Assembly (NCBI GenBank): GCA_016196035.1
Contig: JACPYM010000006.1
Coordinates: 62,001-126,000 of the forward strand
DNA: 64,000 bases
Reading direction: 5' to 3'
Source: Acidobacteriota bacterium
Lineage (GTDB): Bacteria > Acidobacteriota > Blastocatellia > RBC074
Positions 1-64,000 of this stretch are shown here, one piece after another; position 1 is the stretch's first letter, and every line of letters starts with the position of its first letter. The position numbers and the translations under genes were made by a program. The notes beneath the pieces were generated by a model that ran no database searches, was not told the DNA's origin, and was given only the letters and a program-made list of their open reading frames with translations.

Positions 1-44
1 CGCTCCCCTGCCAAGCCCGCACGCTGGCAGCGCTGCGTACCCAG
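1..44. repeat. Partial copy (right arm) of the 106-bp palindromic element
   Basis: The bases through the ACGCTGG core and the terminal GCGTACCCAG match the right arm of the 106-bp palindromes at 36471-36576, 40538-40643 and 59219-59324. The left arm would lie beyond the window edge. The rest of the leader before the first gene shows only a purine-rich ribosome binding site near 101-109. Confidence 0.7.
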
Positions 45-116
45 ATAAACCGCGGCTGACCACCTCCGCCAGTCCGCTTCAACCTCAACTGCAATTAGCC
101 AAGAAAGGAACTCGTT

Positions 117-2126
117 ATGTATCAAGCCACTTTCAATTCAATCCGCACGCAAACGGCCACGCTGTTGCTCGGCCTGCTGTCAGTGCTCTGCTGCAACCAC
201 GCTGCCCAAGCACAACTCGTACAACCGCCCCGGCTGCCCGCCTCGCTTGAGCGCGGCCAGCATCAACCAAACCTCAACCCACTGCCGCAGCTTGAAAGCG
301 CCACGTCCGCCACCGCGCCCCAGGCCGCGTTGACAACCATCCCCGGCAAACAATGGGCGGCACTGGCCGGGCCGGAAACCGGCTTGATCGCCTCGCTTGC
401 GCGCAAAGGCAGCCGTGTTTTTGCCGGCACGACGGGCGGCGTTTATCTCTCGGATGACGCGGGCGAAAGCTGGCAACGCGCGCTGGGCAGTCCGGCGACG
501 CAGGTTTACGGCTTGCTGGTCAATGGCGACGCGGTGCTGTATGGCACCGACGCCTTTGGCGAAGGGCCGGGCGGCGTGCTGCGTTCGACCGACGACGGCG
601 CGACCTGGCAACTCGTCAACAACGGCTTGCCCGAAAAAGTCGCCGTGCTTTCGCTGGCGGCGCAACGCGACCAGCTTTTCGCCGCGACCGTGACGGGCCG
701 TGTCTTTCGTTCGGCGGACAACGGCGATACCTGGACGGAAGCGAGCACGGGTTTGCCTGAAACGCCGCAGCCGGTCTTGCTGGTGGGCGGGCCGGCGGCG
801 CTGCTGGCACTGACTAACGACGGGCTTTATCGCACGACCGACGGCGGCGCGAGTTGGGCCAACAGCAACGACCGTTTGCCCGCCGCCGTCAAGCTGACGC
901 CCGGCCACATTCCGCAAGCGCAGGGCGACCGCTTCCTGCTGCCGACGACGAATGCGGGCGTCATCGTGTCGGATGACGGCGGCGCGACGTGGCGTTTCTC
1001 AAATCAGGGCATGCCTGAAAATGCCAACCTCGGCGATTTGACCGTGGCGGAGGCCGACGTCTATTGCGCCACCAGCGATGGCGCGCTCTATCGCTCCACC
1101 GATGGCGGCGCGACATGGACGATGTGCAATCCCACCTTCGGCCTCGGCAAAAACGTGCGCGGCCTCGAACGCAGCGGCGACGCCTTGCTGTTGGCGACCT
1201 TCGACGGCGTCTTTCGTTCAATGGACGACGGCGCAAGTTGGGAACGCGCCAACAGCGGCTTGCGCGCGGCCAGCATGGACGGCGGCATGCTAGCGGTCGG
1301 CAACCGCCTTTACGTTTCGACGCAAGGCGGCATCTGGGCCTCAGACACCAAAGGCGCAAGCTGGCGGCTGCTCAACGACGGCTTCCGCCAATTCCCCTTG
1401 AGCGCGATTTGGGGCGCTGGGCTTGGTTATAAAGACGGCTGCGTCTTCGCCGGATCGTTCGGCGACGGCCTCTATCGCTCGGCCAACGGCGGCAACACCT
1501 GGGAATTGCTCAGCAACGGCTTGCCCGAATTCGCCTCGCCCGCCGTCATCAAAACCCTGAACGGCAAATTGTATGTCGGCTATTGGGAAGGCGGCGCGTA
1601 TGTCTCGACCGACAACGGCGACAGCTTTCAACCCGTCGCGCTGCCCGCCGACGCGCCCTTTCTCACCTTCGCCGAATTGGGCGGCAGCACCTTGCTGGCC
1701 GGCAGTTACGGCGGCGGCATGTTCCGTTCGGATGATGACGGCGCAAGCTGGCGCGCGTTCAAGGACGGCATTCGCAACGATTTCATTGACGACATCAATG
1801 TCTATCGCGGCACCGTGCTGGCGGCCACCGACGACGGCATTTACCGCCTGAATGCTGACGGCGAAGACGCGGGCTGGACGGAACTGCTTGGTTACGCCGA
1901 AACCATCACGGGCGGCGCGAATGCGCTGATCCGCGTGGGCCGGACGCTTTACGCCACGACCTACGGGCGCGGCATCGCCATGTCTAACAACAATGGCGCA
2001 AGCTGGTATAGCGCCAACCAGGGCATGACGACCAACCGCAGCTTCTATTTCGCGCGCATTGACAACGACCTGTTTGTCGCCACGGCGGGCGGCGGCGTTT
2101 GCGTCTTGCGCAACGTCGAACGCTAG
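117..2126 (+). CDS. Secreted Asp-box (BNR/sortilin-like) beta-propeller protein
   Basis: 669 residues. The N-terminus has a basic start, a hydrophobic stretch and an AQA-type cleavage site near residue 33, so export is likely. The mature part is built from about a dozen Asp-box motifs of the form S-x-D-x-G-x-(T/S)-W, for example STDDGATWQ, STDGGATWT and SDDDGASWR, spaced 40-60 residues apart across residues 95-650. This is the signature of BNR, sialidase-like and Ycf48-like propellers. No sialidase catalytic set (Arg triad, FRIP) is evident, so an enzymatic role is not supported. AAGAAAGGA lies 8 bp upstream of the ATG. It is the first of three collinear genes for large exported proteins. Specific function unknown. 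Confidence 0.85.
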   Translation: MYQATFNSIRTQTATLLLGLLSVLCCNHAAQAQLVQPPRLPASLERGQHQPNLNPLPQLESATSATAPQAALTTIPGKQWAALAGPETGLIASLARKGSRVFAGTTGGVYLSDDAGESWQRALGSPATQVYGLLVNGDAVLYGTDAFGEGPGGVLRSTDDGATWQLVNNGLPEKVAVLSLAAQRDQLFAATVTGRVFRSADNGDTWTEASTGLPETPQPVLLVGGPAALLALTNDGLYRTTDGGASWANSNDRLPAAVKLTPGHIPQAQGDRFLLPTTNAGVIVSDDGGATWRFSNQGMPENANLGDLTVAEADVYCATSDGALYRSTDGGATWTMCNPTFGLGKNVRGLERSGDALLLATFDGVFRSMDDGASWERANSGLRAASMDGGMLAVGNRLYVSTQGGIWASDTKGASWRLLNDGFRQFPLSAIWGAGLGYKDGCVFAGSFGDGLYRSANGGNTWELLSNGLPEFASPAVIKTLNGKLYVGYWEGGAYVSTDNGDSFQPVALPADAPFLTFAELGGSTLLAGSYGGGMFRSDDDGASWRAFKDGIRNDFIDDINVYRGTVLAATDDGIYRLNADGEDAGWTELLGYAETITGGANALIRVGRTLYATTYGRGIAMSNNNGASWYSANQGMTTNRSFYFARIDNDLFVATAGGGVCVLRNVER

Positions 2127-2133
2127 GCCGCAA

Positions 2134-2162
2134 CGGTACCGCCCCGGCACAACACGCTTCCC
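2134..2162. repeat. Solo arm of the GGTACCG repeat family
   Basis: This short stretch just after the stop codon of the propeller gene matches the arm CGGTACCG-CCCGGCACAAC of the inverted repeat at 58008-58147 with about three differences. No partner arm is seen nearby. It probably is a decayed copy. Confidence 0.4.
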
Positions 2163-2186
2163 TCTCAACCAAACCAAGGAGAAATC

Positions 2187-4181
2187 ATGCAACGCCTCAT
2201 CACGATCACGCTCTTACTTACACTCTGCTTTGGCACAGCTGCATTCGCGCAAACCACGCAATTCACCTATCAGGGCCAACTCAATGACAACGGCGGCCCG
2301 GCCAATGGCGCTTATGATCTGCAATTCAAACTCTTCGACACGCTCACAGGCGGCACACAGCAAGGCGCAACGTTCAGCGCCGATGATGTCGCGGTCAGCA
2401 ATGGCGTCTTCAAAGCCACGCTCGATTTCGGTGTGAATGCTTTTCCCGGCGCGAATCGTTATTTGGAAATCGGCGTGCGGCAAGGGGCGAGCACGGGGGC
2501 TTACACCATCCTCGCTCCACGCAGCGCGCTGACTTCCGCGCCCTACGCGATTCGCAGCTTGTCAGCCGCAACAGCGGATACAGCAACGACGGCCAATACA
2601 GCTAATACGGCCAACACCGCCAATACGGCCAACACCGCCAATACGGCTAATACGGCGAACACCGCCACGACGGCAAGCAATTTCAGCGGTGCGCTGGCGG
2701 GCGATGTGACAGGCACACAAGGCGCGACGCTGATCGCCAACAATGCGATCACGACAGCCAAATTGGCGAACGGAGCCATCACCGCCACCAAGCTCGGCGT
2801 GCCGCTCAACTTGACCGGCGCAATCAGCAACGCCCCGGTGTTTTCCGGCAGCAACAGTCTTAGCGCCGGCAGCGGCGTTAAGGGTGAAAGCACGCACGCG
2901 ACGAGTGGCATTGGTGTTTATGGCAAGAGCGGCGATAGCGGCGGCTTCGGGAATGCGAAAATTGGGGTGGCAGGCGAATCGGACACAGGCATGGGGGTCT
3001 ATGGTGGCAGCGTGTCTTCGCATGGCGTAGCCGGGGGGACGGAAGAAAGCACCAAAGCAGGTGTTTATGGCGTGAATTATTCGATTTTTGGCGGCATCGG
3101 CGTACTGGGCGACGGCAGTCTCAATGAGCAATTTGGGAGTTTGGGCGTCGGAGTAAAAGGGATTGGCACGACAGGCGTGAAAGGGGTGAGCGCGTCCAAT
3201 ACCGGCTATGGCGTTTTCGGCGAAAACACGGCGGGCGGCTGGGCGGGTTATTTCAACGGCAATGTCAACATCACCGGCACGCTCAATGGTAACGGCGCGG
3301 CCTTGACGAACCTGGATGCCGCCAATCTCACGACCGGCACACTCGACAATGCGCGTTTGGGCACGGTGCCAATTGCCAAAGGCGGTACTGGCTCTACGAC
3401 AAAGAATTTCGTAGACCTCAGCACGGCGCAGACTGTTGCGGGCAACAAAACTTTCAGCAATCCCCTGACCGTTCAAACCTCAACCAATAGCTACGGGTTA
3501 ACGCACACCGACGGGAATGTCACTCTCAGCTCGTATGTAAACTTTGTAGGTGGTTGGTTCGGGACAAAATCCAATCACACGCTCCTTTTCACGGTCAATG
3601 ACGTGGCTTGGATGGCGCTGACCACGGCGGGCAATTTCGGCGTCGGCACGACGACACCCACCGACAAATTGCAGGTCTTCGGCGACATCCGCATCGGCAC
3701 GGGCGCAAACGGCTGCGTCAAAGATGCCGATGGCACAGTCATCGCGGGCACTTGCTCTTCTGATCTGCGCTTCAAACAAAACATCACGCCCTTCCCCAAC
3801 CTGCTGGACAAACTGGTCAAGCTGCAACCCGTCCACTTTTATTGGCGCGCCAGCGAATTTCCGCAACGGCAATTCGGCGCGACGCAAAGTTATGGGCTGA
3901 TCGCGCAGGAAGTCGAAGCCGTCTTCCCCGATTTGGTCGGCACGGATGAACAGGGTTACAAGACGGTCAATTACAGCAAGCTGCCCTTGCTGTTGTTGCA
4001 GGCCGCCAAAGAGCAGCATCAATTCAGCCAACGCCTCAGCGCCGAGAACGCCGCGCTGAAAGAGCACAACGCCTTGCTCGCGGCGCGGCTGGCGGCACTG
4101 GAAGAGGCGCTGCAAAAGTTGCTCGAACAAACCGCGCCGGGCAATCCGGCTGCAACCAAACAGACAAGCCAGCAACACTGA
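2187..4181 (+). CDS. Secreted protein with C-terminal S74 intramolecular chaperone domain
   Basis: 664 residues. A clear signal peptide ends at AFA near residue 21. Residues 25-120 form a module seen in many bacterial surface proteins (QFTYQGQL start). Residues about 135-158 are a run of T-A-N triplets. The centre (about 230-430) is Gly/Val-rich and probably beta-structured. The C-terminus starts SSDLRFKQNI near residue 530 and contains YGLIAQEVEAVFPDLV, the hallmark of the endosialidase-type (peptidase S74) chaperone, followed by a leucine-rich coiled coil. In phage tail fibres this domain trimerises the protein and then cuts itself off. The gene starts 60 bp after the propeller gene, behind AAGGAGAAA. 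It may be a trimeric fibre; the ligand is unknown. Confidence 0.85.
   Translation: MQRLITITLLLTLCFGTAAFAQTTQFTYQGQLNDNGGPANGAYDLQFKLFDTLTGGTQQGATFSADDVAVSNGVFKATLDFGVNAFPGANRYLEIGVRQGASTGAYTILAPRSALTSAPYAIRSLSAATADTATTANTANTANTANTANTANTANTANTATTASNFSGALAGDVTGTQGATLIANNAITTAKLANGAITATKLGVPLNLTGAISNAPVFSGSNSLSAGSGVKGESTHATSGIGVYGKSGDSGGFGNAKIGVAGESDTGMGVYGGSVSSHGVAGGTEESTKAGVYGVNYSIFGGIGVLGDGSLNEQFGSLGVGVKGIGTTGVKGVSASNTGYGVFGENTAGGWAGYFNGNVNITGTLNGNGAALTNLDAANLTTGTLDNARLGTVPIAKGGTGSTTKNFVDLSTAQTVAGNKTFSNPLTVQTSTNSYGLTHTDGNVTLSSYVNFVGGWFGTKSNHTLLFTVNDVAWMALTTAGNFGVGTTTPTDKLQVFGDIRIGTGANGCVKDADGTVIAGTCSSDLRFKQNITPFPNLLDKLVKLQPVHFYWRASEFPQRQFGATQSYGLIAQEVEAVFPDLVGTDEQGYKTVNYSKLPLLLLQAAKEQHQFSQRLSAENAALKEHNALLAARLAALEEALQKLLEQTAPGNPAATKQTSQQH
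2589..2660 (+). repeat. Eight tandem 9-bp units coding Thr-Ala-Asn
   Basis: Eight in-frame units of the type ACGGCCAAT alternate between synonymous forms (ACC/ACG/ACA, GCC/GCT/GCG, AAT/AAC). The protein repeat is perfect while the DNA repeat is not. This argues for selection on the peptide or for old slippage. It lies inside the S74-chaperone gene. Confidence 0.9.
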
Positions 4182-4304
4182 CGCAAAAGCAACAGCGCGT
4201 GACTGACGACCATGCACGATCAGCAGCCGCGCTGTTTAGCAACGGCCACGACAACAATCTCAAAAGTTATTTGAAAAGTTCCGCAGCAGCCCTGAAGGGG
4301 CACA

Positions 4305-4448
4305 ATTCAATAGCCGGGGGCCACGCCCCCGGTAGCGCGGCAAGAATTCTCCCGACCCTGAAAGGGTCGAACCAAGCGTCAAATGCGGCCCCGGCAGGGC
4401 CGTTACACCTGCCGCCGCCACCGGGGGCGTGGCCCCCGGCTATTGAAT
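4305..4448. repeat. Inverted repeat element with 28-bp perfect arms
   Basis: Arms at 4305-4332 and 4421-4448 are exact reverse complements (ATTCAATAGCCGGGGGC...). Each arm also holds its own GGGGGC/GCCCCC hairpin. The 88-bp core has two further small palindromes, ACCCTGAAAGGGT and a GCCCCGGCAGGGC-like motif. It fills most of the 328-bp gap between the S74 gene and the next large gene. No gene is seen in that gap. It resembles a mobile or REP-type element, or a strong bidirectional RNA structure. Confidence 0.85.
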
Positions 4449-4509
4449 CCAGTCCTTTCAGGACAACAGAGCTTTTCAACCAGCTTCATCAAACCCGGAG
4501 GGCAAAGTT

Positions 4510-7500
4510 ATGAAACGATCAGCAAGACGCTACCAAATCGCAATGCTCGGCCTGTTGCCAGCGTTGTTGAGCCTCACCATCTTCGCGCATCGCATGGTGA
4601 CGGCCACGCGCAGCAGCAACTTCGCCAGCATTGAGCGTGCGGCCAACACCGCTGCGCACAGCAAGACAATTCAACCAACACGCAACGCCGCCACCAACGC
4701 CAGCACAATGGTGCTTGCACCCGCGCAAAGCGGCGGCGCTTTCACGCTGGTCAAAGCGGCGGTCACCAGCGGCGGCGAGTACTGCGCGAACGGCGCGTTC
4801 AGCCTCCAGGGCACGGCAGGCCAATTCAGCGCCGACCTGCTGGCCGGCGGCACCTTTTCAATCAGCGGCGGATTGTTGGGCGGTGGCGGCGGCGCATTGC
4901 AATGCCCTGTCATCACCATCACGCCCACAAGCTTGCCCACCGCCACACTCAACGCGGTTTACGATCAAACGTTGACCGCCAGCGGAGGCGTTGCGCCGTA
5001 TAGCTTCGACATTATCAGCGTGACTTCGCCCCCTGCTGGCTTGCGGTTCAACCCTGCCGGGACACTCAGCGGGTCGCCCGCCGAAGCGGGTCTCTTCCCC
5101 TTTACCGTCCGGGCGACCGATGCCAATGGGTGCACAGCGACGCAAAGCTATACGCTGTTGGTGCAACCGGCGTCCATCGTCGTCAACACGACCGCTGACA
5201 CAGTCGTGGCGGATGGCTTCTGTTCGTTGCGCGAAGCCCTGCAAGCCGCCAACACCAACGTGGCGGTCAATGAATGTGCGGCGGGTAACCCAGGTTTGGA
5301 CATCATTGCCTTCGACCTCGGCCCAGGCACGCCGCGCATTGATGTGACGGGGACGCTGCTGCCTTTCATTACCGAAACCATCGTGCTTGACGGCGCGGCG
5401 GGGCCGGGCGGCGCGACGCGGGTCGAACTCAACGGTGTGCAAGCGGGCGCGAACGCCGACGGGCTTGACCTGCGCGCGACGGATTCCACCTTGCGCAGTC
5501 TGGTCATCAATCGTTTCAGCCGCGACGGCATCGTCATTCGCAGCTTCCAAAACAAAGTCGAAAATTGCCTCATCGGCACCGACGCGCTCGCGGCGGCAGA
5601 TCAGGGCAATCAACGCTATGGCATTTACCTGCTCAGCCCGTCGAACATGATCGGCGGTACGGCGCCCGGCACTCGCAATGTAATTTCCGGGAATGACGGC
5701 GGAGGCATCGCCATCGCCAGTGGCGGCAACAGCGTCTGCGGCAACTATATCGGCACGAACATGACCGGCATGACGGCCCTTGGGAATGGCGGCGCGGCCG
5801 GAGATTTAAGCTTCGGCATTCTCTTGAGCGGCGGGGTCGTCAATAACGGCACCGGGATTAACAATGTCATCGGCGGGTCAACCAACGCCGCCCGCAATGT
5901 GATTGCGGGGAATTTGGGCGCGGGCATTGCAACCTTCGGCACCGCGCAAAATTTGATCCAAGGCAATTTCATCGGACTCAACAGCGCTGGCTCGGGCTTA
6001 CTCGGGAATGGCGGTGAAGGCCTCAATCTGAGTTCAGCGCAGGAACACATCGGCGGCGACCTGCCCGGCACCGGTAATGTGATTGCGGGAAATGGCCGGG
6101 TCGGGATTCGCGTGCAAGATTTCAATGGCAACATTTCCGGCGCTGGCGGATCACACACGATTGAGGGAAATTCAATCTATGGCAACAACGGCAGCGGCAT
6201 TTTGATTGATGGCAGCGGCCTGAACAAAAACAACCGCGTTAGCCAAAACTCCATCACCAACAATGCTTATTTGGCGATAGACCTCGCGATAGGCAATCTA
6301 GGCGCGTTTGCGCAAACCGGTGACGGCGTCACCGTCAATAGCCTATCGGGACTCAACAGCACTTACCCCAACACGCGTTTGCCGTTTCCGGTTTTGGATG
6401 CGCCGCTAACGCCGGGCGCCGCGACGGGGTCATACGCCACGCTCGCCTTCGTCAACGCCATCCCGGCTTATCCGGTACGGCTTGAATTTTTTGCGAGCGC
6501 CACCTGCGATTGTTCAGGGTATGGCGAAGGCGAGACCTATCTAGGCAATCTCATTTTGCAAGCCGACGGAACTTTTACTTTCAACTACACGCCGATAGCG
6601 GGCAAACCGGTGCTCACGGCTACGGCCATAGATGCCAATGGCAACACTTCGGAATTTTCGCAGTGCGTGGGCGGGCCGCCGCAAACGCCGCCCGTCATCA
6701 CCACGCAACCCGCCAGTCAAACCATAGCGGCGGGCGCATCAGTGACGTTCAGCGTCGCGGCCAGCGGTACAAACCTCTCGTATCAGTGGCGCAAGAACAG
6801 CAGCAACCTCGGCGGCGCGACGGCGAGCAATTACACCATCGCCTCAGTCACGGCAGCCGATGCGGGCGCTTACGACGTAGTGGTGAGCGACGCCTGCGGA
6901 CGCACGGCCACGTCAACCAGCGCCACGCTGACCATCGGCGCTTGTCCCGCGCTCACCGTTGGCCCGGCGGCGCTGCCCAGCGGTGTGGTTGGACAAGCGT
7001 ATCCGGCCATCAGTTTCACTGCGGCTGGCGGCAGCAATACCACCGTGTTCAGCCTGACGGGCACGTTGCCGAATGGGCTGAGCTTCTCAAACGGCCAACT
7101 CAGCGGCACACCCACGCAAGCAGGCAGCTTCAATTTCACGGTGACGGCGACGGAGGGCGCCTGCACAAGCCAGCGCAATTACACGCTCATTGTCGGCGCG
7201 CTCAATTTGCAAGCAACAGGCAATGAAGGCTTCGTCGCTTTGAACTGGACGCGCAGCGGCTTCGGCACGCTCAACGGTTTCAAGCTCTATCGCGCGGCGG
7301 ATCTCAACGGGCCTTACACCTTGCTCAACGGCGCAATCGCGGCCAATGCGACGAGCGTCAACGATAACAGCGTCACGCCGAATACGACGTACTTTTACAA
7401 ACTGACGTTGGTGGATGCGAACAATGTCGAGTCGGCATTTTCCAACGCAGCAGCAGCCACGCCGGTGGATGTCGTGCCGCCGGTCATCGCGCATACGCCG

Positions 7501-10164
7501 CTGACGGCGACACAACCGCCGAATCTGGCAATCCCCATCAGCGCGACCGTCACTGACAACACGGGCGTGCAAAGCGTCAAGCTGTTTTTCCGCGCGGCGG
7601 GCGCAAGCAATTACACCGAACGCGCGATGACGGCGAGCGGCAATCTGTATGCGGCCACGTTGCTGGCGGGCGAAGTCGTTGCGCCGGGCGTGGACTATTA
7701 CCTCGAAGCGCGCGACGCGGCCAGCGTGGTGCGCGCGGGACAGCCGGACAATCCCTATCGTTTCGCCGTGGTGGATCGGCCCTTTATTGACGGCCTCGCG
7801 CCGGTCATTGGGTCGGCAGCGGGCGGCACGACGGTGACGTTGGCCGGGCGCAATTTCAAACCCGGCGCGGTGGTGCGCTTCGATCAGGCCATCGCCACGG
7901 TAACGAGCGTCAGCGCAACGCAAATCATTTGCACCACGCCGCCGCACTTCCCGGCGGTGGTGGATGTGCGCGTCGTCAACGCTGATGGCGCGAGCGATGT
8001 GCGGACGGGCGGCTTCACTTATCAGGCCGCGAGCACCCTGTCCTTGCCCACCTTGAGCGGGCCGCGCAATGTGCGCGTGCAAATTCCGCTCAACGCCAAC
8101 GTCAGCGGCTTGACCGCCGCTGATGTGCGCATCACGTTCAACAGCGCGGTGCTCAGCGCCGTCAGCGCGCAACGGGGCACGCTGGTTCCAAATTGGAGTG
8201 TGCAGTCCAACCTGACCACGCCCGGCGAAGTGCGTTTGGCACTGGCTTCGTCCAGCGGGCCGGTGAGCGGCACAGGCACGCTGGCGGTGCTTGAATTCGA
8301 CATACCCGGCACACCTGGCAGCACGACGCCGCTCACCTTCGCCAGCGCGTTGTTGAATGGCGGCGCGCTCAGTGCCACGACGACCAATGGCGCGTTCAAC
8401 GTCTTGCCGGAGTATTCCATCGCGGGCACGGTGCGGCATTGGCAGACCAATGCGGGCGTGCCCGCTGTGCAACTGGCCTTGAGCGGCGCGCGCAATTACA
8501 GCGCCGCGACCAATGCCGGCGGCGCGTTCAGCGTGAATGATGTGCTGGCGGGCAATTACACGTTGACGCCCAGCAAGACGGATGGCGCGGCGGGCATCTC
8601 GGCGTTGGACGCCTCGTTGATCCTGCAACATTCCGCCGGATTGATTACGCTGACCGGCGCGGCGCTCGTGGCGGCGGATGCGGATCGCAGCGGCGCGGTG
8701 AATTCACAAGACGCTTTTTACGCGCTGCAATACGCGGTGGGTTTAATCGGCCTGCCCTTCCCTGGCGCCGACCGCGTGTGGGATTTCACTCCGCCCACGC
8801 GCCCATACGCCAATCTCAACAGCAATCAGATCAATCAGGATTTCAGCGCCATCCTGCTGGGCGATGTGAACGGCAGCTTCACCGGCGGCAACCAGCCAAG
8901 CACGCTGGCGACGCTGGCGCTGCCCACCGTCACTGTGCCCAACGGCGCGGATCTCCTGTTGCCGCTCGCGCTGACGCTGCCCTCCGGTGCGTTGTACGGC
9001 GCGGAAATGCGCCTCGCTTATGACCCGGCGGTGCTCACCTTGCTCGCGGTCGAGAGCGGCGCGCTGACCAACAACTGGCTGCGCGCGGTCAATCTCAACA
9101 CGCCGGGCTTGCTGCGGGTGGCGCTGGCTGGCAGCCAAGGTGTAACGGCGAACGGCGAATTGTTGCGCTTGCGGTTGCGCGCGCACGGCGCGGTAGGTAG
9201 CAATTCGACCGTCACGATCACCCAGGCCAGCCTCAACGAAGGCGGCATCGGCACGACGCTCGTGCCGGGTCGCGTGACCTTGCGCAAGCGCGCCGTCAAA
9301 GCCGATTTCGACGTGGATGGCCAGACCGATTTGGCCGTCTGGCGCGGCTCGACGGGCGAATGGCTGATTCAACGCAGCAGCAACCAAACACTGCAAAGCG
9401 TCGCCTGGGGCACGAGCAACGATCCTTACAACGACGTGGTCGCGCCGGGCGATTACGACGGCGATGGCAAAGCCGATGTGGCCGTCTGGCGGCCCAGCGA
9501 CGGCGGCTGGTATATCCGCCATTCGTCGAATGGGGCAATCGTCACACAGTTCTGGGGCACGCGCGGCGACGTGCCGGTGGCAGATGATTACGACGGCGAT
9601 GGCAAAACCGACCTCGCCGTTTGGCGGCCCAGCAACGGCACATGGTATGTGCTGCGCAGCTCGGATGGCAGCTATGCGGTCGAGCAATGGGGCGCGGCGG
9701 GCGATACACCGGTCGTCGGCGATTACGACGGCGATGGCAAAGCCGATCTGGCCGTCTGGCGCGGGCGCGAAGGCAACTGGTATCTCAAACTCAGCAGCGG
9801 CGGCATTCAGGTCACGGCCTGGGGCGCTGGTTACGCGCCGTACAACGATGTGCCGGTGCCCGCCGATTATGACGGCGACGGCAAGACCGACCTGGCCATC
9901 TGGCGCGGCGCTGACAGCCTCTGGTACATCCGCCAAAGCTCAGACGGCCAAGCTAAACTGCGGCAATGGGGCGCGAATTACGCCCCCTACAACGACGTGC
10001 CGGCGCCGGGTGATTACGACGGCGATGGTAAGGCGGACATTGCTGTCTGGCGGCCTACAACCGGCACCTGGTATGTCTGGCGCAGCAGCGACGGCACATA
10101 CCTCATTCAGCAACACGGCCAGCCGGGCGATACGCCCATCCCGGCCAGCCGCAATAACCAATAG
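4510..10164 (+). CDS. Giant secreted multidomain protein (CSLREA, beta-helix, Ig-like, IPT, cohesin/dockerin-like, FG-GAP)
   Basis: 1884 residues with a signal peptide. In order, with rough residue ranges: He_PIG-type Ig domain 135-219; CSLREA motif (DGFCSLREALQAAN) 221-250; right-handed beta-helix with repeated NVI-GN turns 261-611; Ig-like 727-811; second He_PIG 812-896; FN3-like 897-988; IPT/TIG (AAGGTTVTLAGRNF) 1091-1172; cohesin-like 1177-1297; carboxypeptidase-regulatory-like fold 1302-1358; dockerin-like loops (DADRSGAVNSQDA) 1361-1420; second cohesin-like 1468-1591; six FG-GAP/VCBS repeats with Ca-binding DYDGDGKAD loops 1598-1880. No catalytic centre or sorting signal was recognised. 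The start is supported by GGAGGG upstream. It is probably an adhesin or surface scaffold. Confidence 0.85.
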   Translation: MKRSARRYQIAMLGLLPALLSLTIFAHRMVTATRSSNFASIERAANTAAHSKTIQPTRNAATNASTMVLAPAQSGGAFTLVKAAVTSGGEYCANGAFSLQGTAGQFSADLLAGGTFSISGGLLGGGGGALQCPVITITPTSLPTATLNAVYDQTLTASGGVAPYSFDIISVTSPPAGLRFNPAGTLSGSPAEAGLFPFTVRATDANGCTATQSYTLLVQPASIVVNTTADTVVADGFCSLREALQAANTNVAVNECAAGNPGLDIIAFDLGPGTPRIDVTGTLLPFITETIVLDGAAGPGGATRVELNGVQAGANADGLDLRATDSTLRSLVINRFSRDGIVIRSFQNKVENCLIGTDALAAADQGNQRYGIYLLSPSNMIGGTAPGTRNVISGNDGGGIAIASGGNSVCGNYIGTNMTGMTALGNGGAAGDLSFGILLSGGVVNNGTGINNVIGGSTNAARNVIAGNLGAGIATFGTAQNLIQGNFIGLNSAGSGLLGNGGEGLNLSSAQEHIGGDLPGTGNVIAGNGRVGIRVQDFNGNISGAGGSHTIEGNSIYGNNGSGILIDGSGLNKNNRVSQNSITNNAYLAIDLAIGNLGAFAQTGDGVTVNSLSGLNSTYPNTRLPFPVLDAPLTPGAATGSYATLAFVNAIPAYPVRLEFFASATCDCSGYGEGETYLGNLILQADGTFTFNYTPIAGKPVLTATAIDANGNTSEFSQCVGGPPQTPPVITTQPASQTIAAGASVTFSVAASGTNLSYQWRKNSSNLGGATASNYTIASVTAADAGAYDVVVSDACGRTATSTSATLTIGACPALTVGPAALPSGVVGQAYPAISFTAAGGSNTTVFSLTGTLPNGLSFSNGQLSGTPTQAGSFNFTVTATEGACTSQRNYTLIVGALNLQATGNEGFVALNWTRSGFGTLNGFKLYRAADLNGPYTLLNGAIAANATSVNDNSVTPNTTYFYKLTLVDANNVESAFSNAAAATPVDVVPPVIAHTPLTATQPPNLAIPISATVTDNTGVQSVKLFFRAAGASNYTERAMTASGNLYAATLLAGEVVAPGVDYYLEARDAASVVRAGQPDNPYRFAVVDRPFIDGLAPVIGSAAGGTTVTLAGRNFKPGAVVRFDQAIATVTSVSATQIICTTPPHFPAVVDVRVVNADGASDVRTGGFTYQAASTLSLPTLSGPRNVRVQIPLNANVSGLTAADVRITFNSAVLSAVSAQRGTLVPNWSVQSNLTTPGEVRLALASSSGPVSGTGTLAVLEFDIPGTPGSTTPLTFASALLNGGALSATTTNGAFNVLPEYSIAGTVRHWQTNAGVPAVQLALSGARNYSAATNAGGAFSVNDVLAGNYTLTPSKTDGAAGISALDASLILQHSAGLITLTGAALVAADADRSGAVNSQDAFYALQYAVGLIGLPFPGADRVWDFTPPTRPYANLNSNQINQDFSAILLGDVNGSFTGGNQPSTLATLALPTVTVPNGADLLLPLALTLPSGALYGAEMRLAYDPAVLTLLAVESGALTNNWLRAVNLNTPGLLRVALAGSQGVTANGELLRLRLRAHGAVGSNSTVTITQASLNEGGIGTTLVPGRVTLRKRAVKADFDVDGQTDLAVWRGSTGEWLIQRSSNQTLQSVAWGTSNDPYNDVVAPGDYDGDGKADVAVWRPSDGGWYIRHSSNGAIVTQFWGTRGDVPVADDYDGDGKTDLAVWRPSNGTWYVLRSSDGSYAVEQWGAAGDTPVVGDYDGDGKADLAVWRGREGNWYLKLSSGGIQVTAWGAGYAPYNDVPVPADYDGDGKTDLAIWRGADSLWYIRQSSDGQAKLRQWGANYAPYNDVPAPGDYDGDGKADIAVWRPTTGTWYVWRSSDGTYLIQQHGQPGDTPIPASRNNQ

Positions 10165-10385
10165 GAGCCAAGCATGAACACTGACACTTTTATGCATCAC
10201 GCGGCTGTTCCGGGATAGGCCGATGGAAGGGGTGTGGCGTGCGTTGACGGATTGGCAAAAACAGCCGCTACAGTAGGCCGCGCTAACTGAAACCGCGTTG
10301 CCGCAAGCCGTGGTCGTGTGCTGACACGCAACGCACGCCTTGGCAAGCAGCGCCGTTCAATCCGCGTGCGTTGGATTCGTCAACA

Positions 10386-10425
10386 CGAGGTGAATTTCAA
10401 ATTGGCCAATTTGAAATTCACCTCG
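10386..10425. terminator. 40-bp perfect palindrome between convergent genes
   Basis: CGAGGTGAATTTC... at 10386-10405 is followed directly by its exact reverse complement at 10406-10425. There is no spacer, so as RNA it would be a near 18-bp stem with a tiny loop. It sits 3 bp beyond the stop codon of the minus-strand cyclase gene and about 220 bp after the plus-strand gene, so a bidirectional terminator is the simplest reading. In the gap upstream (10165-10385) there is only a 14-codon ORF with a good RBS at 10174-10218, which I do not call a gene. Confidence 0.6.
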
Positions 10426-10427
10426 CT

Positions 10428-11402
10428 TCATTTCAACGCCAGCGCATTGGGCGGTGAAGCGACGCCACCGCGTTTATTGAGCGGGGCGGAGGTAAAGAAA
10501 ACTTCGTAACGCCCATCCGCCACGCACGCCGCGGCCAGCGCATCCAAGGTAAACATCTCGCCGATGGGCATGCCCCACAGGCCGATGATCGTGCTGTGCA
10601 GCATCTCACCGGGTTTGCCGTCGGCATGGGGCAGTGGCGGATAAGCTTCAAACGCCGGCTGATCACCGGCAATGGCGGCGAAATGATTGTCCCAAAGAAA
10701 GCGCAACGAGTCTTCACTTTGCTCGATGCCGCACGCGCTGAACGCGCCGGGTTGCGCCAGTGCCGTGCGTTCTTCGAGGTTCAGCGCGTTATACCATTCG
10801 ATCCAGCCCGTGCGCAGCAGCAGGATGTCGCCGATCTCAAAGCGCAGGCCCTGCCAATCCGCCGCCGCTTGGATTTGCGCCGCCGTGATTGGCGCACGTT
10901 CGCCCGGTTTGAATTCGATACTGTGCGCGGCGGCATAATGCGCGTAATCCACCAGCACGCCGCGCCCCGCAATGCCGCGCCGCGCCCAGTGTTCGATGCC
11001 GTTGCGCGTGCCCGTTGCGCCGGTGATTTGTTCGGCAGTGACGCCGTTATAAAAGCCGTATTCGCGATGGCCGAAATGCGTCAGCCCATCCCATTGCGAC
11101 GACGATTGCGTGTTGAAGTTGTCGTAGACATCGTCAAACACATTGTGCCGCCGCTTGTTGATCGTATGCCGCAACGCCGCGCGCGCGAACAGCGGCGGAT
11201 CGGGCAATTCCAACGCCCAGTTCAGCGCGAAGACTTCACCGCGTTGCACCAGCCGTGCGGCAGCGGCAACGCGTTCCGGCGTCAACAGATTCAGCGTTCC
11301 GATTTGATCATCGTCGCCAAAGACGCCCCAAGCCGAATGCGGCGGCGCGTCCGATTTAATCGGCAATTCGTCAAAAGTCGGTAAGTGTTCGGGTAAGCTC
11401 AT
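10428..11402 (-). CDS. Cyclase-family (kynurenine formamidase-like) metal hydrolase
   Basis: 324 residues, full length for the long branch of the cyclase family (PF04199), which includes bacterial arylformamidase and isatin hydrolase. The metal-binding stretch QWDGLTHFGH around residues 100-110 stands in for the classic HxGTHxDxPxH motif. Other family features are the N-terminal WGVFGDDDQIGTLNLLTPE and a late GDILLLRTGW. The enzymes use a divalent metal to hydrolyse small cyclic amides, lactams or anhydrides; the substrate here is unknown. The gene lies 27 bp downstream of, and on the same strand as, the sigma-54 activator gene, so both may share a transcript. Confidence 0.85.
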   Translation of the reverse strand: MSLPEHLPTFDELPIKSDAPPHSAWGVFGDDDQIGTLNLLTPERVAAAARLVQRGEVFALNWALELPDPPLFARAALRHTINKRRHNVFDDVYDNFNTQSSSQWDGLTHFGHREYGFYNGVTAEQITGATGTRNGIEHWARRGIAGRGVLVDYAHYAAAHSIEFKPGERAPITAAQIQAAADWQGLRFEIGDILLLRTGWIEWYNALNLEERTALAQPGAFSACGIEQSEDSLRFLWDNHFAAIAGDQPAFEAYPPLPHADGKPGEMLHSTIIGLWGMPIGEMFTLDALAAACVADGRYEVFFTSAPLNKRGGVASPPNALALK

Positions 11403-11429
11403 AGAATCAGGTGCTCCGTTGTTGAAAGT

Positions 11430-13037
11430 TCAGCCGCGCATTTTCTTAATGCCAAGGGACTGCAAACGTGACGCCAGCGTCGTGGGTTTAACGCCCAGCA
11501 ATTCCGCCGCGCCACCCGCGCCATAAATCTTCCCGTTCGCCGCTGCGAGCGCGGCCAGCAGGTTAGCGCGTTCCTGCGCTTCCCATTCCGCTTGGGTGAG
11601 AAAGGCGGGGGCGGGTTCAATGTGTTTGGCTACCGGCGCGGCAACAGCCGCTTCATCCGGCGGCAAAATCAGGTTCAGGTTGAGCGGTTGTGCCCCGCAA
11701 CTGGAAAGAATCATGGCGCGTTCGATGACGTTTTGCAGTTCGCGCACGTTGCCGGGCCAGGCGTAATTTTGCAGCCGTTGCATTTGTTCACCCGTAACCT
11801 GCAACTGGCCGCAACGCGCTTGCTTGCTCGCTGCCAGAATGAAGTGATGCACGAGCAGGGGAATGTCGGCGCGGCGTTCGCGCAATGGTGGCAATTCAAT
11901 CGGGAAGACGCTCAGGCGGAAAAACAAATCCTGACGGAACGTTCCGGCTTCGATCTCGCGGCGCAAATCGCGATTGGTCGCCGCGACGATGCGCACGTTG
12001 GTGCGGCGCGTTTTCTCTTCGCCGACGCGCTCGAAAGTGCCTTCCTGCAAGACGCGCAAGAGCTTGCTTTGCAAATCCAGCGGGATTTCGCCGACTTCAT
12101 CGAGAAAGAGCGTGCCGCCGTCCGCGAGTTGAAACCGGCCCACGCGATCACGAATCGCGCCGGTGAAGGCGCCGCGCACGTGGCCGAAAAACTCACTCTC
12201 GAACAAATCGTGCGGGATCGAAGCGCAGTTCACTTTGACCAGCGGCCCCGCCGCACGCGGGCTGCGTTCGTGAATGGCGCGGGCGATCAATTCTTTGCCA
12301 GTGCCAGATTCGCCCAGCACCAAAACATTCGCTTCGCTTTGCGCGACGAGCGTGATCTGGTCGAGCACTTTATGCAGCGCCGGACTCTCACCGACAATGT
12401 CACCGAACAAGCGTTCCTGCTTGGCCTCTTCGCGCAGGTAATCGTTTTCGAGTTTCAGTTGTTCGCGCAGCCGTTCAATCTCAGCAAAGGCGCGACTGTT
12501 GGACAACGCGACCGCCGCGTGATCGGCGAACATGCGCAACCAGGTGAACTCTTGGGGCTGCAATGTCTGGCGGCTGAACACTGCCAGCACACCCAAAATT
12601 TCTCCGCGAAAGATCAGCGGCTGCCCGGCGAACGACCGAAGGCCTTCGCTCTCGGCCCATTTCGGACGCGCAATCCACGCGCTTTCCTGCCGTATGTCCG
12701 CCAGCAACAACGGCTCGCCTGTTGCACCAATCTTGCCGATCTTGCGCACGCCCAGCGGAAAGCGCCGAAAGTCGCCCTCCAAGCGCGCCCAATCTTCGAC
12801 GCCTGCTTTCGTGGGTTTGCCCGCGCTCGCCATCAGGTGCAGACATTCCGTTTGATTTGGGCACTCCAATTTCATCGGGCATCCCGCGCAAATATCGCCC
12901 GGAGCCTTCAGCCACAGCCGCGCCAGGGCGACGCCGGGTTGTGCAACCAGCCCCTCGACGATTTGTTGCAACACGGTTTCGACCGAACGCTCCTGCGCAA
13001 GCGCCAGCGACACAGTTTGTAGCGATTCGAGTTCCAT
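11430..13037 (-). CDS. Sigma-54-dependent activator with Cys-containing GAF sensor
   Basis: 535 residues. Residues 1-175 are a GAF-type sensor containing C50-x2-C53-x5-C59-x5-C65-x-H67, a likely metal or redox centre. A coiled linker follows. The AAA+ domain has Walker A GESGTGKE, an intact GAFTGA loop for sigma-54 contact, Walker [11 protein letters not shown] and an arginine-finger region. A Fis-type HTH ends the protein ([20 protein letters not shown]). It should bind upstream of a -24/-12 promoter and drive ATP-dependent open-complex formation. Divergent to it lies an AhpD-like gene with a good sigma-54 promoter, the obvious target. The signal is not known; peroxide, NO or metal would fit the Cys cluster. 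Confidence 0.92.
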
Positions 13038-13052
13038 TGCGCCGCCACTTTA

Positions 13053-13119
13053 CACGAACTCTCGTGATTGGGAACGCAGGCTTTCGTGGTTTAACGAGAT
13101 TTCGGGGCGAGGCCGAAAT
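13053..13119. promoter_or_regulatory. Candidate enhancer sites of the sigma-54 activator
   Basis: Three inverted motifs lie in the divergent spacer: CACGA-n4-TCGTG at 13053-13066, TCGT-n6-ACGA at 13084-13097, and ATTTCGG-n7-CCGAAAT at 13099-13119. The first two share a TCGTG half-site. They lie about 85-150 bp upstream of the predicted start site near 13202, the usual place for sigma-54 enhancer elements. The first is also close to the regulator's own start codon, which would allow autoregulation. Binding is inferred. Confidence 0.5.
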
Positions 13120-13175
13120 GGCTGAAAACGACCCAACCTGTTTGCATTGAGCCAGATGACTTGCAGTTCAGGCTG

Positions 13176-13191
13176 CGGCACAACGAATGCA
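13176..13191 (+). promoter_or_regulatory. Sigma-54 (-24/-12) promoter of the AhpD-like gene
   Basis: CGGCACAACGAATGCA keeps the invariant GG (13177-13178) and GC (13189-13190) with exactly 10 bp between them and closely matches TGGCAC-N5-TTGCA. The predicted start is near 13202, giving an 80-nt leader to the ATG at 13283. The neighbouring divergent gene encodes a sigma-54 activator, which strengthens the call. Confidence 0.7.
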
Positions 13192-13282
13192 CTTAGTGAG
13201 TTCGCAAGGCAAGACGAAACGCCAGATGGGCTGGCGAATCAGTTGCCATCAACACACGAATCAAACAGGAGAAGAAACCATC

Positions 13283-13843
13283 ATGCCTAGACTGAACGCG
13301 ATTGATCCCAAAGAAGCGACCGGCCAAGCCAAAGAATTGCTGGACGGCGTCAAAGCCAAAATCGGAATGGTGCCGAACTTAATGCGCACCTTTGCCAATT
13401 CACCGGCGGCGCTCGCGGGCTATTTGAATTTTAGCGGCGCGCTCAGCGGCGGCTTGCTCGAGGGCAAGTTGCGCGAGCAGATCGCGTTGGCTGTGGCTGA
13501 TGCCAATAGTTGCGAATACTGCCTGGCGGCGCATACCGCCATTGGCAAAATGGTTGGCCTGAACGAAAACGAACTCGTCGCCAGCCGCAAAGCCAGTTCG
13601 ACCGATGCAAAGACGAACGCGGCGCTGATGTTCGCGCACCAGCTTGTGGTCAAACGCGGTGAAGTGGACGACAGCGATGTGCGCACGGTGCGCGCCGCCG
13701 GGTTCGGCGACGGCGAAATCACTGAGATCGTCGCCAACGTCGCGCTGAACATCTTCACCAACTATTTCAACCACGTCGCGCAAACCGTCGTGGATTTTCC
13801 GAAGGTCGCACTGGCCGCCAGGAACGCGAGCTATAGACCTTAA
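13283..13843 (+). CDS. AhpD-like carboxymuconolactone decarboxylase family protein
   Basis: 186 residues from the ATG at 13283, chosen because AGGAGAAG lies 7 bp upstream and the product then begins as in the family (MPRLNAIDP). The all-helical AhpD fold carries E65 in KLREQIAL and C77-x2-C80-x3-H84 in SCEYCLAAH, the proton relay and redox-active cysteines of alkylhydroperoxidase D-type enzymes. A role in peroxide reduction or thiol redox chemistry in the cytoplasm is likely. Its own sigma-54 promoter and the divergent activator suggest induction by a specific stress. The exact substrate cannot be read from the sequence. Confidence 0.88.
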   Translation: MPRLNAIDPKEATGQAKELLDGVKAKIGMVPNLMRTFANSPAALAGYLNFSGALSGGLLEGKLREQIALAVADANSCEYCLAAHTAIGKMVGLNENELVASRKASSTDAKTNAALMFAHQLVVKRGEVDDSDVRTVRAAGFGDGEITEIVANVALNIFTNYFNHVAQTVVDFPKVALAARNASYRP

Positions 13844-13851
13844 GAAAATGC

Positions 13852-13942
13852 AACCACGAAGAAACGAAGTACACGAAGCGGGAAGCAGGTCTTTCATTGG
13901 ATTTTCTCTGCTTCCTTCGTGCTCTTCGTCTCTTCGTGGCTA
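13852..13942. repeat. Imperfect inverted repeat of CACGAAG/CTTCGTG motifs
   Basis: The left half (CCACGAAGAAACGAAG and ACACGAAG) pairs imperfectly with the right half (CTTCGTGCTCTTCGTC, CTTCGTGG) around a T-rich centre. It lies just after the AhpD-like gene and could end its transcript. Motifs of this kind recur in genomes of this group (general knowledge). Together with the following repeat it fills the 310-bp gap to the next gene. Confidence 0.65.
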
Positions 13943-13989
13943 GTTTCTTTTCTTGAACGCTATAGTTTGGAAACGGAGTGAAAGTCACC

Positions 13990-14138
13990 GGTACGGTACC
14001 GCGCGTGTAAGCGAGCGGCGCGTCAGTTCAAGCCAAGTGGCACAACGATGCAGCCTCCGCTTGCTCACGCGCGCGGTACCGCCCCAGTTGCAACGATGCA
14101 GCCTCCGCTTGCTCACGCGCGCGGTACTGCCCCAGTTG
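13990..14138. repeat. GGTACCG-family repeat with tandem 48-bp duplication
   Basis: A left arm at 13990-14025 (ACGGTACCGCGCGTGTAAGCG...) faces two right arms in tandem. The 48-bp units at 14043-14090 and 14091-14138 differ by a single base and each contain CGCTTGCTCACGCGCGCGG. The same arm forms the perfect-looking inverted repeat at 58008-58147. The second unit ends 3 bp before the RBS of the next gene. Confidence 0.85.
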
Positions 14139-14153
14139 CAAGGAGCGAAATCA

Positions 14154-14762
14154 ATGGCCCGGAATTTTGCCGAGATTGCTTTCACTGAAAGCGTCAAAGC
14201 GCAGCAGGAAAAATACGGTTCGCGGCACTCGTATGCGCGGCTGGAAGCGCAAGCACGCGGCACTGAAATCGGCGCGCACGAAGCCGAGTTCATCGCTGAG
14301 CGCGACGGCTTTTATCTTTCGACCGTAGGCGAAAGCGGCTTCCCCTATGTCCAGTTTCGCGGCGGGCCGCAAGGTTTCTTGAAAGTGCTGGACGCGCGGA
14401 CGCTGGCTTACGCCGACTTTCGCGGCAACCGGCAATACATCAGCGCCGGCAACCTGACGCGCAACGACAAAGCCGCGCTGATCCTGATGGATTACGCCAA
14501 TCGTCAGCGGCTGAAAATTTATGCCCGCATCGAAGTCGTCGAAGCCAAAGACGCGCCTACCTTGATCACGCAACTGCAAGACCCGAGTTACGAGGCGCAG
14601 GTCGAACGCGCCATGCTTTTGCACGTCGAAGCCTTTGACTGGAACTGTCCGCAACACATCACGCCGCGTTACACCAGCGAAGAGATCCGCGCACTGAACG
14701 CGCCGCTTTACGAACACGTCGCCCAACTCGAAGCCGAAATCGCCCGGCTCAAAACCAAGTAA
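14154..14762 (+). CDS. Pyridoxamine 5'-phosphate oxidase-like flavoprotein
   Basis: 202 residues. The ATG at 14154 has AAGGAG 8 bp upstream; a longer reading frame extends into the repeat array and is rejected. The split-barrel FMN-binding family is suggested by FYLSTVGESGFPYVQFRGGPQGF (residues about 50-72) and YADFRGNRQYISAGNL. Residues 160-202 form a tail with a helix (EHVAQLEAEIARL). Members reduce or bind flavin and are often stress-related; a pyridoxine-pathway role is not implied. Nine bases separate it from the following DUF1348 gene, so the two probably form an operon. Confidence 0.82.
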   Translation: MARNFAEIAFTESVKAQQEKYGSRHSYARLEAQARGTEIGAHEAEFIAERDGFYLSTVGESGFPYVQFRGGPQGFLKVLDARTLAYADFRGNRQYISAGNLTRNDKAALILMDYANRQRLKIYARIEVVEAKDAPTLITQLQDPSYEAQVERAMLLHVEAFDWNCPQHITPRYTSEEIRALNAPLYEHVAQLEAEIARLKTK

Positions 14763-14771
14763 GGAGCAGTT

Positions 14772-15188
14772 ATGCCCGCACCCATCATCAAACCGCCCTT
14801 CACCCTCGAAAGCGCCCGCGCTAAAGTGCAAGCCGCCGAAGACGCCTGGAATTCGCGCGACCCTGAACGCGTCGCGCTGGCTTACACACCCGATTCCGAA
14901 TGGCGCAATCGCACGGAGTTTTTCAGCGGACGCGCGGCCATCCGGGAATTCCTGCGCCGCAAATGGGCCAAGGAACTGGATTATCGCTTGATGAAAGAGT
15001 TGTGGGCCTATACGGACAACCGCATCTCGGTGCGCTTTGAATATGAATGGCACGATGCGGCAGGCCAATGGTTCCGCACGCATGGCAACGAGCATTGGGA
15101 ATTTGATGACGAAGGCTTGCTATGCCGCCGGGATATGAGCGCCAATGACTATCCGATTGAAGAGTTACAAAGGCGTTATCGCGCCTGA
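14772..15188 (+). CDS. DUF1348 / NTF2-like small protein
   Basis: 138 residues. The text of the family is clear: [37 protein letters not shown] and [14 protein letters not shown]. It has the NTF2/SnoaL cone fold. The C-terminus is about 15-20 residues shorter than the homologues I recall, stopping at LQRRYRA. Function unknown. RBS AAGGAG precedes the ATG. Operon partner of the upstream flavoprotein gene. Confidence 0.85.
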
Positions 15189-15210
15189 CGTAACGCCATT
15201 CCAATCGTTG

Positions 15211-15834
15211 TCATTGATGCGGCTTCATACTCCGCCTTTGATAAAAGGCCGCCGCTTTCGCCCGATTCCCGCAGATCGCCATGCTGCACCACCGCCGACA
15301 GTGATTCTTCGTCACATCATAGAAGTAGATCAGGCACTCAGGGGTTTCGCACTTTCTGAGGTAAGCAGGGTTGCCGTAGCAGAGCAGGTCGGCGGCGGCT
15401 TCGGCAATCGGCGCAAGCAACCGTCCGGGTTCGCTGAAGCCGGCGTGGAAGTGTTTCTCGAAGCCGTTCTCGGTTCGCACGACTTCAACGTAGCCGTTCT
15501 CTTCTTTCAAGATCAGGTTGACCGTCTCGAGCGCCGCGGGTTTGATGGTCGCGCCCTGCGCCGTGTCAATGATTACCTCGCGCAGTACCTCCCGGAACTT
15601 CAGCGCGCGTTTGAAAACCTGCGCCGCCTTCGGTCTGTCACTCCACTCTAGGAGCAATTCTTTGGCTTGCGATAAGTCCAGCAACTCAGTCCTCACCGCC
15701 CAGGCGATCAAATCCTCGAACGATTCCAGCAACTCCTTCGGCGCACCATTTTCGCGGATCCGGGTGTTGACAAAATCAATGCTCAGATTGTTCCCGACTA
15801 GATAGAACTTCGACGTATCAAGCTGTTGCGCCAT
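15211..15834 (-). CDS. CGNR zinc-finger (ABATE domain) protein, probable regulator
   Basis: 207 residues. An N-terminal ABATE-type stress-associated domain (FYLVGNNLSIDFVNT start) is followed by the CGNR zinc finger near residues 160-200: CETPEC, then HCRRWCSMAICGNRAKAAAFYQRR. Four cysteines and the name-giving CGNR are present. Such proteins are predicted DNA-binding regulators. It is divergent from the SDR gene at 16046 with a 211-bp spacer, so control of the SDR-hydrolase-MDR set is plausible. It converges with the DUF1348 gene. Confidence in family is high, in target low. Confidence 0.88.
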   Translation of the reverse strand: MAQQLDTSKFYLVGNNLSIDFVNTRIRENGAPKELLESFEDLIAWAVRTELLDLSQAKELLLEWSDRPKAAQVFKRALKFREVLREVIIDTAQGATIKPAALETVNLILKEENGYVEVVRTENGFEKHFHAGFSEPGRLLAPIAEAAADLLCYGNPAYLRKCETPECLIYFYDVTKNHCRRWCSMAICGNRAKAAAFYQRRSMKPHQ

Positions 15835-16045
15835 TTTCAGACCTCCTGCTCAAATCCATTCAAATTCCTCGACATATTCAATGTCCCCACGCCTCCCTAG
15901 TATTTCCCCCGCCCTGAGAAAGGAAAAATCGAGGAGCACGGAATAATACTTAACCGGTAAAGCATTGTATAGATGGTTAGACGATTTCGGGCTTGTGAGA
16001 CAAGCCAAAGAGAGGTTGACAGACAAAACGAGGAGAGGTTTCAGG

Positions 16046-16795
16046 ATGAAAAGATTTACGGGAAAGGTAGCGGTCATTACGGGTGGCAACAGCGGCATCG
16101 GGCTGGCGACCGCCAAAGCGTTTGCCGCCGAGGGCGCGAAGGTCGTCATTTCGGGGCGCGATGAGCAAACGCTTGCTGCCGCGAAACAAGAGATCGGCGG
16201 TGATGTTTTGACCGTGCGGGCCGATGTCACGAAGCTGGGTGATCTGGACAGGCTCTTCAGCGAAACACGAGGCCGATTCGGCGGGATTGACGCGCTCTTC
16301 GTCAATGCCGGCGTCGCTAAATTCGCGCCGCTCGCCGAAACGACGGAAGGGCTTTTTGATGAAACAATCGCCACCAATCTCAAAGGCGCATTTTTCACGG
16401 TGCAAAAAGCCTTGCCGCTGTTGAACGACAACGCTTCCATCATCGTCAACACAACGACCGCACACACGCTGGGACTGCCCTCGACGAGCGTTTACGCGGC
16501 GAGCAAAGCCGCGTTGCGCTCGCTGGCGCGGACGCTTTCCGCCGAGCTTGTCGGGCATGGTATCCGCGTCAACGCAGTCGCGCCGGGGCCGATTGAAACA
16601 CCGATCTACGGGCGTTTGGGGCTGCCTGCTGACGCGGTGCAAGAGATGGCGGCGGGCATTCTGGGCCGCGTTCCGATGCGCCGTTTTGGCAGCGTGGAAG
16701 ACGTCGCCAACGCCGTGTTGTTTCTCGCCTCGCCTGAATCGAATTATGTGCTTGGTGTGGAGATCGCGGTGGACGGCGGGATGAGTCAACTTTGA
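16046..16795 (+). CDS. Short-chain dehydrogenase/reductase (SDR)
   Basis: 249 residues, classical length. Cofactor motif TGGNSGIG (residues 12-19), NAG (near 89), catalytic YAASK (Tyr and Lys near 152/156) after the Ser of the NTTTAHTLGLPST region, and PG motif near 184. It acts as an NAD(P)H-dependent alcohol/ketone oxidoreductase with unknown substrate. The ATG at 16046 follows AGGAGAGG and is preferred over upstream frame extensions. It is the first of three same-strand genes (SDR, alpha/beta hydrolase, MDR) facing away from the CGNR regulator. Confidence 0.9.
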   Translation: MKRFTGKVAVITGGNSGIGLATAKAFAAEGAKVVISGRDEQTLAAAKQEIGGDVLTVRADVTKLGDLDRLFSETRGRFGGIDALFVNAGVAKFAPLAETTEGLFDETIATNLKGAFFTVQKALPLLNDNASIIVNTTTAHTLGLPSTSVYAASKAALRSLARTLSAELVGHGIRVNAVAPGPIETPIYGRLGLPADAVQEMAAGILGRVPMRRFGSVEDVANAVLFLASPESNYVLGVEIAVDGGMSQL

Positions 16796-16817
16796 TCCGG
16801 ATCATTTGAAACATCGT

Positions 16818-16847
16818 CCTTTCAGAAGCGAACGGGTGTCTGAAAGG
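16818..16847. terminator. Hairpin between SDR and hydrolase genes
   Basis: CCTTTCAGA at 16818-16826 pairs with TCTGAAAGG at 16839-16847 around a 12-nt loop. No T-run follows on the plus strand, so partial attenuation or an RNA processing site is as likely as true termination. Confidence 0.4.
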
Positions 16848-16876
16848 GCGACCAAAAACAATCAAGGAGAAGAGAG

Positions 16877-17863
16877 ATGAACAAACAGTTTTCGCAAGCG
16901 TGGTTGGTCGCGCTACTTTCACTGGCGCTGGGGGTCTTTGCCGTTGAAGCGCAAGCCCGGAAGACGGCCGACGACAGCGCCAAACCCGATCAACGCCTGA
17001 CACAAACAACCTACAACACGGTCAAGATTGACGGCCTCGACATCTTCTATCGCGAAGCGGGCGATCCGTCGAAGCCAACGATCCTGCTGCTGCACGGCTT
17101 TCCCACGTCGTCGCACATGTTTCGCAATTTGATCCCGGCGTTGGCGGACAGATTCCATCTGGTCGCGCCGGATTATCCGGGCTTCGGGCAGAGTTCAGCG
17201 CCGGCGGCCAATGAGTTTAATTACACGTTCGACAACCTGGCAAACATCATTGACAAGTTCACGAACACCATCGGGCTGAAGAAGTACAGCCTCTATGTGC
17301 AGGATTACGGCGCGCCGGTCGGGTTTCGTCTGGCGTTGAAAAATCCAGGAAGAGTGCAGACTTTGATCGTGCAAAACGGCAATGCTTACGAAGAAGGATT
17401 GTCAGAGGCCGCCGCGCCGCTCAAAACCTTCGGCGAGACGCGCGACCCGAAAATCGCCGAAGTGCTGCGCGGTTTCTTGAAGCAGGAAACGACCAAGTTT
17501 CAATACACGCAGGGCGCGCGCCGTCAGAATCGCATCAGCCCTGACACCTGGACGCATGACCAGGCGCTGCTCGACCGTCCGGGCAACGCGGAGATTCAAC
17601 TCGCGCTCTTCGCCGATTACTCGTCGAACATCGAATCTTACCCGGCCTGGCACGAATATTTGCGCAAGCATCAACCACCAACGCTGATAGTTTGGGGCAG
17701 GAACGATCCGTTTTTCACCGTGAAAAACATTGACGGCTTCCGGCGTGACTTGAAGAACGTCGAAGTTCACCTGCTCGATGGCGGCCACTTCGCTCTCGAA
17801 GAATACACAGGCGACATCGCCGAAAAGATCTGCAACTTCTTCGCCGCGCATAAAATCAAGTAG
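16877..17863 (+). CDS. Secreted alpha/beta hydrolase with Asp nucleophile (dehalogenase/epoxide-hydrolase type)
   Basis: 328 residues with an N-terminal signal peptide (cleavage near AQA, residue 27). The HGFP oxyanion motif is at residues 73-76. The nucleophile elbow reads VQDYGAPVG with D143, not Ser, which places it with haloalkane dehalogenases and epoxide hydrolases. H304 in DGGHFALEE is the probable base and the Asp of WGRNDPFF the acid. A cap domain spans about 165-240. Export is unusual for this group and suggests a periplasmic role. RBS AAGGAGAAG. It lies between an SDR and a quinone-reductase-like gene, consistent with a small detoxification operon. Confidence 0.87.
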   Translation: MNKQFSQAWLVALLSLALGVFAVEAQARKTADDSAKPDQRLTQTTYNTVKIDGLDIFYREAGDPSKPTILLLHGFPTSSHMFRNLIPALADRFHLVAPDYPGFGQSSAPAANEFNYTFDNLANIIDKFTNTIGLKKYSLYVQDYGAPVGFRLALKNPGRVQTLIVQNGNAYEEGLSEAAAPLKTFGETRDPKIAEVLRGFLKQETTKFQYTQGARRQNRISPDTWTHDQALLDRPGNAEIQLALFADYSSNIESYPAWHEYLRKHQPPTLIVWGRNDPFFTVKNIDGFRRDLKNVEVHLLDGGHFALEEYTGDIAEKICNFFAAHKIK

Positions 17864-17922
17864 CTGAACCGGCTCAAACACAAACCGTAATGAAAGAATC
17901 GAAAATCAAAAGGAGAAGAAAA

Positions 17923-18900
17923 GTGAAAGCAGTTCAATTACAAAGCTTTGAAGGCGTTAAAGGTTTAAAGCTCGTGAACATCAGCAGGCCTCAACCGGGT
18001 TCGGGAGAGGTCTTGATTCAGGTGAAAGCTGCCGGGATCAATTACGCTGAAGCCGAGCAAATTCACGGAAGGTATCCCACTTTCGGAAAGGAGCTCCCTT
18101 TTGTCATGGGGTTCGAGGCGGCAGGCGTGGTGGTGGAGGTGGGATCAGGCGTCACTCAAGTCAGTGTGGGAGATTCTGTGACGGCACTCGTTTCGAGCGG
18201 AGGCTATGCGGAGTATGCCATCGCTCAGTCTCAGGTTGTGATTCCACTTCCAAAAGGGATCAACTTTGCCGAAGCAACCACAATCCCGATTCAAGGAATG
18301 ACGGCATACACACTGCTGAAATACTTGGTGATGCCGGTCGCCCATCACAGTCTGCTCATTCAAGCCGCAGCCGGTGGCGTGGGGCTTTACTTAGTCCAAA
18401 TCGGCAGACTCTTTGGGATTAAAAACATCATCGCCTTAGCCAGTTCCGATGAAAAACTCGAACTGGTAAAAACGCTGGGCGCGGAGGTTGTCATTAACTA
18501 TTCCAAGTCCGGCTGGGTGGAGAAAGTGAGGCAAGCCACTAATGGGAAAGGTGTAGATGTCGTACTGCAAATGTCGTCGGACCGGATTGGGGAAGAGAGC
18601 TTCAAGCTGGCCGCTCCGGGCGGAAGAATTGTTCTCTTCGGTTCAAAGAACTACCACGCCACGCTCAGCACCGAGCAGGTTCGACAACTCATCTGGCAAA
18701 ACCAAACGCTGGCGGGCTTTGCCTATCCCGCGCTTCCGCCAGCGCAAGTGGCCGAAAGTCTCCCGGAATTTTTAAGACTAATCGAGGAAAAGAAACTAAA
18801 GCTCTTCGCCAATCAATCTTTCCCTTTGGCTCAGGCGCCACAAGCGTTTGAAGCATTGCTCAGCCGCAAGACAATGGGGAAAGTAGCCCTCACTCCGTAG
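17923..18900 (+). CDS. NADPH:quinone reductase-like MDR oxidoreductase
   Basis: 325 residues from a GTG at 17923. I chose this start because AGGAG lies 7 bp before it and the product then begins VKAVQLQSFEG as in the family; an upstream ATG at 17890 would add a basic tail. The medium-chain dehydrogenase fold has no structural or catalytic zinc cysteines. The nucleotide-binding stretch AAAGGVGLYLVQIGRLFG is near residues 148-165. The likely reaction is NADPH-dependent reduction of quinones or alpha,beta-unsaturated carbonyls. The bases look less GC-rich than in the flanking genes, so recent acquisition is possible. Third gene of the SDR-hydrolase-MDR set. Confidence 0.87.
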   Translation: MKAVQLQSFEGVKGLKLVNISRPQPGSGEVLIQVKAAGINYAEAEQIHGRYPTFGKELPFVMGFEAAGVVVEVGSGVTQVSVGDSVTALVSSGGYAEYAIAQSQVVIPLPKGINFAEATTIPIQGMTAYTLLKYLVMPVAHHSLLIQAAAGGVGLYLVQIGRLFGIKNIIALASSDEKLELVKTLGAEVVINYSKSGWVEKVRQATNGKGVDVVLQMSSDRIGEESFKLAAPGGRIVLFGSKNYHATLSTEQVRQLIWQNQTLAGFAYPALPPAQVAESLPEFLRLIEEKKLKLFANQSFPLAQAPQAFEALLSRKTMGKVALTP

Positions 18901-18932
18901 AGCGATACGGCGCACTCGCGAAGATTGCTGTA

Positions 18933-18962
18933 GCGGCTCGGCTTTGACAAAAGCCGAGCCGC
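18933..18962 (+). terminator. Strong hairpin after the MDR gene
   Basis: A 13-bp perfect stem, GCGGCTCGGCTTT at 18933-18945 and its complement at 18950-18962, closes on a 4-nt loop 32 bp after the MDR stop codon. It is a likely terminator for the SDR-hydrolase-MDR transcript. Confidence 0.6.
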
Positions 18963-19215
18963 ACGACTTTCCTGGTCAAAGATAAAAACTTACCTTCGCA
19001 TCCAAATTGACGAAGCCATAGACATTTCAGAACAAATCGCACAACTGCAAGTCACAAGCTGCGAGGCTCGGGGCGTGTTGGTGAAGGTCTTGCCCGAACA
19101 CCAGGAATTTAACACAGTGGGGTTGAGGCGCCGCCGTGATCTGAAAACGAATGACTATTCGCTTGAAAAGGCGTAATGGTAGGATGATTTGGCTTAAAGG
19201 ACAGGGGTTGAAAAG
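18963..19215 (+). other. Gene-poor gap with a possible ORF remnant
   Basis: After the hairpin, one plus frame stays open from 18934 to a stop at 19174-19176 and reads ...YLRIQIDEAIDISEQI... with no convincing start codon. It may be the tail of a decayed gene; I cannot name a family. Nothing else is seen up to the next gene. Confidence 0.25.
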
Positions 19216-19806
19216 ATGCCAGCGAAGTCATTAAAACCATTGCTCACTGAAATCCGCGCCTGTCAGGTGTGCGCCGAACATCTGCCGCACGGCCCGCGCC
19301 CGGTATTGCGCGCGGGCAAAAATGCGCGGCTGCTGATCGTCGGCCAGGCGCCGGGCCGCCGCGTGCACGAGAGCGGCGTGCCCTGGCAGGATCAATCGGG
19401 CGACACGTTGCGCGCCTGGCTGCAACTGACACCGGAGCAGTTTTACGACGAACGGTTGGTCGCCATCGTGCCGTCGGGGTTCTGTTATCCCGGCCAAGGC
19501 GCGCGCGGCGATTTGCCGCCCCGGCCCGAATGCGCGCCGCTCTGGCATCCGCGCCTGTTGGCGGCCATGAAGCAGATCAAATTGACGCTGCTGATTGGCA
19601 GTTACGCGCAAGCGTATTATCTGCGCGAACAAGCCAAACCGACGCTGACGGAAACGGTGGCGAGTTTTGCCGAATACTTGCCGCGTTACTTTCCGTTGCC
19701 GCACCCCAGCCCGCGCAATCGCCCGTGGCTGAGCCGCAATCCGTGGTTTGCCAGTGAACTCTTACCTGTCTTGCGTGAACGCCTGAGCACTGTTCTTGCT
19801 GAGTAA
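19216..19806 (+). CDS. Uracil-DNA glycosylase superfamily protein
   Basis: 196 residues. LLIVGQAPGRRVHESGVPW (residues about 39-57) is the uracil-binding/water-activating loop of the PF03167 superfamily, and the late LPHPSPRNRPWL supplies the second active-site loop with its His. Cysteines C16 and C19, plus those in SGFCYPG and PECAPLW, could bind an Fe-S cluster as in family 4/5 enzymes. A role in base-excision repair of deaminated cytosine is expected, although members of this branch have not all been shown to be active. The RBS is weak (AGGGGTTG). No operon partner. Confidence 0.82.
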   Translation: MPAKSLKPLLTEIRACQVCAEHLPHGPRPVLRAGKNARLLIVGQAPGRRVHESGVPWQDQSGDTLRAWLQLTPEQFYDERLVAIVPSGFCYPGQGARGDLPPRPECAPLWHPRLLAAMKQIKLTLLIGSYAQAYYLREQAKPTLTETVASFAEYLPRYFPLPHPSPRNRPWLSRNPWFASELLPVLRERLSTVLAE

Positions 19807-19852
19807 ACCTGGCCACACGATTTTCGGTGGCGTGGTGACGGCGGCGAGCGAA

Positions 19853-21498
19853 TTACTTAAGCGCGATGCGCACGGTATTCGCCGTCTTGCCCTCCGCCGT
19901 GACCACGGCATCCACTTCGCCGCGCCCGGCCAACGCGCGCGGCAACCGCGCATTGAGCTGATCGAGCCCGGCCAACGTCGGCTGACGTCCGGCGTAAAGC
20001 AGCGGAACGGATATGCCACCGATGTTGACGCTGACAACCGGCTCACTGAAGCGTCCGCGCCAGCCCGTGCCGAACAACACCAGAATCACCTGCTCGCCTT
20101 CTGCGTCAAGGTCAATCGGCGCAGGCACGAAGCGGTTGGTCGCCGGATCAAGCCGCGCTAGCGGTTCATAAACCGATGATCCATCAGCCCGCACGCGCAA
20201 GATGACTGCCGCCGGGACGCCGCGCCCGTTGGCGTTGGCGGTGAAGATGCCAGGGGCGAAGGTGGCGAGTTGCATCAAGCCGCTGGCGATGGTTGCGCCG
20301 TTACTGGTCACACTGACAGTTGCATTGCTTGGGCTGACGGATGCGAAGGATTCTTCCGGTACCTGAAAATTGAGCTGACCGTTGCCCGCATAAAAGACGG
20401 GCGCTTCAAGCTCATGCCCAGTGGCGTCCCTAACCATCACCTTCAATTTTTCCACCCCTGCGCCAGCGGCATCCAAAAAGCCAACCGCCAATGAGGCAGG
20501 CGCCAGCACAGGGCCAAGGAAGCTGGCGGCCGAGAGCGTCGTGAGCGCCGTCGCGCGCGCCGGGATCGTCAGTCAATGACCGTGGTGAACACCGGCGCGG
20601 TGCCTGCTGGATTGAGCTTGCTCACTATGATGTCGGGAGACGCAGCCCCAAAAGGGAAAGACTGATCAACTACCCCGGCGATGGTGTAAGCACTCCCCTG
20701 CGCATCCACGGCAATGCTCCGCCCTTCTGGCATGCGCGCCGCAAACACCAAGACCGGATCAATCACCAACGGCTGACTGCGATCATATCCACCAACCGAA
20801 AAGCCCACTTCCCGCGCGCCCCGCAACTCATAACCGCCTGCGACCGCACGCCGCGTGCCGGCAATCTCTTGATAAACGCGAGGCCGCGCTTGCCGCACTG
20901 GCCCGTCCGGCGTTTGCAAGACCAGTTCGCCCGTGTCGTTGAGTTGCACATCCTGCGCGTCAGCGAATTGCAAGCGGATGGCGCGCGGGTCAGCGTGCGG
21001 CGCAACGATGAAATCGTATTCAAGCTGTTGTTGATTGCCGTAAAAGACCCAATCCACACCGGGGTAAACTGCTTCGTAACGCACCTTCGCAAAAGTCGGC
21101 ACCTGGGTTTGCCACTTCTGCGGGTCGCGTCCGCGCAGGTAATTGACGCGGCCCGGCAGCGGTGCGACACCGCGCAGGCGCGGGTGCGGAGTGGCTCCGG
21201 CCAACTTCAGCCGCAGGTTAGCTGAGGGCAGGGCCAACGCGGCCTCTGTCGCGCCCAGCGCGAGCGTGCCATTCCCACTGCGCGCCAGGAATTTAACCGA
21301 TGCTTCGGCTTGGCCCTGATTGGCTTCAAAGCTGAGCGGCAAACGACCATAGTTGGCGTTGACGAGTTGCGGCGTTCCGGCAACCGGCTGCGGCGCGGGC
21401 GCGGTGCGGCGTTGGTTGACGGCAAACCACCCGGCCAGCAGGAACAAGCAGCACGCCAAGCTGAAAAACAAACTCAAGTGGACAGAAAAACGGCGCAT
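19853..21498 (-). pseudogene. Broken SBBP-repeat protein with TIGR03437-like C-terminal domain
   Basis: The 5' part (21498 down to 20569) encodes a signal peptide and the N-terminal domain typical of SBBP proteins (SFEANQGQAEASVKFLARSG near residue 55). It runs into a first repeat (MPEGRSIAVDAQGSAYTIAG) and stops at TGA 20569-20571. In another frame directly behind it, down to 19853, lies a Solibacter-type C-terminal domain (AASFLGPVLAPASL, APGIFTANANGRG, VILVLFGTGWRG). Normal members have many SBBP repeats between these parts. The junction therefore looks like an internal deletion that also shifted frame. The ATG at 21498 follows GGAGG. If a ribosome shift rescued it, the product would be a short secreted protein. 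Confidence 0.75.
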
Positions 21499-21693
21499 AA
21501 AACCTCCGTGAATAACCGACGTGGATAATCGGCACGGCGCGGCTGATTGGTAGCGAGCGCAACCGCAACGACCGGAACTGGGATTTTCAAGCAAGCCACA
21601 AGGGAAATGTGAAGGTGTGCAGCGGATCGGCAAGGGGGCAGCGCGTAACAATTCGTCGCGTAATTGAAAAGTCAGGGACGCGCGCAGCTTGGC

Positions 21694-22212
21694 TTAGCGT
21701 TTGAAAAGGTCGCCCACGCGACAGTGGAATCCGGGCAGCAGCGTTTCACTCGTCAGGTCTTGTTCCGCCGTCACGATGCGCAATTGGGTCGGCGCATCAT
21801 AAACGGTGACATCTTCCGCCTCCTGCGACACCAGCCAGACCTGCTGGACGCCAGCAGCGAAATACTCGCGCACCTTGCCAATCACCTTTTCATAAATGTC
21901 GTTGGGCGAGATAACTTCAACCGCCAAGTCGGGGGCGATTTCCCATTTGCTGGCCGGTGCGCCCTCGGCTGGGATGCGCGCGGCGGAAACAAAGCTGACA
22001 TCGGGCATCCGCTCATTCGCGCCAATCATGAATGTTGTATTGGCGTTGTAGAGCTTGCCGAGGGGGGTTTGTTTGAGATAAATGCCCAACTCGACTGTAA
22101 GTTGCGCGCCAATTTCGCCATGTTTTGCCCCTGCCATTTTGACCTCCTTTTGGCCGTTTACGATTTCGTAATCAAGGTCATCTTCAAACGCCAGTTGCGT
22201 TGTCGCAGTCAT
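21694..22212 (-). CDS. Uma2-family (DUF820) restriction-endonuclease-fold protein
   Basis: 172 residues, the usual size. Core motifs are MPDVSFV (near residue 69), APDLAVEVISPND (near 93) and YFAAGVQQVWLV (near 117), giving the PD-(D/E)xK nuclease fold with E98 and a following Lys/Gln position. Families of this type are abundant in acidobacteria and cyanobacteria and are of unsettled function. The gene stands alone between the broken SBBP gene and the M14 peptidase. AGGAGG-like RBS is not obvious; GGAGGT lies a little upstream. Confidence 0.88.
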   Translation of the reverse strand: MTATTQLAFEDDLDYEIVNGQKEVKMAGAKHGEIGAQLTVELGIYLKQTPLGKLYNANTTFMIGANERMPDVSFVSAARIPAEGAPASKWEIAPDLAVEVISPNDIYEKVIGKVREYFAAGVQQVWLVSQEAEDVTVYDAPTQLRIVTAEQDLTSETLLPGFHCRVGDLFKR

Positions 22213-22281
22213 TTGCAGTACCTCCGGTTTGGCTTAAATTGAAACGTGCGCATTCTAGCCCGCGTGACAGCACCCGACAAT

Positions 22282-22322
22282 GACAAAGGCCGAGAGGAAC
22301 TCATTCCCTCGCGGCCTTTGTC
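22282..22322 (-). terminator. Hairpin terminator behind the M14 peptidase gene
   Basis: GACAAAGGCCGAGAGG (22282-22297) pairs with 22307-22322 with one mismatch around a 9-nt loop. It lies 24 bp past the stop codon of the minus-strand peptidase gene, between it and the start of the Uma2 gene. Confidence 0.6.
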
Positions 22323-22345
22323 GTTTATGAATCAGGGACTAACCC

Positions 22346-25408
<3,063 letters not shown>

Positions 25409-25575
25409 CGGAGAGCCTCCTTTTTCGAGCGCGATTGAAATTTTGTTTGATCGTAAAAGAATTTGGTTGCAGCAGTTCAGACGCACGCCAGCATAGTGCA
25501 GTTACCTGATTTTGACCAGATTTTGAGAGGTTTCTGCTTGACCCTGGCGCCGGTTCCAACCTTTATACTTTCACA

Positions 25576-26100
25576 GTGGCTGACCAAACACCGCTCAATG
25601 ATCATTCCACCGGCTTTCTGCGCGCGGGCGAACTCGCGCGCCTGACCGGTGTCAGCACCGACACGTTGCGGCATTACGAGCGCAAGGGCCTGCTCAAACC
25701 GCGCCGCTTGCCCAATGGTTACCGCGCCTATCCGGCGCACGCGGTTATGCGCGTGCGGTTGGTGCAATGCGCCTTGCTGATGGGCTTCAAGCTCGACGAA
25801 CTGGCCCGCGTGTTCAAAGTGCGCGACCAGGGCGGCGCGCCGTGCAATCAGGTCTATGCGCTGGCGGCGGCCAAGTTGGCCAAAGTCGAAGAGCGGCTGA
25901 ATGAATTGACCGTCGTGCGTGATGAGTTGCGTGAATTATTGGGCGATTGGGAGCAACGTTTGGAAACCGCCGCCCCGCACGAACCCGTCCATTTGCTCGA
26001 AGATTTGGCGGCCACCAAACTGGTCAAGACGGGGCAACAGGCGTTGTTCAACGCGTCCTGGCAAACTCGGAACCCGCATGGCAAGGAGAGAAAACAATGA
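25576..26100 (+). CDS. MerR-family transcriptional regulator
   Basis: 174 residues from a GTG. Winged-helix MerR DNA-binding part at residues 13-55 (GELARLTGVSTDTLRHYERKGLL, then PNGYRAYP), dimerisation coil at about 85-125, and a single Cys in GGAPCNQVYALA, near where metal-sensing MerR proteins carry a ligand. The C-terminus is longer than in classic metal sensors. It overlaps the following small secreted protein by 4 bp, so the two are translationally coupled, which suggests the partner takes part in the sensed process. Target sites would lie in the spacer to the divergent M14 gene (25409-25575), which I could not resolve. Confidence 0.88.
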   Translation: MADQTPLNDHSTGFLRAGELARLTGVSTDTLRHYERKGLLKPRRLPNGYRAYPAHAVMRVRLVQCALLMGFKLDELARVFKVRDQGGAPCNQVYALAAAKLAKVEERLNELTVVRDELRELLGDWEQRLETAAPHEPVHLLEDLAATKLVKTGQQALFNASWQTRNPHGKERKQ

Positions 26101-26660
26101 ATACCAATTCGCGGCTAAGCCTCGCTCTATTGATCGTCACAGGCTGCGCCACACTGGCCAACGCACAGCAGGCCGCCCCCGCTGGAATGGAAAGCTGCCC
26201 GCTGCACGCGCAACATCAAGCTGAAATGACCAAGCAAGCCAGCCACGACCATCTGGCCGAAGTCAATCAACGCGGCGCACAAGCGATGGGCTTCTCGCAA
26301 ACCAAAACGACCCATCACTTCCGCCTGTATGCCGATGGCGGCGCGATTGAAGTGACGGCCAGGCGCGCCAAAGATGTCGCCAGTCGGCGGCAAATCCGCC
26401 AGCACCTGCAACAGATTGCGCAACTGTTTGCCAGCGGCGACTTTTCCAAACCGCAGCACACCCACGCGCAAGTGCCGCCCGGCGTAGCGGAAATGACCCA
26501 ACTCAGAACGGACATCGTTTACCAATTCGAACCACTGCCGCGCGGTGGCCGCGTGCGCATCAAAACAGCCAATCCGGATGCGCTCAAAGCCGTGCACGAA
26601 TTTCTGCGCTTTCAAATCACCGACCATCAGACCGGCGATGCCGTTGCGGTGATGCCATAA
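26097..26660 (+). CDS. Small secreted protein with ITDHQTGD-type C-terminus, MerR partner
   Basis: 187 residues. The ATG overlaps the MerR stop (ATGA). A signal peptide ends near ANA (residue 23). The mature N-terminus is His/Cys/Met-rich (MESCPLHAQHQAEM), followed by FSQTKTTHHFRLYADGGAIEV and a conserved end, HEFLRFQITDHQTGD. I recognise this as a conserved family, often mislabelled as aspartate carbamoyltransferase; it has none of that enzyme's motifs. The link to a MerR gene and the His-rich start hint at a metal or oxidant role in the periplasm. Function otherwise unknown. Confidence 0.8.
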   Translation: MNTNSRLSLALLIVTGCATLANAQQAAPAGMESCPLHAQHQAEMTKQASHDHLAEVNQRGAQAMGFSQTKTTHHFRLYADGGAIEVTARRAKDVASRRQIRQHLQQIAQLFASGDFSKPQHTHAQVPPGVAEMTQLRTDIVYQFEPLPRGGRVRIKTANPDALKAVHEFLRFQITDHQTGDAVAVMP

Positions 26661-26684
26661 GCCCGATGCTGCCACACAGACGCT

Positions 26685-26718
26685 GAAGCAGGTGGCGCAC
26701 TCACGCTCCACCTGCTTC
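26685..26718 (+). terminator. Terminator hairpin after the MerR operon
   Basis: GAAGCAGGTGG at 26685-26695 pairs perfectly with 26708-26718 around a 12-nt loop, followed by GGTCTT. It lies 24 bp after the stop codon of the small secreted protein gene and separates it from the convergent zinc-ribbon gene. Confidence 0.65.
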
Positions 26719-26814
26719 GGTCTTACGCGCGCAAACTGGTCAACTCTCAGCCAATGGCACGGCTTTTCACGCCACCTAAGCGACCTCGCATCTGCGGCTC
26801 GCATTCCCGTTTTG

Positions 26815-27744
26815 TTACTCTGGCGCGGGGGCTTGCCCTTTAGTTGTCCGGCTGAGTTTTTTCTCCAGGTTCTTGACGTGATTGGCGGCGACGGCGGCGT
26901 AATTACCGGACGTGCATTGGCGATAGGCTTCGAGCGCCTTCGCCAATGCGCCGGAGCGCTGATAAGCGGAACCGAGCAGATAATACACATCCGTATTGCC
27001 GGGATTCGCGTGCCGCGCTTTCTCATACGCCTGAATCGCGTCTTGCAACTGCCCCGCGCCAGCCAGCCGGTTGCCCTGCTCGATCAGAGCAAGATTGCGG
27101 TCGGGCGCTTCGGCTCTATCCGGCGCTGGTTCAGGCGCAGCGCTTTTCGTCGCCGCATAAACACTCGGCGTGGGCAGAGCAGCGGAGTTGGCCTGGCCCT
27201 CGGCTTTGACGCTTGCCGCAGGTTTCGCATTCGCAGCCGTGGTCCTGGGCGTTGGAAGATTAGCGGGGATGACGACCGGCTGATCCACTGTCGGTGTCGG
27301 CAGGGGCGCAGCGGCAGCAACCGCTGATTCAGCCACGGGCGGGGCTGCTACAGCAATAGGCACAACCGCAGAGGCGTTGGCACGATGGATAAAAAAGTAT
27401 CCGCCGCCACCTGCGATCATCAGCAAACCTGCCACAATGGCGGCGAGCCAACCGCGCTGCATTGCCGAGGGGGCGGTTGCCACGGGGTTGATAGACGCTG
27501 GCAGTTCCGCACTCGCTGGCAGTGGTTGCGGCGCGGCAACCGCTGCGCCTGGCAAGACCTCGGTGGCGGCAGGTGCGGCCACGTGTTTCGCCGGCTCCCA
27601 CGTATCCAACGGATCAGCTTCCGCAAGCTGCCGCGTCAAGGGCGAGGTCGCGAGCGCAATCGTAGGCGCAGGCGCGCCGCAATGACGGCAGAAATTCAAG
27701 GCTTGCGTGGCCGTCGTTCCGCATTGTTGGCAAGTAAATGACAT
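26815..27744 (-). CDS. Zinc-ribbon, single-TM protein with periplasmic TPR repeats
   Basis: 309 residues. The ATG at 27744 has GGAG 9 bp upstream. Residues 4-24 form a zinc ribbon (CQQCG and CRHCG). A Pro/Ala-rich linker leads to one membrane helix near residues 107-125 (WLAAIVAGLLMIAGGGGYFF). A low-complexity Ala/Pro stretch follows, then TPR-like helices near 220-290 (LIEQGNRLAGAGQLQDAIQAYEKA). The layout is that of acidobacterial membrane proteins that pair a cytoplasmic ribbon with outer TPRs. Partner unknown. Between it and the sigma-factor gene (27745-28031) I see no gene. Confidence 0.82.
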   Translation of the reverse strand: MSFTCQQCGTTATQALNFCRHCGAPAPTIALATSPLTRQLAEADPLDTWEPAKHVAAPAATEVLPGAAVAAPQPLPASAELPASINPVATAPSAMQRGWLAAIVAGLLMIAGGGGYFFIHRANASAVVPIAVAAPPVAESAVAAAAPLPTPTVDQPVVIPANLPTPRTTAANAKPAASVKAEGQANSAALPTPSVYAATKSAAPEPAPDRAEAPDRNLALIEQGNRLAGAGQLQDAIQAYEKARHANPGNTDVYYLLGSAYQRSGALAKALEAYRQCTSGNYAAVAANHVKNLEKKLSRTTKGQAPAPE

Positions 27745-28031
27745 CGTTCGTTGCTCCATTTCCGGTCACAGGCAATCCGTCCAGCGGAAAGTTGCCTCAC
27801 AAAATCCTGGCGATCAGCGTGGGAAGTTGCCGCAAAGGCTCTCGCTCCAAAAAGCCGGTGCAAGCCGCCACGCTTCCTCACCAAACTCATGCGTAAGCCA
27901 CGCGCGAAAAGGCTCAAACAAACTTTTCAAACGTACATTTCTCGTCACATTCAATTTTGACGAAAACGGCAAGACGGCCTACCCTGACACCGCACGACGA
28001 GTCTTCAGACAAAGCCCGCGAGAAAGAGGTG

Positions 28032-28601
28032 ATGGTGGCGAACCCAACGGAAACAACACGGTTGTTGCAGGCTTGGCGCGCGGGTGACGAACGCGCCCGC
28101 GACCAGTTGCTGGTCATCGTGTATGAGGAATTGCGCAAGGTGGCGGCCAGCTATTTACGCCAGGAACGCGCCGACCACACCTTGCAACCGACGGCGCTCG
28201 TTCACGAAGCCTACTTGCAATTGATTGATCAAAGTCATGCCAACTTTGAGAGCCGGGCGCATTTCTTTGGCGCGGCCGCGCACCTGATGCGCCGCATTCT
28301 CGTTGACCACGCGCGCGCCCATAAAGCCGAAAAGCGGGGCAGCGGAGCCGAACGCCTGGCGCTCGACGAGGCGCTCAACGTGCCCGCACAGGAACGCGAT
28401 GTGAATCTGCTGGCGCTCGATGACGCCTTGCACGAACTCGCGCGGCTCGATCCGCAACAGAGCCGCATCGTCGAGTTGCGTTATTTCGGCGGTCTTTCTA
28501 TCGAAGAAACCGCCGCTGTCATCGGCGTTTCGCCCGCCACCGTCAAACGCGAATGGACGATGGCGAAGCACTGGCTCAACAAGCAAATCAGTGAAAAGTG
28601 A
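28032..28601 (+). CDS. ECF sigma factor (TIGR02999-like)
   Basis: 189 residues. Region 2 is at about residues 20-85 (LQPTALVHEAYLQLID, AHFFGAAAHLMRRILVDHARAHKAEKRG) and region 4 at 125-180 (RIVELRYFGGLSIEETAAVIGVSPATVKREW). The wording is that of the ECF subfamily common in Acidobacteria and Planctomycetes. No anti-sigma factor is nearby. Instead the next gene is a Ser/Thr kinase, and groups of this kind are thought to be controlled by phosphorylation. Start chosen at ATG 28032 next to GAGG; GTG codons at 28029 and 28035 are alternatives. Confidence 0.9.
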   Translation: MVANPTETTRLLQAWRAGDERARDQLLVIVYEELRKVAASYLRQERADHTLQPTALVHEAYLQLIDQSHANFESRAHFFGAAAHLMRRILVDHARAHKAEKRGSGAERLALDEALNVPAQERDVNLLALDDALHELARLDPQQSRIVELRYFGGLSIEETAAVIGVSPATVKREWTMAKHWLNKQISEK

Positions 28602-28637
28602 AAAGTGAAGATCAGCTTTTCACTTTTCACTTTTCAC
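28591..28637 (+). promoter_or_regulatory. 19-bp perfect hairpin between sigma factor and kinase genes
   Basis: The arm GTGAAAAGTGAAAAGTGAA at 28591-28609 includes the sigma-factor stop codon and is exactly complementary to 28619-28637. The loop is 9 nt. The kinase start at 28656 follows after a further TCACTTTTCACC direct repeat. The arms are themselves built of 8-bp GTGAAAA repeats. It could lower kinase expression relative to the sigma factor. Confidence 0.6.
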
Positions 28638-28655
28638 CTCTCACTTTTCACCTCT

Positions 28656-31268
28656 GTGACTCCTGAACGTTACCAGCGAATCAAGGCCCTTTATCAAGCC
28701 GCGCTCGAACGCGCCGAGGACGAACGCGCGCAGTTCATCGCGCAAGTCTGCGGTGACGATGGCGAGTTGCTGTCCGAAGTCGAAACCTTGCTTGCGGCAG
28801 AAGATGCAGCAGGCGGGTTTGTGGATTCAGGCGGCATCCAGGCCGCCTTGCCTTCATTTCCCCCCTTGTCATCTTCACCGTCATCTGCGCCGTCATCCGG
28901 CGCAGCCACGGCCTCTGAATTCGCCACCAACGCGCCGCCCGCGCCCGCCGCTGACCGGCGCATCGGCCCGTATAGACTTATCCGCGAAATCGGCCACGGC
29001 GGCATGGGCGCGGTCTTTCTGGCCGAGCGCGCCGACCGCGAATTCAAACAGCGCGTGGCCTTGAAACTTATCAAGCGCGGCCTGGATACGGACGAAATCA
29101 TTGCGCGCTTCCGGCATGAACGCCAGATTCTCGCGGCGCTCGATCATCCCAATATCGCCCGTTTGCTCGACGGTGGCACGACCAGCGACGGCCTGCCTTA
29201 CTTCGTGATGGAATACGTCGAAGGCGAACCGCTCGACGCGTATTGCACAACGTACAACCTGACCTTGCACGAACGGCTGAACTTGTTTCGCACGGTTTGC
29301 GGTGCGGTGCATTACGCGCACCAGAATCTCGTCGTACACCGCGACCTCAAGCCCGCCAACATTCTGGTCACGGCGGAAGGCGTGCCGAAGCTGCTTGATT
29401 TCGGCATCGCCAAAGTGCTCAATCCGGCGCTGATGTCCGACACGCTTGCCCCGACCGCGACCTCGGCGCGCCCGATGACGCCGGCCTATGCGAGTCCCGA
29501 ACAGGTGCGCGGCCAAACAATCACGACCGCGAGCGATGTGTATGCGCTGGGCGTGATTCTCTACGAACTCCTGACTGGTCAGCGCCCCTACGAAATCAAA
29601 GGCAAAGAGCTTCATGAAGTCGTCCAGGCCGTTTGCGAATCCGTCCCGAACAAGCCCAGCACAGCGGTCTTCAAATCCGGCCTGGCGAAAGACAAGACGG
29701 GCACGATTCACGACGACGCCGAAACGGCGCGCTGGCGCAAGCAATTAGCAGGCGATCTTGACAACATCGTGTTGATGGCCTTGCGCAAAGAGCCGCAACG
29801 TCGCTATGCCTCGGTCGAACAGTTTAGCGAAGACCTGCGCCGCCATCTCGCCGGGTTGCCGGTCATTGCGCGTGAAGACACCTTCAAATATCGCGCCAGC
29901 AAATTTGTGCAACGCAACAAGGCGGCGGTGACAGCGGCAGTATTATTCGCCGTGTTATTGCTAGCCTTCCTGGGTACGACGCTGGTGCAATCCGTGCGCA
30001 TTGCGCGCGAACGCGACCGCGCCGAACGCGAGCGCGTGAAAGCTGAAAAGGTTTCGAGCTTTCTGGTGGATTTATTCAAGGTCAACGACCCCGGCGCCGC
30101 GCGCGGCAACCAGGTCACGGCGCGCGAAATCCTTGACAAAGGCGCCGACAAAATTCGCGCGGAGTTGAAAGACCAGCCCGAAACGCAGGCGACGTTGTTG
30201 CACACCGTGGGCGAGGTTTATTACAGCCTGGGATTGTATGAGCGTTCCGCCACTTTGCTGGAAGAGGCTTTGCAACAGCGTCGTCATTTGCTGGGCAACG
30301 AACATCCCGACGTGGCGCGCACGGCAACGGCGCTGGCGCAATCGGTTTTCGATTTGGGGCAAAACGACCGCACCGAAGCGCTCACGCGCGAAGCCCTCGC
30401 CATTCGCCGCAAAATTTATGGCAACCAAAGCCGCGAAGTTGCCGAGAGCCTCAATGACTTAGCCTTGCTGACCAAACTCAAAGGCGATTTCGCCGCCGCC
30501 GAACCGCTCTATCGAGAAACCATCGCCTTACAACGCAAGCTGTCGGGCAACGAGTCGTTGGACGTCGCCACGACCTTGCATAACCTCGGCGTGTTGCTCT
30601 CCGATAAAAAAGACTTCGCGGGCGCCGAAGCCGCCGAACGTGAAGCGCTCGCCATCCGCCGCCAACGGCTGGGGCCGGATGCCCCTGACGTCGCGATGAC
30701 CATGCATAACCTCGCTTCGATGCTGCGCAACAAAGGCGACACCGCTGGCGCTGAGCAAACCTTGCGCGACACGCTGGCCTTGCGGCGCAAAATTTATCCT
30801 GACGGCCATCCGCAAACGGCGCTCACGCTGCACAACCTCGGCACGCTGCTGCGCGACCGGCACGAATATGCGCAGGCCGAAGCCTGTTTGCGCGAGGCGC
30901 TCGCCATCCGCCTGAAAACACTGCCTGCCGAACATCCGCATATTGGCCGCGTGCGCATTGAATTGGGCCGCGTATTAGTCCCGCAAAAGGCCTACGCTGA
31001 AGCGCTCACGCAGTTCAATGAAGGTTTGCGCATCGCGCAAAAGACCAAGGATGCCACCTATGTCCCGCACGCGCTGGATGGCTTGGGCGATTTGGCGTCC
31101 ACGCAAAAACAGTTCGCCGAAGCGGAAACGAACTACCTGAAAAGTTACGAGCTATATCAAACCTTCAAAGATGCCGAGCGCGTGCAAGCCGTGAAAGAGA
31201 AATTGGTCAAGTTATACGAAGCGTGGGGCAAGCCGGAGAAAGCCGCGCCATTCAAGCAACAAGAATAG
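28656..31268 (+). CDS. Ser/Thr protein kinase with TM helix and TPR sensor
   Basis: 870 residues from a GTG at 28656; the product then starts VTPERYQRIKALYQAALE, the standard N-terminus of this family, whereas an earlier ATG lies in the hairpin. The kinase domain (about 110-400) has the Gly loop GHGGMGAVFLAE, Lys in VALKLIKRG, HRDLKPANIL and DFGIAK. A membrane helix lies near 425-447 (AAVLFAVLLLAFLGTTLV). About eight TPRs of the tetratricopeptide/NB-ARC-like type (ALTREALAIRRKIYG) fill 500-850 on the far side. It probably phosphorylates the sigma factor encoded just upstream or its partners; this is inferred from gene order. Confidence 0.92.
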   Translation: MTPERYQRIKALYQAALERAEDERAQFIAQVCGDDGELLSEVETLLAAEDAAGGFVDSGGIQAALPSFPPLSSSPSSAPSSGAATASEFATNAPPAPAADRRIGPYRLIREIGHGGMGAVFLAERADREFKQRVALKLIKRGLDTDEIIARFRHERQILAALDHPNIARLLDGGTTSDGLPYFVMEYVEGEPLDAYCTTYNLTLHERLNLFRTVCGAVHYAHQNLVVHRDLKPANILVTAEGVPKLLDFGIAKVLNPALMSDTLAPTATSARPMTPAYASPEQVRGQTITTASDVYALGVILYELLTGQRPYEIKGKELHEVVQAVCESVPNKPSTAVFKSGLAKDKTGTIHDDAETARWRKQLAGDLDNIVLMALRKEPQRRYASVEQFSEDLRRHLAGLPVIAREDTFKYRASKFVQRNKAAVTAAVLFAVLLLAFLGTTLVQSVRIARERDRAERERVKAEKVSSFLVDLFKVNDPGAARGNQVTAREILDKGADKIRAELKDQPETQATLLHTVGEVYYSLGLYERSATLLEEALQQRRHLLGNEHPDVARTATALAQSVFDLGQNDRTEALTREALAIRRKIYGNQSREVAESLNDLALLTKLKGDFAAAEPLYRETIALQRKLSGNESLDVATTLHNLGVLLSDKKDFAGAEAAEREALAIRRQRLGPDAPDVAMTMHNLASMLRNKGDTAGAEQTLRDTLALRRKIYPDGHPQTALTLHNLGTLLRDRHEYAQAEACLREALAIRLKTLPAEHPHIGRVRIELGRVLVPQKAYAEALTQFNEGLRIAQKTKDATYVPHALDGLGDLASTQKQFAEAETNYLKSYELYQTFKDAERVQAVKEKLVKLYEAWGKPEKAAPFKQQE

Positions 31269-31281
31269 TTGCGCCAATGCC

Positions 31282-31776
31282 TTACGTTTTTGCGGAAACA
31301 GATTCTGCGGACAGGCTTAAGGCACGTAAACCAGCCAGCCAACTGCCGCTCAACAAGGCCCAGCGCCCCCAATGCCAAGTCTTGAACTGATTCACCAGCC
31401 GCACAATCTCTTCGTCACTCAAACCCGCGCCGCGCGCGCCCTCGGTTTGTTGCAGGATGGGAAAGAAGAAGGTGAACGTCGCAACAATCACGATGAGTCC
31501 GCACAGCCCGGCCACCAACGCCCACGTCCGTTGTTTTTGCGGCAGCCAGCGGGACACGAGCAATAACACCAAGGAAAAGAGGCCGTATAGCGGCGTGGCG
31601 AAGGCAAAAAACTTGCTCTGAACCGTGCCATACGGCCATTGCCGGACAGATTCAGGCAGCGCGTGCGCCCAAAGTGGCGTCAGTACCAAGCCTTCAAAGA
31701 TGCTGCCGCCCGTCAGCAATCCCGCTGACAAGACAAAGGACCAGATTACGATTTGAATAATGACTCTGCGATTCAT
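31282..31776 (-). CDS. DUF1772-like four-helix membrane protein
   Basis: 164 residues from the ATG at 31776. Four hydrophobic segments are seen, with a polar C-terminal half containing LSDEEIVRLVNQFKTWHWGRWA. The NQF..W.WGRW pattern resembles DUF1772/anthrone-oxygenase-like proteins. It is the closest neighbour of a similar protein at 31901-32404 on the same strand, 124 bp apart, and the two look like an old duplication. Function unknown. It converges with the kinase gene. Confidence 0.7.
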   Translation of the reverse strand: MNRRVIIQIVIWSFVLSAGLLTGGSIFEGLVLTPLWAHALPESVRQWPYGTVQSKFFAFATPLYGLFSLVLLLVSRWLPQKQRTWALVAGLCGLIVIVATFTFFFPILQQTEGARGAGLSDEEIVRLVNQFKTWHWGRWALLSGSWLAGLRALSLSAESVSAKT

Positions 31777-31900
31777 AGCTTTAGACCCCACCGGTTATTC
31801 AATGAGAAATGCAAGAAAAAGGCCGTCAGGCATTTTGCTCTGCGTGGTAAAGGCTCCAAAGGCTCCAGCCAATCAGGAACCAAATTGCGCGATTCAGCGG

Positions 31901-32404
31901 TTAGCGGTGCGCTTCACCAAGTCGTTGGAGTGGAATAGACAGTGCTTTGAGCGCGCACAAAAACGCCGGGACGATCAACGCCCAGAAACGCAACACATCG
32001 GCGCGCATCCATTCGTGGGCGACGCGCGTCAGTTGCGCTCCGTCTGAGAGCAAGGCGTTCCCGGTCAACAGAAATCCCATCATGCTCAGCCGTGGCAGGC
32101 AGTAAACAACGGTGAAGATTTCGGCCAAGACGGCCAACCCAATGGCGGCCAGCACCCAGTATCGCCGCGTCGTGCGCCAATGCAGCGCGGTGGCCAGCAA
32201 ACCCAGCAAAAAGTTGGCGGCCAGCAGCGGCGAAGTCCAAAAAACAGCGGGCTTGATGCCATTCTGGTTGAAGGCCAGCACGGAACCCGGCAAGTCGTGC
32301 GCGACAACCGGCACAAGCACGACCATCTGGAACACCATTGCGCCCAGACCAATCGCAGCAAAACAAATAAAAAGCCAAAGCGCGCTTTCCTGTAGGTATT
32401 TCAT
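31901..32404 (-). CDS. DUF1772-like membrane protein, paralogue of neighbour
   Basis: 167 residues, four predicted membrane helices (ALWLFICFAAIGLGAMVFQMVVLVP first). The late AHEWMRADVLRFWALIVPAF aligns with NQFKTWHWGRWALLSGSW of the downstream gene. It starts with ATG at 32404 behind AGAGGCTTC. Family assignment to DUF1772 is tentative. Confidence 0.7.
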   Translation of the reverse strand: MKYLQESALWLFICFAAIGLGAMVFQMVVLVPVVAHDLPGSVLAFNQNGIKPAVFWTSPLLAANFLLGLLATALHWRTTRRYWVLAAIGLAVLAEIFTVVYCLPRLSMMGFLLTGNALLSDGAQLTRVAHEWMRADVLRFWALIVPAFLCALKALSIPLQRLGEAHR

Positions 32405-32785
32405 CGGTGAAGCCTCTCGAAGTAAAAAGCAATGTTGTCACTTGCGCCCGCGATGAAGCGCTGGCGCGTCTGTCAGCAAACCGCCAATTGCATTGCCGAT
32501 TCGACCTGGCAATGGCGGCCAAGCGTCAACGCCTCACCAGCATTGCGTTCGACGCGCAAGGGATCGGCGTTTTGTTTGCTCTACTGATAATTGCGGAAAA
32601 GGAGCGCGAAAAAGCTCAAGAAATATTTGGCTGTGTCTCACCAATGAGGCAGTCCTGCTTTTGAGTGAATACCTTGGCGCTTCGAGGCCACCCTCAGTTC
32701 TAAAACACGAGCAAGCCATCATTGCGGATGGAGCGGCTTTCGGAGGATTCAGCCAGCCGCAAACACGTGTTTCAATTGGCGGTGT
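32405..32785. other. Gap without a recognisable gene
   Basis: This 381-bp stretch lies between the start of a DUF1772-like gene and the 3' end of the potassium locus. The open frames in it show no family features or good start signals. It must hold the promoter of the DUF1772-like pair, but I could not pick out convincing -35/-10 boxes. Confidence 0.5.
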
Positions 32786-34618
32786 TCAACTTCCAAGGGG
32801 TAAGGTCAAGCTGAAAACCGTCCCCACGCCCACTTGCGATTGCACGCCCAAATGTCCGCCTTGCGCTTCGGCAAGACGCCGGGCAATCGCCAATTCCAGG
32901 CCCGCGCCGCTGGCTGCCGAATCCGGCGTTTTGACAAAGCGGCTGAAGATGCGTGGCAGGTATTCCGGCGGGATGCCGCGCCCGGTGTCGGCGACGGCAA
33001 TCACCAATTGCTCGGCGCTGGTGGCAGCGGACAAAGTGAGTGTGCCGCCGCGCGGGGTGTTTTCGATGGCGTTGCCCAGCAAAATGCCGAGCACGCGCCG
33101 CAGCATTTCAGGATCGGCCTGGATGGCGGGCAGATTGGCCGGGAGTTCGCGCAGAAAGGTCAGATCAGCCGCTTCGATCTGTAATTGCCAGGCCTCGGCT
33201 AGCGTGCACAACCATTCCGAGGCAGCCAGCCGTTTGAGCACAGGCGTGTGCGCACCAGCTTCCAGTTCGGTCAGTTCCACCAGCTCGCGCATGATGCGTT
33301 CCAGCTTCTCGCTGTCTTCACGACAGGCATACAGCATGTCGCGTTGCTGGTCGCTCAACGCGCCTAGTTCGTCGGCTAGCACCGCGTGTAAATCCATCTG
33401 CACGCTGAGCAACGGTTCTTGCAACGCCTGCGCGGCGGTGGCGATGAATTCCGTTTTGAAGCGGTCAAGCCCTTGCTGCTGCGAGACGTTTTCCAGCAAC
33501 AACACCGCGCCCAGCAACTGGCCCGCGCCGTCGCGCATCGGTTTGGCGCGCGGGCGCAAAGTACCCAACGAGCCATTGAGCGCGAGGGGCAGCGCCGTGC
33601 CGAACGTTTCGCCGCTGGCGGGGGATTTGAGCGCTTCGACCACGGCTGAGGCCAGCCGCTGATCGGGCGCAGTTTCCGTAACGGTTTTGCCCAAGCTGTG
33701 CTCTTCTGCGCCAAACACGGCTTCTGCCGCCGGATTCAAACTGGTGATGCGCCCCTGTTCATCCGTCACCACGACAGGATCGTTGAGCAAATCAAGCGCG
33801 GCGGCTGTGGTCTGTTGCGCCACGACCAGCTTGCCGATGTCGGTTTGCCGCAATTGTCGAATGCGCGCGGCCATGCGGTTGAACTCCACCGCCAGCACGC
33901 CGGCTTCATCACGCGAAAGGATCTCGGCGCGTGCCCCCAGATCGCCCCCGGCAATGCGTGCCGCCGTGGCGGTCAACGCCACAATCGGTTGCACAATGCG
34001 GCGCGCCAGGTAAAACGCCAACGCTAGCCCCACACCAATCAAGCCGACGGCGAGTACGAACGTCAGCCACAGCGAACGCCGCGCCACGCCAGCGGCACGT
34101 GCGGATTTTGTCCGCATCGCGCCTTGATTGAGCTGCAACAATTCGTCGCAACGTCCGCGCAGTCGGTGAAACGCCGGTTCGAGTTCTGCAAAGTAGCGGC
34201 TGCGGAAACCCGCTGCTTCGTTCAACACTACGCGTCCGTCCGCCTGCCACCACGCATCCACGCTTCGATAATAGGCCTCACGTTCATTCCGCAGCTTGGC
34301 AATCAGTTCCGTTTCGCCCGGTTCGGTAATGTTGTTGGCAGCTTTTTCGAGCGCGGCATCGAACCGGGCACGCTGCTCACGTAATTGTGTGTCCGCGCGT
34401 TCGGTTTGCCCCAGCAACCGGATCACGGCGGCGGAGTCCTGCCGTTCCAGACTCTCTTTCATCTCTTGCGCGGCGACCACCGAATCGTAATTCTCTGAGA
34501 TGATTAGTTGTGCCACGCCACTCAATTCGCGCAAGCGCCACGCGCTCCACGCTCCTAGCGCCCCCAAGGCCAGCACAAAAAGCAAATAACTGAGCAAAAG
34601 TTTGAGGCGCAAATTCAT
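32786..34618 (-). CDS. Histidine-kinase-like membrane sensor lacking the H-box His
   Basis: 610 residues. Membrane helices at about 5-25 and 183-204 flank a helical periplasmic sensor. HAMP follows (about 205-255), then PAS (265-370), DHp (385-450) and an ATPase domain (500-610). The N box (LLGNAIENTP) and G1 box (VADTGRGIPPEYL) are present, but the H box reads AQALQEPL, with Q397 where His is expected, and G2 reads GAGLELAI. It therefore should not autophosphorylate. Its ATG overlaps the stop of the KdpD sensor module by 4 bp. It may be a pseudokinase that regulates K+ signalling, or part of a split KdpD complex. Confidence 0.85.
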   Translation of the reverse strand: MNLRLKLLLSYLLFVLALGALGAWSAWRLRELSGVAQLIISENYDSVVAAQEMKESLERQDSAAVIRLLGQTERADTQLREQRARFDAALEKAANNITEPGETELIAKLRNEREAYYRSVDAWWQADGRVVLNEAAGFRSRYFAELEPAFHRLRGRCDELLQLNQGAMRTKSARAAGVARRSLWLTFVLAVGLIGVGLALAFYLARRIVQPIVALTATAARIAGGDLGARAEILSRDEAGVLAVEFNRMAARIRQLRQTDIGKLVVAQQTTAAALDLLNDPVVVTDEQGRITSLNPAAEAVFGAEEHSLGKTVTETAPDQRLASAVVEALKSPASGETFGTALPLALNGSLGTLRPRAKPMRDGAGQLLGAVLLLENVSQQQGLDRFKTEFIATAAQALQEPLLSVQMDLHAVLADELGALSDQQRDMLYACREDSEKLERIMRELVELTELEAGAHTPVLKRLAASEWLCTLAEAWQLQIEAADLTFLRELPANLPAIQADPEMLRRVLGILLGNAIENTPRGGTLTLSAATSAEQLVIAVADTGRGIPPEYLPRIFSRFVKTPDSAASGAGLELAIARRLAEAQGGHLGVQSQVGVGTVFSLTLPLGS

Positions 34619-35802
34619 TCGTCACTTCCTCCACCGTTCTGCGCGCGCGTGGTTGACGCAGCCGGCCTGTCCATCGGCACGACTTGCACCGTCGCCTCGC
34701 GCACTTCGTTGAGAAAGCGATTGATGATCGAACCATGCAGCAGAATGTTCCAGCGCGAGCGCGCCGATTGGCCGAAGATGACATGGGTAATGCATTCACG
34801 CCGTGCAAATTCGATCAGCGCATCAGCCACGTTACTGCCTTTGAGTTTCACCACGCGCGCGCCCAAGCCCTCGGCAAATCGGATGTTCTCTTGCAAGGCC
34901 ACGAAATCCTGCGGATCAATGCGCCCCGGCTCTTCGCGCGGCGTCTCGACATAGACGGCATACCAGTCATCCGCCAAACGCCCGGCGATGCGCGAACCGG
35001 TCCGCAGCAGCTTTTTGGCGCTGCCTCGCGAGGCCATACAGACCATCACCCGTTCGGGCAGCGTGGCTTGTTCCAGGCCCTCCTGCGCGCGGTATTTGCG
35101 CGCCTTCACATCCTGGTCTTCGGCCAGTTGCCGCAGAGCCAGTTCGCGCAAGGCGGTCAGATTGCCTTTGCGGAAGAAGTTGTTGAGCGATTGTTCGATC
35201 TTTTCGACGCCGTAAATTTTGCCTTGCCGCAAGCGTGTGCGCAGCGTGTCTACCGAAACGTCCACGTTGACGACTTCGTCGGCGCGACGGATGACGTGAT
35301 CGGGAATCGTTTCGCGCACGCGCACGCCCGTCACCTGGGCGACTACATCATTGAGCGATTCGATGTGTTGAATGTTGACGGCGGTGATGACTGAGATGCC
35401 GTGGCTGAGCAGTTCTAAAACATCCTCGTAGCGTTTGTGATTTTTCGAGCCGGGGACGTTGGTATGGGCGAGTTCGTCCACAATGGCGATGGCGGGCTTG
35501 CGCGCGATGACGGCGGCCAGGTCAAGCTCTTTCAATGTCACGCCACGATAGGCAATGCCGCGCAGCGGCACCTGTTCCAAATCTCCGATCAGTGCTGCCG
35601 TGTCGGCGCGTCTGTGCGTCTCGATTACGGCGACGACGACATCCACGCCCTGCCGTATGAGTTGCTGCGCGTCCTCCAGCATTTGGTAGGTCTTGCCGAC
35701 GCCGGGCGCTGCCCCGAGATAGACCCGTAGCCGTGGCTGCTCTTCCGCCTTCAGCTTCGCCAGCAAGGATTCCGGTGATGGTCTGCTCTCGCCATTTTGC
35801 AT
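34615..35802 (-). CDS. kdpD: Stand-alone KdpD N-terminal sensor module (KdpD + USP domains)
   Basis: 395 residues, against about 890 for E. coli KdpD. Residues 22-235 are the KdpD domain with Walker-type LGAAPGVGKT (K37) and VDELAHTNVPGSKNHKRY. Residues about 248-370 form a universal stress protein domain (VMVCMASRGSAKKLLRTG), the part known to bind nucleotides or c-di-AMP in some species. The DUF4118 helices and the kinase are absent. It follows kdpC by 11 bp on the same strand, so it belongs to the kdp operon. The missing half matches the gene at 44870-46081. Confidence 0.92.
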   Translation of the reverse strand: MQNGESRPSPESLLAKLKAEEQPRLRVYLGAAPGVGKTYQMLEDAQQLIRQGVDVVVAVIETHRRADTAALIGDLEQVPLRGIAYRGVTLKELDLAAVIARKPAIAIVDELAHTNVPGSKNHKRYEDVLELLSHGISVITAVNIQHIESLNDVVAQVTGVRVRETIPDHVIRRADEVVNVDVSVDTLRTRLRQGKIYGVEKIEQSLNNFFRKGNLTALRELALRQLAEDQDVKARKYRAQEGLEQATLPERVMVCMASRGSAKKLLRTGSRIAGRLADDWYAVYVETPREEPGRIDPQDFVALQENIRFAEGLGARVVKLKGSNVADALIEFARRECITHVIFGQSARSRWNILLHGSIINRFLNEVREATVQVVPMDRPAASTTRAQNGGGSDE

Positions 35803-35813
35803 GCCGAATGCTC

Positions 35814-36389
35814 TTATTTTTTCAGCGGATAACGGTCGTTGAGGGCCAAATTCAACAGCAACACGTTCACTCTCGGTTCGCCCAAAAAGCCGAACGAACG
35901 AACGTCAGTGTTCGTGGCGACCAGCGCCCGCAGGTCATTTTCGCTGAGGCCCCGCTCGCGTGCCACGCGCGGCACTTGGAATTCCGCCGCCGCAGGCGAG
36001 ATGTGCGGGTCGAGGCCGGAGCCAGAAGTCGTCACCAAATCCACCGGGATCGGCTGGCCGGGATTTTCGGCTTGCAGCTTCTCGACATCCGCCTTGACAC
36101 GGTCAATCAGTTTCTTGCTGGTCGGGCCCAGATTGGATGCGGACGACGCGCCCGCATCGTAACCCACCGCGCCCGCTGCCGAGGGCCGCGAGCGAAAATA
36201 GCCCGGCGAAGAGAAAGGCTGACCGATTAAACGCGAGCCGATCACTACGCCATTGCGCTCGATCAACTGGCCGTTGGCTTTGTCTTTGAATAGGACTTGC
36301 GCCAGGCCAGTCACGACGAGTGGGTAGACCAATCCCAGCAGGATCGTCGTCACAATCGTCATCAGAATTGCAGTCTTTAAGTTTTTCAT
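35814..36389 (-). CDS. kdpC: KdpC, potassium-transporting ATPase C chain
   Basis: 191 residues, normal length. One N-terminal membrane helix (AILMTIVTTILLGLVYPLVV) is followed by GSRLIGQPFSSPGYFRSRPS and the late GLDPHISPAAAEFQVPRVA, both family hallmarks. It anchors and assists the KdpB pump in the inner membrane. The gene lies 193 bp after kdpB, with a palindromic element in between, and 11 bp before the KdpD sensor gene. Confidence 0.96.
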   Translation of the reverse strand: MKNLKTAILMTIVTTILLGLVYPLVVTGLAQVLFKDKANGQLIERNGVVIGSRLIGQPFSSPGYFRSRPSAAGAVGYDAGASSASNLGPTSKKLIDRVKADVEKLQAENPGQPIPVDLVTTSGSGLDPHISPAAAEFQVPRVARERGLSENDLRALVATNTDVRSFGFLGEPRVNVLLLNLALNDRYPLKK

Positions 36390-36470
36390 CTTCTCTCCGG
36401 TTTCGTATCTAGCCGCTTCTCTCCAGTTTCGTGTCTAGCCGCGTTTGATAGTCATAAAAACGGTGCCTAC

Positions 36471-36576
36471 CTGGGTACGCAGCGCTTCCAGCGTGCAGTC
36501 TCGGCAGCAGACCGCCTTCTTCCGGCAGGAATTCGTCTTTTACCGAGACTGCACGCTGGAAGCGATGCGTCCCCAG
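36471..36576. repeat. 106-bp palindromic element, copy between kdpB and kdpC
   Basis: The 34-bp ends (CTGGGTACGCAGCGCTTCC... and complement) pair with only two mismatches around a 38-bp centre. It has the same length and arms as copies at 40538-40643 and 59219-59324. It splits two genes that normally abut, and its hairpin could alter kdpC expression. Confidence 0.85.
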
Positions 36577-36582
36577 GGCAAA

Positions 36583-38622
36583 CTACGCCAATCCCAACGC
36601 CACAATGATCACGTCAATCAGCTTGATGCCAATGAACGGGACAACCACGCCACCTAAGCCATAGATCAACAGGTTGCGCCGCAATAGCACCGCTGCGCTC
36701 AACGGGCGATACTTGACGCCTCTGAGCGCCAGCGGAATCAGCACGATGATGATCAGCGCATTGAAAATCACCGCTGACAGAATCGCCGATTGCGGCGTCG
36801 CGAGCTTCATAATGTTCAGCGCATTCATCACCGGAAACGCCGCCGAAAACATCGCCGGGATAATGGCAAAGTATTTCGCCACATCGTTGGCGATGGAAAA
36901 GGTCGTCAGCGCGCCGCGCGTCATTAACAACTGTTTGCCAATTTCGACTACCTCGATCAGCTTGGTCGGATTGGAATCGAGATCAACCATATTGCCTGCT
37001 TCTTTCGCGGCTTGCGTGCCAGTGTTCATTGCCACGCCGACATCGGCTTGCGCCAACGCGGGTGCGTCGTTGGTGCCGTCGCCGGTCATGGCGACGAGCT
37101 TTCCTTCAGCCTGTTCGCGTTTGATCAGCGCCATCTTGTCTTCGGGCCTGGCTTCGGCGAGGAAATCGTCCACGCCGGCTTCACGTGCAATCGTCGCCGC
37201 AGTCAGCGGGTTGTCGCCCGTGATCATCACCGTTTTGATGCCCATTGCGCGCAGTTGATCGAAGCGTTCTTTCATCCCGCCTTTGACGATGTCTTTCAGA
37301 TAAATGACACCCAGCGGACGTTTGCTATCGGCCACGACGAGCGGCGTGCCGCCCGCTTTGGAGATGCGTTCGACAATCTCGCGCAATTGCGCTGGAGCTA
37401 GCGCGCCATTATTGCTGACGTAGCGTTCAATCGCATCCACCGCGCCTTTGCGAATTTCGCGCCCGTCGTAATCCACGCCGGACATGCGCGTTTGCGCTGT
37501 GAACGGGATGAAGTGCGCCTGATGGGTGTGCAGTTCGCGCCCACGCAAACCGTATTTCTCTTTCGCCAGCACGACAATTGAACGCCCTTCTGGTGTCTCA
37601 TCGGCGAGCGAAGACAATTGGGCGGCTTCGGCCAACTCCATCGCATCTACGCCGGGCAATGTGACGAACTCGGTCGCCTGCCGATTGCCCAGCGTGATCG
37701 TGCCGGTCTTGTCGAGCAGCAGCGTATTCACGTCACCCGCCGCCTCGACCGCGCGCCCGGACATCGCCAGCACGTTATGTTGGATCAAGCGATCCATCCC
37801 AGCGATACCGATGGCTGAGAGCAGTCCGCCGATGGTCGTCGGGATCAGGCAAACCAGCAACGAGACGAGCACGAAGATCGTCTGCGGCGCGTTCGAATAA
37901 ACGGCGAAGGGCTGTAACGTCACAACGGCGAGCAGAAAGATAATCGTCAAGCCTGCGAGCAGGATGTTCAGCGCGATTTCGTTTGGCGTCTTCTGCCGCT
38001 CGGCGCCTTCGACCAGCGCGATCATGCGGTCGAGAAAGGTCTCGCCAGGGTTCGAGGTGATACGAATCTTGATTTGATCTGACAGCACGCGCGTGCCGCC
38101 GGTGACTGCCGAACGGTCGCCACCGGCTTCGCGGATGACGGGTGCGGATTCGCCCGTGATGGCTGATTCATCCACCGAGGCGACGCCTTCGATAATCTCG
38201 CCATCGCCGGGAATGAATTCGCCCGCCGAGACGAGCACGACATCATCTTTGCGCAACTGCGTCGCGCCGACCACTTGCGTCTGTCCGTTGGGCAACAGCT
38301 TGTTCGCCGTGGTCTCGGTTCTGGCTTTGCGCAAGTTGTCCGCTTGCGCTTTGCCGCGCCCTTCGGCCATCGCCTCGGCGAAGTTGGCGAAAAGCACGGT
38401 GAACCAGAGCCAGAGCGTGATCTGCAAGTCAAACCCGATACCATGCGTACCCTGTGCAAGATCGCGGACGAGCAAAATCGTCGTGATGACGCTGCCCACC
38501 TCGACGACGAACATCACCGGGTTGCCCATCATTTTGACCGGGTGCAACTTGCGGAATGAATCCCCCAAGGCGCGCGTCATGATCTTCGGGTCCCAAATTG
38601 AGATCGTCTTTTCTTTAGCCAT
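36583..38622 (-). CDS. kdpB: KdpB, P-type potassium-transporting ATPase B chain
   Basis: 679 residues, full length. The phosphorylation motif [13 protein letters not shown], the actuator TGES ([10 protein letters not shown]) and the hinge [24 protein letters not shown] are intact. It hydrolyses ATP to drive high-affinity K+ uptake with KdpA. The gene lies 80 bp after kdpA, with an inverted repeat in the gap. The stop codon lies 6 bp from the end of the 106-bp element. Confidence 0.97.
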
Positions 38623-38636
38623 AGTCTCTTTCTGTT

Positions 38637-38700
38637 TGTAGTCCCGCCTTCAGGCGGAAGGATTGCTTACCAACCCATTCCGCCTGAAGGCGGGACTACA
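38637..38700. repeat. Inverted repeat with 23-bp perfect arms between kdpA and kdpB
   Basis: TGTAGTCCCGCCTTCAGGCGGAA is too long to give in full; the arms at 38637-38659 and 38678-38700 are exact complements with an 18-nt loop. Each arm also has a CCGCCTTCAGGCGG inner palindrome. It occupies nearly the whole kdpA-kdpB gap. Confidence 0.85.
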
Positions 38701-38702
38701 AA

Positions 38703-40514
38703 CTAAAATGTCTGTCCCGCTTGCATCAGCAAATGCTCCACGATGGGGCCCAGGCTCAAGACCGGAAAGAAGGTCAGCGCCCCCACGATCAAAATCACGC
38801 TCACCAACAATGTCGCGAAAAGCGGCGTCGTGACCGGGAACGTGCCCAAGGACGGCGGCACGATCTTTTTGCGGCCCAGACTGCCCGCCAGCGCCAGCAT
38901 CGGGATGATCATGAAAAACCGCCCCAACAGCATCGCCGCGCCGAGGGTCGTGTTGTACCAATACGTGTTGGCCGAAATGCCCGCGAAGGCCGAACCGTTG
39001 TTGCCTGTGCCTGAGGTGAACGCATAGAGCATTTCGGTCAGCCCGTGCGGCCCGCCGTTGTTGAGTTGCGCGGTACCAAAGCCTGATGAGACTGACGAAA
39101 TCGCCGTGAAGACCAGAATCGTCAGCGGGAAGATCAGCAGATTGAGCATCGCCATCTTCACGTCGTAAGCCTCGACCTTCTTGCCCAGATACTCCGGCGT
39201 GCGCCCGACCATCAGCCCGGCGATGAAGACCGCCAGTACGACGTAAATCAAGATGCCGTACAGCCCCGCGCCCACACCGCCAAAGACCACTTCGCTGAGC
39301 ATGATGTTCGCCAGCGGCACCAACCCGCCCAGCGGTGTGAAGGAATCGTGCATCCCGTTGACTGCGCCGCACGAAGCATCGGTCGTAATCGTCGCCCAGA
39401 GCGCGGTATTCGCCAGCCCGAACCGCACTTCTTTGCCTTCCATATTGCCGCCCGACTGCATCACCGTCGTCGCCTGATCCACCCCGGCCAGCAGCGGATT
39501 ACCTTTCGCTTCGGCCCAGTAACTCACCAGAATGCCCGCAAAAAACAGCGCCGACATCGCGGCGAAGACCGCCCAGCCGTGGCGTGGCGAGCCAGTCATC
39601 CGGCCCAGCGTGTACGTCAGCCCCGCCGAGACGGCGAAGATCGCAATCATCTCCAGGAAGTTCGTCAACGGCGTCGGGTTCTCGAAGGGGTGCGCGCTGT
39701 TGGCGTTGAAGAAGCCGCCACCGTTCGTGCCCCACTCCTTGATAGACTCTTGCGAAGCCACCGGCCCTTGCGCGATCACTTGTTCGGTGATTTGTTGCGT
39801 CTCTTTGAGCGGCTTGCCGTCCGGCCCGTTGACGACGTTCCCCTGCGCGTCTTTCTTCTCTACCTCGATGGTTTGAGGGTCGAGCAGTTTGACGGTGTCG
39901 TAAGGCCGCAGGTTTTGCGGCACGCCGCCTGCCACCAGCACCAGCGCGCCGACGAGGCAGAACGGCAAACAGACCCACAAGGCTGCCCGCGTCATGTCTA
40001 CCCAGAAGTTGCCCAGCGTGTCTTTCTCGCGCTGCGCGATGCCGCGAATAAAGGCGATAGCGAGCGCAATGCCGACCGCCGCCGAGACGAAGTTGTGATA
40101 CGCCAGCCCCGCCATCTGCGTCAGGTAACTCATCGTCACTTCGGGCACATAGCTCTGCCAATTGGTGTTGGTCGTGAACGATGCCGCCGTGTTGAAGGAC
40201 GAGTGCGGAATGATCCCCGCCAGCTTTTGCGGATTGAAGGGCAAATAGTATTGCAAGCGCTGAAGCGCATAGAGCACGAGCATCGAGACCAAGCTGAAGA
40301 GCAGCATCGTCACGCTGTACTCCGTCCAGCGCATCTCACGCCGTTCGTCCACGCCGGTCAGGCGATAAATCAGCCGCTCCAGGGGCCGCAACACCGGATC
40401 GAGCAATGTCCGCTCGCGGTTGAAGACGCGCGTCATAAACACGCCGAGCGGCTTCGTGACGGCGAGGATCACGGCAAAAAAGAGCAGGATTTGTAACCAG
40501 CCGTTGATTGTCAT
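38703..40514 (-). CDS. kdpA: KdpA, potassium-transporting ATPase A chain
   Basis: 603 residues, some 45 longer than the E. coli protein, mainly through an insert near residues 215-250 rich in charged residues ([10 protein letters not shown]). The K+ filter motifs are present (for example [20 protein letters not shown] near 270). About ten membrane helices. It forms the selective K+ channel part of the Kdp pump. It follows kdpF after 140 bp that hold another 106-bp palindrome. Confidence 0.96.
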
Positions 40515-40537
40515 AAGAGTCCGTGATTAACGGCTGC

Positions 40538-40643
40538 CTGGGTACGCACCGCTTCCAGCGTGCGGTCTCGGCCACAGACCTTTTCCTATCGGAAGGAAGC
40601 CGCCTGTCACTGAGACTGCACGCTGGAAGCGGTGCATGCCCGG
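40538..40643. repeat. 106-bp palindromic element, copy between kdpF and kdpA
   Basis: Same arms and length as the copies at 36471 and 59219; the outer end of the right arm has drifted (GCATGCCCGG). The centre keeps a CTATCGGAAGGAA stretch also seen in the 59219 copy. No gene or flanking duplication is evident. Confidence 0.85.
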
Positions 40644-40654
40644 GGGCACGTCAG

Positions 40655-40744
40655 TTAAAACTTCTCCGGGCGCAGCAGTGCGTAAGTCAAATAGACCAGC
40701 AATGCTGCCGCCGCGACCAACGATAAAATTGATTCCCAGTTCAT
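40655..40744 (-). CDS. kdpF: KdpF, small stabilising subunit
   Basis: 29 residues: one hydrophobic helix (LSLVAAAALLVYLTYALL) ending in RPEKF, the typical KdpF tail. It begins MNWESIL. AGGAG lies 6 bp before the ATG at 40744. KdpF is a single-helix subunit that stabilises KdpABC in the membrane. It is in the expected place upstream of kdpA. Confidence 0.9.
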   Translation of the reverse strand: MNWESILSLVAAAALLVYLTYALLRPEKF

Positions 40745-40759
40745 CGTTCTCCTCGTTCT

Positions 40760-40930
40760 TATAGCGATTTGCAGATGGGCGCGACCGACCAATGTAGGAG
40801 CAGACCTGGGTGTCTGCCCCGGTGGCAGCAGACGGAATCGAAGGTGTCAAAGGTGACCAGGGCAACACGCAGGTCTGCCCCTACGTTGCCTGTGGTTGTT
40901 GCAGGTCGCACCCAATTGAAAACCGCTATA
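40760..40930. mobile_element. MITE-like 171-bp element with terminal inverted repeats
   Basis: The ends TATAGCG...GCGACC (40760-40786) and the complement at 40904-40930 match at 22 of 27 positions. A second pair of arms inside carries GTAGG-GCAGACCTG. There is no coding capacity. The TA at the outer ends could be a target duplication. It lies between the two 29-residue membrane-protein genes. Confidence 0.5.
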
Positions 40931-40933
40931 AAG

Positions 40934-41023
40934 CTATTGCAGCTTTTCACACCCGCGCACGTACACGAACGCGAGCAAAAAGAAGATCACTGTGACAGCG
41001 AGATAGATTAGGTCGTCCATCAT
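40934..41023 (-). CDS. 29-residue single-helix membrane protein upstream of kdpF
   Basis: MMDDLIYLAVTVIFFLLAF followed by VYVRGCEKLQ, with one membrane helix and a basic/polar tail. GGGAGAA lies before the ATG pair at 41023/41020. Small proteins ending in C-E-K/R-L are often found just upstream of kdpF in other bacteria (general knowledge), so a Kdp-linked role is likely, although none is established. Confidence 0.7.
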   Translation of the reverse strand: MMDDLIYLAVTVIFFLLAFVYVRGCEKLQ

Positions 41024-41175
41024 TTCTCCCAAATTTGACGCACCGCTTATTTGCGCCCAGCCGCTCGTGCAAGCGGTGGCGCAACCGCGCGCGTCCGCGC
41101 AAGCCATGTGCCTGCCGCCTTTGCGCATCTTTACCCAGTTGTGCACGCCGTCTGGCCAGCCGTGTTTCTGTCCGT

Positions 41176-41523
41176 TTACAGATCGTCGTCGTCTTCGTCG
41201 TCATCACGCGCGACCTGCGACAAGTCTTGTGTCTTCCCCGGCTCCAACCAATCCAGACAGCACGCACCCAGCAGAATGAGCGGTATCGTTAAACACAGCA
41301 GCACCGTGCCAGCGGTCGCCAGCCAGTGCTTTGCGCCAGCGTCAGCCGTCAGCCATCCGGCGGCTGTCAGCAGCGCGCCCAGCACCGCGACCACCACACC
41401 GCCGCCTAGTCCGCTGAAAGCGCCCCAAACCTGCACGCCCTCCCGCGCGTGCCTACCAATGGCGGACGGCTTGACACTCGCGTTTAGGTTTGCGTCCTGA
41501 TGTAAAAGAGTAAGTGCGCGCAT
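41176..41523 (-). CDS. Small two-helix membrane protein with acidic tail
   Basis: 115 residues from the ATG at 41523 (GGAGAACG upstream). Two hydrophobic segments (about 33-56 and 66-88) and an Asp/Glu-only ending (ARDDDEDDDDL). I do not recognise the family. It is the first gene after the 11-bp repeat operator at 41651-41694 and precedes the kdpF-kdpA genes on the same strand, so it could be the first gene of the kdp transcript. Confidence 0.6.
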   Translation of the reverse strand: MRALTLLHQDANLNASVKPSAIGRHAREGVQVWGAFSGLGGGVVVAVLGALLTAAGWLTADAGAKHWLATAGTVLLCLTIPLILLGACCLDWLEPGKTQDLSQVARDDDEDDDDL

Positions 41524-41888
41524 GTCGTTCTCCTTCGGCTGCCCCCGTCTGGCTGCGAGGTCATTTCTGCCGCTCTCGTGCCAGCGCGGGGGGAAGCCTT
41601 GTTTTGTTTCGTTTGGGTCAATCATCAACGGTTTCAGCGTAGGGCAGGAGCCGTAAAGATGGCGCAAGTTGTTTATAAATAGTTCGTAAAGAGTCTTTTT
41701 ACGTTCAGGCGCTAGGGCGGTGTGTGATGTCTCAACTCAGCGCCTGCCGAGTTGATAGATTGGAGGGAGGGTCAGTAAAAACGCGGGCGCATGCCGGGCT
41801 GGGCATAAGCAGAGCACTTGCGACATAGCTGGAGATAAGCGGAAGAATTGATGGAGTTGGCCCGGCTGGCTCCCTGCCGAAAGCCAGG
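41524..41888. other. Regulatory gap between KimA gene and small-protein/kdp genes
   Basis: The 365 bp hold no gene that I can support. The notable content is the array of 11-bp repeats at 41651-41694. The remainder is GC-rich spacer, and the promoter for the genes from 41523 downward must lie here. Confidence 0.5.
41651..41694 (-). promoter_or_regulatory. 11-bp direct repeats, candidate KdpE-type operator
   Basis: Four contiguous 11-bp blocks. Blocks 1, 3 and 4 match the pattern (T/C)(C/T)(G/A)TAAA(G/T)A, for example TCGTAAAGAGT; block 2 is degenerate. OmpR/PhoB-type regulators bind 11-bp direct repeats, and a KdpE-like regulator is encoded 2.5 kb away. The array lies about 130 bp upstream of the start codon at 41523. 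Confidence 0.55.
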
Positions 41889-43886
41889 TTAATGCTTGAG
41901 GTGGTACGGCACGTTCACCACGATGACGCCTTGTTTGAACAACAACGCGCCTTTCAGCAAGAGCGAGCTTTGGTTGTGCAACAAGTGTTGCCACCATTTG
42001 GCGGGCACGAATTCGGGAATGATCACGGTGACAATGTCGTCATCGCGCTTGCGGTCTACACGATGAATGTAGCGCAACAGCGGCGCGGTCAATTCACGAT
42101 AAGGCGAAGGCAGGACGACTAGGTTGACGCCAAAATTCCACTGCTCCCAATTCTTGCGCAGGAGCGCGGTGGCCTGTTCATCAAAATCCACATAGACCGC
42201 CGTCACATTGTTAGGCGCGATGGATTTGGCGTATTGCAGCGCATTGATGACGCCGCGATGAATGCCGGAAATCGGCACGATGACCGCGTGGTTGACTTCG
42301 TGCAGTGGCTCTACGCCCTCGATCGTGAGTTGCCGCGCGACGTTGCGGTAATGCTCGTGAATTGCTTTGAACAGCAGCACCAGCAGCGGAATCACAACCA
42401 CCACGATCCACGCGCCGTGAATGAATTTGGTCACGATGAAAACCGCCAGCACGATGGCGGTGGCAATGGCGCCGACGCCGTTGATGACGATGGATTTTTT
42501 CCAACTGGCCGGGGCCGTGACTTCATCGTGCACGAAATGCGATTGCTGCTGTTGTTCCACTGCCAAGGCGACATCGGGCAATGGCTGGCGGGCCGCGCCT
42601 GCCGCCGTTGCAGCATTCGCCGCCTGCGCGTGCCCCTTATCACGTTCGGCCAGCCAATGCCGCACCATACCCGCTTGCGAAAGCGTGAACGAGAGGAAGA
42701 CGCCGACAGCATACAGCGGAATCAGTCGCGAGGTGTCCCCGGCGAAAGCCACTACCAGCAGGCTGGAGAAAAGCGCCAGAATCACGATGCCATTCGAGAA
42801 CACTAGCCGGTCGCCGCGATTGGCGAATTGACGCGGCAGAAAGCGGTCGCGCGCCAACAAACTGCCCAGCCGCGGGAAGTCCGCGAACGAAGTATTCGCG
42901 GCCAACACCAAGATCGCCGCCGTCGCCGCTTGCACCAGGTAATAACACCAACTCAGTGGGCCGGTGAACATGATGCGCGCGAATTGCGAAATGACGGTTT
43001 CGCTGGCGTTCGGATGCACACCGTACAAATACGCCATCAGGCTGGTACCCAGAAACATCGTCGTCAGCAGCACCGCCATCCAGACCAGCGTGGTCGAGGC
43101 GTTGCGGGCTTCGGGCGCTTTGAACGCCGGAATGCCATTCGAAATCGCCTCGACGCCGGTCAACGCCGAACAGCCATTCGAGAACGCACCCAGCAACAAA
43201 AACAGCGTGAGCGGTTGCGCGTGATAGCCTACGGCCAGTGCCAGGTTTTCGCCGGGCGCGGGTGCGGCACCGCCGAATTTCAAATAGTGGAAGAGGCCAT
43301 ACCCGATCATGAACAGGAAGCTGACGATAAAGACATAGGTCGGCACGGCAAAGAGTGCGCCTGATTCGCGCACTCCGCGCAAGTTGGCGAGCGCAATCAG
43401 CACGATGAAAAAGAGACCGAGCGCGACCTTGTGATCATCCAGCCAGGCAAAGCGCGTCCCCTGCACCGCCGAAGTAAGCGCCGCCACGCCCGCCGCAATC
43501 GAAACGGAAACCGTCAGCACGTAATCCACCAGCAATGAGGCCGCCGCGATCAAACCGGGCGTCGTGCCCAGATTCTCTTTGGCGACGATGTACGCGCCAC
43601 CGCCCGATGGATAGGCATGAATCGTTTGCCGATAACTGATCGCGACGATAGCCAGCAGCGCGGCGATAGCGAGCGAAATCGGAATGACGTATTGAAACGC
43701 GTGGGTCTGGCCGTAAGCGACGGCCACGGCCAGCACGAGCAGAATCTCTTCGGTCGCATACGCTGTCGAAGAAAGCGCGTCTGAAGAAAAGACCGCCAGC
43801 GCCGTCAGTTTGGAAAGCCGTTCGTGGGCCGCCTGTTCGGTTCGCAAGGCTCTCCCGACGATGAGGCGCTTAACCGATGTCGCCAT
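41889..43886 (-). CDS. kimA: KimA-type (KUP superfamily) potassium transporter
   Basis: 665 residues. The start VKRLIVGRALRTEQAAHERL and FSSDALSSTAYATEE closely resemble Bacillus KimA (formerly YdaO). D36 and Y43 fall at the same positions as ion-pathway residues I recall for that protein, and D121-Y122 fit its next conserved pair. About 12 helices cover residues 30-495, and a soluble USP-like C-terminal domain covers 500-665. KimA takes up K+ with protons and is inhibited by c-di-AMP in Firmicutes. The gene lies between the KdpE-like regulator and the kdp genes. No c-di-AMP riboswitch was seen upstream. Confidence 0.85.
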   Translation of the reverse strand: MATSVKRLIVGRALRTEQAAHERLSKLTALAVFSSDALSSTAYATEEILLVLAVAVAYGQTHAFQYVIPISLAIAALLAIVAISYRQTIHAYPSGGGAYIVAKENLGTTPGLIAAASLLVDYVLTVSVSIAAGVAALTSAVQGTRFAWLDDHKVALGLFFIVLIALANLRGVRESGALFAVPTYVFIVSFLFMIGYGLFHYLKFGGAAPAPGENLALAVGYHAQPLTLFLLLGAFSNGCSALTGVEAISNGIPAFKAPEARNASTTLVWMAVLLTTMFLGTSLMAYLYGVHPNASETVISQFARIMFTGPLSWCYYLVQAATAAILVLAANTSFADFPRLGSLLARDRFLPRQFANRGDRLVFSNGIVILALFSSLLVVAFAGDTSRLIPLYAVGVFLSFTLSQAGMVRHWLAERDKGHAQAANAATAAGAARQPLPDVALAVEQQQQSHFVHDEVTAPASWKKSIVINGVGAIATAIVLAVFIVTKFIHGAWIVVVVIPLLVLLFKAIHEHYRNVARQLTIEGVEPLHEVNHAVIVPISGIHRGVINALQYAKSIAPNNVTAVYVDFDEQATALLRKNWEQWNFGVNLVVLPSPYRELTAPLLRYIHRVDRKRDDDIVTVIIPEFVPAKWWQHLLHNQSSLLLKGALLFKQGVIVVNVPYHLKH

Positions 43887-43972
43887 AGAGATCGCTCAAC
43901 TCCTTTGAAATTCGCGTTGTCGTGCTGGTTTGTTCAGGCTGGTAACACACGTCACGAACTGTAGGGCAGCCG

Positions 43973-44005
43973 GCATAAGGAAGTTATAAAGAGTGCATAA
44001 AGAGT
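43973..44005 (-). promoter_or_regulatory. Three 11-bp direct repeats upstream of the KimA gene
   Basis: GCATAAGGAAG, TTATAAAGAGT and GCATAAAGAGT stand in perfect 11-bp phase, ending about 87 bp before the KimA start codon. They match the array at 41651-41694 (TTATAAATAGT, TCGTAAAGAGT). The shared motif and spacing point to one regulator, probably the KdpE-like protein encoded just upstream. Confidence 0.6.
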
Positions 44006-44043
44006 TCGTAAGGGCGAGATACAGACTGAGGTTTCGGCGAAGC

Positions 44044-44146
44044 CTTTGGAGTGCGTGCGGCACAGGCCGCCGCTTTGGTAGTCCTTTGGCGTTTACGAAA
44101 TGAAGGGCATACCAAAGCGGCGGCCTGTGCCGCACGCACTCCAAAG
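44044..44146. repeat. Inverted repeat with 37-bp perfect arms
   Basis: Arms 44044-44080 and 44110-44146 are exact complements (CTTTGGAGTGCGTGCGGC... with complement), with a 29-nt loop. It lies 28 bp past the regulator's stop codon. It may terminate the kinase-regulator transcript or be an inserted repeat unit. Confidence 0.88.
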
Positions 44147-44174
44147 ACGCTGCGCGTCGAAGAAAGCGAATCCA

Positions 44175-44873
44175 TCAACCTTCAGCGTTGAAGCGATACC
44201 CAACCCACGGCTCAGTCAGGATGTAGCGCGGATTGGCTGGGTCGGCTTCGATCTTCTTGCGCAACTGGCCGACAAAGACGCGCAGGTATTCGGTCTGTTC
44301 GGTGTAATCACCGCCCCAAACAGCCGCCAGCAGTGCCCGATGCGTGAGGACTTTGCCCGCGTGCTGCAGCAGGTAAGCCAGCAACTCAAACTCTTTTGGC
44401 GTCAGGTGCAATTCGGTGCCGCGCAATATGATGCGGTGAGCGGTTTGATCCAGGCCGAAATCGCCGGCAGCCAATTGCGCCGAGGCAGCTTTCGACAAGC
44501 TGGCGGGCACGCGCCGCAACGCGGCACGAATACGGGCGAGCAGCTCATCCATACCGAAGGGTTTCGTCACGTAATCATCCGCGCCCGCATCCAGCGCCTT
44601 CACTTTGGTTTGCTCTTCGCCTTTGACCGAGAGGACGATGATTGGCAGTTGCGTTTGCAGCCGTAATTGGCGGCACAATTCGATGCCATCCATACCGGGC
44701 ATCGTCAGATCGGTCACCACCAGATCGGGCGGCCAATCGTGCAGGACATCCAGCGCGGCCTCGCCATCCGCCGCCGTGCGCACATCGTAACCATGCGTTT
44801 GCAGGCTGCGCCGCAACACGCGTGTGATCTGCGGTTCATCATCCACCACCAAAATGCGCTTGTGTTCGTTCAT
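44175..44873 (-). CDS. kdpE: KdpE-like OmpR-family response regulator
   Basis: 232 residues. Receiver domain with acidic pair D11-D12, phospho-acceptor D55 and Lys in YVTKPF; winged-helix domain from about 135 with HLTPKEFELLAYLLQHAGKVLTHRALL and VFVGQLRKKIEADP...RYILTEPWVGYRF, as in KdpE. It should bind direct repeats and activate K+ uptake genes. Its start overlaps the stop of the sensor-kinase gene by 4 bp. The symbol rests on family resemblance and gene context. Confidence 0.88.
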   Translation of the reverse strand: MNEHKRILVVDDEPQITRVLRRSLQTHGYDVRTAADGEAALDVLHDWPPDLVVTDLTMPGMDGIELCRQLRLQTQLPIIVLSVKGEEQTKVKALDAGADDYVTKPFGMDELLARIRAALRRVPASLSKAASAQLAAGDFGLDQTAHRIILRGTELHLTPKEFELLAYLLQHAGKVLTHRALLAAVWGGDYTEQTEYLRVFVGQLRKKIEADPANPRYILTEPWVGYRFNAEG

Positions 44874-46081
44874 GAGGTTTGCTCCGCCGCGACATCCTCA
44901 TCATCGCCGATCGGCACGGTGAAATGCACGCGCGTGCCGCGTCCTTGTGCGCCTGGCTCCATCCAGATGCGTCCGCCGTGAGCTTCAACAATGCCCCGCG
45001 CGATAGCCAGACCCAGCCCGCTGCCGCTGCGGCGCAGCTTCTTGGCTTCAGGCGTCGCGCGAAAGAACCGGTCGAACACTTTTTCGCGCAACTCCGGCGG
45101 AATGCCCGGCCCTTCGTCTTCGACGGTCAGTTGAATCTGTTCTGTCGCCGCCAGCACCGCGCCGCTGATGCGCACACGCGAACCAGCGGGCGCGTATTTG
45201 CAGGCATTGTCCACCAGCGTGTAAACCACCTCGGCCAACGCGCGTTCATCCGCCCGCACCAGCGGCAATTCGGGCGGCAAGGCGACCTCAAGGCGATATT
45301 CTTGTGTCACGCGCTCAGCCCGTTGCAACGCGGCAGTGACGATCTCTTCGACATCGCCCCATTGGCGCGGCAGCACAAACGCGCCTGCTTCGAGTCGCGC
45401 CAATTCAACCATGCTGCCGATGAAAGCGTTGAGCCGGTCAGCCTCTTCGTCAATCACTTCCAGCATCTCGCGCCGGTCTTCGGGCGCAAGTTTGAATGCG
45501 CCATCAGCATCAGATTCAGAGGCCGCGCGCAACTCTTCGAGCAGGGTTGTGGCCGAAGCTTTGATCGCGGTCAGCGGCGTGCGCAGATCATGGGTGACGG
45601 CGTCGAGCAAGGCGGATTTTAACTGTTCGCTGCGCCGCAAGGCTTCGGCCTGGCTGGCGCGTTCAAAGACCTCTTGCGATTCACGGTACAGGCGTTCGAT
45701 CTCGCGCCGCCCGGCCTCGGCCTCTTCGGCGCGTTGTTTGGCGCGCGCTGACAATTGCCCCACAACCAGCGCCGTCACCAGGAAGGCAAACAGCGCGACC
45801 CAATTGTCAGGATCGGCAATCGTGAAGGTGTGGACGGGCGGCAGGAAAAAATAGTTGAAGTAAAGTACCGCGACCAACGACAGCGCGACGGCGGGCCCGC
45901 TGCCCCAGCGCGTCGCAATCAGTAACACCAGCAAGAGTAAGGCCAGCGCCGCTGTCGTCGTATTGACGCGCCCTGGCATAAACGGCGCCAGCAACAGGGT
46001 GAACGTAGCGATACCGCCCACCGCCACCCAGAAACCCAGCTTCCCTTCCCGCATCAGACTGTTCAGACGGGCCAGTGTCAT
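44870..46081 (-). CDS. KdpD C-terminal-type sensor kinase (DUF4118 + HisKA)
   Basis: 403 residues. Four closely spaced helices at about 15-110 (DUF4118, NYFFLPPVHTFTIADPDNW) are followed by a linker helix, an H box THDLRTPLTAIKAS with H164, and an ATPase domain (N box LVDNACKYAP, G1 VEDEGPGIPP, G2 GSGLGLAIARG). This is exactly the C-terminal half of KdpD without its KdpD/USP input domains, which are encoded separately at 34615-35802. It overlaps the KdpE-like gene. Its own ATG overlaps the stop of a 59-codon gene fragment. Confidence 0.92.
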   Translation of the reverse strand: MTLARLNSLMREGKLGFWVAVGGIATFTLLLAPFMPGRVNTTTAALALLLLVLLIATRWGSGPAVALSLVAVLYFNYFFLPPVHTFTIADPDNWVALFAFLVTALVVGQLSARAKQRAEEAEAGRREIERLYRESQEVFERASQAEALRRSEQLKSALLDAVTHDLRTPLTAIKASATTLLEELRAASESDADGAFKLAPEDRREMLEVIDEEADRLNAFIGSMVELARLEAGAFVLPRQWGDVEEIVTAALQRAERVTQEYRLEVALPPELPLVRADERALAEVVYTLVDNACKYAPAGSRVRISGAVLAATEQIQLTVEDEGPGIPPELREKVFDRFFRATPEAKKLRRSGSGLGLAIARGIVEAHGGRIWMEPGAQGRGTRVHFTVPIGDDEDVAAEQTS

Positions 46082-46257
46082 CGTTGCTCGATTCGATAAA
46101 GATGCGTGCGCGTGCGCAGGTAAAAGGCCTTGCCCGCAATGGCGGGCGAAGCGAGAAAGCTTTCGTCCAGCTTATTCTCAGCCAGCTTTTCAAACGCGCG
46201 GCCCGGTTTGCTGACGGTAGTTTTGCCCTCTTCGCTAAAGAGCCAGCGTTTGTCCAT
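46078..46257 (-). pseudogene. Detached 3' end of the PQQ-type beta-propeller gene
   Basis: An open frame of 59 codons (start MDKRWLFSEEGKTTVSKPG, end RTRTHLYRIEQR) matches the last about 57 residues of the protein encoded at 56678-57946, with only a few changes. At DNA level 46078-46246 aligns without gaps to 56678-56846, roughly 90% identical by eye. The copies are in direct orientation, 10,600 bp apart. The upstream part of the gene is absent. The TGA overlaps the ATG of the sensor kinase (ATGA). It is a fragment left by recombination or integration, and could still be translated. Confidence 0.85.
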
Positions 46258-46310
46258 GTGTTGACCAGCTTGAAAACCGCGTGCTACTTTCTGTGTGAAG
46301 AGAAAGCTTT

Positions 46311-46715
46311 ATGTCGTTAGCCTTGTCCAGAACCAGTCAGAGAAACCGCCCGGCACAGTGCGCCATCGCACTGCTGCTGCTGTCTCTTTCGCTGGTTGAC
46401 CTGGCCGTGATTGATCTTTTTGCGCCGGAGCTTTGCGAAAGCGCAAGTGTGACGCTGGCGCAGACGGCGGCGAATGTCAGTGACGCCGAGAGCAGCGCTC
46501 AACCAAGCGCCACGGCAAGCGGCCTTCCGCTACCAAACTCGTCCGCCCCCTTGTCACTTGAGGAAGATTGTTTTTGCTGCTGCGCCCACACGCTACCAAG
46601 TGCTTATTTCAGACTCCCGGCCTTGCCCTTGCCACCTGACAGAGCCGCTTCACTGAGCGTCTTTCTTCCTACCGCTCCGCCTGCGGCGCTGTTCCGCCCG
46701 CCGCGCCGCGCTTAA
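46311..46715 (+). CDS. Small exported protein with CFCCCAH metal-type motif
   Basis: 134 residues. One hydrophobic N-terminal segment (CAIALLLLSLSLVDLAVIDLF) is followed by a Ser/Ala-rich spacer and EEDCFCCCAH (C87, C89, C90, C91, H93), then a Pro-rich tail ending LFRPPRRA. I recognise this as a small conserved family that stands before efflux operons in acidobacteria. Four Cys and a His in seven residues suggest metal capture or sensing in the periplasm. It is the first gene of the metal-efflux island; 251 bp without a gene separate it from the TolC-like gene. Confidence 0.72.
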   Translation: MSLALSRTSQRNRPAQCAIALLLLSLSLVDLAVIDLFAPELCESASVTLAQTAANVSDAESSAQPSATASGLPLPNSSAPLSLEEDCFCCCAHTLPSAYFRLPALPLPPDRAASLSVFLPTAPPAALFRPPRRA

Positions 46716-46966
46716 CCCCGCTCACTTTCCACCCATTTGCGACAGCTTTGAATGCCGCAGCGTTTTGTCGCAGCGCGGCATCAGGCTACGGCCTGGCTCG
46801 GCTTGCAATTCGGTGTACTGGAAGCGCGCGCACTGAACTGTGCGCTCACTGCCGGTCACGGTACTGACCCATACACGCAATTGCAAACCGCTCCAAAGCG
46901 GTCAGGTATTGATCCGTCAGCGCGGTGGCTTGTCCGGGTGATGAGTCATCGGCAGGGGTTATTGCG

Positions 46967-48376
46967 ATGTTCCATGCAAAGTCTATCTATCCACAACGCG
47001 CCCCAGGTTCGCGGGTGCGGCGCCTGGGTTCTGTCTTTTTGTGTCTGCTCGTTTGCCTAACGGCGACAGCATTCAGCCAGCATTTGCCGGGCGCGAAAAT
47101 AATCGTGTCGGCTGCCACTGATACGCTGCCTGAGCAGCGGAACCAGCCTTTCATTGACCCGCTGCAAGGTATGTCAGCGGCGGATTTGGTGCGCCGCGCG
47201 CTCACTGCCAACAATGAACTGGCGGCCTTTCGCCTGGAAGTCGAACGTGCCCGCGCGCGCTTGCAACAAGCCGGTTTGAGGCCGAACCCGACGCTCGATT
47301 TCGAGCAATCAAGCGGACGCCTGGCGAACAATCCCGGCGACCGCGCGACCAGCGTCGGCCTGGCGTTGCCGCTGGAAGTCGGCGGGCAACGCGGCAGGCG
47401 CATTGACCTGGCGCAAGCCGAACTGGCCGCCGTGCAAGCGCAAGTCGCCGAACGCGAACGCCTGCTGGCGGCAGAGGTGCGCAAGGCTTTCGTTGACGCT
47501 CTCAGCGCGCAACGCGAGCTTGAAATCACCGACGGGCTGAACCGGCTCGATACGCAAACCGCCAGCATTGTCGAAACGCGCGTAGGCGTGGGCGACGCCG
47601 CGCCGCTCGAAGCTAGTCTGTTGCGCGTCGAGATTGACCGCCTGCTGGCGCGCCGCGCATTGGTAGAAGGCCGTTGGCAAGCAGCGCTGTTGCGGCTCAA
47701 AACGCTGGCGGGCATGGCCCCGGAAGAAAGCTTGCAACTCCGCGCCGATTCATCGCTAACAGCGGCGGCGATGCCAGCTTCGCTTAACGAGGCGCTTGAA
47801 ACGGCGCTGCGGATGCGCCCCGATTTGCGTCTGGCGCGGCTGGTCGAAGCCGCCGCGCAGGCGGGGTTGCGGCTGGTTGAAGCGCAGGCCAGACCGTCCG
47901 TCACCATCAACACCAGGTACACAACTGATCGCACACTGACCAGCTTGCCCGCGCCGTTCACCCCGTTCCCGGACAGCGGGCGCACGCTGACGATGGGCGT
48001 CTCGATTGGGCTGCCGGTCTTTAACCGCAATCAGGGCGCGAAGGCCGAGGCGGCGACGGCGATCACGCAGGCACAGCAGCGCCGCGTTTTTATCGAAGCC
48101 GCGATTCGCGCCGAAGTCGCCAGCGCGTTCGCCCGTCAGCAGGCGGCCACGCGGGCGCTCGCCATTTTTGAGCAAGGCGTGCTGGGCCGCTCACAGGACA
48201 ACCTGCGCGTGCTGCGCGGCGCTTATGAAATCGGCGCGTTCAAAGTCACTGAACTGCTGGCCGAACAGCGCCGCCTGCTGGATGCGCAAAAAGAATTCAT
48301 CGAAGCGTCAGCCGAACGCGCCCGCGCGCTGGCCGATTTACAAACAGCGCTGGGCGTCAGCGAGGAGCAACAATGA
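46967..48376 (+). CDS. TolC-family outer-membrane efflux protein (CzcC/CusC type)
   Basis: 469 residues from the ATG at 46967 (GGGG upstream); the product then carries a signal peptide (FLCLLVCLTATAFSQ). It has two internal helical repeats of the outer-membrane efflux fold (RRALTANNELAAFRLEVERARARL and a second at FARQQAATRALAIFEQG), with RPNPTLDFE before a strand. It forms the outer channel of an RND metal pump. Stop and start of the next gene overlap by 4 bp. Confidence 0.9.
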   Translation: MFHAKSIYPQRAPGSRVRRLGSVFLCLLVCLTATAFSQHLPGAKIIVSAATDTLPEQRNQPFIDPLQGMSAADLVRRALTANNELAAFRLEVERARARLQQAGLRPNPTLDFEQSSGRLANNPGDRATSVGLALPLEVGGQRGRRIDLAQAELAAVQAQVAERERLLAAEVRKAFVDALSAQRELEITDGLNRLDTQTASIVETRVGVGDAAPLEASLLRVEIDRLLARRALVEGRWQAALLRLKTLAGMAPEESLQLRADSSLTAAAMPASLNEALETALRMRPDLRLARLVEAAAQAGLRLVEAQARPSVTINTRYTTDRTLTSLPAPFTPFPDSGRTLTMGVSIGLPVFNRNQGAKAEAATAITQAQQRRVFIEAAIRAEVASAFARQQAATRALAIFEQGVLGRSQDNLRVLRGAYEIGAFKVTELLAEQRRLLDAQKEFIEASAERARALADLQTALGVSEEQQ

Positions 48377-49782
48377 ACAACCTGAGCAACGAAACCACTC
48401 AAACGCGGCGCTACAGTCCGCCCTTTTATCACGGCGTCAGCGCCTGCCTGCTGCTGGCCTGCGCGCTGCTGCTCGCGGCCTGCAACAGCAAAGCCGAGCA
48501 GCCGGAAGCGCCCGCCAAACAAGCAGACAAACACGACGAACACAAGCCAGGCGCGGCGCAGGAAGTCGAGCTTGCGCCCGCCGCCTTGAAAGCCGCCGGA
48601 ATCGAATTTGCCGAAGTCACGGCGCGTGCTTTCAGCGGCAGGCTGCGCGTGGCGGGCAGCGTGGAAACCAATCAGTTGCAGACACAACAAGCCACGCCGC
48701 TGGTCACCGGGCGCATTGAGCGCGTTTATGCCGCGCCGGGCGAGCGCGTGAAAGCGGGGGCTGTGCTGGCGATGATTTCCAGCCCACTGATCGCGCAAAT
48801 GCACGGCAAGCTGCACGAGTCTGAAACGACGCTCGCCCTCGCCGAACGCAATCTCAAGCGCGTCGAGCAGGCCGAAAACCGCGCGGCAGTGTTGACGGCG
48901 AAGGCGCGGCTGGATGAAGCCGAAGCCGCGCTCAACCGCACGCGCAAGCTCATCGAACTGGGCGCGGGCGCGGGCAAAGACCTGATCGCGGCAGAGACGG
49001 CTTACAAAACGGCGAAGGCCGACTATGACTTTCAGGGCAATATCATGCTCAACAAGGAAATTCAGGAAGCCCGCGCCGCCGTCGAGACTGCGCGGGTGGA
49101 TGTCAGCCACATCCGCTTTGAAATGAAAGCCCTCGGCGCACCGGTGGCGGAAGACGACCACGACGACCATACGCGCGACACTTCGCTGCTGGCGTTGCGT
49201 GCGCCTGTTTCAGGCACGGTCACAGAACGCACGGTCAATGCCGGCGCGGGCATCGAAGCGGGCAAGCCGCTTTTCACCATTGCCAATCTGACGACTGTCT
49301 GGGTGATTGCCAGCGTGCCCGAAGCGCAACTCAGCGGCCTGCGCGCCGGAACCGCCGCGCAAATTTTTGCCGCCGCGTTCGGCGCTGATTCGCGCCCGGC
49401 CCGCATCAGCTACGTTGATCCGCAACTCAACGAAGACACGCGCACGGCCCGCGTCCGCCTGGAGGTCGCCAATCCCGGCGAAAAGCTCAAAGCCGGAATG
49501 TTCGTCGAGGTCGAGTTTCAAACCGGCGCGGCGATCAACGAGGGGACTGAAATCGTCATCCCTTCGCTGGCGCTGCAACGGCTGGGCGAACGCACCGTGG
49601 TCTTTCTGGCGGAAGCCGGTGAAGCCGGACATTTCACCGTGCGCGCGGTTGAAGCGGGCGGCGCCAGCAACGGCCTGACGCGCATCCTGAACGGGCTGAA
49701 AGCCGGTGAGCGCATCGTCACCAAAGGCAGTTTCACGCTCAAGGCGCAATTGCTGAAAAGCGAGATGGAGGACGAGCACTGA
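48373..49782 (+). CDS. RND efflux periplasmic adaptor lipoprotein (CzcB type)
   Basis: 469 residues. Lipobox LLAAC with C37. Lipoyl/barrel-sandwich halves near 95-140 and 260-300 flank a long helical hairpin (ESETTLALAERNLKRVEQAEN). His/Asp-rich pieces (KHDEHKPG, EDDHDDHTRD, EDEH at the end) suggest metal binding. Beta-barrel and membrane-proximal domains complete the protein. It links the inner pump to the outer channel. TGATG overlap with the pump gene shows tight coupling. Confidence 0.92.
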   Translation: MNNLSNETTQTRRYSPPFYHGVSACLLLACALLLAACNSKAEQPEAPAKQADKHDEHKPGAAQEVELAPAALKAAGIEFAEVTARAFSGRLRVAGSVETNQLQTQQATPLVTGRIERVYAAPGERVKAGAVLAMISSPLIAQMHGKLHESETTLALAERNLKRVEQAENRAAVLTAKARLDEAEAALNRTRKLIELGAGAGKDLIAAETAYKTAKADYDFQGNIMLNKEIQEARAAVETARVDVSHIRFEMKALGAPVAEDDHDDHTRDTSLLALRAPVSGTVTERTVNAGAGIEAGKPLFTIANLTTVWVIASVPEAQLSGLRAGTAAQIFAAAFGADSRPARISYVDPQLNEDTRTARVRLEVANPGEKLKAGMFVEVEFQTGAAINEGTEIVIPSLALQRLGERTVVFLAEAGEAGHFTVRAVEAGGASNGLTRILNGLKAGERIVTKGSFTLKAQLLKSEMEDEH

Positions 49783-52700
49783 TGTTGAACAAAATCATTC
49801 GCTTTTCCGTGCAGCATCCGGCGCTCATCCTGCTGCTGATTGTGCTGCTGTGTGTCGCGGGCGTTTTCAGTTTTCAACGCCTGCCGATTGATGCCGTGCC
49901 CGACGTGACCAACGTGCAGGTCATGGTGCTCACGGCAGCGCCCGCCTTGTCGCCGCTGGAGATTGAACGGCAGATTACGTTCCCGGTGGAGACGGCGATG
50001 AGCGGTTTGCCCGATATTGATGAAATTCGTTCGGTGTCGAAAGTCGGCTTGTCCGTCATCACCGTCGTTTTCAAAGAGTCGGTAGACACTTATTTTGCGC
50101 GCCAGCTTGTGCTGGAACGCCTGACGCTCGCCCGCGAACAAATTCCGGCCAACATCGGCGCGCCGCAAATGGGGCCGATTGCAACGGGACTCGGCGAAAT
50201 CTATCTGTACGAATTGCGCTCTGAACCCGGACCGGACGGCAAGCCGCTGCACGACGCGACAGCGATGCGCACGATTCAGGACTGGAATGTGCGGCGGCAA
50301 TTGCTGGGCGTGCCGGGCGTGACCGAAGTCAACAGCTTCGGCGGGTACGAGAAACAGTATCAGGTGCAAGCCGATCCCGCGAAGCTGCTGGCTTACGGCC
50401 TGACGCTGCACAATGTGCTGGAGGCCGTCGAACGCAACAACGCCAATGTCGGCGGCGCTTATATCGAACGCGCCGGTGAGCAATACCTGTTGCGCGGGAT
50501 CGGGCTGGCACAATCAATGGAGGACATCGCCAGCATCGTCGTCAAAACCGGCAAGGAAGGTGTGCCCGTGTTTGTGCGCGATGTCGCCGCAGTCGTGACG
50601 GGCGCGACGCTGCGGCAGGGCGCAGTGAGCGCCGACGGGGAAGGTGAAATCGTCGCGGGCATTGCGATCATGCTGAAAGGCGAGAACTCGCGCGCCGTCG
50701 TCCAACGCATCAAGCAGCGCGTCGAGCAGATCAAACCAACGCTGCCCAAAGGCGTCGAACTGGTTTCGTTTTACGACCGCGAGGCGCTGGTCAATCGCAC
50801 CATGAAAACCGTGGCGACCAACCTGATCGAAGGCGCGTTGATCGTGATCTTCATCCTGGTCTTGTTGCTTGGCAACTGGCGCGGGGCCTTGCTGGTGGCG
50901 ACGGTGATTCCGCTCTCGATGCTCTTCGCGGCGATCTGCATGGTCGTCTTCAAAGTGTCAGGCAATCTGATGAGCCTGGGGGCATTGGATTTCGGTTTGA
51001 TTGTGGATGGCGCGGTGGTGATGGTCGAAAATGCCGTGCGCAGACGCGCCGCAGCGCAACACGCAGGCAGTGCAGAAGCGCCAAAAGAAACCATCCTGCA
51101 AGCGTGTTTGGAAGTCGGGCGTCCGGTCGTCTTTGCGGTAGCGATCATTATGATCGTTTACCTGCCGCTGCTGAGTCTGACGGGTGTCGAAGGCAAGATG
51201 TTCAAGCCGATGGCGCTGACCGTGGTGTTCGCGCTGCTCGGCTCGCTACTGCTGGCGCTGACTTACATCCCGGCCATGCTGACGCTGGCGCTGCGCGGCA
51301 AGGTCGCGGAAGCCGAGAGCTTCGTCATCCGCTGGGCGCGGCGCGTTTACGAACCCGCGCGCGCCTTCGTCGTGCGACGGCGGCTGACCGCCGTCGCTGT
51401 GGCGCTGGCACTGGTCATTGCCAGTGGCGCGCTGCTGCCCTTGCTCGGCGCGGAGTTCATTCCGCGTCTGGATGAAGGCTCGCTGGTCATCGAAGCCGCG
51501 CAACTGCCCAGCGTCTCGCTGCCGCAATCCATCAGCGCGCTGACCGAAGCCGAAAAAGTCTTACGCACTTTTCCCGAAGTCAATCGTGTCATTTCAAAAA
51601 TCGGGCGGCCTGAAATCACGACCGATCCGATGAGCGTGGATCGCGCCGACATTTACGTGGACATCAAACCGCCCGGCGAATGGAAGACGGCGAAGACGCG
51701 CGAAGCCCTGGTAGAAAAGATGTCCGAGGCGCTGGACAAAGGCGCGCCCGGCGTGAATTACGGCTTCTCGCAACCGATTGAGATGCGCATGTCGGAACTG
51801 ATTGCCGGCGTCCGTTCCGACGTGGCAATCAAGCTGTTTGGCGAAGACCTCGACGAATTGAAGCAGACCGCCGAGCAGATTGCGCGCACGGTGAAAGGCG
51901 TGCGCGGCGCGCAGGACGTGCGGATCGAGCAAGTCGCCGGACTGCCGCAATTGCAGATCAAGCCCGACCGCGCCGCGATTGCGCGTTACGGCATCAACGT
52001 CGCAGACGTGAACGACCTGGTTGAATCGCTCGTCGCGGGCAAACCTGCCGGGCAGATTTACGAAGGCGAGAAACGCTTCAACCTGATCGTGCGGTTGCAG
52101 GAAAGCGTCAGCCGCGACACCGGCCTGATGAAAGCCCTGCTCGTGCCTGCCGCAAGTGGCGCGCGCATCCCGCTGGCGCAACTGGCCGACATCGCCGTGA
52201 TCGAAGGCCCCGCGCAGATTTCGCACGACGACACGCGCCGCCGCATCGTCGTCGAATGCAACGTGCGCGGACGCGACATCGGCAGCTTCGTCACGGAAGC
52301 ACAGTCAGTGATTGGCAAACAGGTCAAGCTGCCCGCCGGTTACTATCTGACCTGGGGCGGGCAGTTTGAAAACCTGGCGCGCGCTTCCGAGCGGCTGTTG
52401 ATCGTTGTGCCGCTGGCTTTGCTGCTCATCTTCATTCTGCTTTACACCACCTTCAAATCAGCCCGCCAGGCGCTGTTGATCTTCACCGGCATCCCCTTCG
52501 CCATCGTCGGCGGAGTCTTTGCGCTGGCCTTGCGCGGCATGCCGTTTTCCATTTCGGCAGGCGTTGGGTTCATCGCGCTCTTTGGCGTCGCCGTGTTGAA
52601 TGGCGTGGTGATGGTCGCCGCCATCAATCACCTGCGCGAAGCCGGGCTGAAACTGAATGAAGCGGTGAACGAAGGCGCGGCGACGCGCTTGCGTCCGGTG

Positions 52701-52934
52701 CTGATGACGGCGCTGGTGGCGAGTCTGGGTTTTATTCCGATGGCACTGGCGACTTCCGCCGGGGGCGAAGTGCAACGTCCGCTGGCAACGGTGGTCATCG
52801 GCGGGTTGGTGACTTCGACTCTTCTGACGCTGCTCATTTTGCCGATGCTCTACCGCTGGTTCGAGCGCGATCAAACACGGGATAAATCCCCAGGAGAAAA
52901 AGCATATGAATCGAGTTCACCGCTGGTACTGTAA
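49782..52934 (+). CDS. Heavy-metal efflux RND pump (CzcA/CusA family)
   Basis: 1050 residues, 12 helices, normal length. The heavy-metal motif DFGLIVDGAVVMVEN supplies D403, D409 and E416, equal to the proton-relay residues of CzcA. The N-terminus (VPDVTNVQVMVLT) and the GxSVI region are typical of the HME group. The methionine cluster of copper-type CusA is not obvious, so Zn/Co/Cd/Ni is more likely than Cu, but this is inference. It pumps metal across the inner membrane and periplasm together with the two preceding gene products. Confidence 0.93.
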   Translation: MLNKIIRFSVQHPALILLLIVLLCVAGVFSFQRLPIDAVPDVTNVQVMVLTAAPALSPLEIERQITFPVETAMSGLPDIDEIRSVSKVGLSVITVVFKESVDTYFARQLVLERLTLAREQIPANIGAPQMGPIATGLGEIYLYELRSEPGPDGKPLHDATAMRTIQDWNVRRQLLGVPGVTEVNSFGGYEKQYQVQADPAKLLAYGLTLHNVLEAVERNNANVGGAYIERAGEQYLLRGIGLAQSMEDIASIVVKTGKEGVPVFVRDVAAVVTGATLRQGAVSADGEGEIVAGIAIMLKGENSRAVVQRIKQRVEQIKPTLPKGVELVSFYDREALVNRTMKTVATNLIEGALIVIFILVLLLGNWRGALLVATVIPLSMLFAAICMVVFKVSGNLMSLGALDFGLIVDGAVVMVENAVRRRAAAQHAGSAEAPKETILQACLEVGRPVVFAVAIIMIVYLPLLSLTGVEGKMFKPMALTVVFALLGSLLLALTYIPAMLTLALRGKVAEAESFVIRWARRVYEPARAFVVRRRLTAVAVALALVIASGALLPLLGAEFIPRLDEGSLVIEAAQLPSVSLPQSISALTEAEKVLRTFPEVNRVISKIGRPEITTDPMSVDRADIYVDIKPPGEWKTAKTREALVEKMSEALDKGAPGVNYGFSQPIEMRMSELIAGVRSDVAIKLFGEDLDELKQTAEQIARTVKGVRGAQDVRIEQVAGLPQLQIKPDRAAIARYGINVADVNDLVESLVAGKPAGQIYEGEKRFNLIVRLQESVSRDTGLMKALLVPAASGARIPLAQLADIAVIEGPAQISHDDTRRRIVVECNVRGRDIGSFVTEAQSVIGKQVKLPAGYYLTWGGQFENLARASERLLIVVPLALLLIFILLYTTFKSARQALLIFTGIPFAIVGGVFALALRGMPFSISAGVGFIALFGVAVLNGVVMVAAINHLREAGLKLNEAVNEGAATRLRPVLMTALVASLGFIPMALATSAGGEVQRPLATVVIGGLVTSTLLTLLILPMLYRWFERDQTRDKSPGEKAYESSSPLVL

Positions 52935-53469
52935 ATCCTTCTTATGGAAGAAAGTCTTGCATGTAGGCATAGTGCCTTGGGCGCTCAAAGCACTTGATCT
53001 AGGGGAGAATGTGCTGGAAGTCGGACCCGGTCCGGGATTGACCACCGACATACTGCGCCAGCAGTTCAGCCAGGTCACGTCCATTGAAATTGACCCGAAA
53101 TTGGCTGATTCACTAAAGCATCGCCTGGCAGACACCAACGTCAGGGTGATTGAAGGGGACGCGACAAAAATGCCTTTCGAGGATCAGTCCTTTACGGGAG
53201 CGGTGTCGTTTACGATGCTGCACCACGTTCCGGCGCCCGCTTTGCAAGACCGGCTGCTGGCCGAGGTTTACAGAGTGCTGAAGCCGGGCGGGATTTTTGC
53301 GGGGACAGACAGCACTTGGAGTATGGCTTTCCAGCTTTTCCACCTGTTCGACACGATGGTCATGGTTGAGCCTGACACGTTTGGAAAGCGGCTGGAGGCG
53401 GTCGGTTTTAGAGATGTGGAAGTCGAGGTAGCCAGCAAGGTCTTTCGGTTTCGGGCTAAACGCCCGTAA
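52906..53469 (+). CDS. Class I SAM-dependent methyltransferase
   Basis: 187 residues. Motif I is VLEVGPGPGLTT (near residue 37), followed by IEIDPKLA, then EGDATKMPFEDQSF and VLKPGGIF. Its ATG lies 29 bp inside the end of the pump gene, behind AGGAGAAAA, so it is translated from the same message. The N-terminus MNRVHRWYCKS is short. Similar genes occur in metal-resistance operons; whether it methylates a metalloid, lipid or protein cannot be told. The base composition looks a little lower in GC than the pump gene. Confidence 0.88.
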   Translation: MNRVHRWYCKSFLWKKVLHVGIVPWALKALDLGENVLEVGPGPGLTTDILRQQFSQVTSIEIDPKLADSLKHRLADTNVRVIEGDATKMPFEDQSFTGAVSFTMLHHVPAPALQDRLLAEVYRVLKPGGIFAGTDSTWSMAFQLFHLFDTMVMVEPDTFGKRLEAVGFRDVEVEVASKVFRFRAKRP

Positions 53470-53555
53470 TGCCCTCGCTGTACTGGCATACACGCGGCTT
53501 CCTATGGCGGCGACGGTTGTAGGAACAGCCTTCCGAGTTTGAAGAGGTGATAAAG

Positions 53556-54194
53556 ATGAATCAACAGCTTGCTGAAACCGTAGTTGATGCACGCGCCCCT
53601 CTCGTGGCGCGCGGTCGTCGGCTTGAATACTTCACCATCATTTGGAACTGCCTTGAGAGCATCGTTGCCATCGGCTCAGGGCTGCTCGCCGGGAGCATTG
53701 CGCTCGTGGGCTTCGGCATTGATTCGTTGATTGAAAGCTCATCGGGCGCAGTCCTTCTCTGGCGTCTCCGTGACGGGGAGAAGGGGGAGCAGAGAGAACG
53801 CACGGCGTTGAAATTTGTCGGCGTCAGTTTCCTGCTGCTGGCCGGTTACGTCACCTTCGATGCGGCGAAGTCGCTCATCCGGCGCGAACCTCCCCAAGCA
53901 AGCTATATCGGAATCGGCCTTGCTCTGCTGTCATTGGCGGTGATGCCACTACTTGCCAGAAAGAAACGTCAGGTAGCCGCGTTGCTCAACAGCCGCGCTC
54001 TACAAGCTGATTCGAGACAGACCGATATTTGCGCTTATCTCTCGGCGATCCTCATTGGTGGCCTGCTGCTCAATGCGCTGTTCGGCTGGTGGTGGGCTGA
54101 TCCGCTATCGGCGCTGGTGATGGTTCCGATTATCGCCAGGGAAGGTTTCGAAGCATTGAAGGGAGAGACCTGCTCAGATTGCCATAGTCATTAA
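53556..54194 (+). CDS. CDF-like (TMEM163-type) cation transporter
   Basis: 212 residues from the ATG at 53556 (GAAGAGG upstream; a GTG at 53547 is an alternative). About six helices. Metal-site helices are FGIDSLIESSSGAVLLWRL and ADSRQTDICAYLSAIL, the two Asp-containing helices of the cation diffusion facilitator fold. The C-terminal cytoplasmic domain is lacking; it ends in CSDCHSH, a possible metal ligand set. It is followed by a full CDF gene, a pairing that suggests Zn or Cd handling. Confidence 0.85.
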   Translation: MNQQLAETVVDARAPLVARGRRLEYFTIIWNCLESIVAIGSGLLAGSIALVGFGIDSLIESSSGAVLLWRLRDGEKGEQRERTALKFVGVSFLLLAGYVTFDAAKSLIRREPPQASYIGIGLALLSLAVMPLLARKKRQVAALLNSRALQADSRQTDICAYLSAILIGGLLLNALFGWWWADPLSALVMVPIIAREGFEALKGETCSDCHSH

Positions 54195-54228
54195 ACTGTG
54201 ATTACGAGCACTTAACTGAAAGGAACCG

Positions 54229-55119
54229 ATGGGACATTCACATTCACATTCGCCCGCTGCCGGGAACAATAAGAAACTGGCCTTTGTTTTCGGTCTTACG
54301 CTGTTTTACTTGATCGCCGAAGTGATTGGCGGCTTCCTTACTCACAGCCTCGCGTTGCTGGCCGACGCCGGGCACATGCTGACCGATGTGGCCGGATTGG
54401 GATTGGCGCTCTTTGCTATAAAATTCGCCGAACGCCCCGCAACGCCTGAACGCACTTATGGTTTCTACCGCGTCGAGATTCTGGCCGCCGTCATCAATGC
54501 CGTCGTGCTGCTTGGTATCTCGCTCTTCGTACTCTATGAAGCATTCGAACGCTTCCGCAATCCGCCTCAAGTGGAAAGTAAAGCGATGCTGCTTGTTGCT
54601 GTGTTTGGTCTTGTCGTTAACATCGCAGGCTTTCTGATTCTGCGCGAAGGCTCGCAAGCGAGCCTGAATATGAGGGGCGCGTACTTTGAGGTGCTCTCCG
54701 ATATGTTGACCTCTATCGGTGTCATCATCGCGGGCGCGGTGATGTGGGCGACGGGCTGGTATTACGCCGATCCGCTGATTTCCGCAGGCATTGGGTTGTT
54801 CATCTTCCCGCGCACTTGGGTCTTGTTGAAAGAAGCGGTCGGCGTGCTGCTCGAAGGCGTGCCCGCTGAGGTGAACCTGACGGCATTGCGTGAAGCTATC
54901 GGCAAAGTTGCCGGTGTTGCCGGTGTTCACGATCTGCACGTCTGGTCGCTCACTTCCGGCGTCAACGCGCTGAGCGTGCATACGGTGCTGGCTGACGGCG
55001 CAAAGCACGATGAAGTGCTCGCAGCCGTGCGTGAATGTGTCACGCACGATTTCAAGATCGCGCACGCCACGGTACAGGTAGAGAGCAAAGGCTGCGCTGA
55101 ACACGAAACGCATCTGTGA
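54229..55119 (+). CDS. czcD: Zinc/cadmium CDF exporter (CzcD type)
   Basis: 296 residues. The His-rich start MGHSHSHSP, six helices, site A residues in ADAGHMLTD and YFEVLSDMLTS, and a cytoplasmic C-terminal domain with VAGVHDLHVWSLTSGVNALSVH. This is the proton-coupled export family for Zn, Cd and Co across the inner membrane. The second site reads E-x3-D instead of H-x3-D, as in some CzcD proteins. It is 34 bp from the previous CDF-like gene and 13 bp from the sensor-kinase gene. Confidence 0.92.
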   Translation: MGHSHSHSPAAGNNKKLAFVFGLTLFYLIAEVIGGFLTHSLALLADAGHMLTDVAGLGLALFAIKFAERPATPERTYGFYRVEILAAVINAVVLLGISLFVLYEAFERFRNPPQVESKAMLLVAVFGLVVNIAGFLILREGSQASLNMRGAYFEVLSDMLTSIGVIIAGAVMWATGWYYADPLISAGIGLFIFPRTWVLLKEAVGVLLEGVPAEVNLTALREAIGKVAGVAGVHDLHVWSLTSGVNALSVHTVLADGAKHDEVLAAVRECVTHDFKIAHATVQVESKGCAEHETHL

Positions 55120-55132
55120 GGAGTAATTTGCG

Positions 55133-56647
55133 ATGAAAGAATGGCTCAACCCCTTTTCCAGCTTTCGCGCGCGAATCGTCTTTTTCGTGCTGCTCGTATT
55201 GGCGGTGACGATCCTCGTGCTCTTTTTCATCAACCGCCAGTCGGAACAGCGCATTACGCGGCTGGTGGCGGAGCACCTCAAGGACACCTCGCTGGCAGTA
55301 GACCTGGCGCAGACTTCGTTCACTGGCGACAAGTACCTCTACCAACTCATCCCGCAGGATGGACGGCTGGGCATTGGCCTGGACGAAAGCCATGTCATCC
55401 ATCGCATCATCGTCGCTGCTGCGAACGGGCGCATCATAGACAGTTCGGAACGTGACGACATTGACCAAACGATTCAGCAAGTGCTCGGCGCGCTCACGCC
55501 CGCGCCGTTTGCCATACCGCCGCGCAGCGCGACGACGGATGGCCGCGAGCCGGAGCAAGTGTTCACCTATCCGGTCGAGACTGAAAAAGGCAAGCGCCGC
55601 GTCGTCATCATCATTTCACCGCATCGCTTGAGCGAGATCGTGCGCGAAGAAGGGCGTAAACGCTGGCTCGGCATTACGCTGCTCGGCCTGCTGCTCGTGC
55701 TAACCGTGGCCTTTGCAAGCTGGCGCTTCACGCATCCCATCCGCGCGTTGATGAACGCGGCAGCGCGCGTTTCAGCCGGGGATTTCGATTTCAACGTGAC
55801 CATCAAGCGCCGCGATGAAATGGGAAGACTGGCGCAAACCTTTAACGAGATGCTGGCCGGGCTGCGCGGCAAACGCGAACTGGAAGAGAAATTGCAACGC
55901 GCGGAACGCTCCGCGCTCACTGGCCGTATCGCTTCCGGCATCGCGCACGAAATTCGCAATCCGCTCAGCTTCATCAGCCTTTCGGTGGATTACCTGCGCG
56001 ACAAATTTGCGCCCACAGCCGAAGCCGCGCGCCACGACTACACAAAACTTATTGACAGCGTCAAAGAAGAGATTCTGCGGCTCAACGGAATGGTCAGCGA
56101 CTTTTTGAATTTCGGTCGCCCGGCGCGGCTCAAGCTGCGTGAACTCGACGCCCGCGCATTGGTTGAGGAAGTGCTTGTGCTTGTGCGCGCCAAAGCCGAG
56201 CAACAAAACGTGCGCGTGAGTGTGCAGGAAGTGACCAGTGATGAACGCGGCGAAGCGTTCGACACGCATCTGAAAGCCGATGCCGAGCAACTGAAAACCT
56301 GCTTCTCGAACATCGCTATCAATGCCGTGCAAGCAATGACCGACGGCGGCGAACTCAAACTTACGCTGCACCCACAGCCGCACAACATCCGCATCGAGTT
56401 TGCCGATACCGGTCCCGGCATTGCGCCGGAAGCGTTGGGCCAAATCTTTGAGCCGTACTTTTCAACCAAGGAAACAGGCATCGGGCTGGGGCTGGCGCTC
56501 ACCAGAAAACTGATTGAGGATCACGGCGGGCAGATTCTCGTAAGCAGCGAGGTCGGGGCCGGGACAACTTTCACCATCACTCTGCCGCGCGCGCCTGCGG
56601 AGCATCCGCAAGCTGCTGGATTGCCGCAAACTGTCGTCTCAATTTGA
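55133..56647 (+). CDS. Orphan NtrB/ZraS-type sensor histidine kinase
   Basis: 504 residues. Two membrane helices (about 13-35 and 183-203) flank a periplasmic sensor. HAMP follows (about 205-255), then H272 in IASGIAHEIRNPLSFISLSV and an ATPase with N box (FSNIAINAVQAMTD), G1 (FADTGPGIAPEALG) and G2 (GIGLGLALTRKL). Kinases of this type normally pair with a sigma-54 activator encoded next door. Here the next gene is convergent and unrelated, so the partner is missing from this locus. It likely senses metal for the efflux genes upstream. Confidence 0.9.
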   Translation: MKEWLNPFSSFRARIVFFVLLVLAVTILVLFFINRQSEQRITRLVAEHLKDTSLAVDLAQTSFTGDKYLYQLIPQDGRLGIGLDESHVIHRIIVAAANGRIIDSSERDDIDQTIQQVLGALTPAPFAIPPRSATTDGREPEQVFTYPVETEKGKRRVVIIISPHRLSEIVREEGRKRWLGITLLGLLLVLTVAFASWRFTHPIRALMNAAARVSAGDFDFNVTIKRRDEMGRLAQTFNEMLAGLRGKRELEEKLQRAERSALTGRIASGIAHEIRNPLSFISLSVDYLRDKFAPTAEAARHDYTKLIDSVKEEILRLNGMVSDFLNFGRPARLKLRELDARALVEEVLVLVRAKAEQQNVRVSVQEVTSDERGEAFDTHLKADAEQLKTCFSNIAINAVQAMTDGGELKLTLHPQPHNIRIEFADTGPGIAPEALGQIFEPYFSTKETGIGLGLALTRKLIEDHGGQILVSSEVGAGTTFTITLPRAPAEHPQAAGLPQTVVSI

Positions 56648-56677
56648 CCAGGCACGATCAGTGCTTGCGAACGGGTT

Positions 56678-57946
56678 TTAACGTTGTTCGATGCGATATA
56701 GATGCGTCCGCGTGCGCAGGTAAAAGGCCTTGCCCACAATGGCGGGCGAAGCGAGAAAGCCCTCGTCCAATTTATTCTCGGCCAGCTTTTCAAACGCGCG
56801 GCCCGGCTTGAGCACGGTCGTTTTGCCCTCTTCGCTAAACAGCCAAATCTTGCCGTCGGCGTAAACGGGCGAGGCCGAATACTCGCCGCCGATGCGCTCT
56901 TGCCAGACCTGCGCGCCGGTCTTGGCCTCGATGCAACTGGCGATGCCGGTGTCGCCGATCATGTAAATCAAATCGTCAATCAACAAAATCGAAGGCTTAT
57001 TCGACACGCCGCGCTTGACCCGCCACGCGACGTAAGAATCGTCGAGCAAGCCGTTGCCGCCCGTGCGCACAGCGAAAAGCTGTCCAGTGGAAAAACCGGT
57101 CGGAAAGAAAATCATCCCGAAGCCGAGCACGGGCCGCGTGCTGGCCGAATGTTGCGCGCGCTCTTCGACACGCCAGAGTTCTTTGCCGGTGAAAGGGTCA
57201 TAAGAATAGGCCGCCTTCGCGCCGAGGCTGATCATTTCCCAACGGCCATTGATTTGCGCGACCTGGGGCGTGGCAAAGGCTTTGCGCAGATCGCCATCCG
57301 CCGCCGGTTTGCCATTGGGTTGCAAGTCTTGAAAATCAATCGAACGCTTGGTCTGCCAGACCGTCTTGCCTGTCTTCTTATCCAGCGCCACGACGTATTG
57401 CCGGTCGCTGCCGTCGAAATGCATCAGCAACAGGTTCTGAAAAATCACGGGCGATGAACCCGAACCGCGAAAGTGGTTGCACTCAAAATCCGTGCGTTGC
57501 CACAGCACTTTGAACGTCTTCGTATCCAGACAGGCCGTGCCCGGCGAACCGAAGGTGAGGTAAACGCGCCCGGCTTCGATGGCGGGCGTCGGCGAGGCGT
57601 AGGTGTTGAAGGGATGCGCGTATTGCGGCTCGGCGACGTCAAAGAGTTTGAGGTCTTTGATGATCTTGCCGGTGTCGCGGTCAAGGCACAGCGCGTAAAG
57701 TTGGCGGCCATCTTTCGCCGCCGTCGTCAACCAGATTTGCTTGCCGAAAATGACGGGCGAAGACCAGCCGCGGTCGTGAATAGCCGTTTTCCAGGTGACG
57801 TTTTGCGCCTCGCTCCAAGTCAGCGGCAAACCCGTCGCGTCGGAATGGCCGGTGCCATCGGGGCCGCGAAACTGCGGCCAGTTATCGCTGGCAGAGGCGA
57901 ACAGTGAAAAGCTAATTAGCAGGATTACAGGGACGATTCGTTTCAT
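56678..57946 (-). CDS. Exported PQQ-type beta-propeller protein
   Basis: 422 residues from the ATG at 57946 (GAGGA upstream), with a signal peptide ending ASA. The text NWPQFRGPDGTG and repeats with WxxxxG..G (ALDKKTGKTVWQTK, CLDRDTGKIIKDL, EAKTGAQVWQERI) define a PQQ-enzyme-like eight-blade propeller without the catalytic parts of a quinoprotein dehydrogenase. It may be a BamB-like or ligand-binding protein. Its 3' end is present a second time at 46078-46257. It converges with the sensor-kinase gene, only 30 bp apart. Confidence 0.88.
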   Translation of the reverse strand: MKRIVPVILLISFSLFASASDNWPQFRGPDGTGHSDATGLPLTWSEAQNVTWKTAIHDRGWSSPVIFGKQIWLTTAAKDGRQLYALCLDRDTGKIIKDLKLFDVAEPQYAHPFNTYASPTPAIEAGRVYLTFGSPGTACLDTKTFKVLWQRTDFECNHFRGSGSSPVIFQNLLLMHFDGSDRQYVVALDKKTGKTVWQTKRSIDFQDLQPNGKPAADGDLRKAFATPQVAQINGRWEMISLGAKAAYSYDPFTGKELWRVEERAQHSASTRPVLGFGMIFFPTGFSTGQLFAVRTGGNGLLDDSYVAWRVKRGVSNKPSILLIDDLIYMIGDTGIASCIEAKTGAQVWQERIGGEYSASPVYADGKIWLFSEEGKTTVLKPGRAFEKLAENKLDEGFLASPAIVGKAFYLRTRTHLYRIEQR

Positions 57947-58007
57947 CATTTCCTCGCTTACGTTGCGCCAAACTTTGGCAGGCTTCGTTAGAGCGGTTTG
58001 CAATTGC

Positions 58008-58147
58008 GTTTATGGGAGCGCGTTGTGCCGGGACGGTACCGCGCGCGTGAGCAAGCGGCGCCTCAAGCTTACGCCGTTGGCTGAGCCGCCCAGGTGCCGC
58101 TTGCTCACGCGCGCGGTACCGTCCCGGCACAACGCGCTCCCATAAAC
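58008..58147. repeat. GGTACCG-family inverted repeat with 56-bp arms
   Basis: Arms 58008-58063 and 58092-58147 are complementary with one mismatch. The core motif GGTACCGCGCGCGTGAGC and its complement also appear at 13990-14138 and 2134-2162. It fills much of the 413-bp divergent gap between the propeller gene and the isomerase gene. No gene is seen in the rest (58148-58359). Confidence 0.9.
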
Positions 58148-58359
58148 TGATGTGAAAACCGATCTAAGCGACGCGCTGCAAACGCGGGCCGGATGATACT
58201 GGCGCACCGGATTCGGCGCAAATTTTCAGCTTCAAGGCCAAGCAGCAGCCAAAAACCGCCAAGCCGGGCTTTACCCGCTGGCAGCGATTGCGCAATATAG
58301 CCGCCAGCAATTGCAGACAAACCGCTTTTCCATCAAGCTCAACACAGGAGACCACATCT

Positions 58360-59202
58360 ATGCTCAATCGCAGAAGCTTTTTACAAACTGCTGCTGTCGG
58401 CACGCTCGGCGCGGCCCTCACGCAGCGTTTCGCCAACGTCGCCAGCGCGCGCAAACTGTCCAAGATCGGCGTCCAGCTTTACACCGTGCGCAACGAAATG
58501 GCCAAAGATTTTGAAGGCACCATCGCTAAAGTCGCCGCGCTCGGTTACCAACAAGTCGAATTCGCCGGCTATTACAACCGCACGCCGGAGCAAGTCAAAG
58601 CGGTGCTCGCCAAAAACAAATTGGAAGCACCCTCTGTGCACGTCGCGCTCAAAGAGCTGCGCGAAAATCTGGACAAGGCCGTCGAAACCGCGCAAGCCGT
58701 CGGGCATAAACTGGTCGTCTGTCCTTTCGTCATGCCCGAAGAGCGCAAAACGCTCGCCGATTTCAAAGCGCACGCCGCCGTGTTGAACAAAGCCGCCACG
58801 GCATTCAAAAAAGTCGGCATTGAGTTCGGCTATCACAACCACGACTTTGAATTCATGCCCATCGAAGGCCAATTGCCAATGGATTTGCTGCTGGCCGAGA
58901 CTGACCCGAAGCTGGTTAAATTCGAACTCGATTTGTTTTGGATCATCAAAGCCAAGCACGACCCGCTGGCCTTTTTCGCCAAAAACCCAGGCCGCGTCAT
59001 TGCCTATCACGTCAAAGATATGGCCAAGGACAAAGAGGTCTTTACCGAGGTCGGACAAGGGCGCATTGATTTCAAACCGCTGCTGGCCAAAGCCAATCAG
59101 GCAGGCGCGAAGTATTTCTTCGTCGAGCAGGATCAATGTCCCGGCCCGCCGCTCGACAGTTTGAAGATCAGTTTCGATTACTTGAAGAATTTGAATTTCT
59201 AG
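58360..59202 (+). CDS. TAT-exported sugar-phosphate isomerase/epimerase-like TIM barrel
   Basis: 280 residues from the ATG at 58360 (CAGGAG upstream). TAT signal NRRSFLQTAAVGTLGAAL. The AP-endonuclease-2-like TIM barrel has YQQVEFAGYY, FGYHNHDFEF (metal His), KFELDLFWI (metal Glu/Asp), AYHVKDM and FVEQDQCPGP, all typical metal-site strands. Such exported proteins are common in acidobacteria and probably isomerise or bind sugars in the periplasm. It stands alone, followed by a 106-bp palindrome. Confidence 0.9.
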   Translation: MLNRRSFLQTAAVGTLGAALTQRFANVASARKLSKIGVQLYTVRNEMAKDFEGTIAKVAALGYQQVEFAGYYNRTPEQVKAVLAKNKLEAPSVHVALKELRENLDKAVETAQAVGHKLVVCPFVMPEERKTLADFKAHAAVLNKAATAFKKVGIEFGYHNHDFEFMPIEGQLPMDLLLAETDPKLVKFELDLFWIIKAKHDPLAFFAKNPGRVIAYHVKDMAKDKEVFTEVGQGRIDFKPLLAKANQAGAKYFFVEQDQCPGPPLDSLKISFDYLKNLNF

Positions 59203-59218
59203 CGGTACCGGTTGCACC

Positions 59219-59324
59219 CTGGGTACGCACGCATCCTTGCGTGCGGTCTCGACAGCAGACAGGTTCCTACCGGAAGGAAGAGGTCTGAGGCCAAGCCCGC
59301 ACGCTGGAAGCGGTGCGTACCCAG
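59219..59324. repeat. 106-bp palindromic element, copy downstream of the isomerase gene
   Basis: The ends CTGGGTACGCAC and GTGCGTACCCAG are perfect complements. The inner left arm carries a GCATCCTTGCGTGCG variant, and the centre TTCCTACCGGAAGGAA is palindromic. It starts 16 bp past the isomerase stop codon. Confidence 0.88.
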
Positions 59325-59348
59325 CGGGCGACCATTTCCCTTTTTATC

Positions 59349-60320
59349 GTGCAATCATCTTCCACTTCTGATTCCTCTGGCGCTTCAGCCTTGCGCCAAC
59401 TGCCTGCGCCCTTTGCTGGCCTTTCCAGAGCCGACGCCACGATGCTGACGGTTGTCGTCATTTGGGCGGCCAACATCAGCATCGTCAAAGCCGCGTTGGC
59501 GGGCATCGGGCCGCTGCCCTTCACTGCGGTGCGGTTTACCAGCGCCACTCTTTTGCTGGTCATTGTGCTGCGCGTACAGGCAGGCTCGTGGCGCGTACCC
59601 CGCGCGCTTTGGGGCCGGTTGGTGTTGTTGGGGCTGGTCGGAAACACCGCCTACCAGTTCTTTTTCATACTGGGTTTGTCGCAAACCACTTCGGCCAACA
59701 GCGCCATGATCATGGGCACGACACCGGCCATCATCGCGTTGACGGGCGGCTTGCTGGGCCTGGAAAAATTGACGCGCCACGTCATTGGCGGCGTTACGCT
59801 GGCGCTGGCCGGGGTCGCCATCGTGATGTCGCGGCAAGGCGCGGCGGTTTCGGCCCAAACGCTGCACGGCGATCTGTTGATGCTGTGCGCCGTGTTTTGT
59901 TGGACGGCGTATGTCTTGGGCATGCGCACGCTGGGCGGGCAAATCTCTTCGTTGGGCGCAACCACGTTTACGCTGCTGACCGGCACCCCCGGCTTGGTTT
60001 TGCTCGGCTCATCCGGCTTGCGACAAGTGCAATGGGCGCGCTTGCCCGCCAGCGTCTGGTTCGGGCTGGCCTATTCATCATTGCTGGCGCTGGTCGTTGG
60101 TTACGTGCTGTATAACAGCAACATCAAACGCATTGGCGGCGTGCGCACCGGCGTTTATAGTTGCGCGATTCCGCTGTTGGCGACGCTGATCGCCTGGCCG
60201 GTGTTGGGCGAACGTCCGCATTGGTGGCACGCCGTGGGCGGAACGTTGATCATCGGCGGCGTGTTGCTGGCGCGGCGTGAGACGAAAGAAGAAGAGAGTG
60301 GCACGCTGTCCAGCCAGTGA
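59349..60320 (+). CDS. EamA-family (DMT) transporter
   Basis: About 323 residues with ten helices in two EamA repeats (VVVIWAANISIVKAAL first; second starting DLLMLCAVFCWTAYVLGMR). GNTAYQFFFILGLSQTTSANSAMI and SLLALVVGYVLYNSNIKRIG are typical of drug/metabolite exporters. The start is uncertain. An earlier frame start at 59313 lies inside the palindromic element and is rejected; the GTG at 59349 and the ATG at 59442 are both possible, and neither has a strong RBS. Substrate unknown. Confidence 0.85.
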   Translation: MQSSSTSDSSGASALRQLPAPFAGLSRADATMLTVVVIWAANISIVKAALAGIGPLPFTAVRFTSATLLLVIVLRVQAGSWRVPRALWGRLVLLGLVGNTAYQFFFILGLSQTTSANSAMIMGTTPAIIALTGGLLGLEKLTRHVIGGVTLALAGVAIVMSRQGAAVSAQTLHGDLLMLCAVFCWTAYVLGMRTLGGQISSLGATTFTLLTGTPGLVLLGSSGLRQVQWARLPASVWFGLAYSSLLALVVGYVLYNSNIKRIGGVRTGVYSCAIPLLATLIAWPVLGERPHWWHAVGGTLIIGGVLLARRETKEEESGTLSSQ

Positions 60321-60476
60321 ACATTGCCCGCGCAGTTCGCCTTTTGCCAAGTCGCTTAATACAAGAAAAACTAAATTTTCTGGCATTTACCTCTTCGCCG
60401 CAGAGCGGCGAAAACAATTTTCAAAGCACGAGATAACTTAGTTTCTCGTGTACTTAATTGGGTTCCATAAAGTACG

Positions 60477-60553
60477 CCCTGATTCCTGAATCCTGGTTCC
60501 TGAATCCTGTTCCCGTAAAACAGGGGTCAGGAACCAGGATTCAGGAATCAGGG
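60477..60553. repeat. Inverted repeat with 27-bp perfect arms (ATTCCTGAATCC type)
   Basis: Arms 60477-60503 and 60527-60553 are exact complements. Each is built of short ATCCTG/TTCCTGA repeats. It lies in the 395-bp gap between the EamA gene and the TPR gene, which otherwise holds no gene. A smaller CACGAGA...TCTCGTG hairpin lies at 60427-60450. Confidence 0.85.
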
Positions 60554-60715
60554 AATCGCTCTGAGTTGCGTTGCTGAAGACTTGGCAAAAGCCCTGCTGC
60601 AATGCCCGCCGCTCTTCGGCAGCTTTGCGTTCCAAGCCAGACAGGGCTTACTATGACGCATCTTCAGTAACTTGTTCTCCCCCAAACAATGTTGGCGCGC
60701 GTTGAGCAGAGGTTC

Positions 60716-63700
60716 ATGAACTTTCGACGGAAACAAATTGCGGGAAAGATGCGGTTGGGGTTATTGCTCTCACTATTGCTGTTGGCCCAAGCCGCGCGTG
60801 CGCAAACCACCAATCCACCGGCCCCAGCGCCGCGCGCGCTCAATGACATTCTGGCGCTTGAAGACCCGGCGGCCCGGCTCACCTCGCTGCAACAATTCCT
60901 GAAAACCAATGCCACGGGCGAAGCGGCGCTGACGGCGCGTGAGGCCGTCGTTTTCAGCTACTCGCAAATCGGCGAGGCACAACTCAACGACAACAACATC
61001 GAAAAAGCCGTCGAAGCCTTTCAACGCGCGATCAAAGCCTTGCCCAAACAAGTCAGCGATCAATTTTTTGAAGACACCGTCGTCAAGATTCCGATGGCCG
61101 TCTCGACGCGCGGCTATCGCGCCGAGGCCGTCACGCTGGGCAAGCTGCTCGAAACGCGCTTTGCCAACGAGGCTGAGCGGCTGGCCGCGCTGGGCGAGTA
61201 TTACCTGAGCATCGAGGCGTCGGGCGAAGCGATCAATACGCTGGAAAACGCGACGCACCTCGCACCCGAAGACGCCCGTTTGCAGCGCGCCTTGGGCGCG
61301 GCCTATCGCATGGGCTTGCGCATCGGCGACGCCATCGCGGCTTATCAATTGGCCGTGCGTTACGACCCCAAAGACCGCCGCGCGTTTTATGATCTGGCGA
61401 ACCTCTACCGCTCGCAGGGCGCGTATGAAGACGCGTTGAAGCTGTATCAAAAACAATTGGAGATTGATCCGAAGCATACGGCTTCGCACAAAGGTCTGGC
61501 GCTGGCTTACACCGCGTTGGGCAAAGAAGACGAAGCCACCGCCGCGCTCAATCAGGTGCGCGACCTGCGCGGATCGAGCGACGAGATTCGCCAGGACATT
61601 CTGTTGCAAACGCAATTGGCGTTTTATTACCTCGCGCAAAACAAGTTGAAAGCCGCGCGCCAGGCCGCCGAGGCCGCCTTGCTGGTCGAACCGCGTTTCA
61701 GTTGGGCGCGCATCGCAGCCGCCGAGGTTGAGCTGGCCGAAGGCAAATACTTTGAGGCCGAGCGGCATTTGCTGGCGGCGCAAAAATACGCCGGCTTCCC
61801 GACGCTGGCGTTCACGCTCGCCAAGCTTTATTTGATTGTCGAAGATTTCGATGGCGCGTCCGAATGGCTGGGCAAGGCCTTTCGCTACTCCGCGCAGGAC
61901 AAATTCACGACGCGGCTGGGCGGCGTGCGCGACGTGCAAGCCGATGAATTGCGCGATCTGCTCGCGCCCGAGCATCAGGCCGCAATCTTCCTGGCCGAGC
62001 CGCCGACCAGCGACGAACTTTTCAAGATTGCCGAATCACTGACCCGCGTGAATGCGCGCCTGACGGATAAGACGCCCGACAACAAGACCGCCGCGCCCGC
62101 TGCAAAAGAGACTGGCAAAGAAAACAATCCCGACTTGCTCGAACAATCCGCCCGCACCTTTGTCGAAGCCGAGGGCACGCGCCGTTCGTTCCGCGCGCTG
62201 TACATGGCGCGACGGCTGGCACAAGCCGGGAAAGCCCTGCCGCTAGCCGTTAAATTTGCTGACCAGGCGTTGGAACTTGCGGAGGTGGCGACCGAGGCGG
62301 AAGGCTCCGTGCGCGACTACCCCAACTATGACCGCGAAGGCCGGTTGCGCACCTTCCGGGGCCGCGCTTATGACGCGCGTGGCTGGGCTTTGTTCAAGGC
62401 CAATCAAAATCCCGAAGCGGTGCGCACCTTGAGCCAGGCGGTGTTGACCTACGGCCCGTTACCCGAAGGCAAAGAAGCGTTGCGCCATCTCTCCGCCGCG
62501 AAAGAAGCCGCAGGCGAGCTGCCGGTCGCCTTGGAACTGGCGCTGGCCGCGTATGAAACGCCCGCCGATAAAAACACGGCGGACCTCAACCGCTCGGTGG
62601 TCGAATCGCTTTATCGCAAGGTGCATGGTTCGCTCAACGGCCTGGGTGAAAAACTCGGCCAACCGCTCAGCGCCAAAACCGCCGGGCTGATTGCCGCCGC
62701 CGCCAATGCCGCCAACCACGCGGAAACACAGACACCAACAACGACGGCAGCGAACACCGGCGACCCCGCGCCAACAACGGCCAAGCCCGAATTCAACGTC
62801 AATCAATTGCTGGTCAATCGCCCGAACGAAGCCAATGGCAACGAGCGCCGCCCGGCTTTGTCCACACCCACGCGCGGCAGCGATAGCGGCAAGACAGCGC
62901 AGACCGAAGCGGCCAACCCGCCGTCGGCTGAAAAGTTGCGCGTCGGGCTGTATGGCATTCCGGTCAATCCTAAAACAGCGAATGGAGGCCGACCGAATTT
63001 CCCGTTGCCGCCCCCGCCTAAACCGCAACCGCGCGCCACGCCGGAACCGGCCACCAAGACCGCCGCCGTCAATCCGCCGCCTGCTCCTGCTGCAACGCCA
63101 ATAAAAGAGCCGGTCATTGAAAAGGCTGCGGAACAGCAAGCAGAGAAAGCGCAAGTAGCGGTCATCGCCAAAGAGTTGCCGAAAGAACCAAGCGCGAAAG
63201 AACCAAGCGCGAAAGAACCAAGCGCGAAAGAATTGGCTGCAAAGGAACCGGAAAAACTGCCGGAAAAACTGAAAGAAAATGCCCGCGAAACTGCGCCCGT
63301 AACCACGCCAACGACGACGGCTGAAAACGCTGTGACACTACCGCCCATAACGACGGCCAACACTGAGGCCGCCGCGCGCAATGCTGTGCCCCCTGCTACC
63401 GAAAAAGTAGCCGAGAAAGAACCCGCGCCGACGCTGGCGAGAGCCACTGAAAACGAGCCGGAAAAAGGAGCGGAAAAAGAACCTGAGAAACCGCTTTTCG
63501 TGCCGCCTTCCACGCCGCTAACCGTGCCGGAAATCAGAGCCAACAACGCGTCCGCCGTTGAAACCAGCGCGCCAGCTCCGGCCCAACCTGTGAGCTTGCC
63601 GGAATTGCCGGCGGACAAACCTGTGCAGTTGGCCGTGACTTACGCGCCCGATCCTGCATTTTTCAGACGCTTGCGGCTGGTTCCAGCCGCAGAAGAAGAA

Positions 63701-63949
63701 CCGCCTGCCCCACTCGTCCCCGCGCCGAACATCACCGTAGCCAATCCGGCGGAACCGCCTATTACCGTGCGGTATGAAGCCGTGCCCACTAAACCGGCTG
63801 ACAACGCAGCGCCTGCCGAACCGCCGCCGCCGGTCAACACGCGTCCGCGCCGTGTCAATGAATTGATCCCCGTCAACCAACCTACCCCTAGTGGGCCTGC
63901 TGCCAACGGACGTAAACGTCGCGTGGCGCCGCCACCCGCAAAGCCTTAA
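60716..63949 (+). CDS. Long secreted TPR protein with low-complexity C-terminal tail
   Basis: About 1077 residues from the ATG at 60716 (AGAGG upstream); the signal peptide is LLLSLLLLAQAARAQ. Residues about 60-600 hold tetratricopeptide repeats (for example AIAAYQLAVRYDPKDRRAFYDLANLYRSQG, cited in part). From about 690 on, the protein is disordered, rich in Pro, Ala, Lys, Glu and Thr, with three perfect KEPSA repeats near 825 and a basic end (RKRRVAPPPAKP). The tail probably spans the periplasm or wall and the TPRs recruit partners. Partner and process unknown. Confidence 0.83.
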   Translation: MNFRRKQIAGKMRLGLLLSLLLLAQAARAQTTNPPAPAPRALNDILALEDPAARLTSLQQFLKTNATGEAALTAREAVVFSYSQIGEAQLNDNNIEKAVEAFQRAIKALPKQVSDQFFEDTVVKIPMAVSTRGYRAEAVTLGKLLETRFANEAERLAALGEYYLSIEASGEAINTLENATHLAPEDARLQRALGAAYRMGLRIGDAIAAYQLAVRYDPKDRRAFYDLANLYRSQGAYEDALKLYQKQLEIDPKHTASHKGLALAYTALGKEDEATAALNQVRDLRGSSDEIRQDILLQTQLAFYYLAQNKLKAARQAAEAALLVEPRFSWARIAAAEVELAEGKYFEAERHLLAAQKYAGFPTLAFTLAKLYLIVEDFDGASEWLGKAFRYSAQDKFTTRLGGVRDVQADELRDLLAPEHQAAIFLAEPPTSDELFKIAESLTRVNARLTDKTPDNKTAAPAAKETGKENNPDLLEQSARTFVEAEGTRRSFRALYMARRLAQAGKALPLAVKFADQALELAEVATEAEGSVRDYPNYDREGRLRTFRGRAYDARGWALFKANQNPEAVRTLSQAVLTYGPLPEGKEALRHLSAAKEAAGELPVALELALAAYETPADKNTADLNRSVVESLYRKVHGSLNGLGEKLGQPLSAKTAGLIAAAANAANHAETQTPTTTAANTGDPAPTTAKPEFNVNQLLVNRPNEANGNERRPALSTPTRGSDSGKTAQTEAANPPSAEKLRVGLYGIPVNPKTANGGRPNFPLPPPPKPQPRATPEPATKTAAVNPPPAPAATPIKEPVIEKAAEQQAEKAQVAVIAKELPKEPSAKEPSAKEPSAKELAAKEPEKLPEKLKENARETAPVTTPTTTAENAVTLPPITTANTEAAARNAVPPATEKVAEKEPAPTLARATENEPEKGAEKEPEKPLFVPPSTPLTVPEIRANNASAVETSAPAPAQPVSLPELPADKPVQLAVTYAPDPAFFRRLRLVPAAEEEPPAPLVPAPNITVANPAEPPITVRYEAVPTKPADNAAPAEPPPPVNTRPRRVNELIPVNQPTPSGPAANGRKRRVAPPPAKP

Positions 63950-63964
63950 AAGGAACCAGAATCA

Positions 63965-64000
63965 ATGGAAGTGAAAACAGGAGTGATCGCCGCTGCCGGT
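63965..64000 (+). CDS. Start of a probable nucleotidyltransferase (cut by window end)
   Basis: Twelve codons, MEVKTGVIAAAG, behind AAGGA with good spacing. The V-I-A-A-A-G start is the beginning of the G-x-G-(T/S)-R motif in sugar-phosphate nucleotidyltransferases, but the motif itself lies beyond the window. Only the start is supported. Confidence 0.4.
   Translation, partial: MEVKTGVIAAAG

Follow-up and report, generated by a model that had tools for sequence, protein, structure and literature searches.

The window analysed here, a stretch of 64,000 nucleotides from an Acidobacteriota bacterium of the Blastocatellia (contig JACPYM010000006.1, positions 62,001 to 126,000), carries on its minus strand a group of K+ uptake genes together with putative regulators and promoters. 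These features are listed below in the direction of the genes.

44870..46081, minus strand: C-terminal half of KdpD (DUF4118, HisKA and HATPase domains), overlapping the 5' end of kdpE
44175..44873, minus strand: KdpE-type response regulator, the proposed binder of both arrays (E. coli KdpE, PDB 4kny, E 6e-58)
43974..44012, minus strand: predicted KimA operator, four half-sites at 11-bp spacing, 24/24 to YTTAYR x4 (CTTACG 44012-44007, TTTATG 44001-43996, TTTATA 43990-43985, CTTATG 43979-43974)
43958..43963, minus strand: -10-like hexamer TACAGT of the KimA promoter, 10 bp past the last half-site
41889..43886, minus strand: KimA-type K+ transporter, 665 aa (KimA, PDB 6s3k/8b70, E 1.5e-158; PF13520)
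41652..41690, minus strand: predicted kdp operator, four half-sites, 23/24 to YTTAYR x4 (TTTACG 41690-41685, TTTATA 41679-41674, CTTGCG 41668-41663, TTTACG 41657-41652)
41636..41641, minus strand: -10-like hexamer TACGCT of the kdp promoter, 10 bp past the last half-site
41176..41523, minus strand: small two-helix membrane protein, 115 aa, the first gene past the kdp operator; ribosome-binding site AAGGAG
40655..40744, minus strand: kdpF, 29 aa (PF09604, E 3.3e-11)
38703..40514, minus strand: kdpA (TIGR00680, 716 bits)
36583..38622, minus strand: kdpB (TIGR01497, 1097 bits)
35814..36389, minus strand: kdpC (TIGR00681, 215 bits)
34615..35802, minus strand: separate KdpD N-terminal sensor protein (PF02702, E 4.7e-92; weak Usp match)
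32786-34618, minus strand: HAMP-PAS histidine kinase

KimA was the sole PDB match of the 41889-43886 protein, with homology over the transporter. KdpD is split in this locus: its sensor domain forms a gene of its own after kdpC and is followed by the HAMP-PAS kinase, and the DUF4118 half overlaps kdpE. Between the small membrane protein and kdpF lies a hydrophobic ORF of 29 residues, MMDDLIYLAVTVIFFLLAFVYVRGCEKLQ (40932-41021), which has a GGGAG site and is perhaps a second KdpF-like peptide. Two kinds of inverted repeats are also present. The element at 44030-44158, between kdpE and the KimA operator, has 44-nt arms that are 93% complementary, and it is a dispersed hairpin that recurs dozens of times in the genome (91 matched pieces). 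The second kind occurs twice inside the kdp operon, at 36470-36577 (between kdpC and kdpB) and at 40537-40644 (between kdpA and kdpF). No Rfam family, riboswitches included, reached the gathering score at window positions 30000-50000.

Written in gene orientation, the KimA array is CTTACGAACTC TTTATGCACTC TTTATAACTTC CTTATG, followed by 10 bp and TACAGT, and the kdp array is TTTACGAACTA TTTATAAACAA CTTGCGCCATC TTTACG, followed by 10 bp and TACGCT. On the minus strand (the sense strand for KimA and the kdp genes alike), the half-sites are arranged as CTTACG-N5-TTTATG-N5-TTTATA-N5-CTTATG and TTTACG-N5-TTTATA-N5-CTTGCG-N5-TTTACG, respectively. The unit common to both arrays is YTTAYR (TAAR on the plus strand), oriented towards the gene, and the 5-bp spacer and the 11-bp period are exact in both. 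Two of the four KimA units contain the core TTTA and the remaining two CTTA; in the kdp array, three units contain TTTA and one CTTG. A preliminary description of this DNA had placed two direct-repeat arrays in exact 11-bp phase upstream of the small-protein/kdp genes and of the KimA gene. Both the phase and the positions were confirmed, with four YTTAYR units in each array. The range proposed for the kdp array (41651-41694) was right, whereas that for the KimA array (43973-44005) omits the outermost half-site; the KimA array therefore consists of four units, not three. The 11-bp repeat also stood, but the core assigned to it, TAAAGAGT, was too narrow. This core is found exactly in one of the four kdp units and two of the four KimA units, and the conserved part is TAAR.

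When the 9.59-Mb genome containing the window was scanned with TAAAGAGTNNNTAAAGAGT, allowing up to three mismatches, the KimA and kdp arrays were the top two matches. A scan with YTTAYR x4 gave no mismatch for the KimA array, one for the kdp array, and three for the next independent place. The next-best match in the genome, C35:51825 with three mismatches, was rejected as a further operator because TANNNT is absent at the fixed offset and no K+ gene was recognised nearby. Simulated sequence of 4.8 Mb with the dinucleotide composition of the window contained no score of 21/24 or higher, compared with 24 and 23 for the window arrays. Frequent occurrence of the motif in unrelated places, which the preliminary description had named as an objection, was not seen in the genome scan; since the arrays are the best two genome matches and the simulation was empty, this objection fails to refute the proposed operators.

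The arrays recur in related genomes. In 55 loci (some overlapping), whose selection rested mostly on KimA or KdpA and not on the motif, 67 arrays of three units scoring at least 16/18 were found at a period of 11 bp, and 0-6 at each other period from 7 to 16. A pattern scan detected four-unit arrays with up to two mismatches in 91 of the 162 genomes of the class, and the reversed-control pattern gave few matches in these genomes, except in an AT-rich genus. About 60 array regions were examined, comprising nearly all matches with zero or one mismatch and some with two, and 103 distinct arrays formed the set for the statistics on offsets, neighbours and units. The hexamer TANNNT stands at offset 49, exactly 10 bp past the fourth half-site, in 94 of the 103 arrays, compared with 0-4 at each of the other offsets, and no -10 element was part of the search pattern. 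The units differ systematically from one another, giving the class consensus TTTACGAACTT TTTATAAACCC TTTACGCCATC YTTATG (103 arrays). On the same strand, 72 of the 103 have a kdpE/kdpD-like gene no more than 2.5 kb upstream. In the subset found by pattern only (68 arrays in 52 genomes), a kdpE-like gene lies within 700 bp upstream of 45 arrays, and 62 arrays precede a recurring K+-locus gene family. The kdpFABC and KimA promoters of relatives have conserved arrays, mostly directly downstream of kdpE. In the relatives L219, L220, L176, L269, L262 and L021, two operators stand in tandem within about 0.4-1.8 kb, ahead of one gene or of adjacent genes.

Few matches turned up outside the class, but in other families of the phylum they include sites ahead of KdpA, Kup and an APC transporter and sites adjoining KdpE. 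At 80 loci of KimA orthologues, 73 of them outside the Blastocatellia-like set, TTTAYR arrays at period 11 were not above those at other periods, and the KimA loci of other phyla had no array enrichment even where kdpDE adjoins. Therefore, the operator is not a universal feature of KimA.

The best NCBIfam model for the 44175-44873 protein is KdpE (NF007820), at 221 bits, which is under the cut-off of 325 bits. The protein consists of a receiver domain (PF00072), in which the phosphorylatable Asp equivalent to D52 is conserved, and a winged-helix domain (PF00486). It keeps the equivalents of R193, R200 and T215, the DNA-binding residues of KdpE defined by mutation. These residues are kept in all 68 KdpE-like proteins collected, and R193 is absent from RegX3 and MtrA in the alignments. 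The earlier assignment of a KdpE-like gene next to the arrays is thus upheld by the best NCBIfam model, the 4kny match and the conserved DNA-contact residues.

In E. coli, the KdpE site of kdpFABC is TTTATA-N5-TTTACA, at -72 to -50; its half-sites are AT-rich with an invariant TT, and TTTA is essential (PMC3264566). The arrays described here share its six-base half-sites, 5-bp spacer, 11-bp period and cognate regulator family. The half-sites of the E. coli operator are also oriented towards the operon, as they are in both arrays. However, the E. coli operator comprises two half-sites and lies upstream of the -35 box. Because 10 bp separate the last half-site from the -10-like hexamer, the arrays would cover the -35 region if TANNNT is the -10 element; they do not occupy the E. 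coli-type location, and the promoter layout therefore differs from that of E. coli. The targets differ as well: kdpFABC in E. coli, but here also KimA, and Kup and others in relatives. In E. coli, Trk and Kup are described as constitutive, and kdpFABC is the known target of KdpE (PMC5458449).

The authors of a study on M. smegmatis reported that its KdpE site, CCGTAAAGAAACCATCAAGGCC, has no similarity to other KdpE motifs (PMC5401905). In our own reading, the other strand contains TTGATG-N5-TTTACG, an 11-bp pair that is one base off YTTAYR x2. Unlike the arrays here, it is a single pair, belongs to a SigF promoter, and serves kdpFABC only (PMC5401905). The PHO boxes are tandem direct repeats of 11 nt with the half-site CTGTCAT, and PhoB contacts sigma70 (PMC4415409). 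They resemble the arrays in their head-to-tail 11-nt repeats, in the OmpR/PhoB-family regulator, and in their position near the -10 element in place of a -35 box. In PHO promoters the distance to the -10 element is also 10 bp. They differ in the half-site, CTGTCAT as opposed to YTTAYR, and in function, phosphate as opposed to a K+ regulator and K+ genes. A c-di-AMP riboswitch also controls kdpFABC (PMC6488665); there too one K+-related signal steers K+ import, but the control is RNA-based. The reading of the arrays as KdpE operators is well supported, and their four-site layout overlapping the -35 region would make them a variant of the known ones, controlling the pump and the secondary transporter together.

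Both arrays are very probably KdpE-type operators in KdpE-dependent promoters, which would form a low-K+ regulon joining the P-type pump and the secondary transporter. A single OmpR-family, KdpE-like regulon for Kdp and KimA, as first suggested in the preliminary description, is consistent with and supported by the published half-site, the contact residues, the uniqueness of the arrays in the genome and their conservation in relatives. Several points count against KdpE: the score of the regulator (221 vs 325 bits), the different promoter layout, some array-bearing genomes that are without kdpA or without the KdpD sensor domain (although kinases with DUF4118 are common near arrays), and the KimA loci of other phyla without arrays.

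In the proposed mechanism, scarcity of K+ would lead the split KdpD kinase (KdpDc, 44870-46081) to phosphorylate the regulator 44175-44873, and the separate KdpD sensor protein (34615-35802) perhaps acts with KdpDc. Two head-to-tail KdpE dimers would occupy the four 11-bp half-sites, which would start at about -61, -50, -39 and -28 (a span of about -61 to -23) if TANNNT, at -12 to -7, serves as the -10 element. Once bound, the dimers may recruit RNA polymerase directly to a promoter that lacks a normal -35 box, as with PhoB, and KimA and the small protein-kdpFABC operon would be switched on together. We infer the binding, the phosphorylation, the direction of activation and the low-K+ signal; activation at low K+ is proposed because of the biology of KdpE in E. 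coli and M. smegmatis.

It is unlikely that another OmpR/PhoB-family regulator of the genome binds the arrays and that the neighbourhood reflects a shared K+ function only. Members of this family do read such direct repeats, with 11 nt in PHO boxes (PMC4415409). This genome also has other kinases with DUF4118 (4 matches). However, the half-site is that of KdpE and not the CTGTCAT of PhoB, the arrays are found directly downstream of kdpE-like genes throughout the class, and the adjoining regulators keep the base-contact residue R193 of KdpE. It is considerably less probable still that the KdpE-bound arrays are repressor or dual sites, or that they work at high instead of low K+. KdpE is a positive regulator in both E. 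coli (PMC3264566) and M. smegmatis (PMC5401905), and the strict distance of 10 bp from the -10 element, as in PhoB-activated promoters, is expected of an activator, although an operator over the -35 region can also block the polymerase and the sequence does not reveal the direction. Accidental 11-bp periodicity in AT-rich promoter DNA is already refuted: promoters are AT-rich, and in the AT-rich genome G021 the control matches as many as the real pattern, but among relatives the arrays occur at period 11 only, the simulation gave nothing comparable, the arrays are conserved in many genera, and the -10 offset is fixed.

With both arrays read as KdpE operators, the predicted regulon of the class extends beyond Kdp and KimA. 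The genes downstream of arrays in the class comprise kdpFABC, KimA, Kup (PF02705) and an AA_permease_2 protein of about 800 aa, and, for the outer membrane, BBP2 porins (PF07642) or a secreted protein of about 230 aa with an outer-membrane look. Several genomes without detected kdpA retain arrays before KimA or Kup; therefore, the regulator is not tied to the pump. The porins occur in the same operons at L021:6089-7930, L211:1636-3138 and L226:4659-6260, and the family of about 230 aa, which has an FNVP start, at L163:8426-9118, L242:1605-2345 and L241:5490-6182. Genome G136 has perfect arrays ahead of the small protein and kdpA, and ahead of a porin (L225, L226). The outer-membrane-like proteins suggest that an outer-membrane channel accompanies K+ import.

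The small membrane protein of the window had no Pfam match above the cut-off. Proteins of its family (90-120 aa) have two hydrophobic helices and carry the motif GAHCLD, and a homologue is encoded first behind about half of the arrays. Members precede kdp, KimA, Kup or other transporters (window 41176-41523, L237:1844-2170, L238:1599-1895, L137:8621-8890 and others). Directly behind some operators (L168, L152, L170, L260 and L262), it is replaced by a protein of about 135-170 aa with a conserved end of the WxxxAExxLxxYxxExxxxPP type. A family of membrane proteins of about 640 aa, also directly behind operators, resembles APC transporters by eye (L245:4616-6535, L229:3739-5733, L231:3572-5503, and further members at L264, L265, L266, L246, L249 and L218). 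No Pfam or NCBIfam match was obtained for this family, and the PDB gave none with a single sequence and none convincing with a profile; the comparison with KimA by hhalign was weak (probability 26%). It is a possible new K+ transporter of the APC type. A class-wide low-K+ regulon of the Blastocatellia-like Acidobacteriota with uncharacterised parts can be proposed tentatively, as plausible but slightly more doubtful than secure: the GAHCLD small protein may serve several K+ importers as a common accessory or brake, and the 640-aa APC-like family may be a new K+ importer.

In a literature search with most subscription journals outside its coverage, no paper was found that describes KimA as controlled by KdpE or includes Kup in a KdpE regulon. 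Across a class of soil bacteria, one regulator appears to govern both a P-type pump and secondary transporters through a single readable operator. The geometry of operator and promoter is so regular that K+-responsive genes may be found by sequence alone, and this sequence-based finding extends to unannotated transporter and small-protein families.
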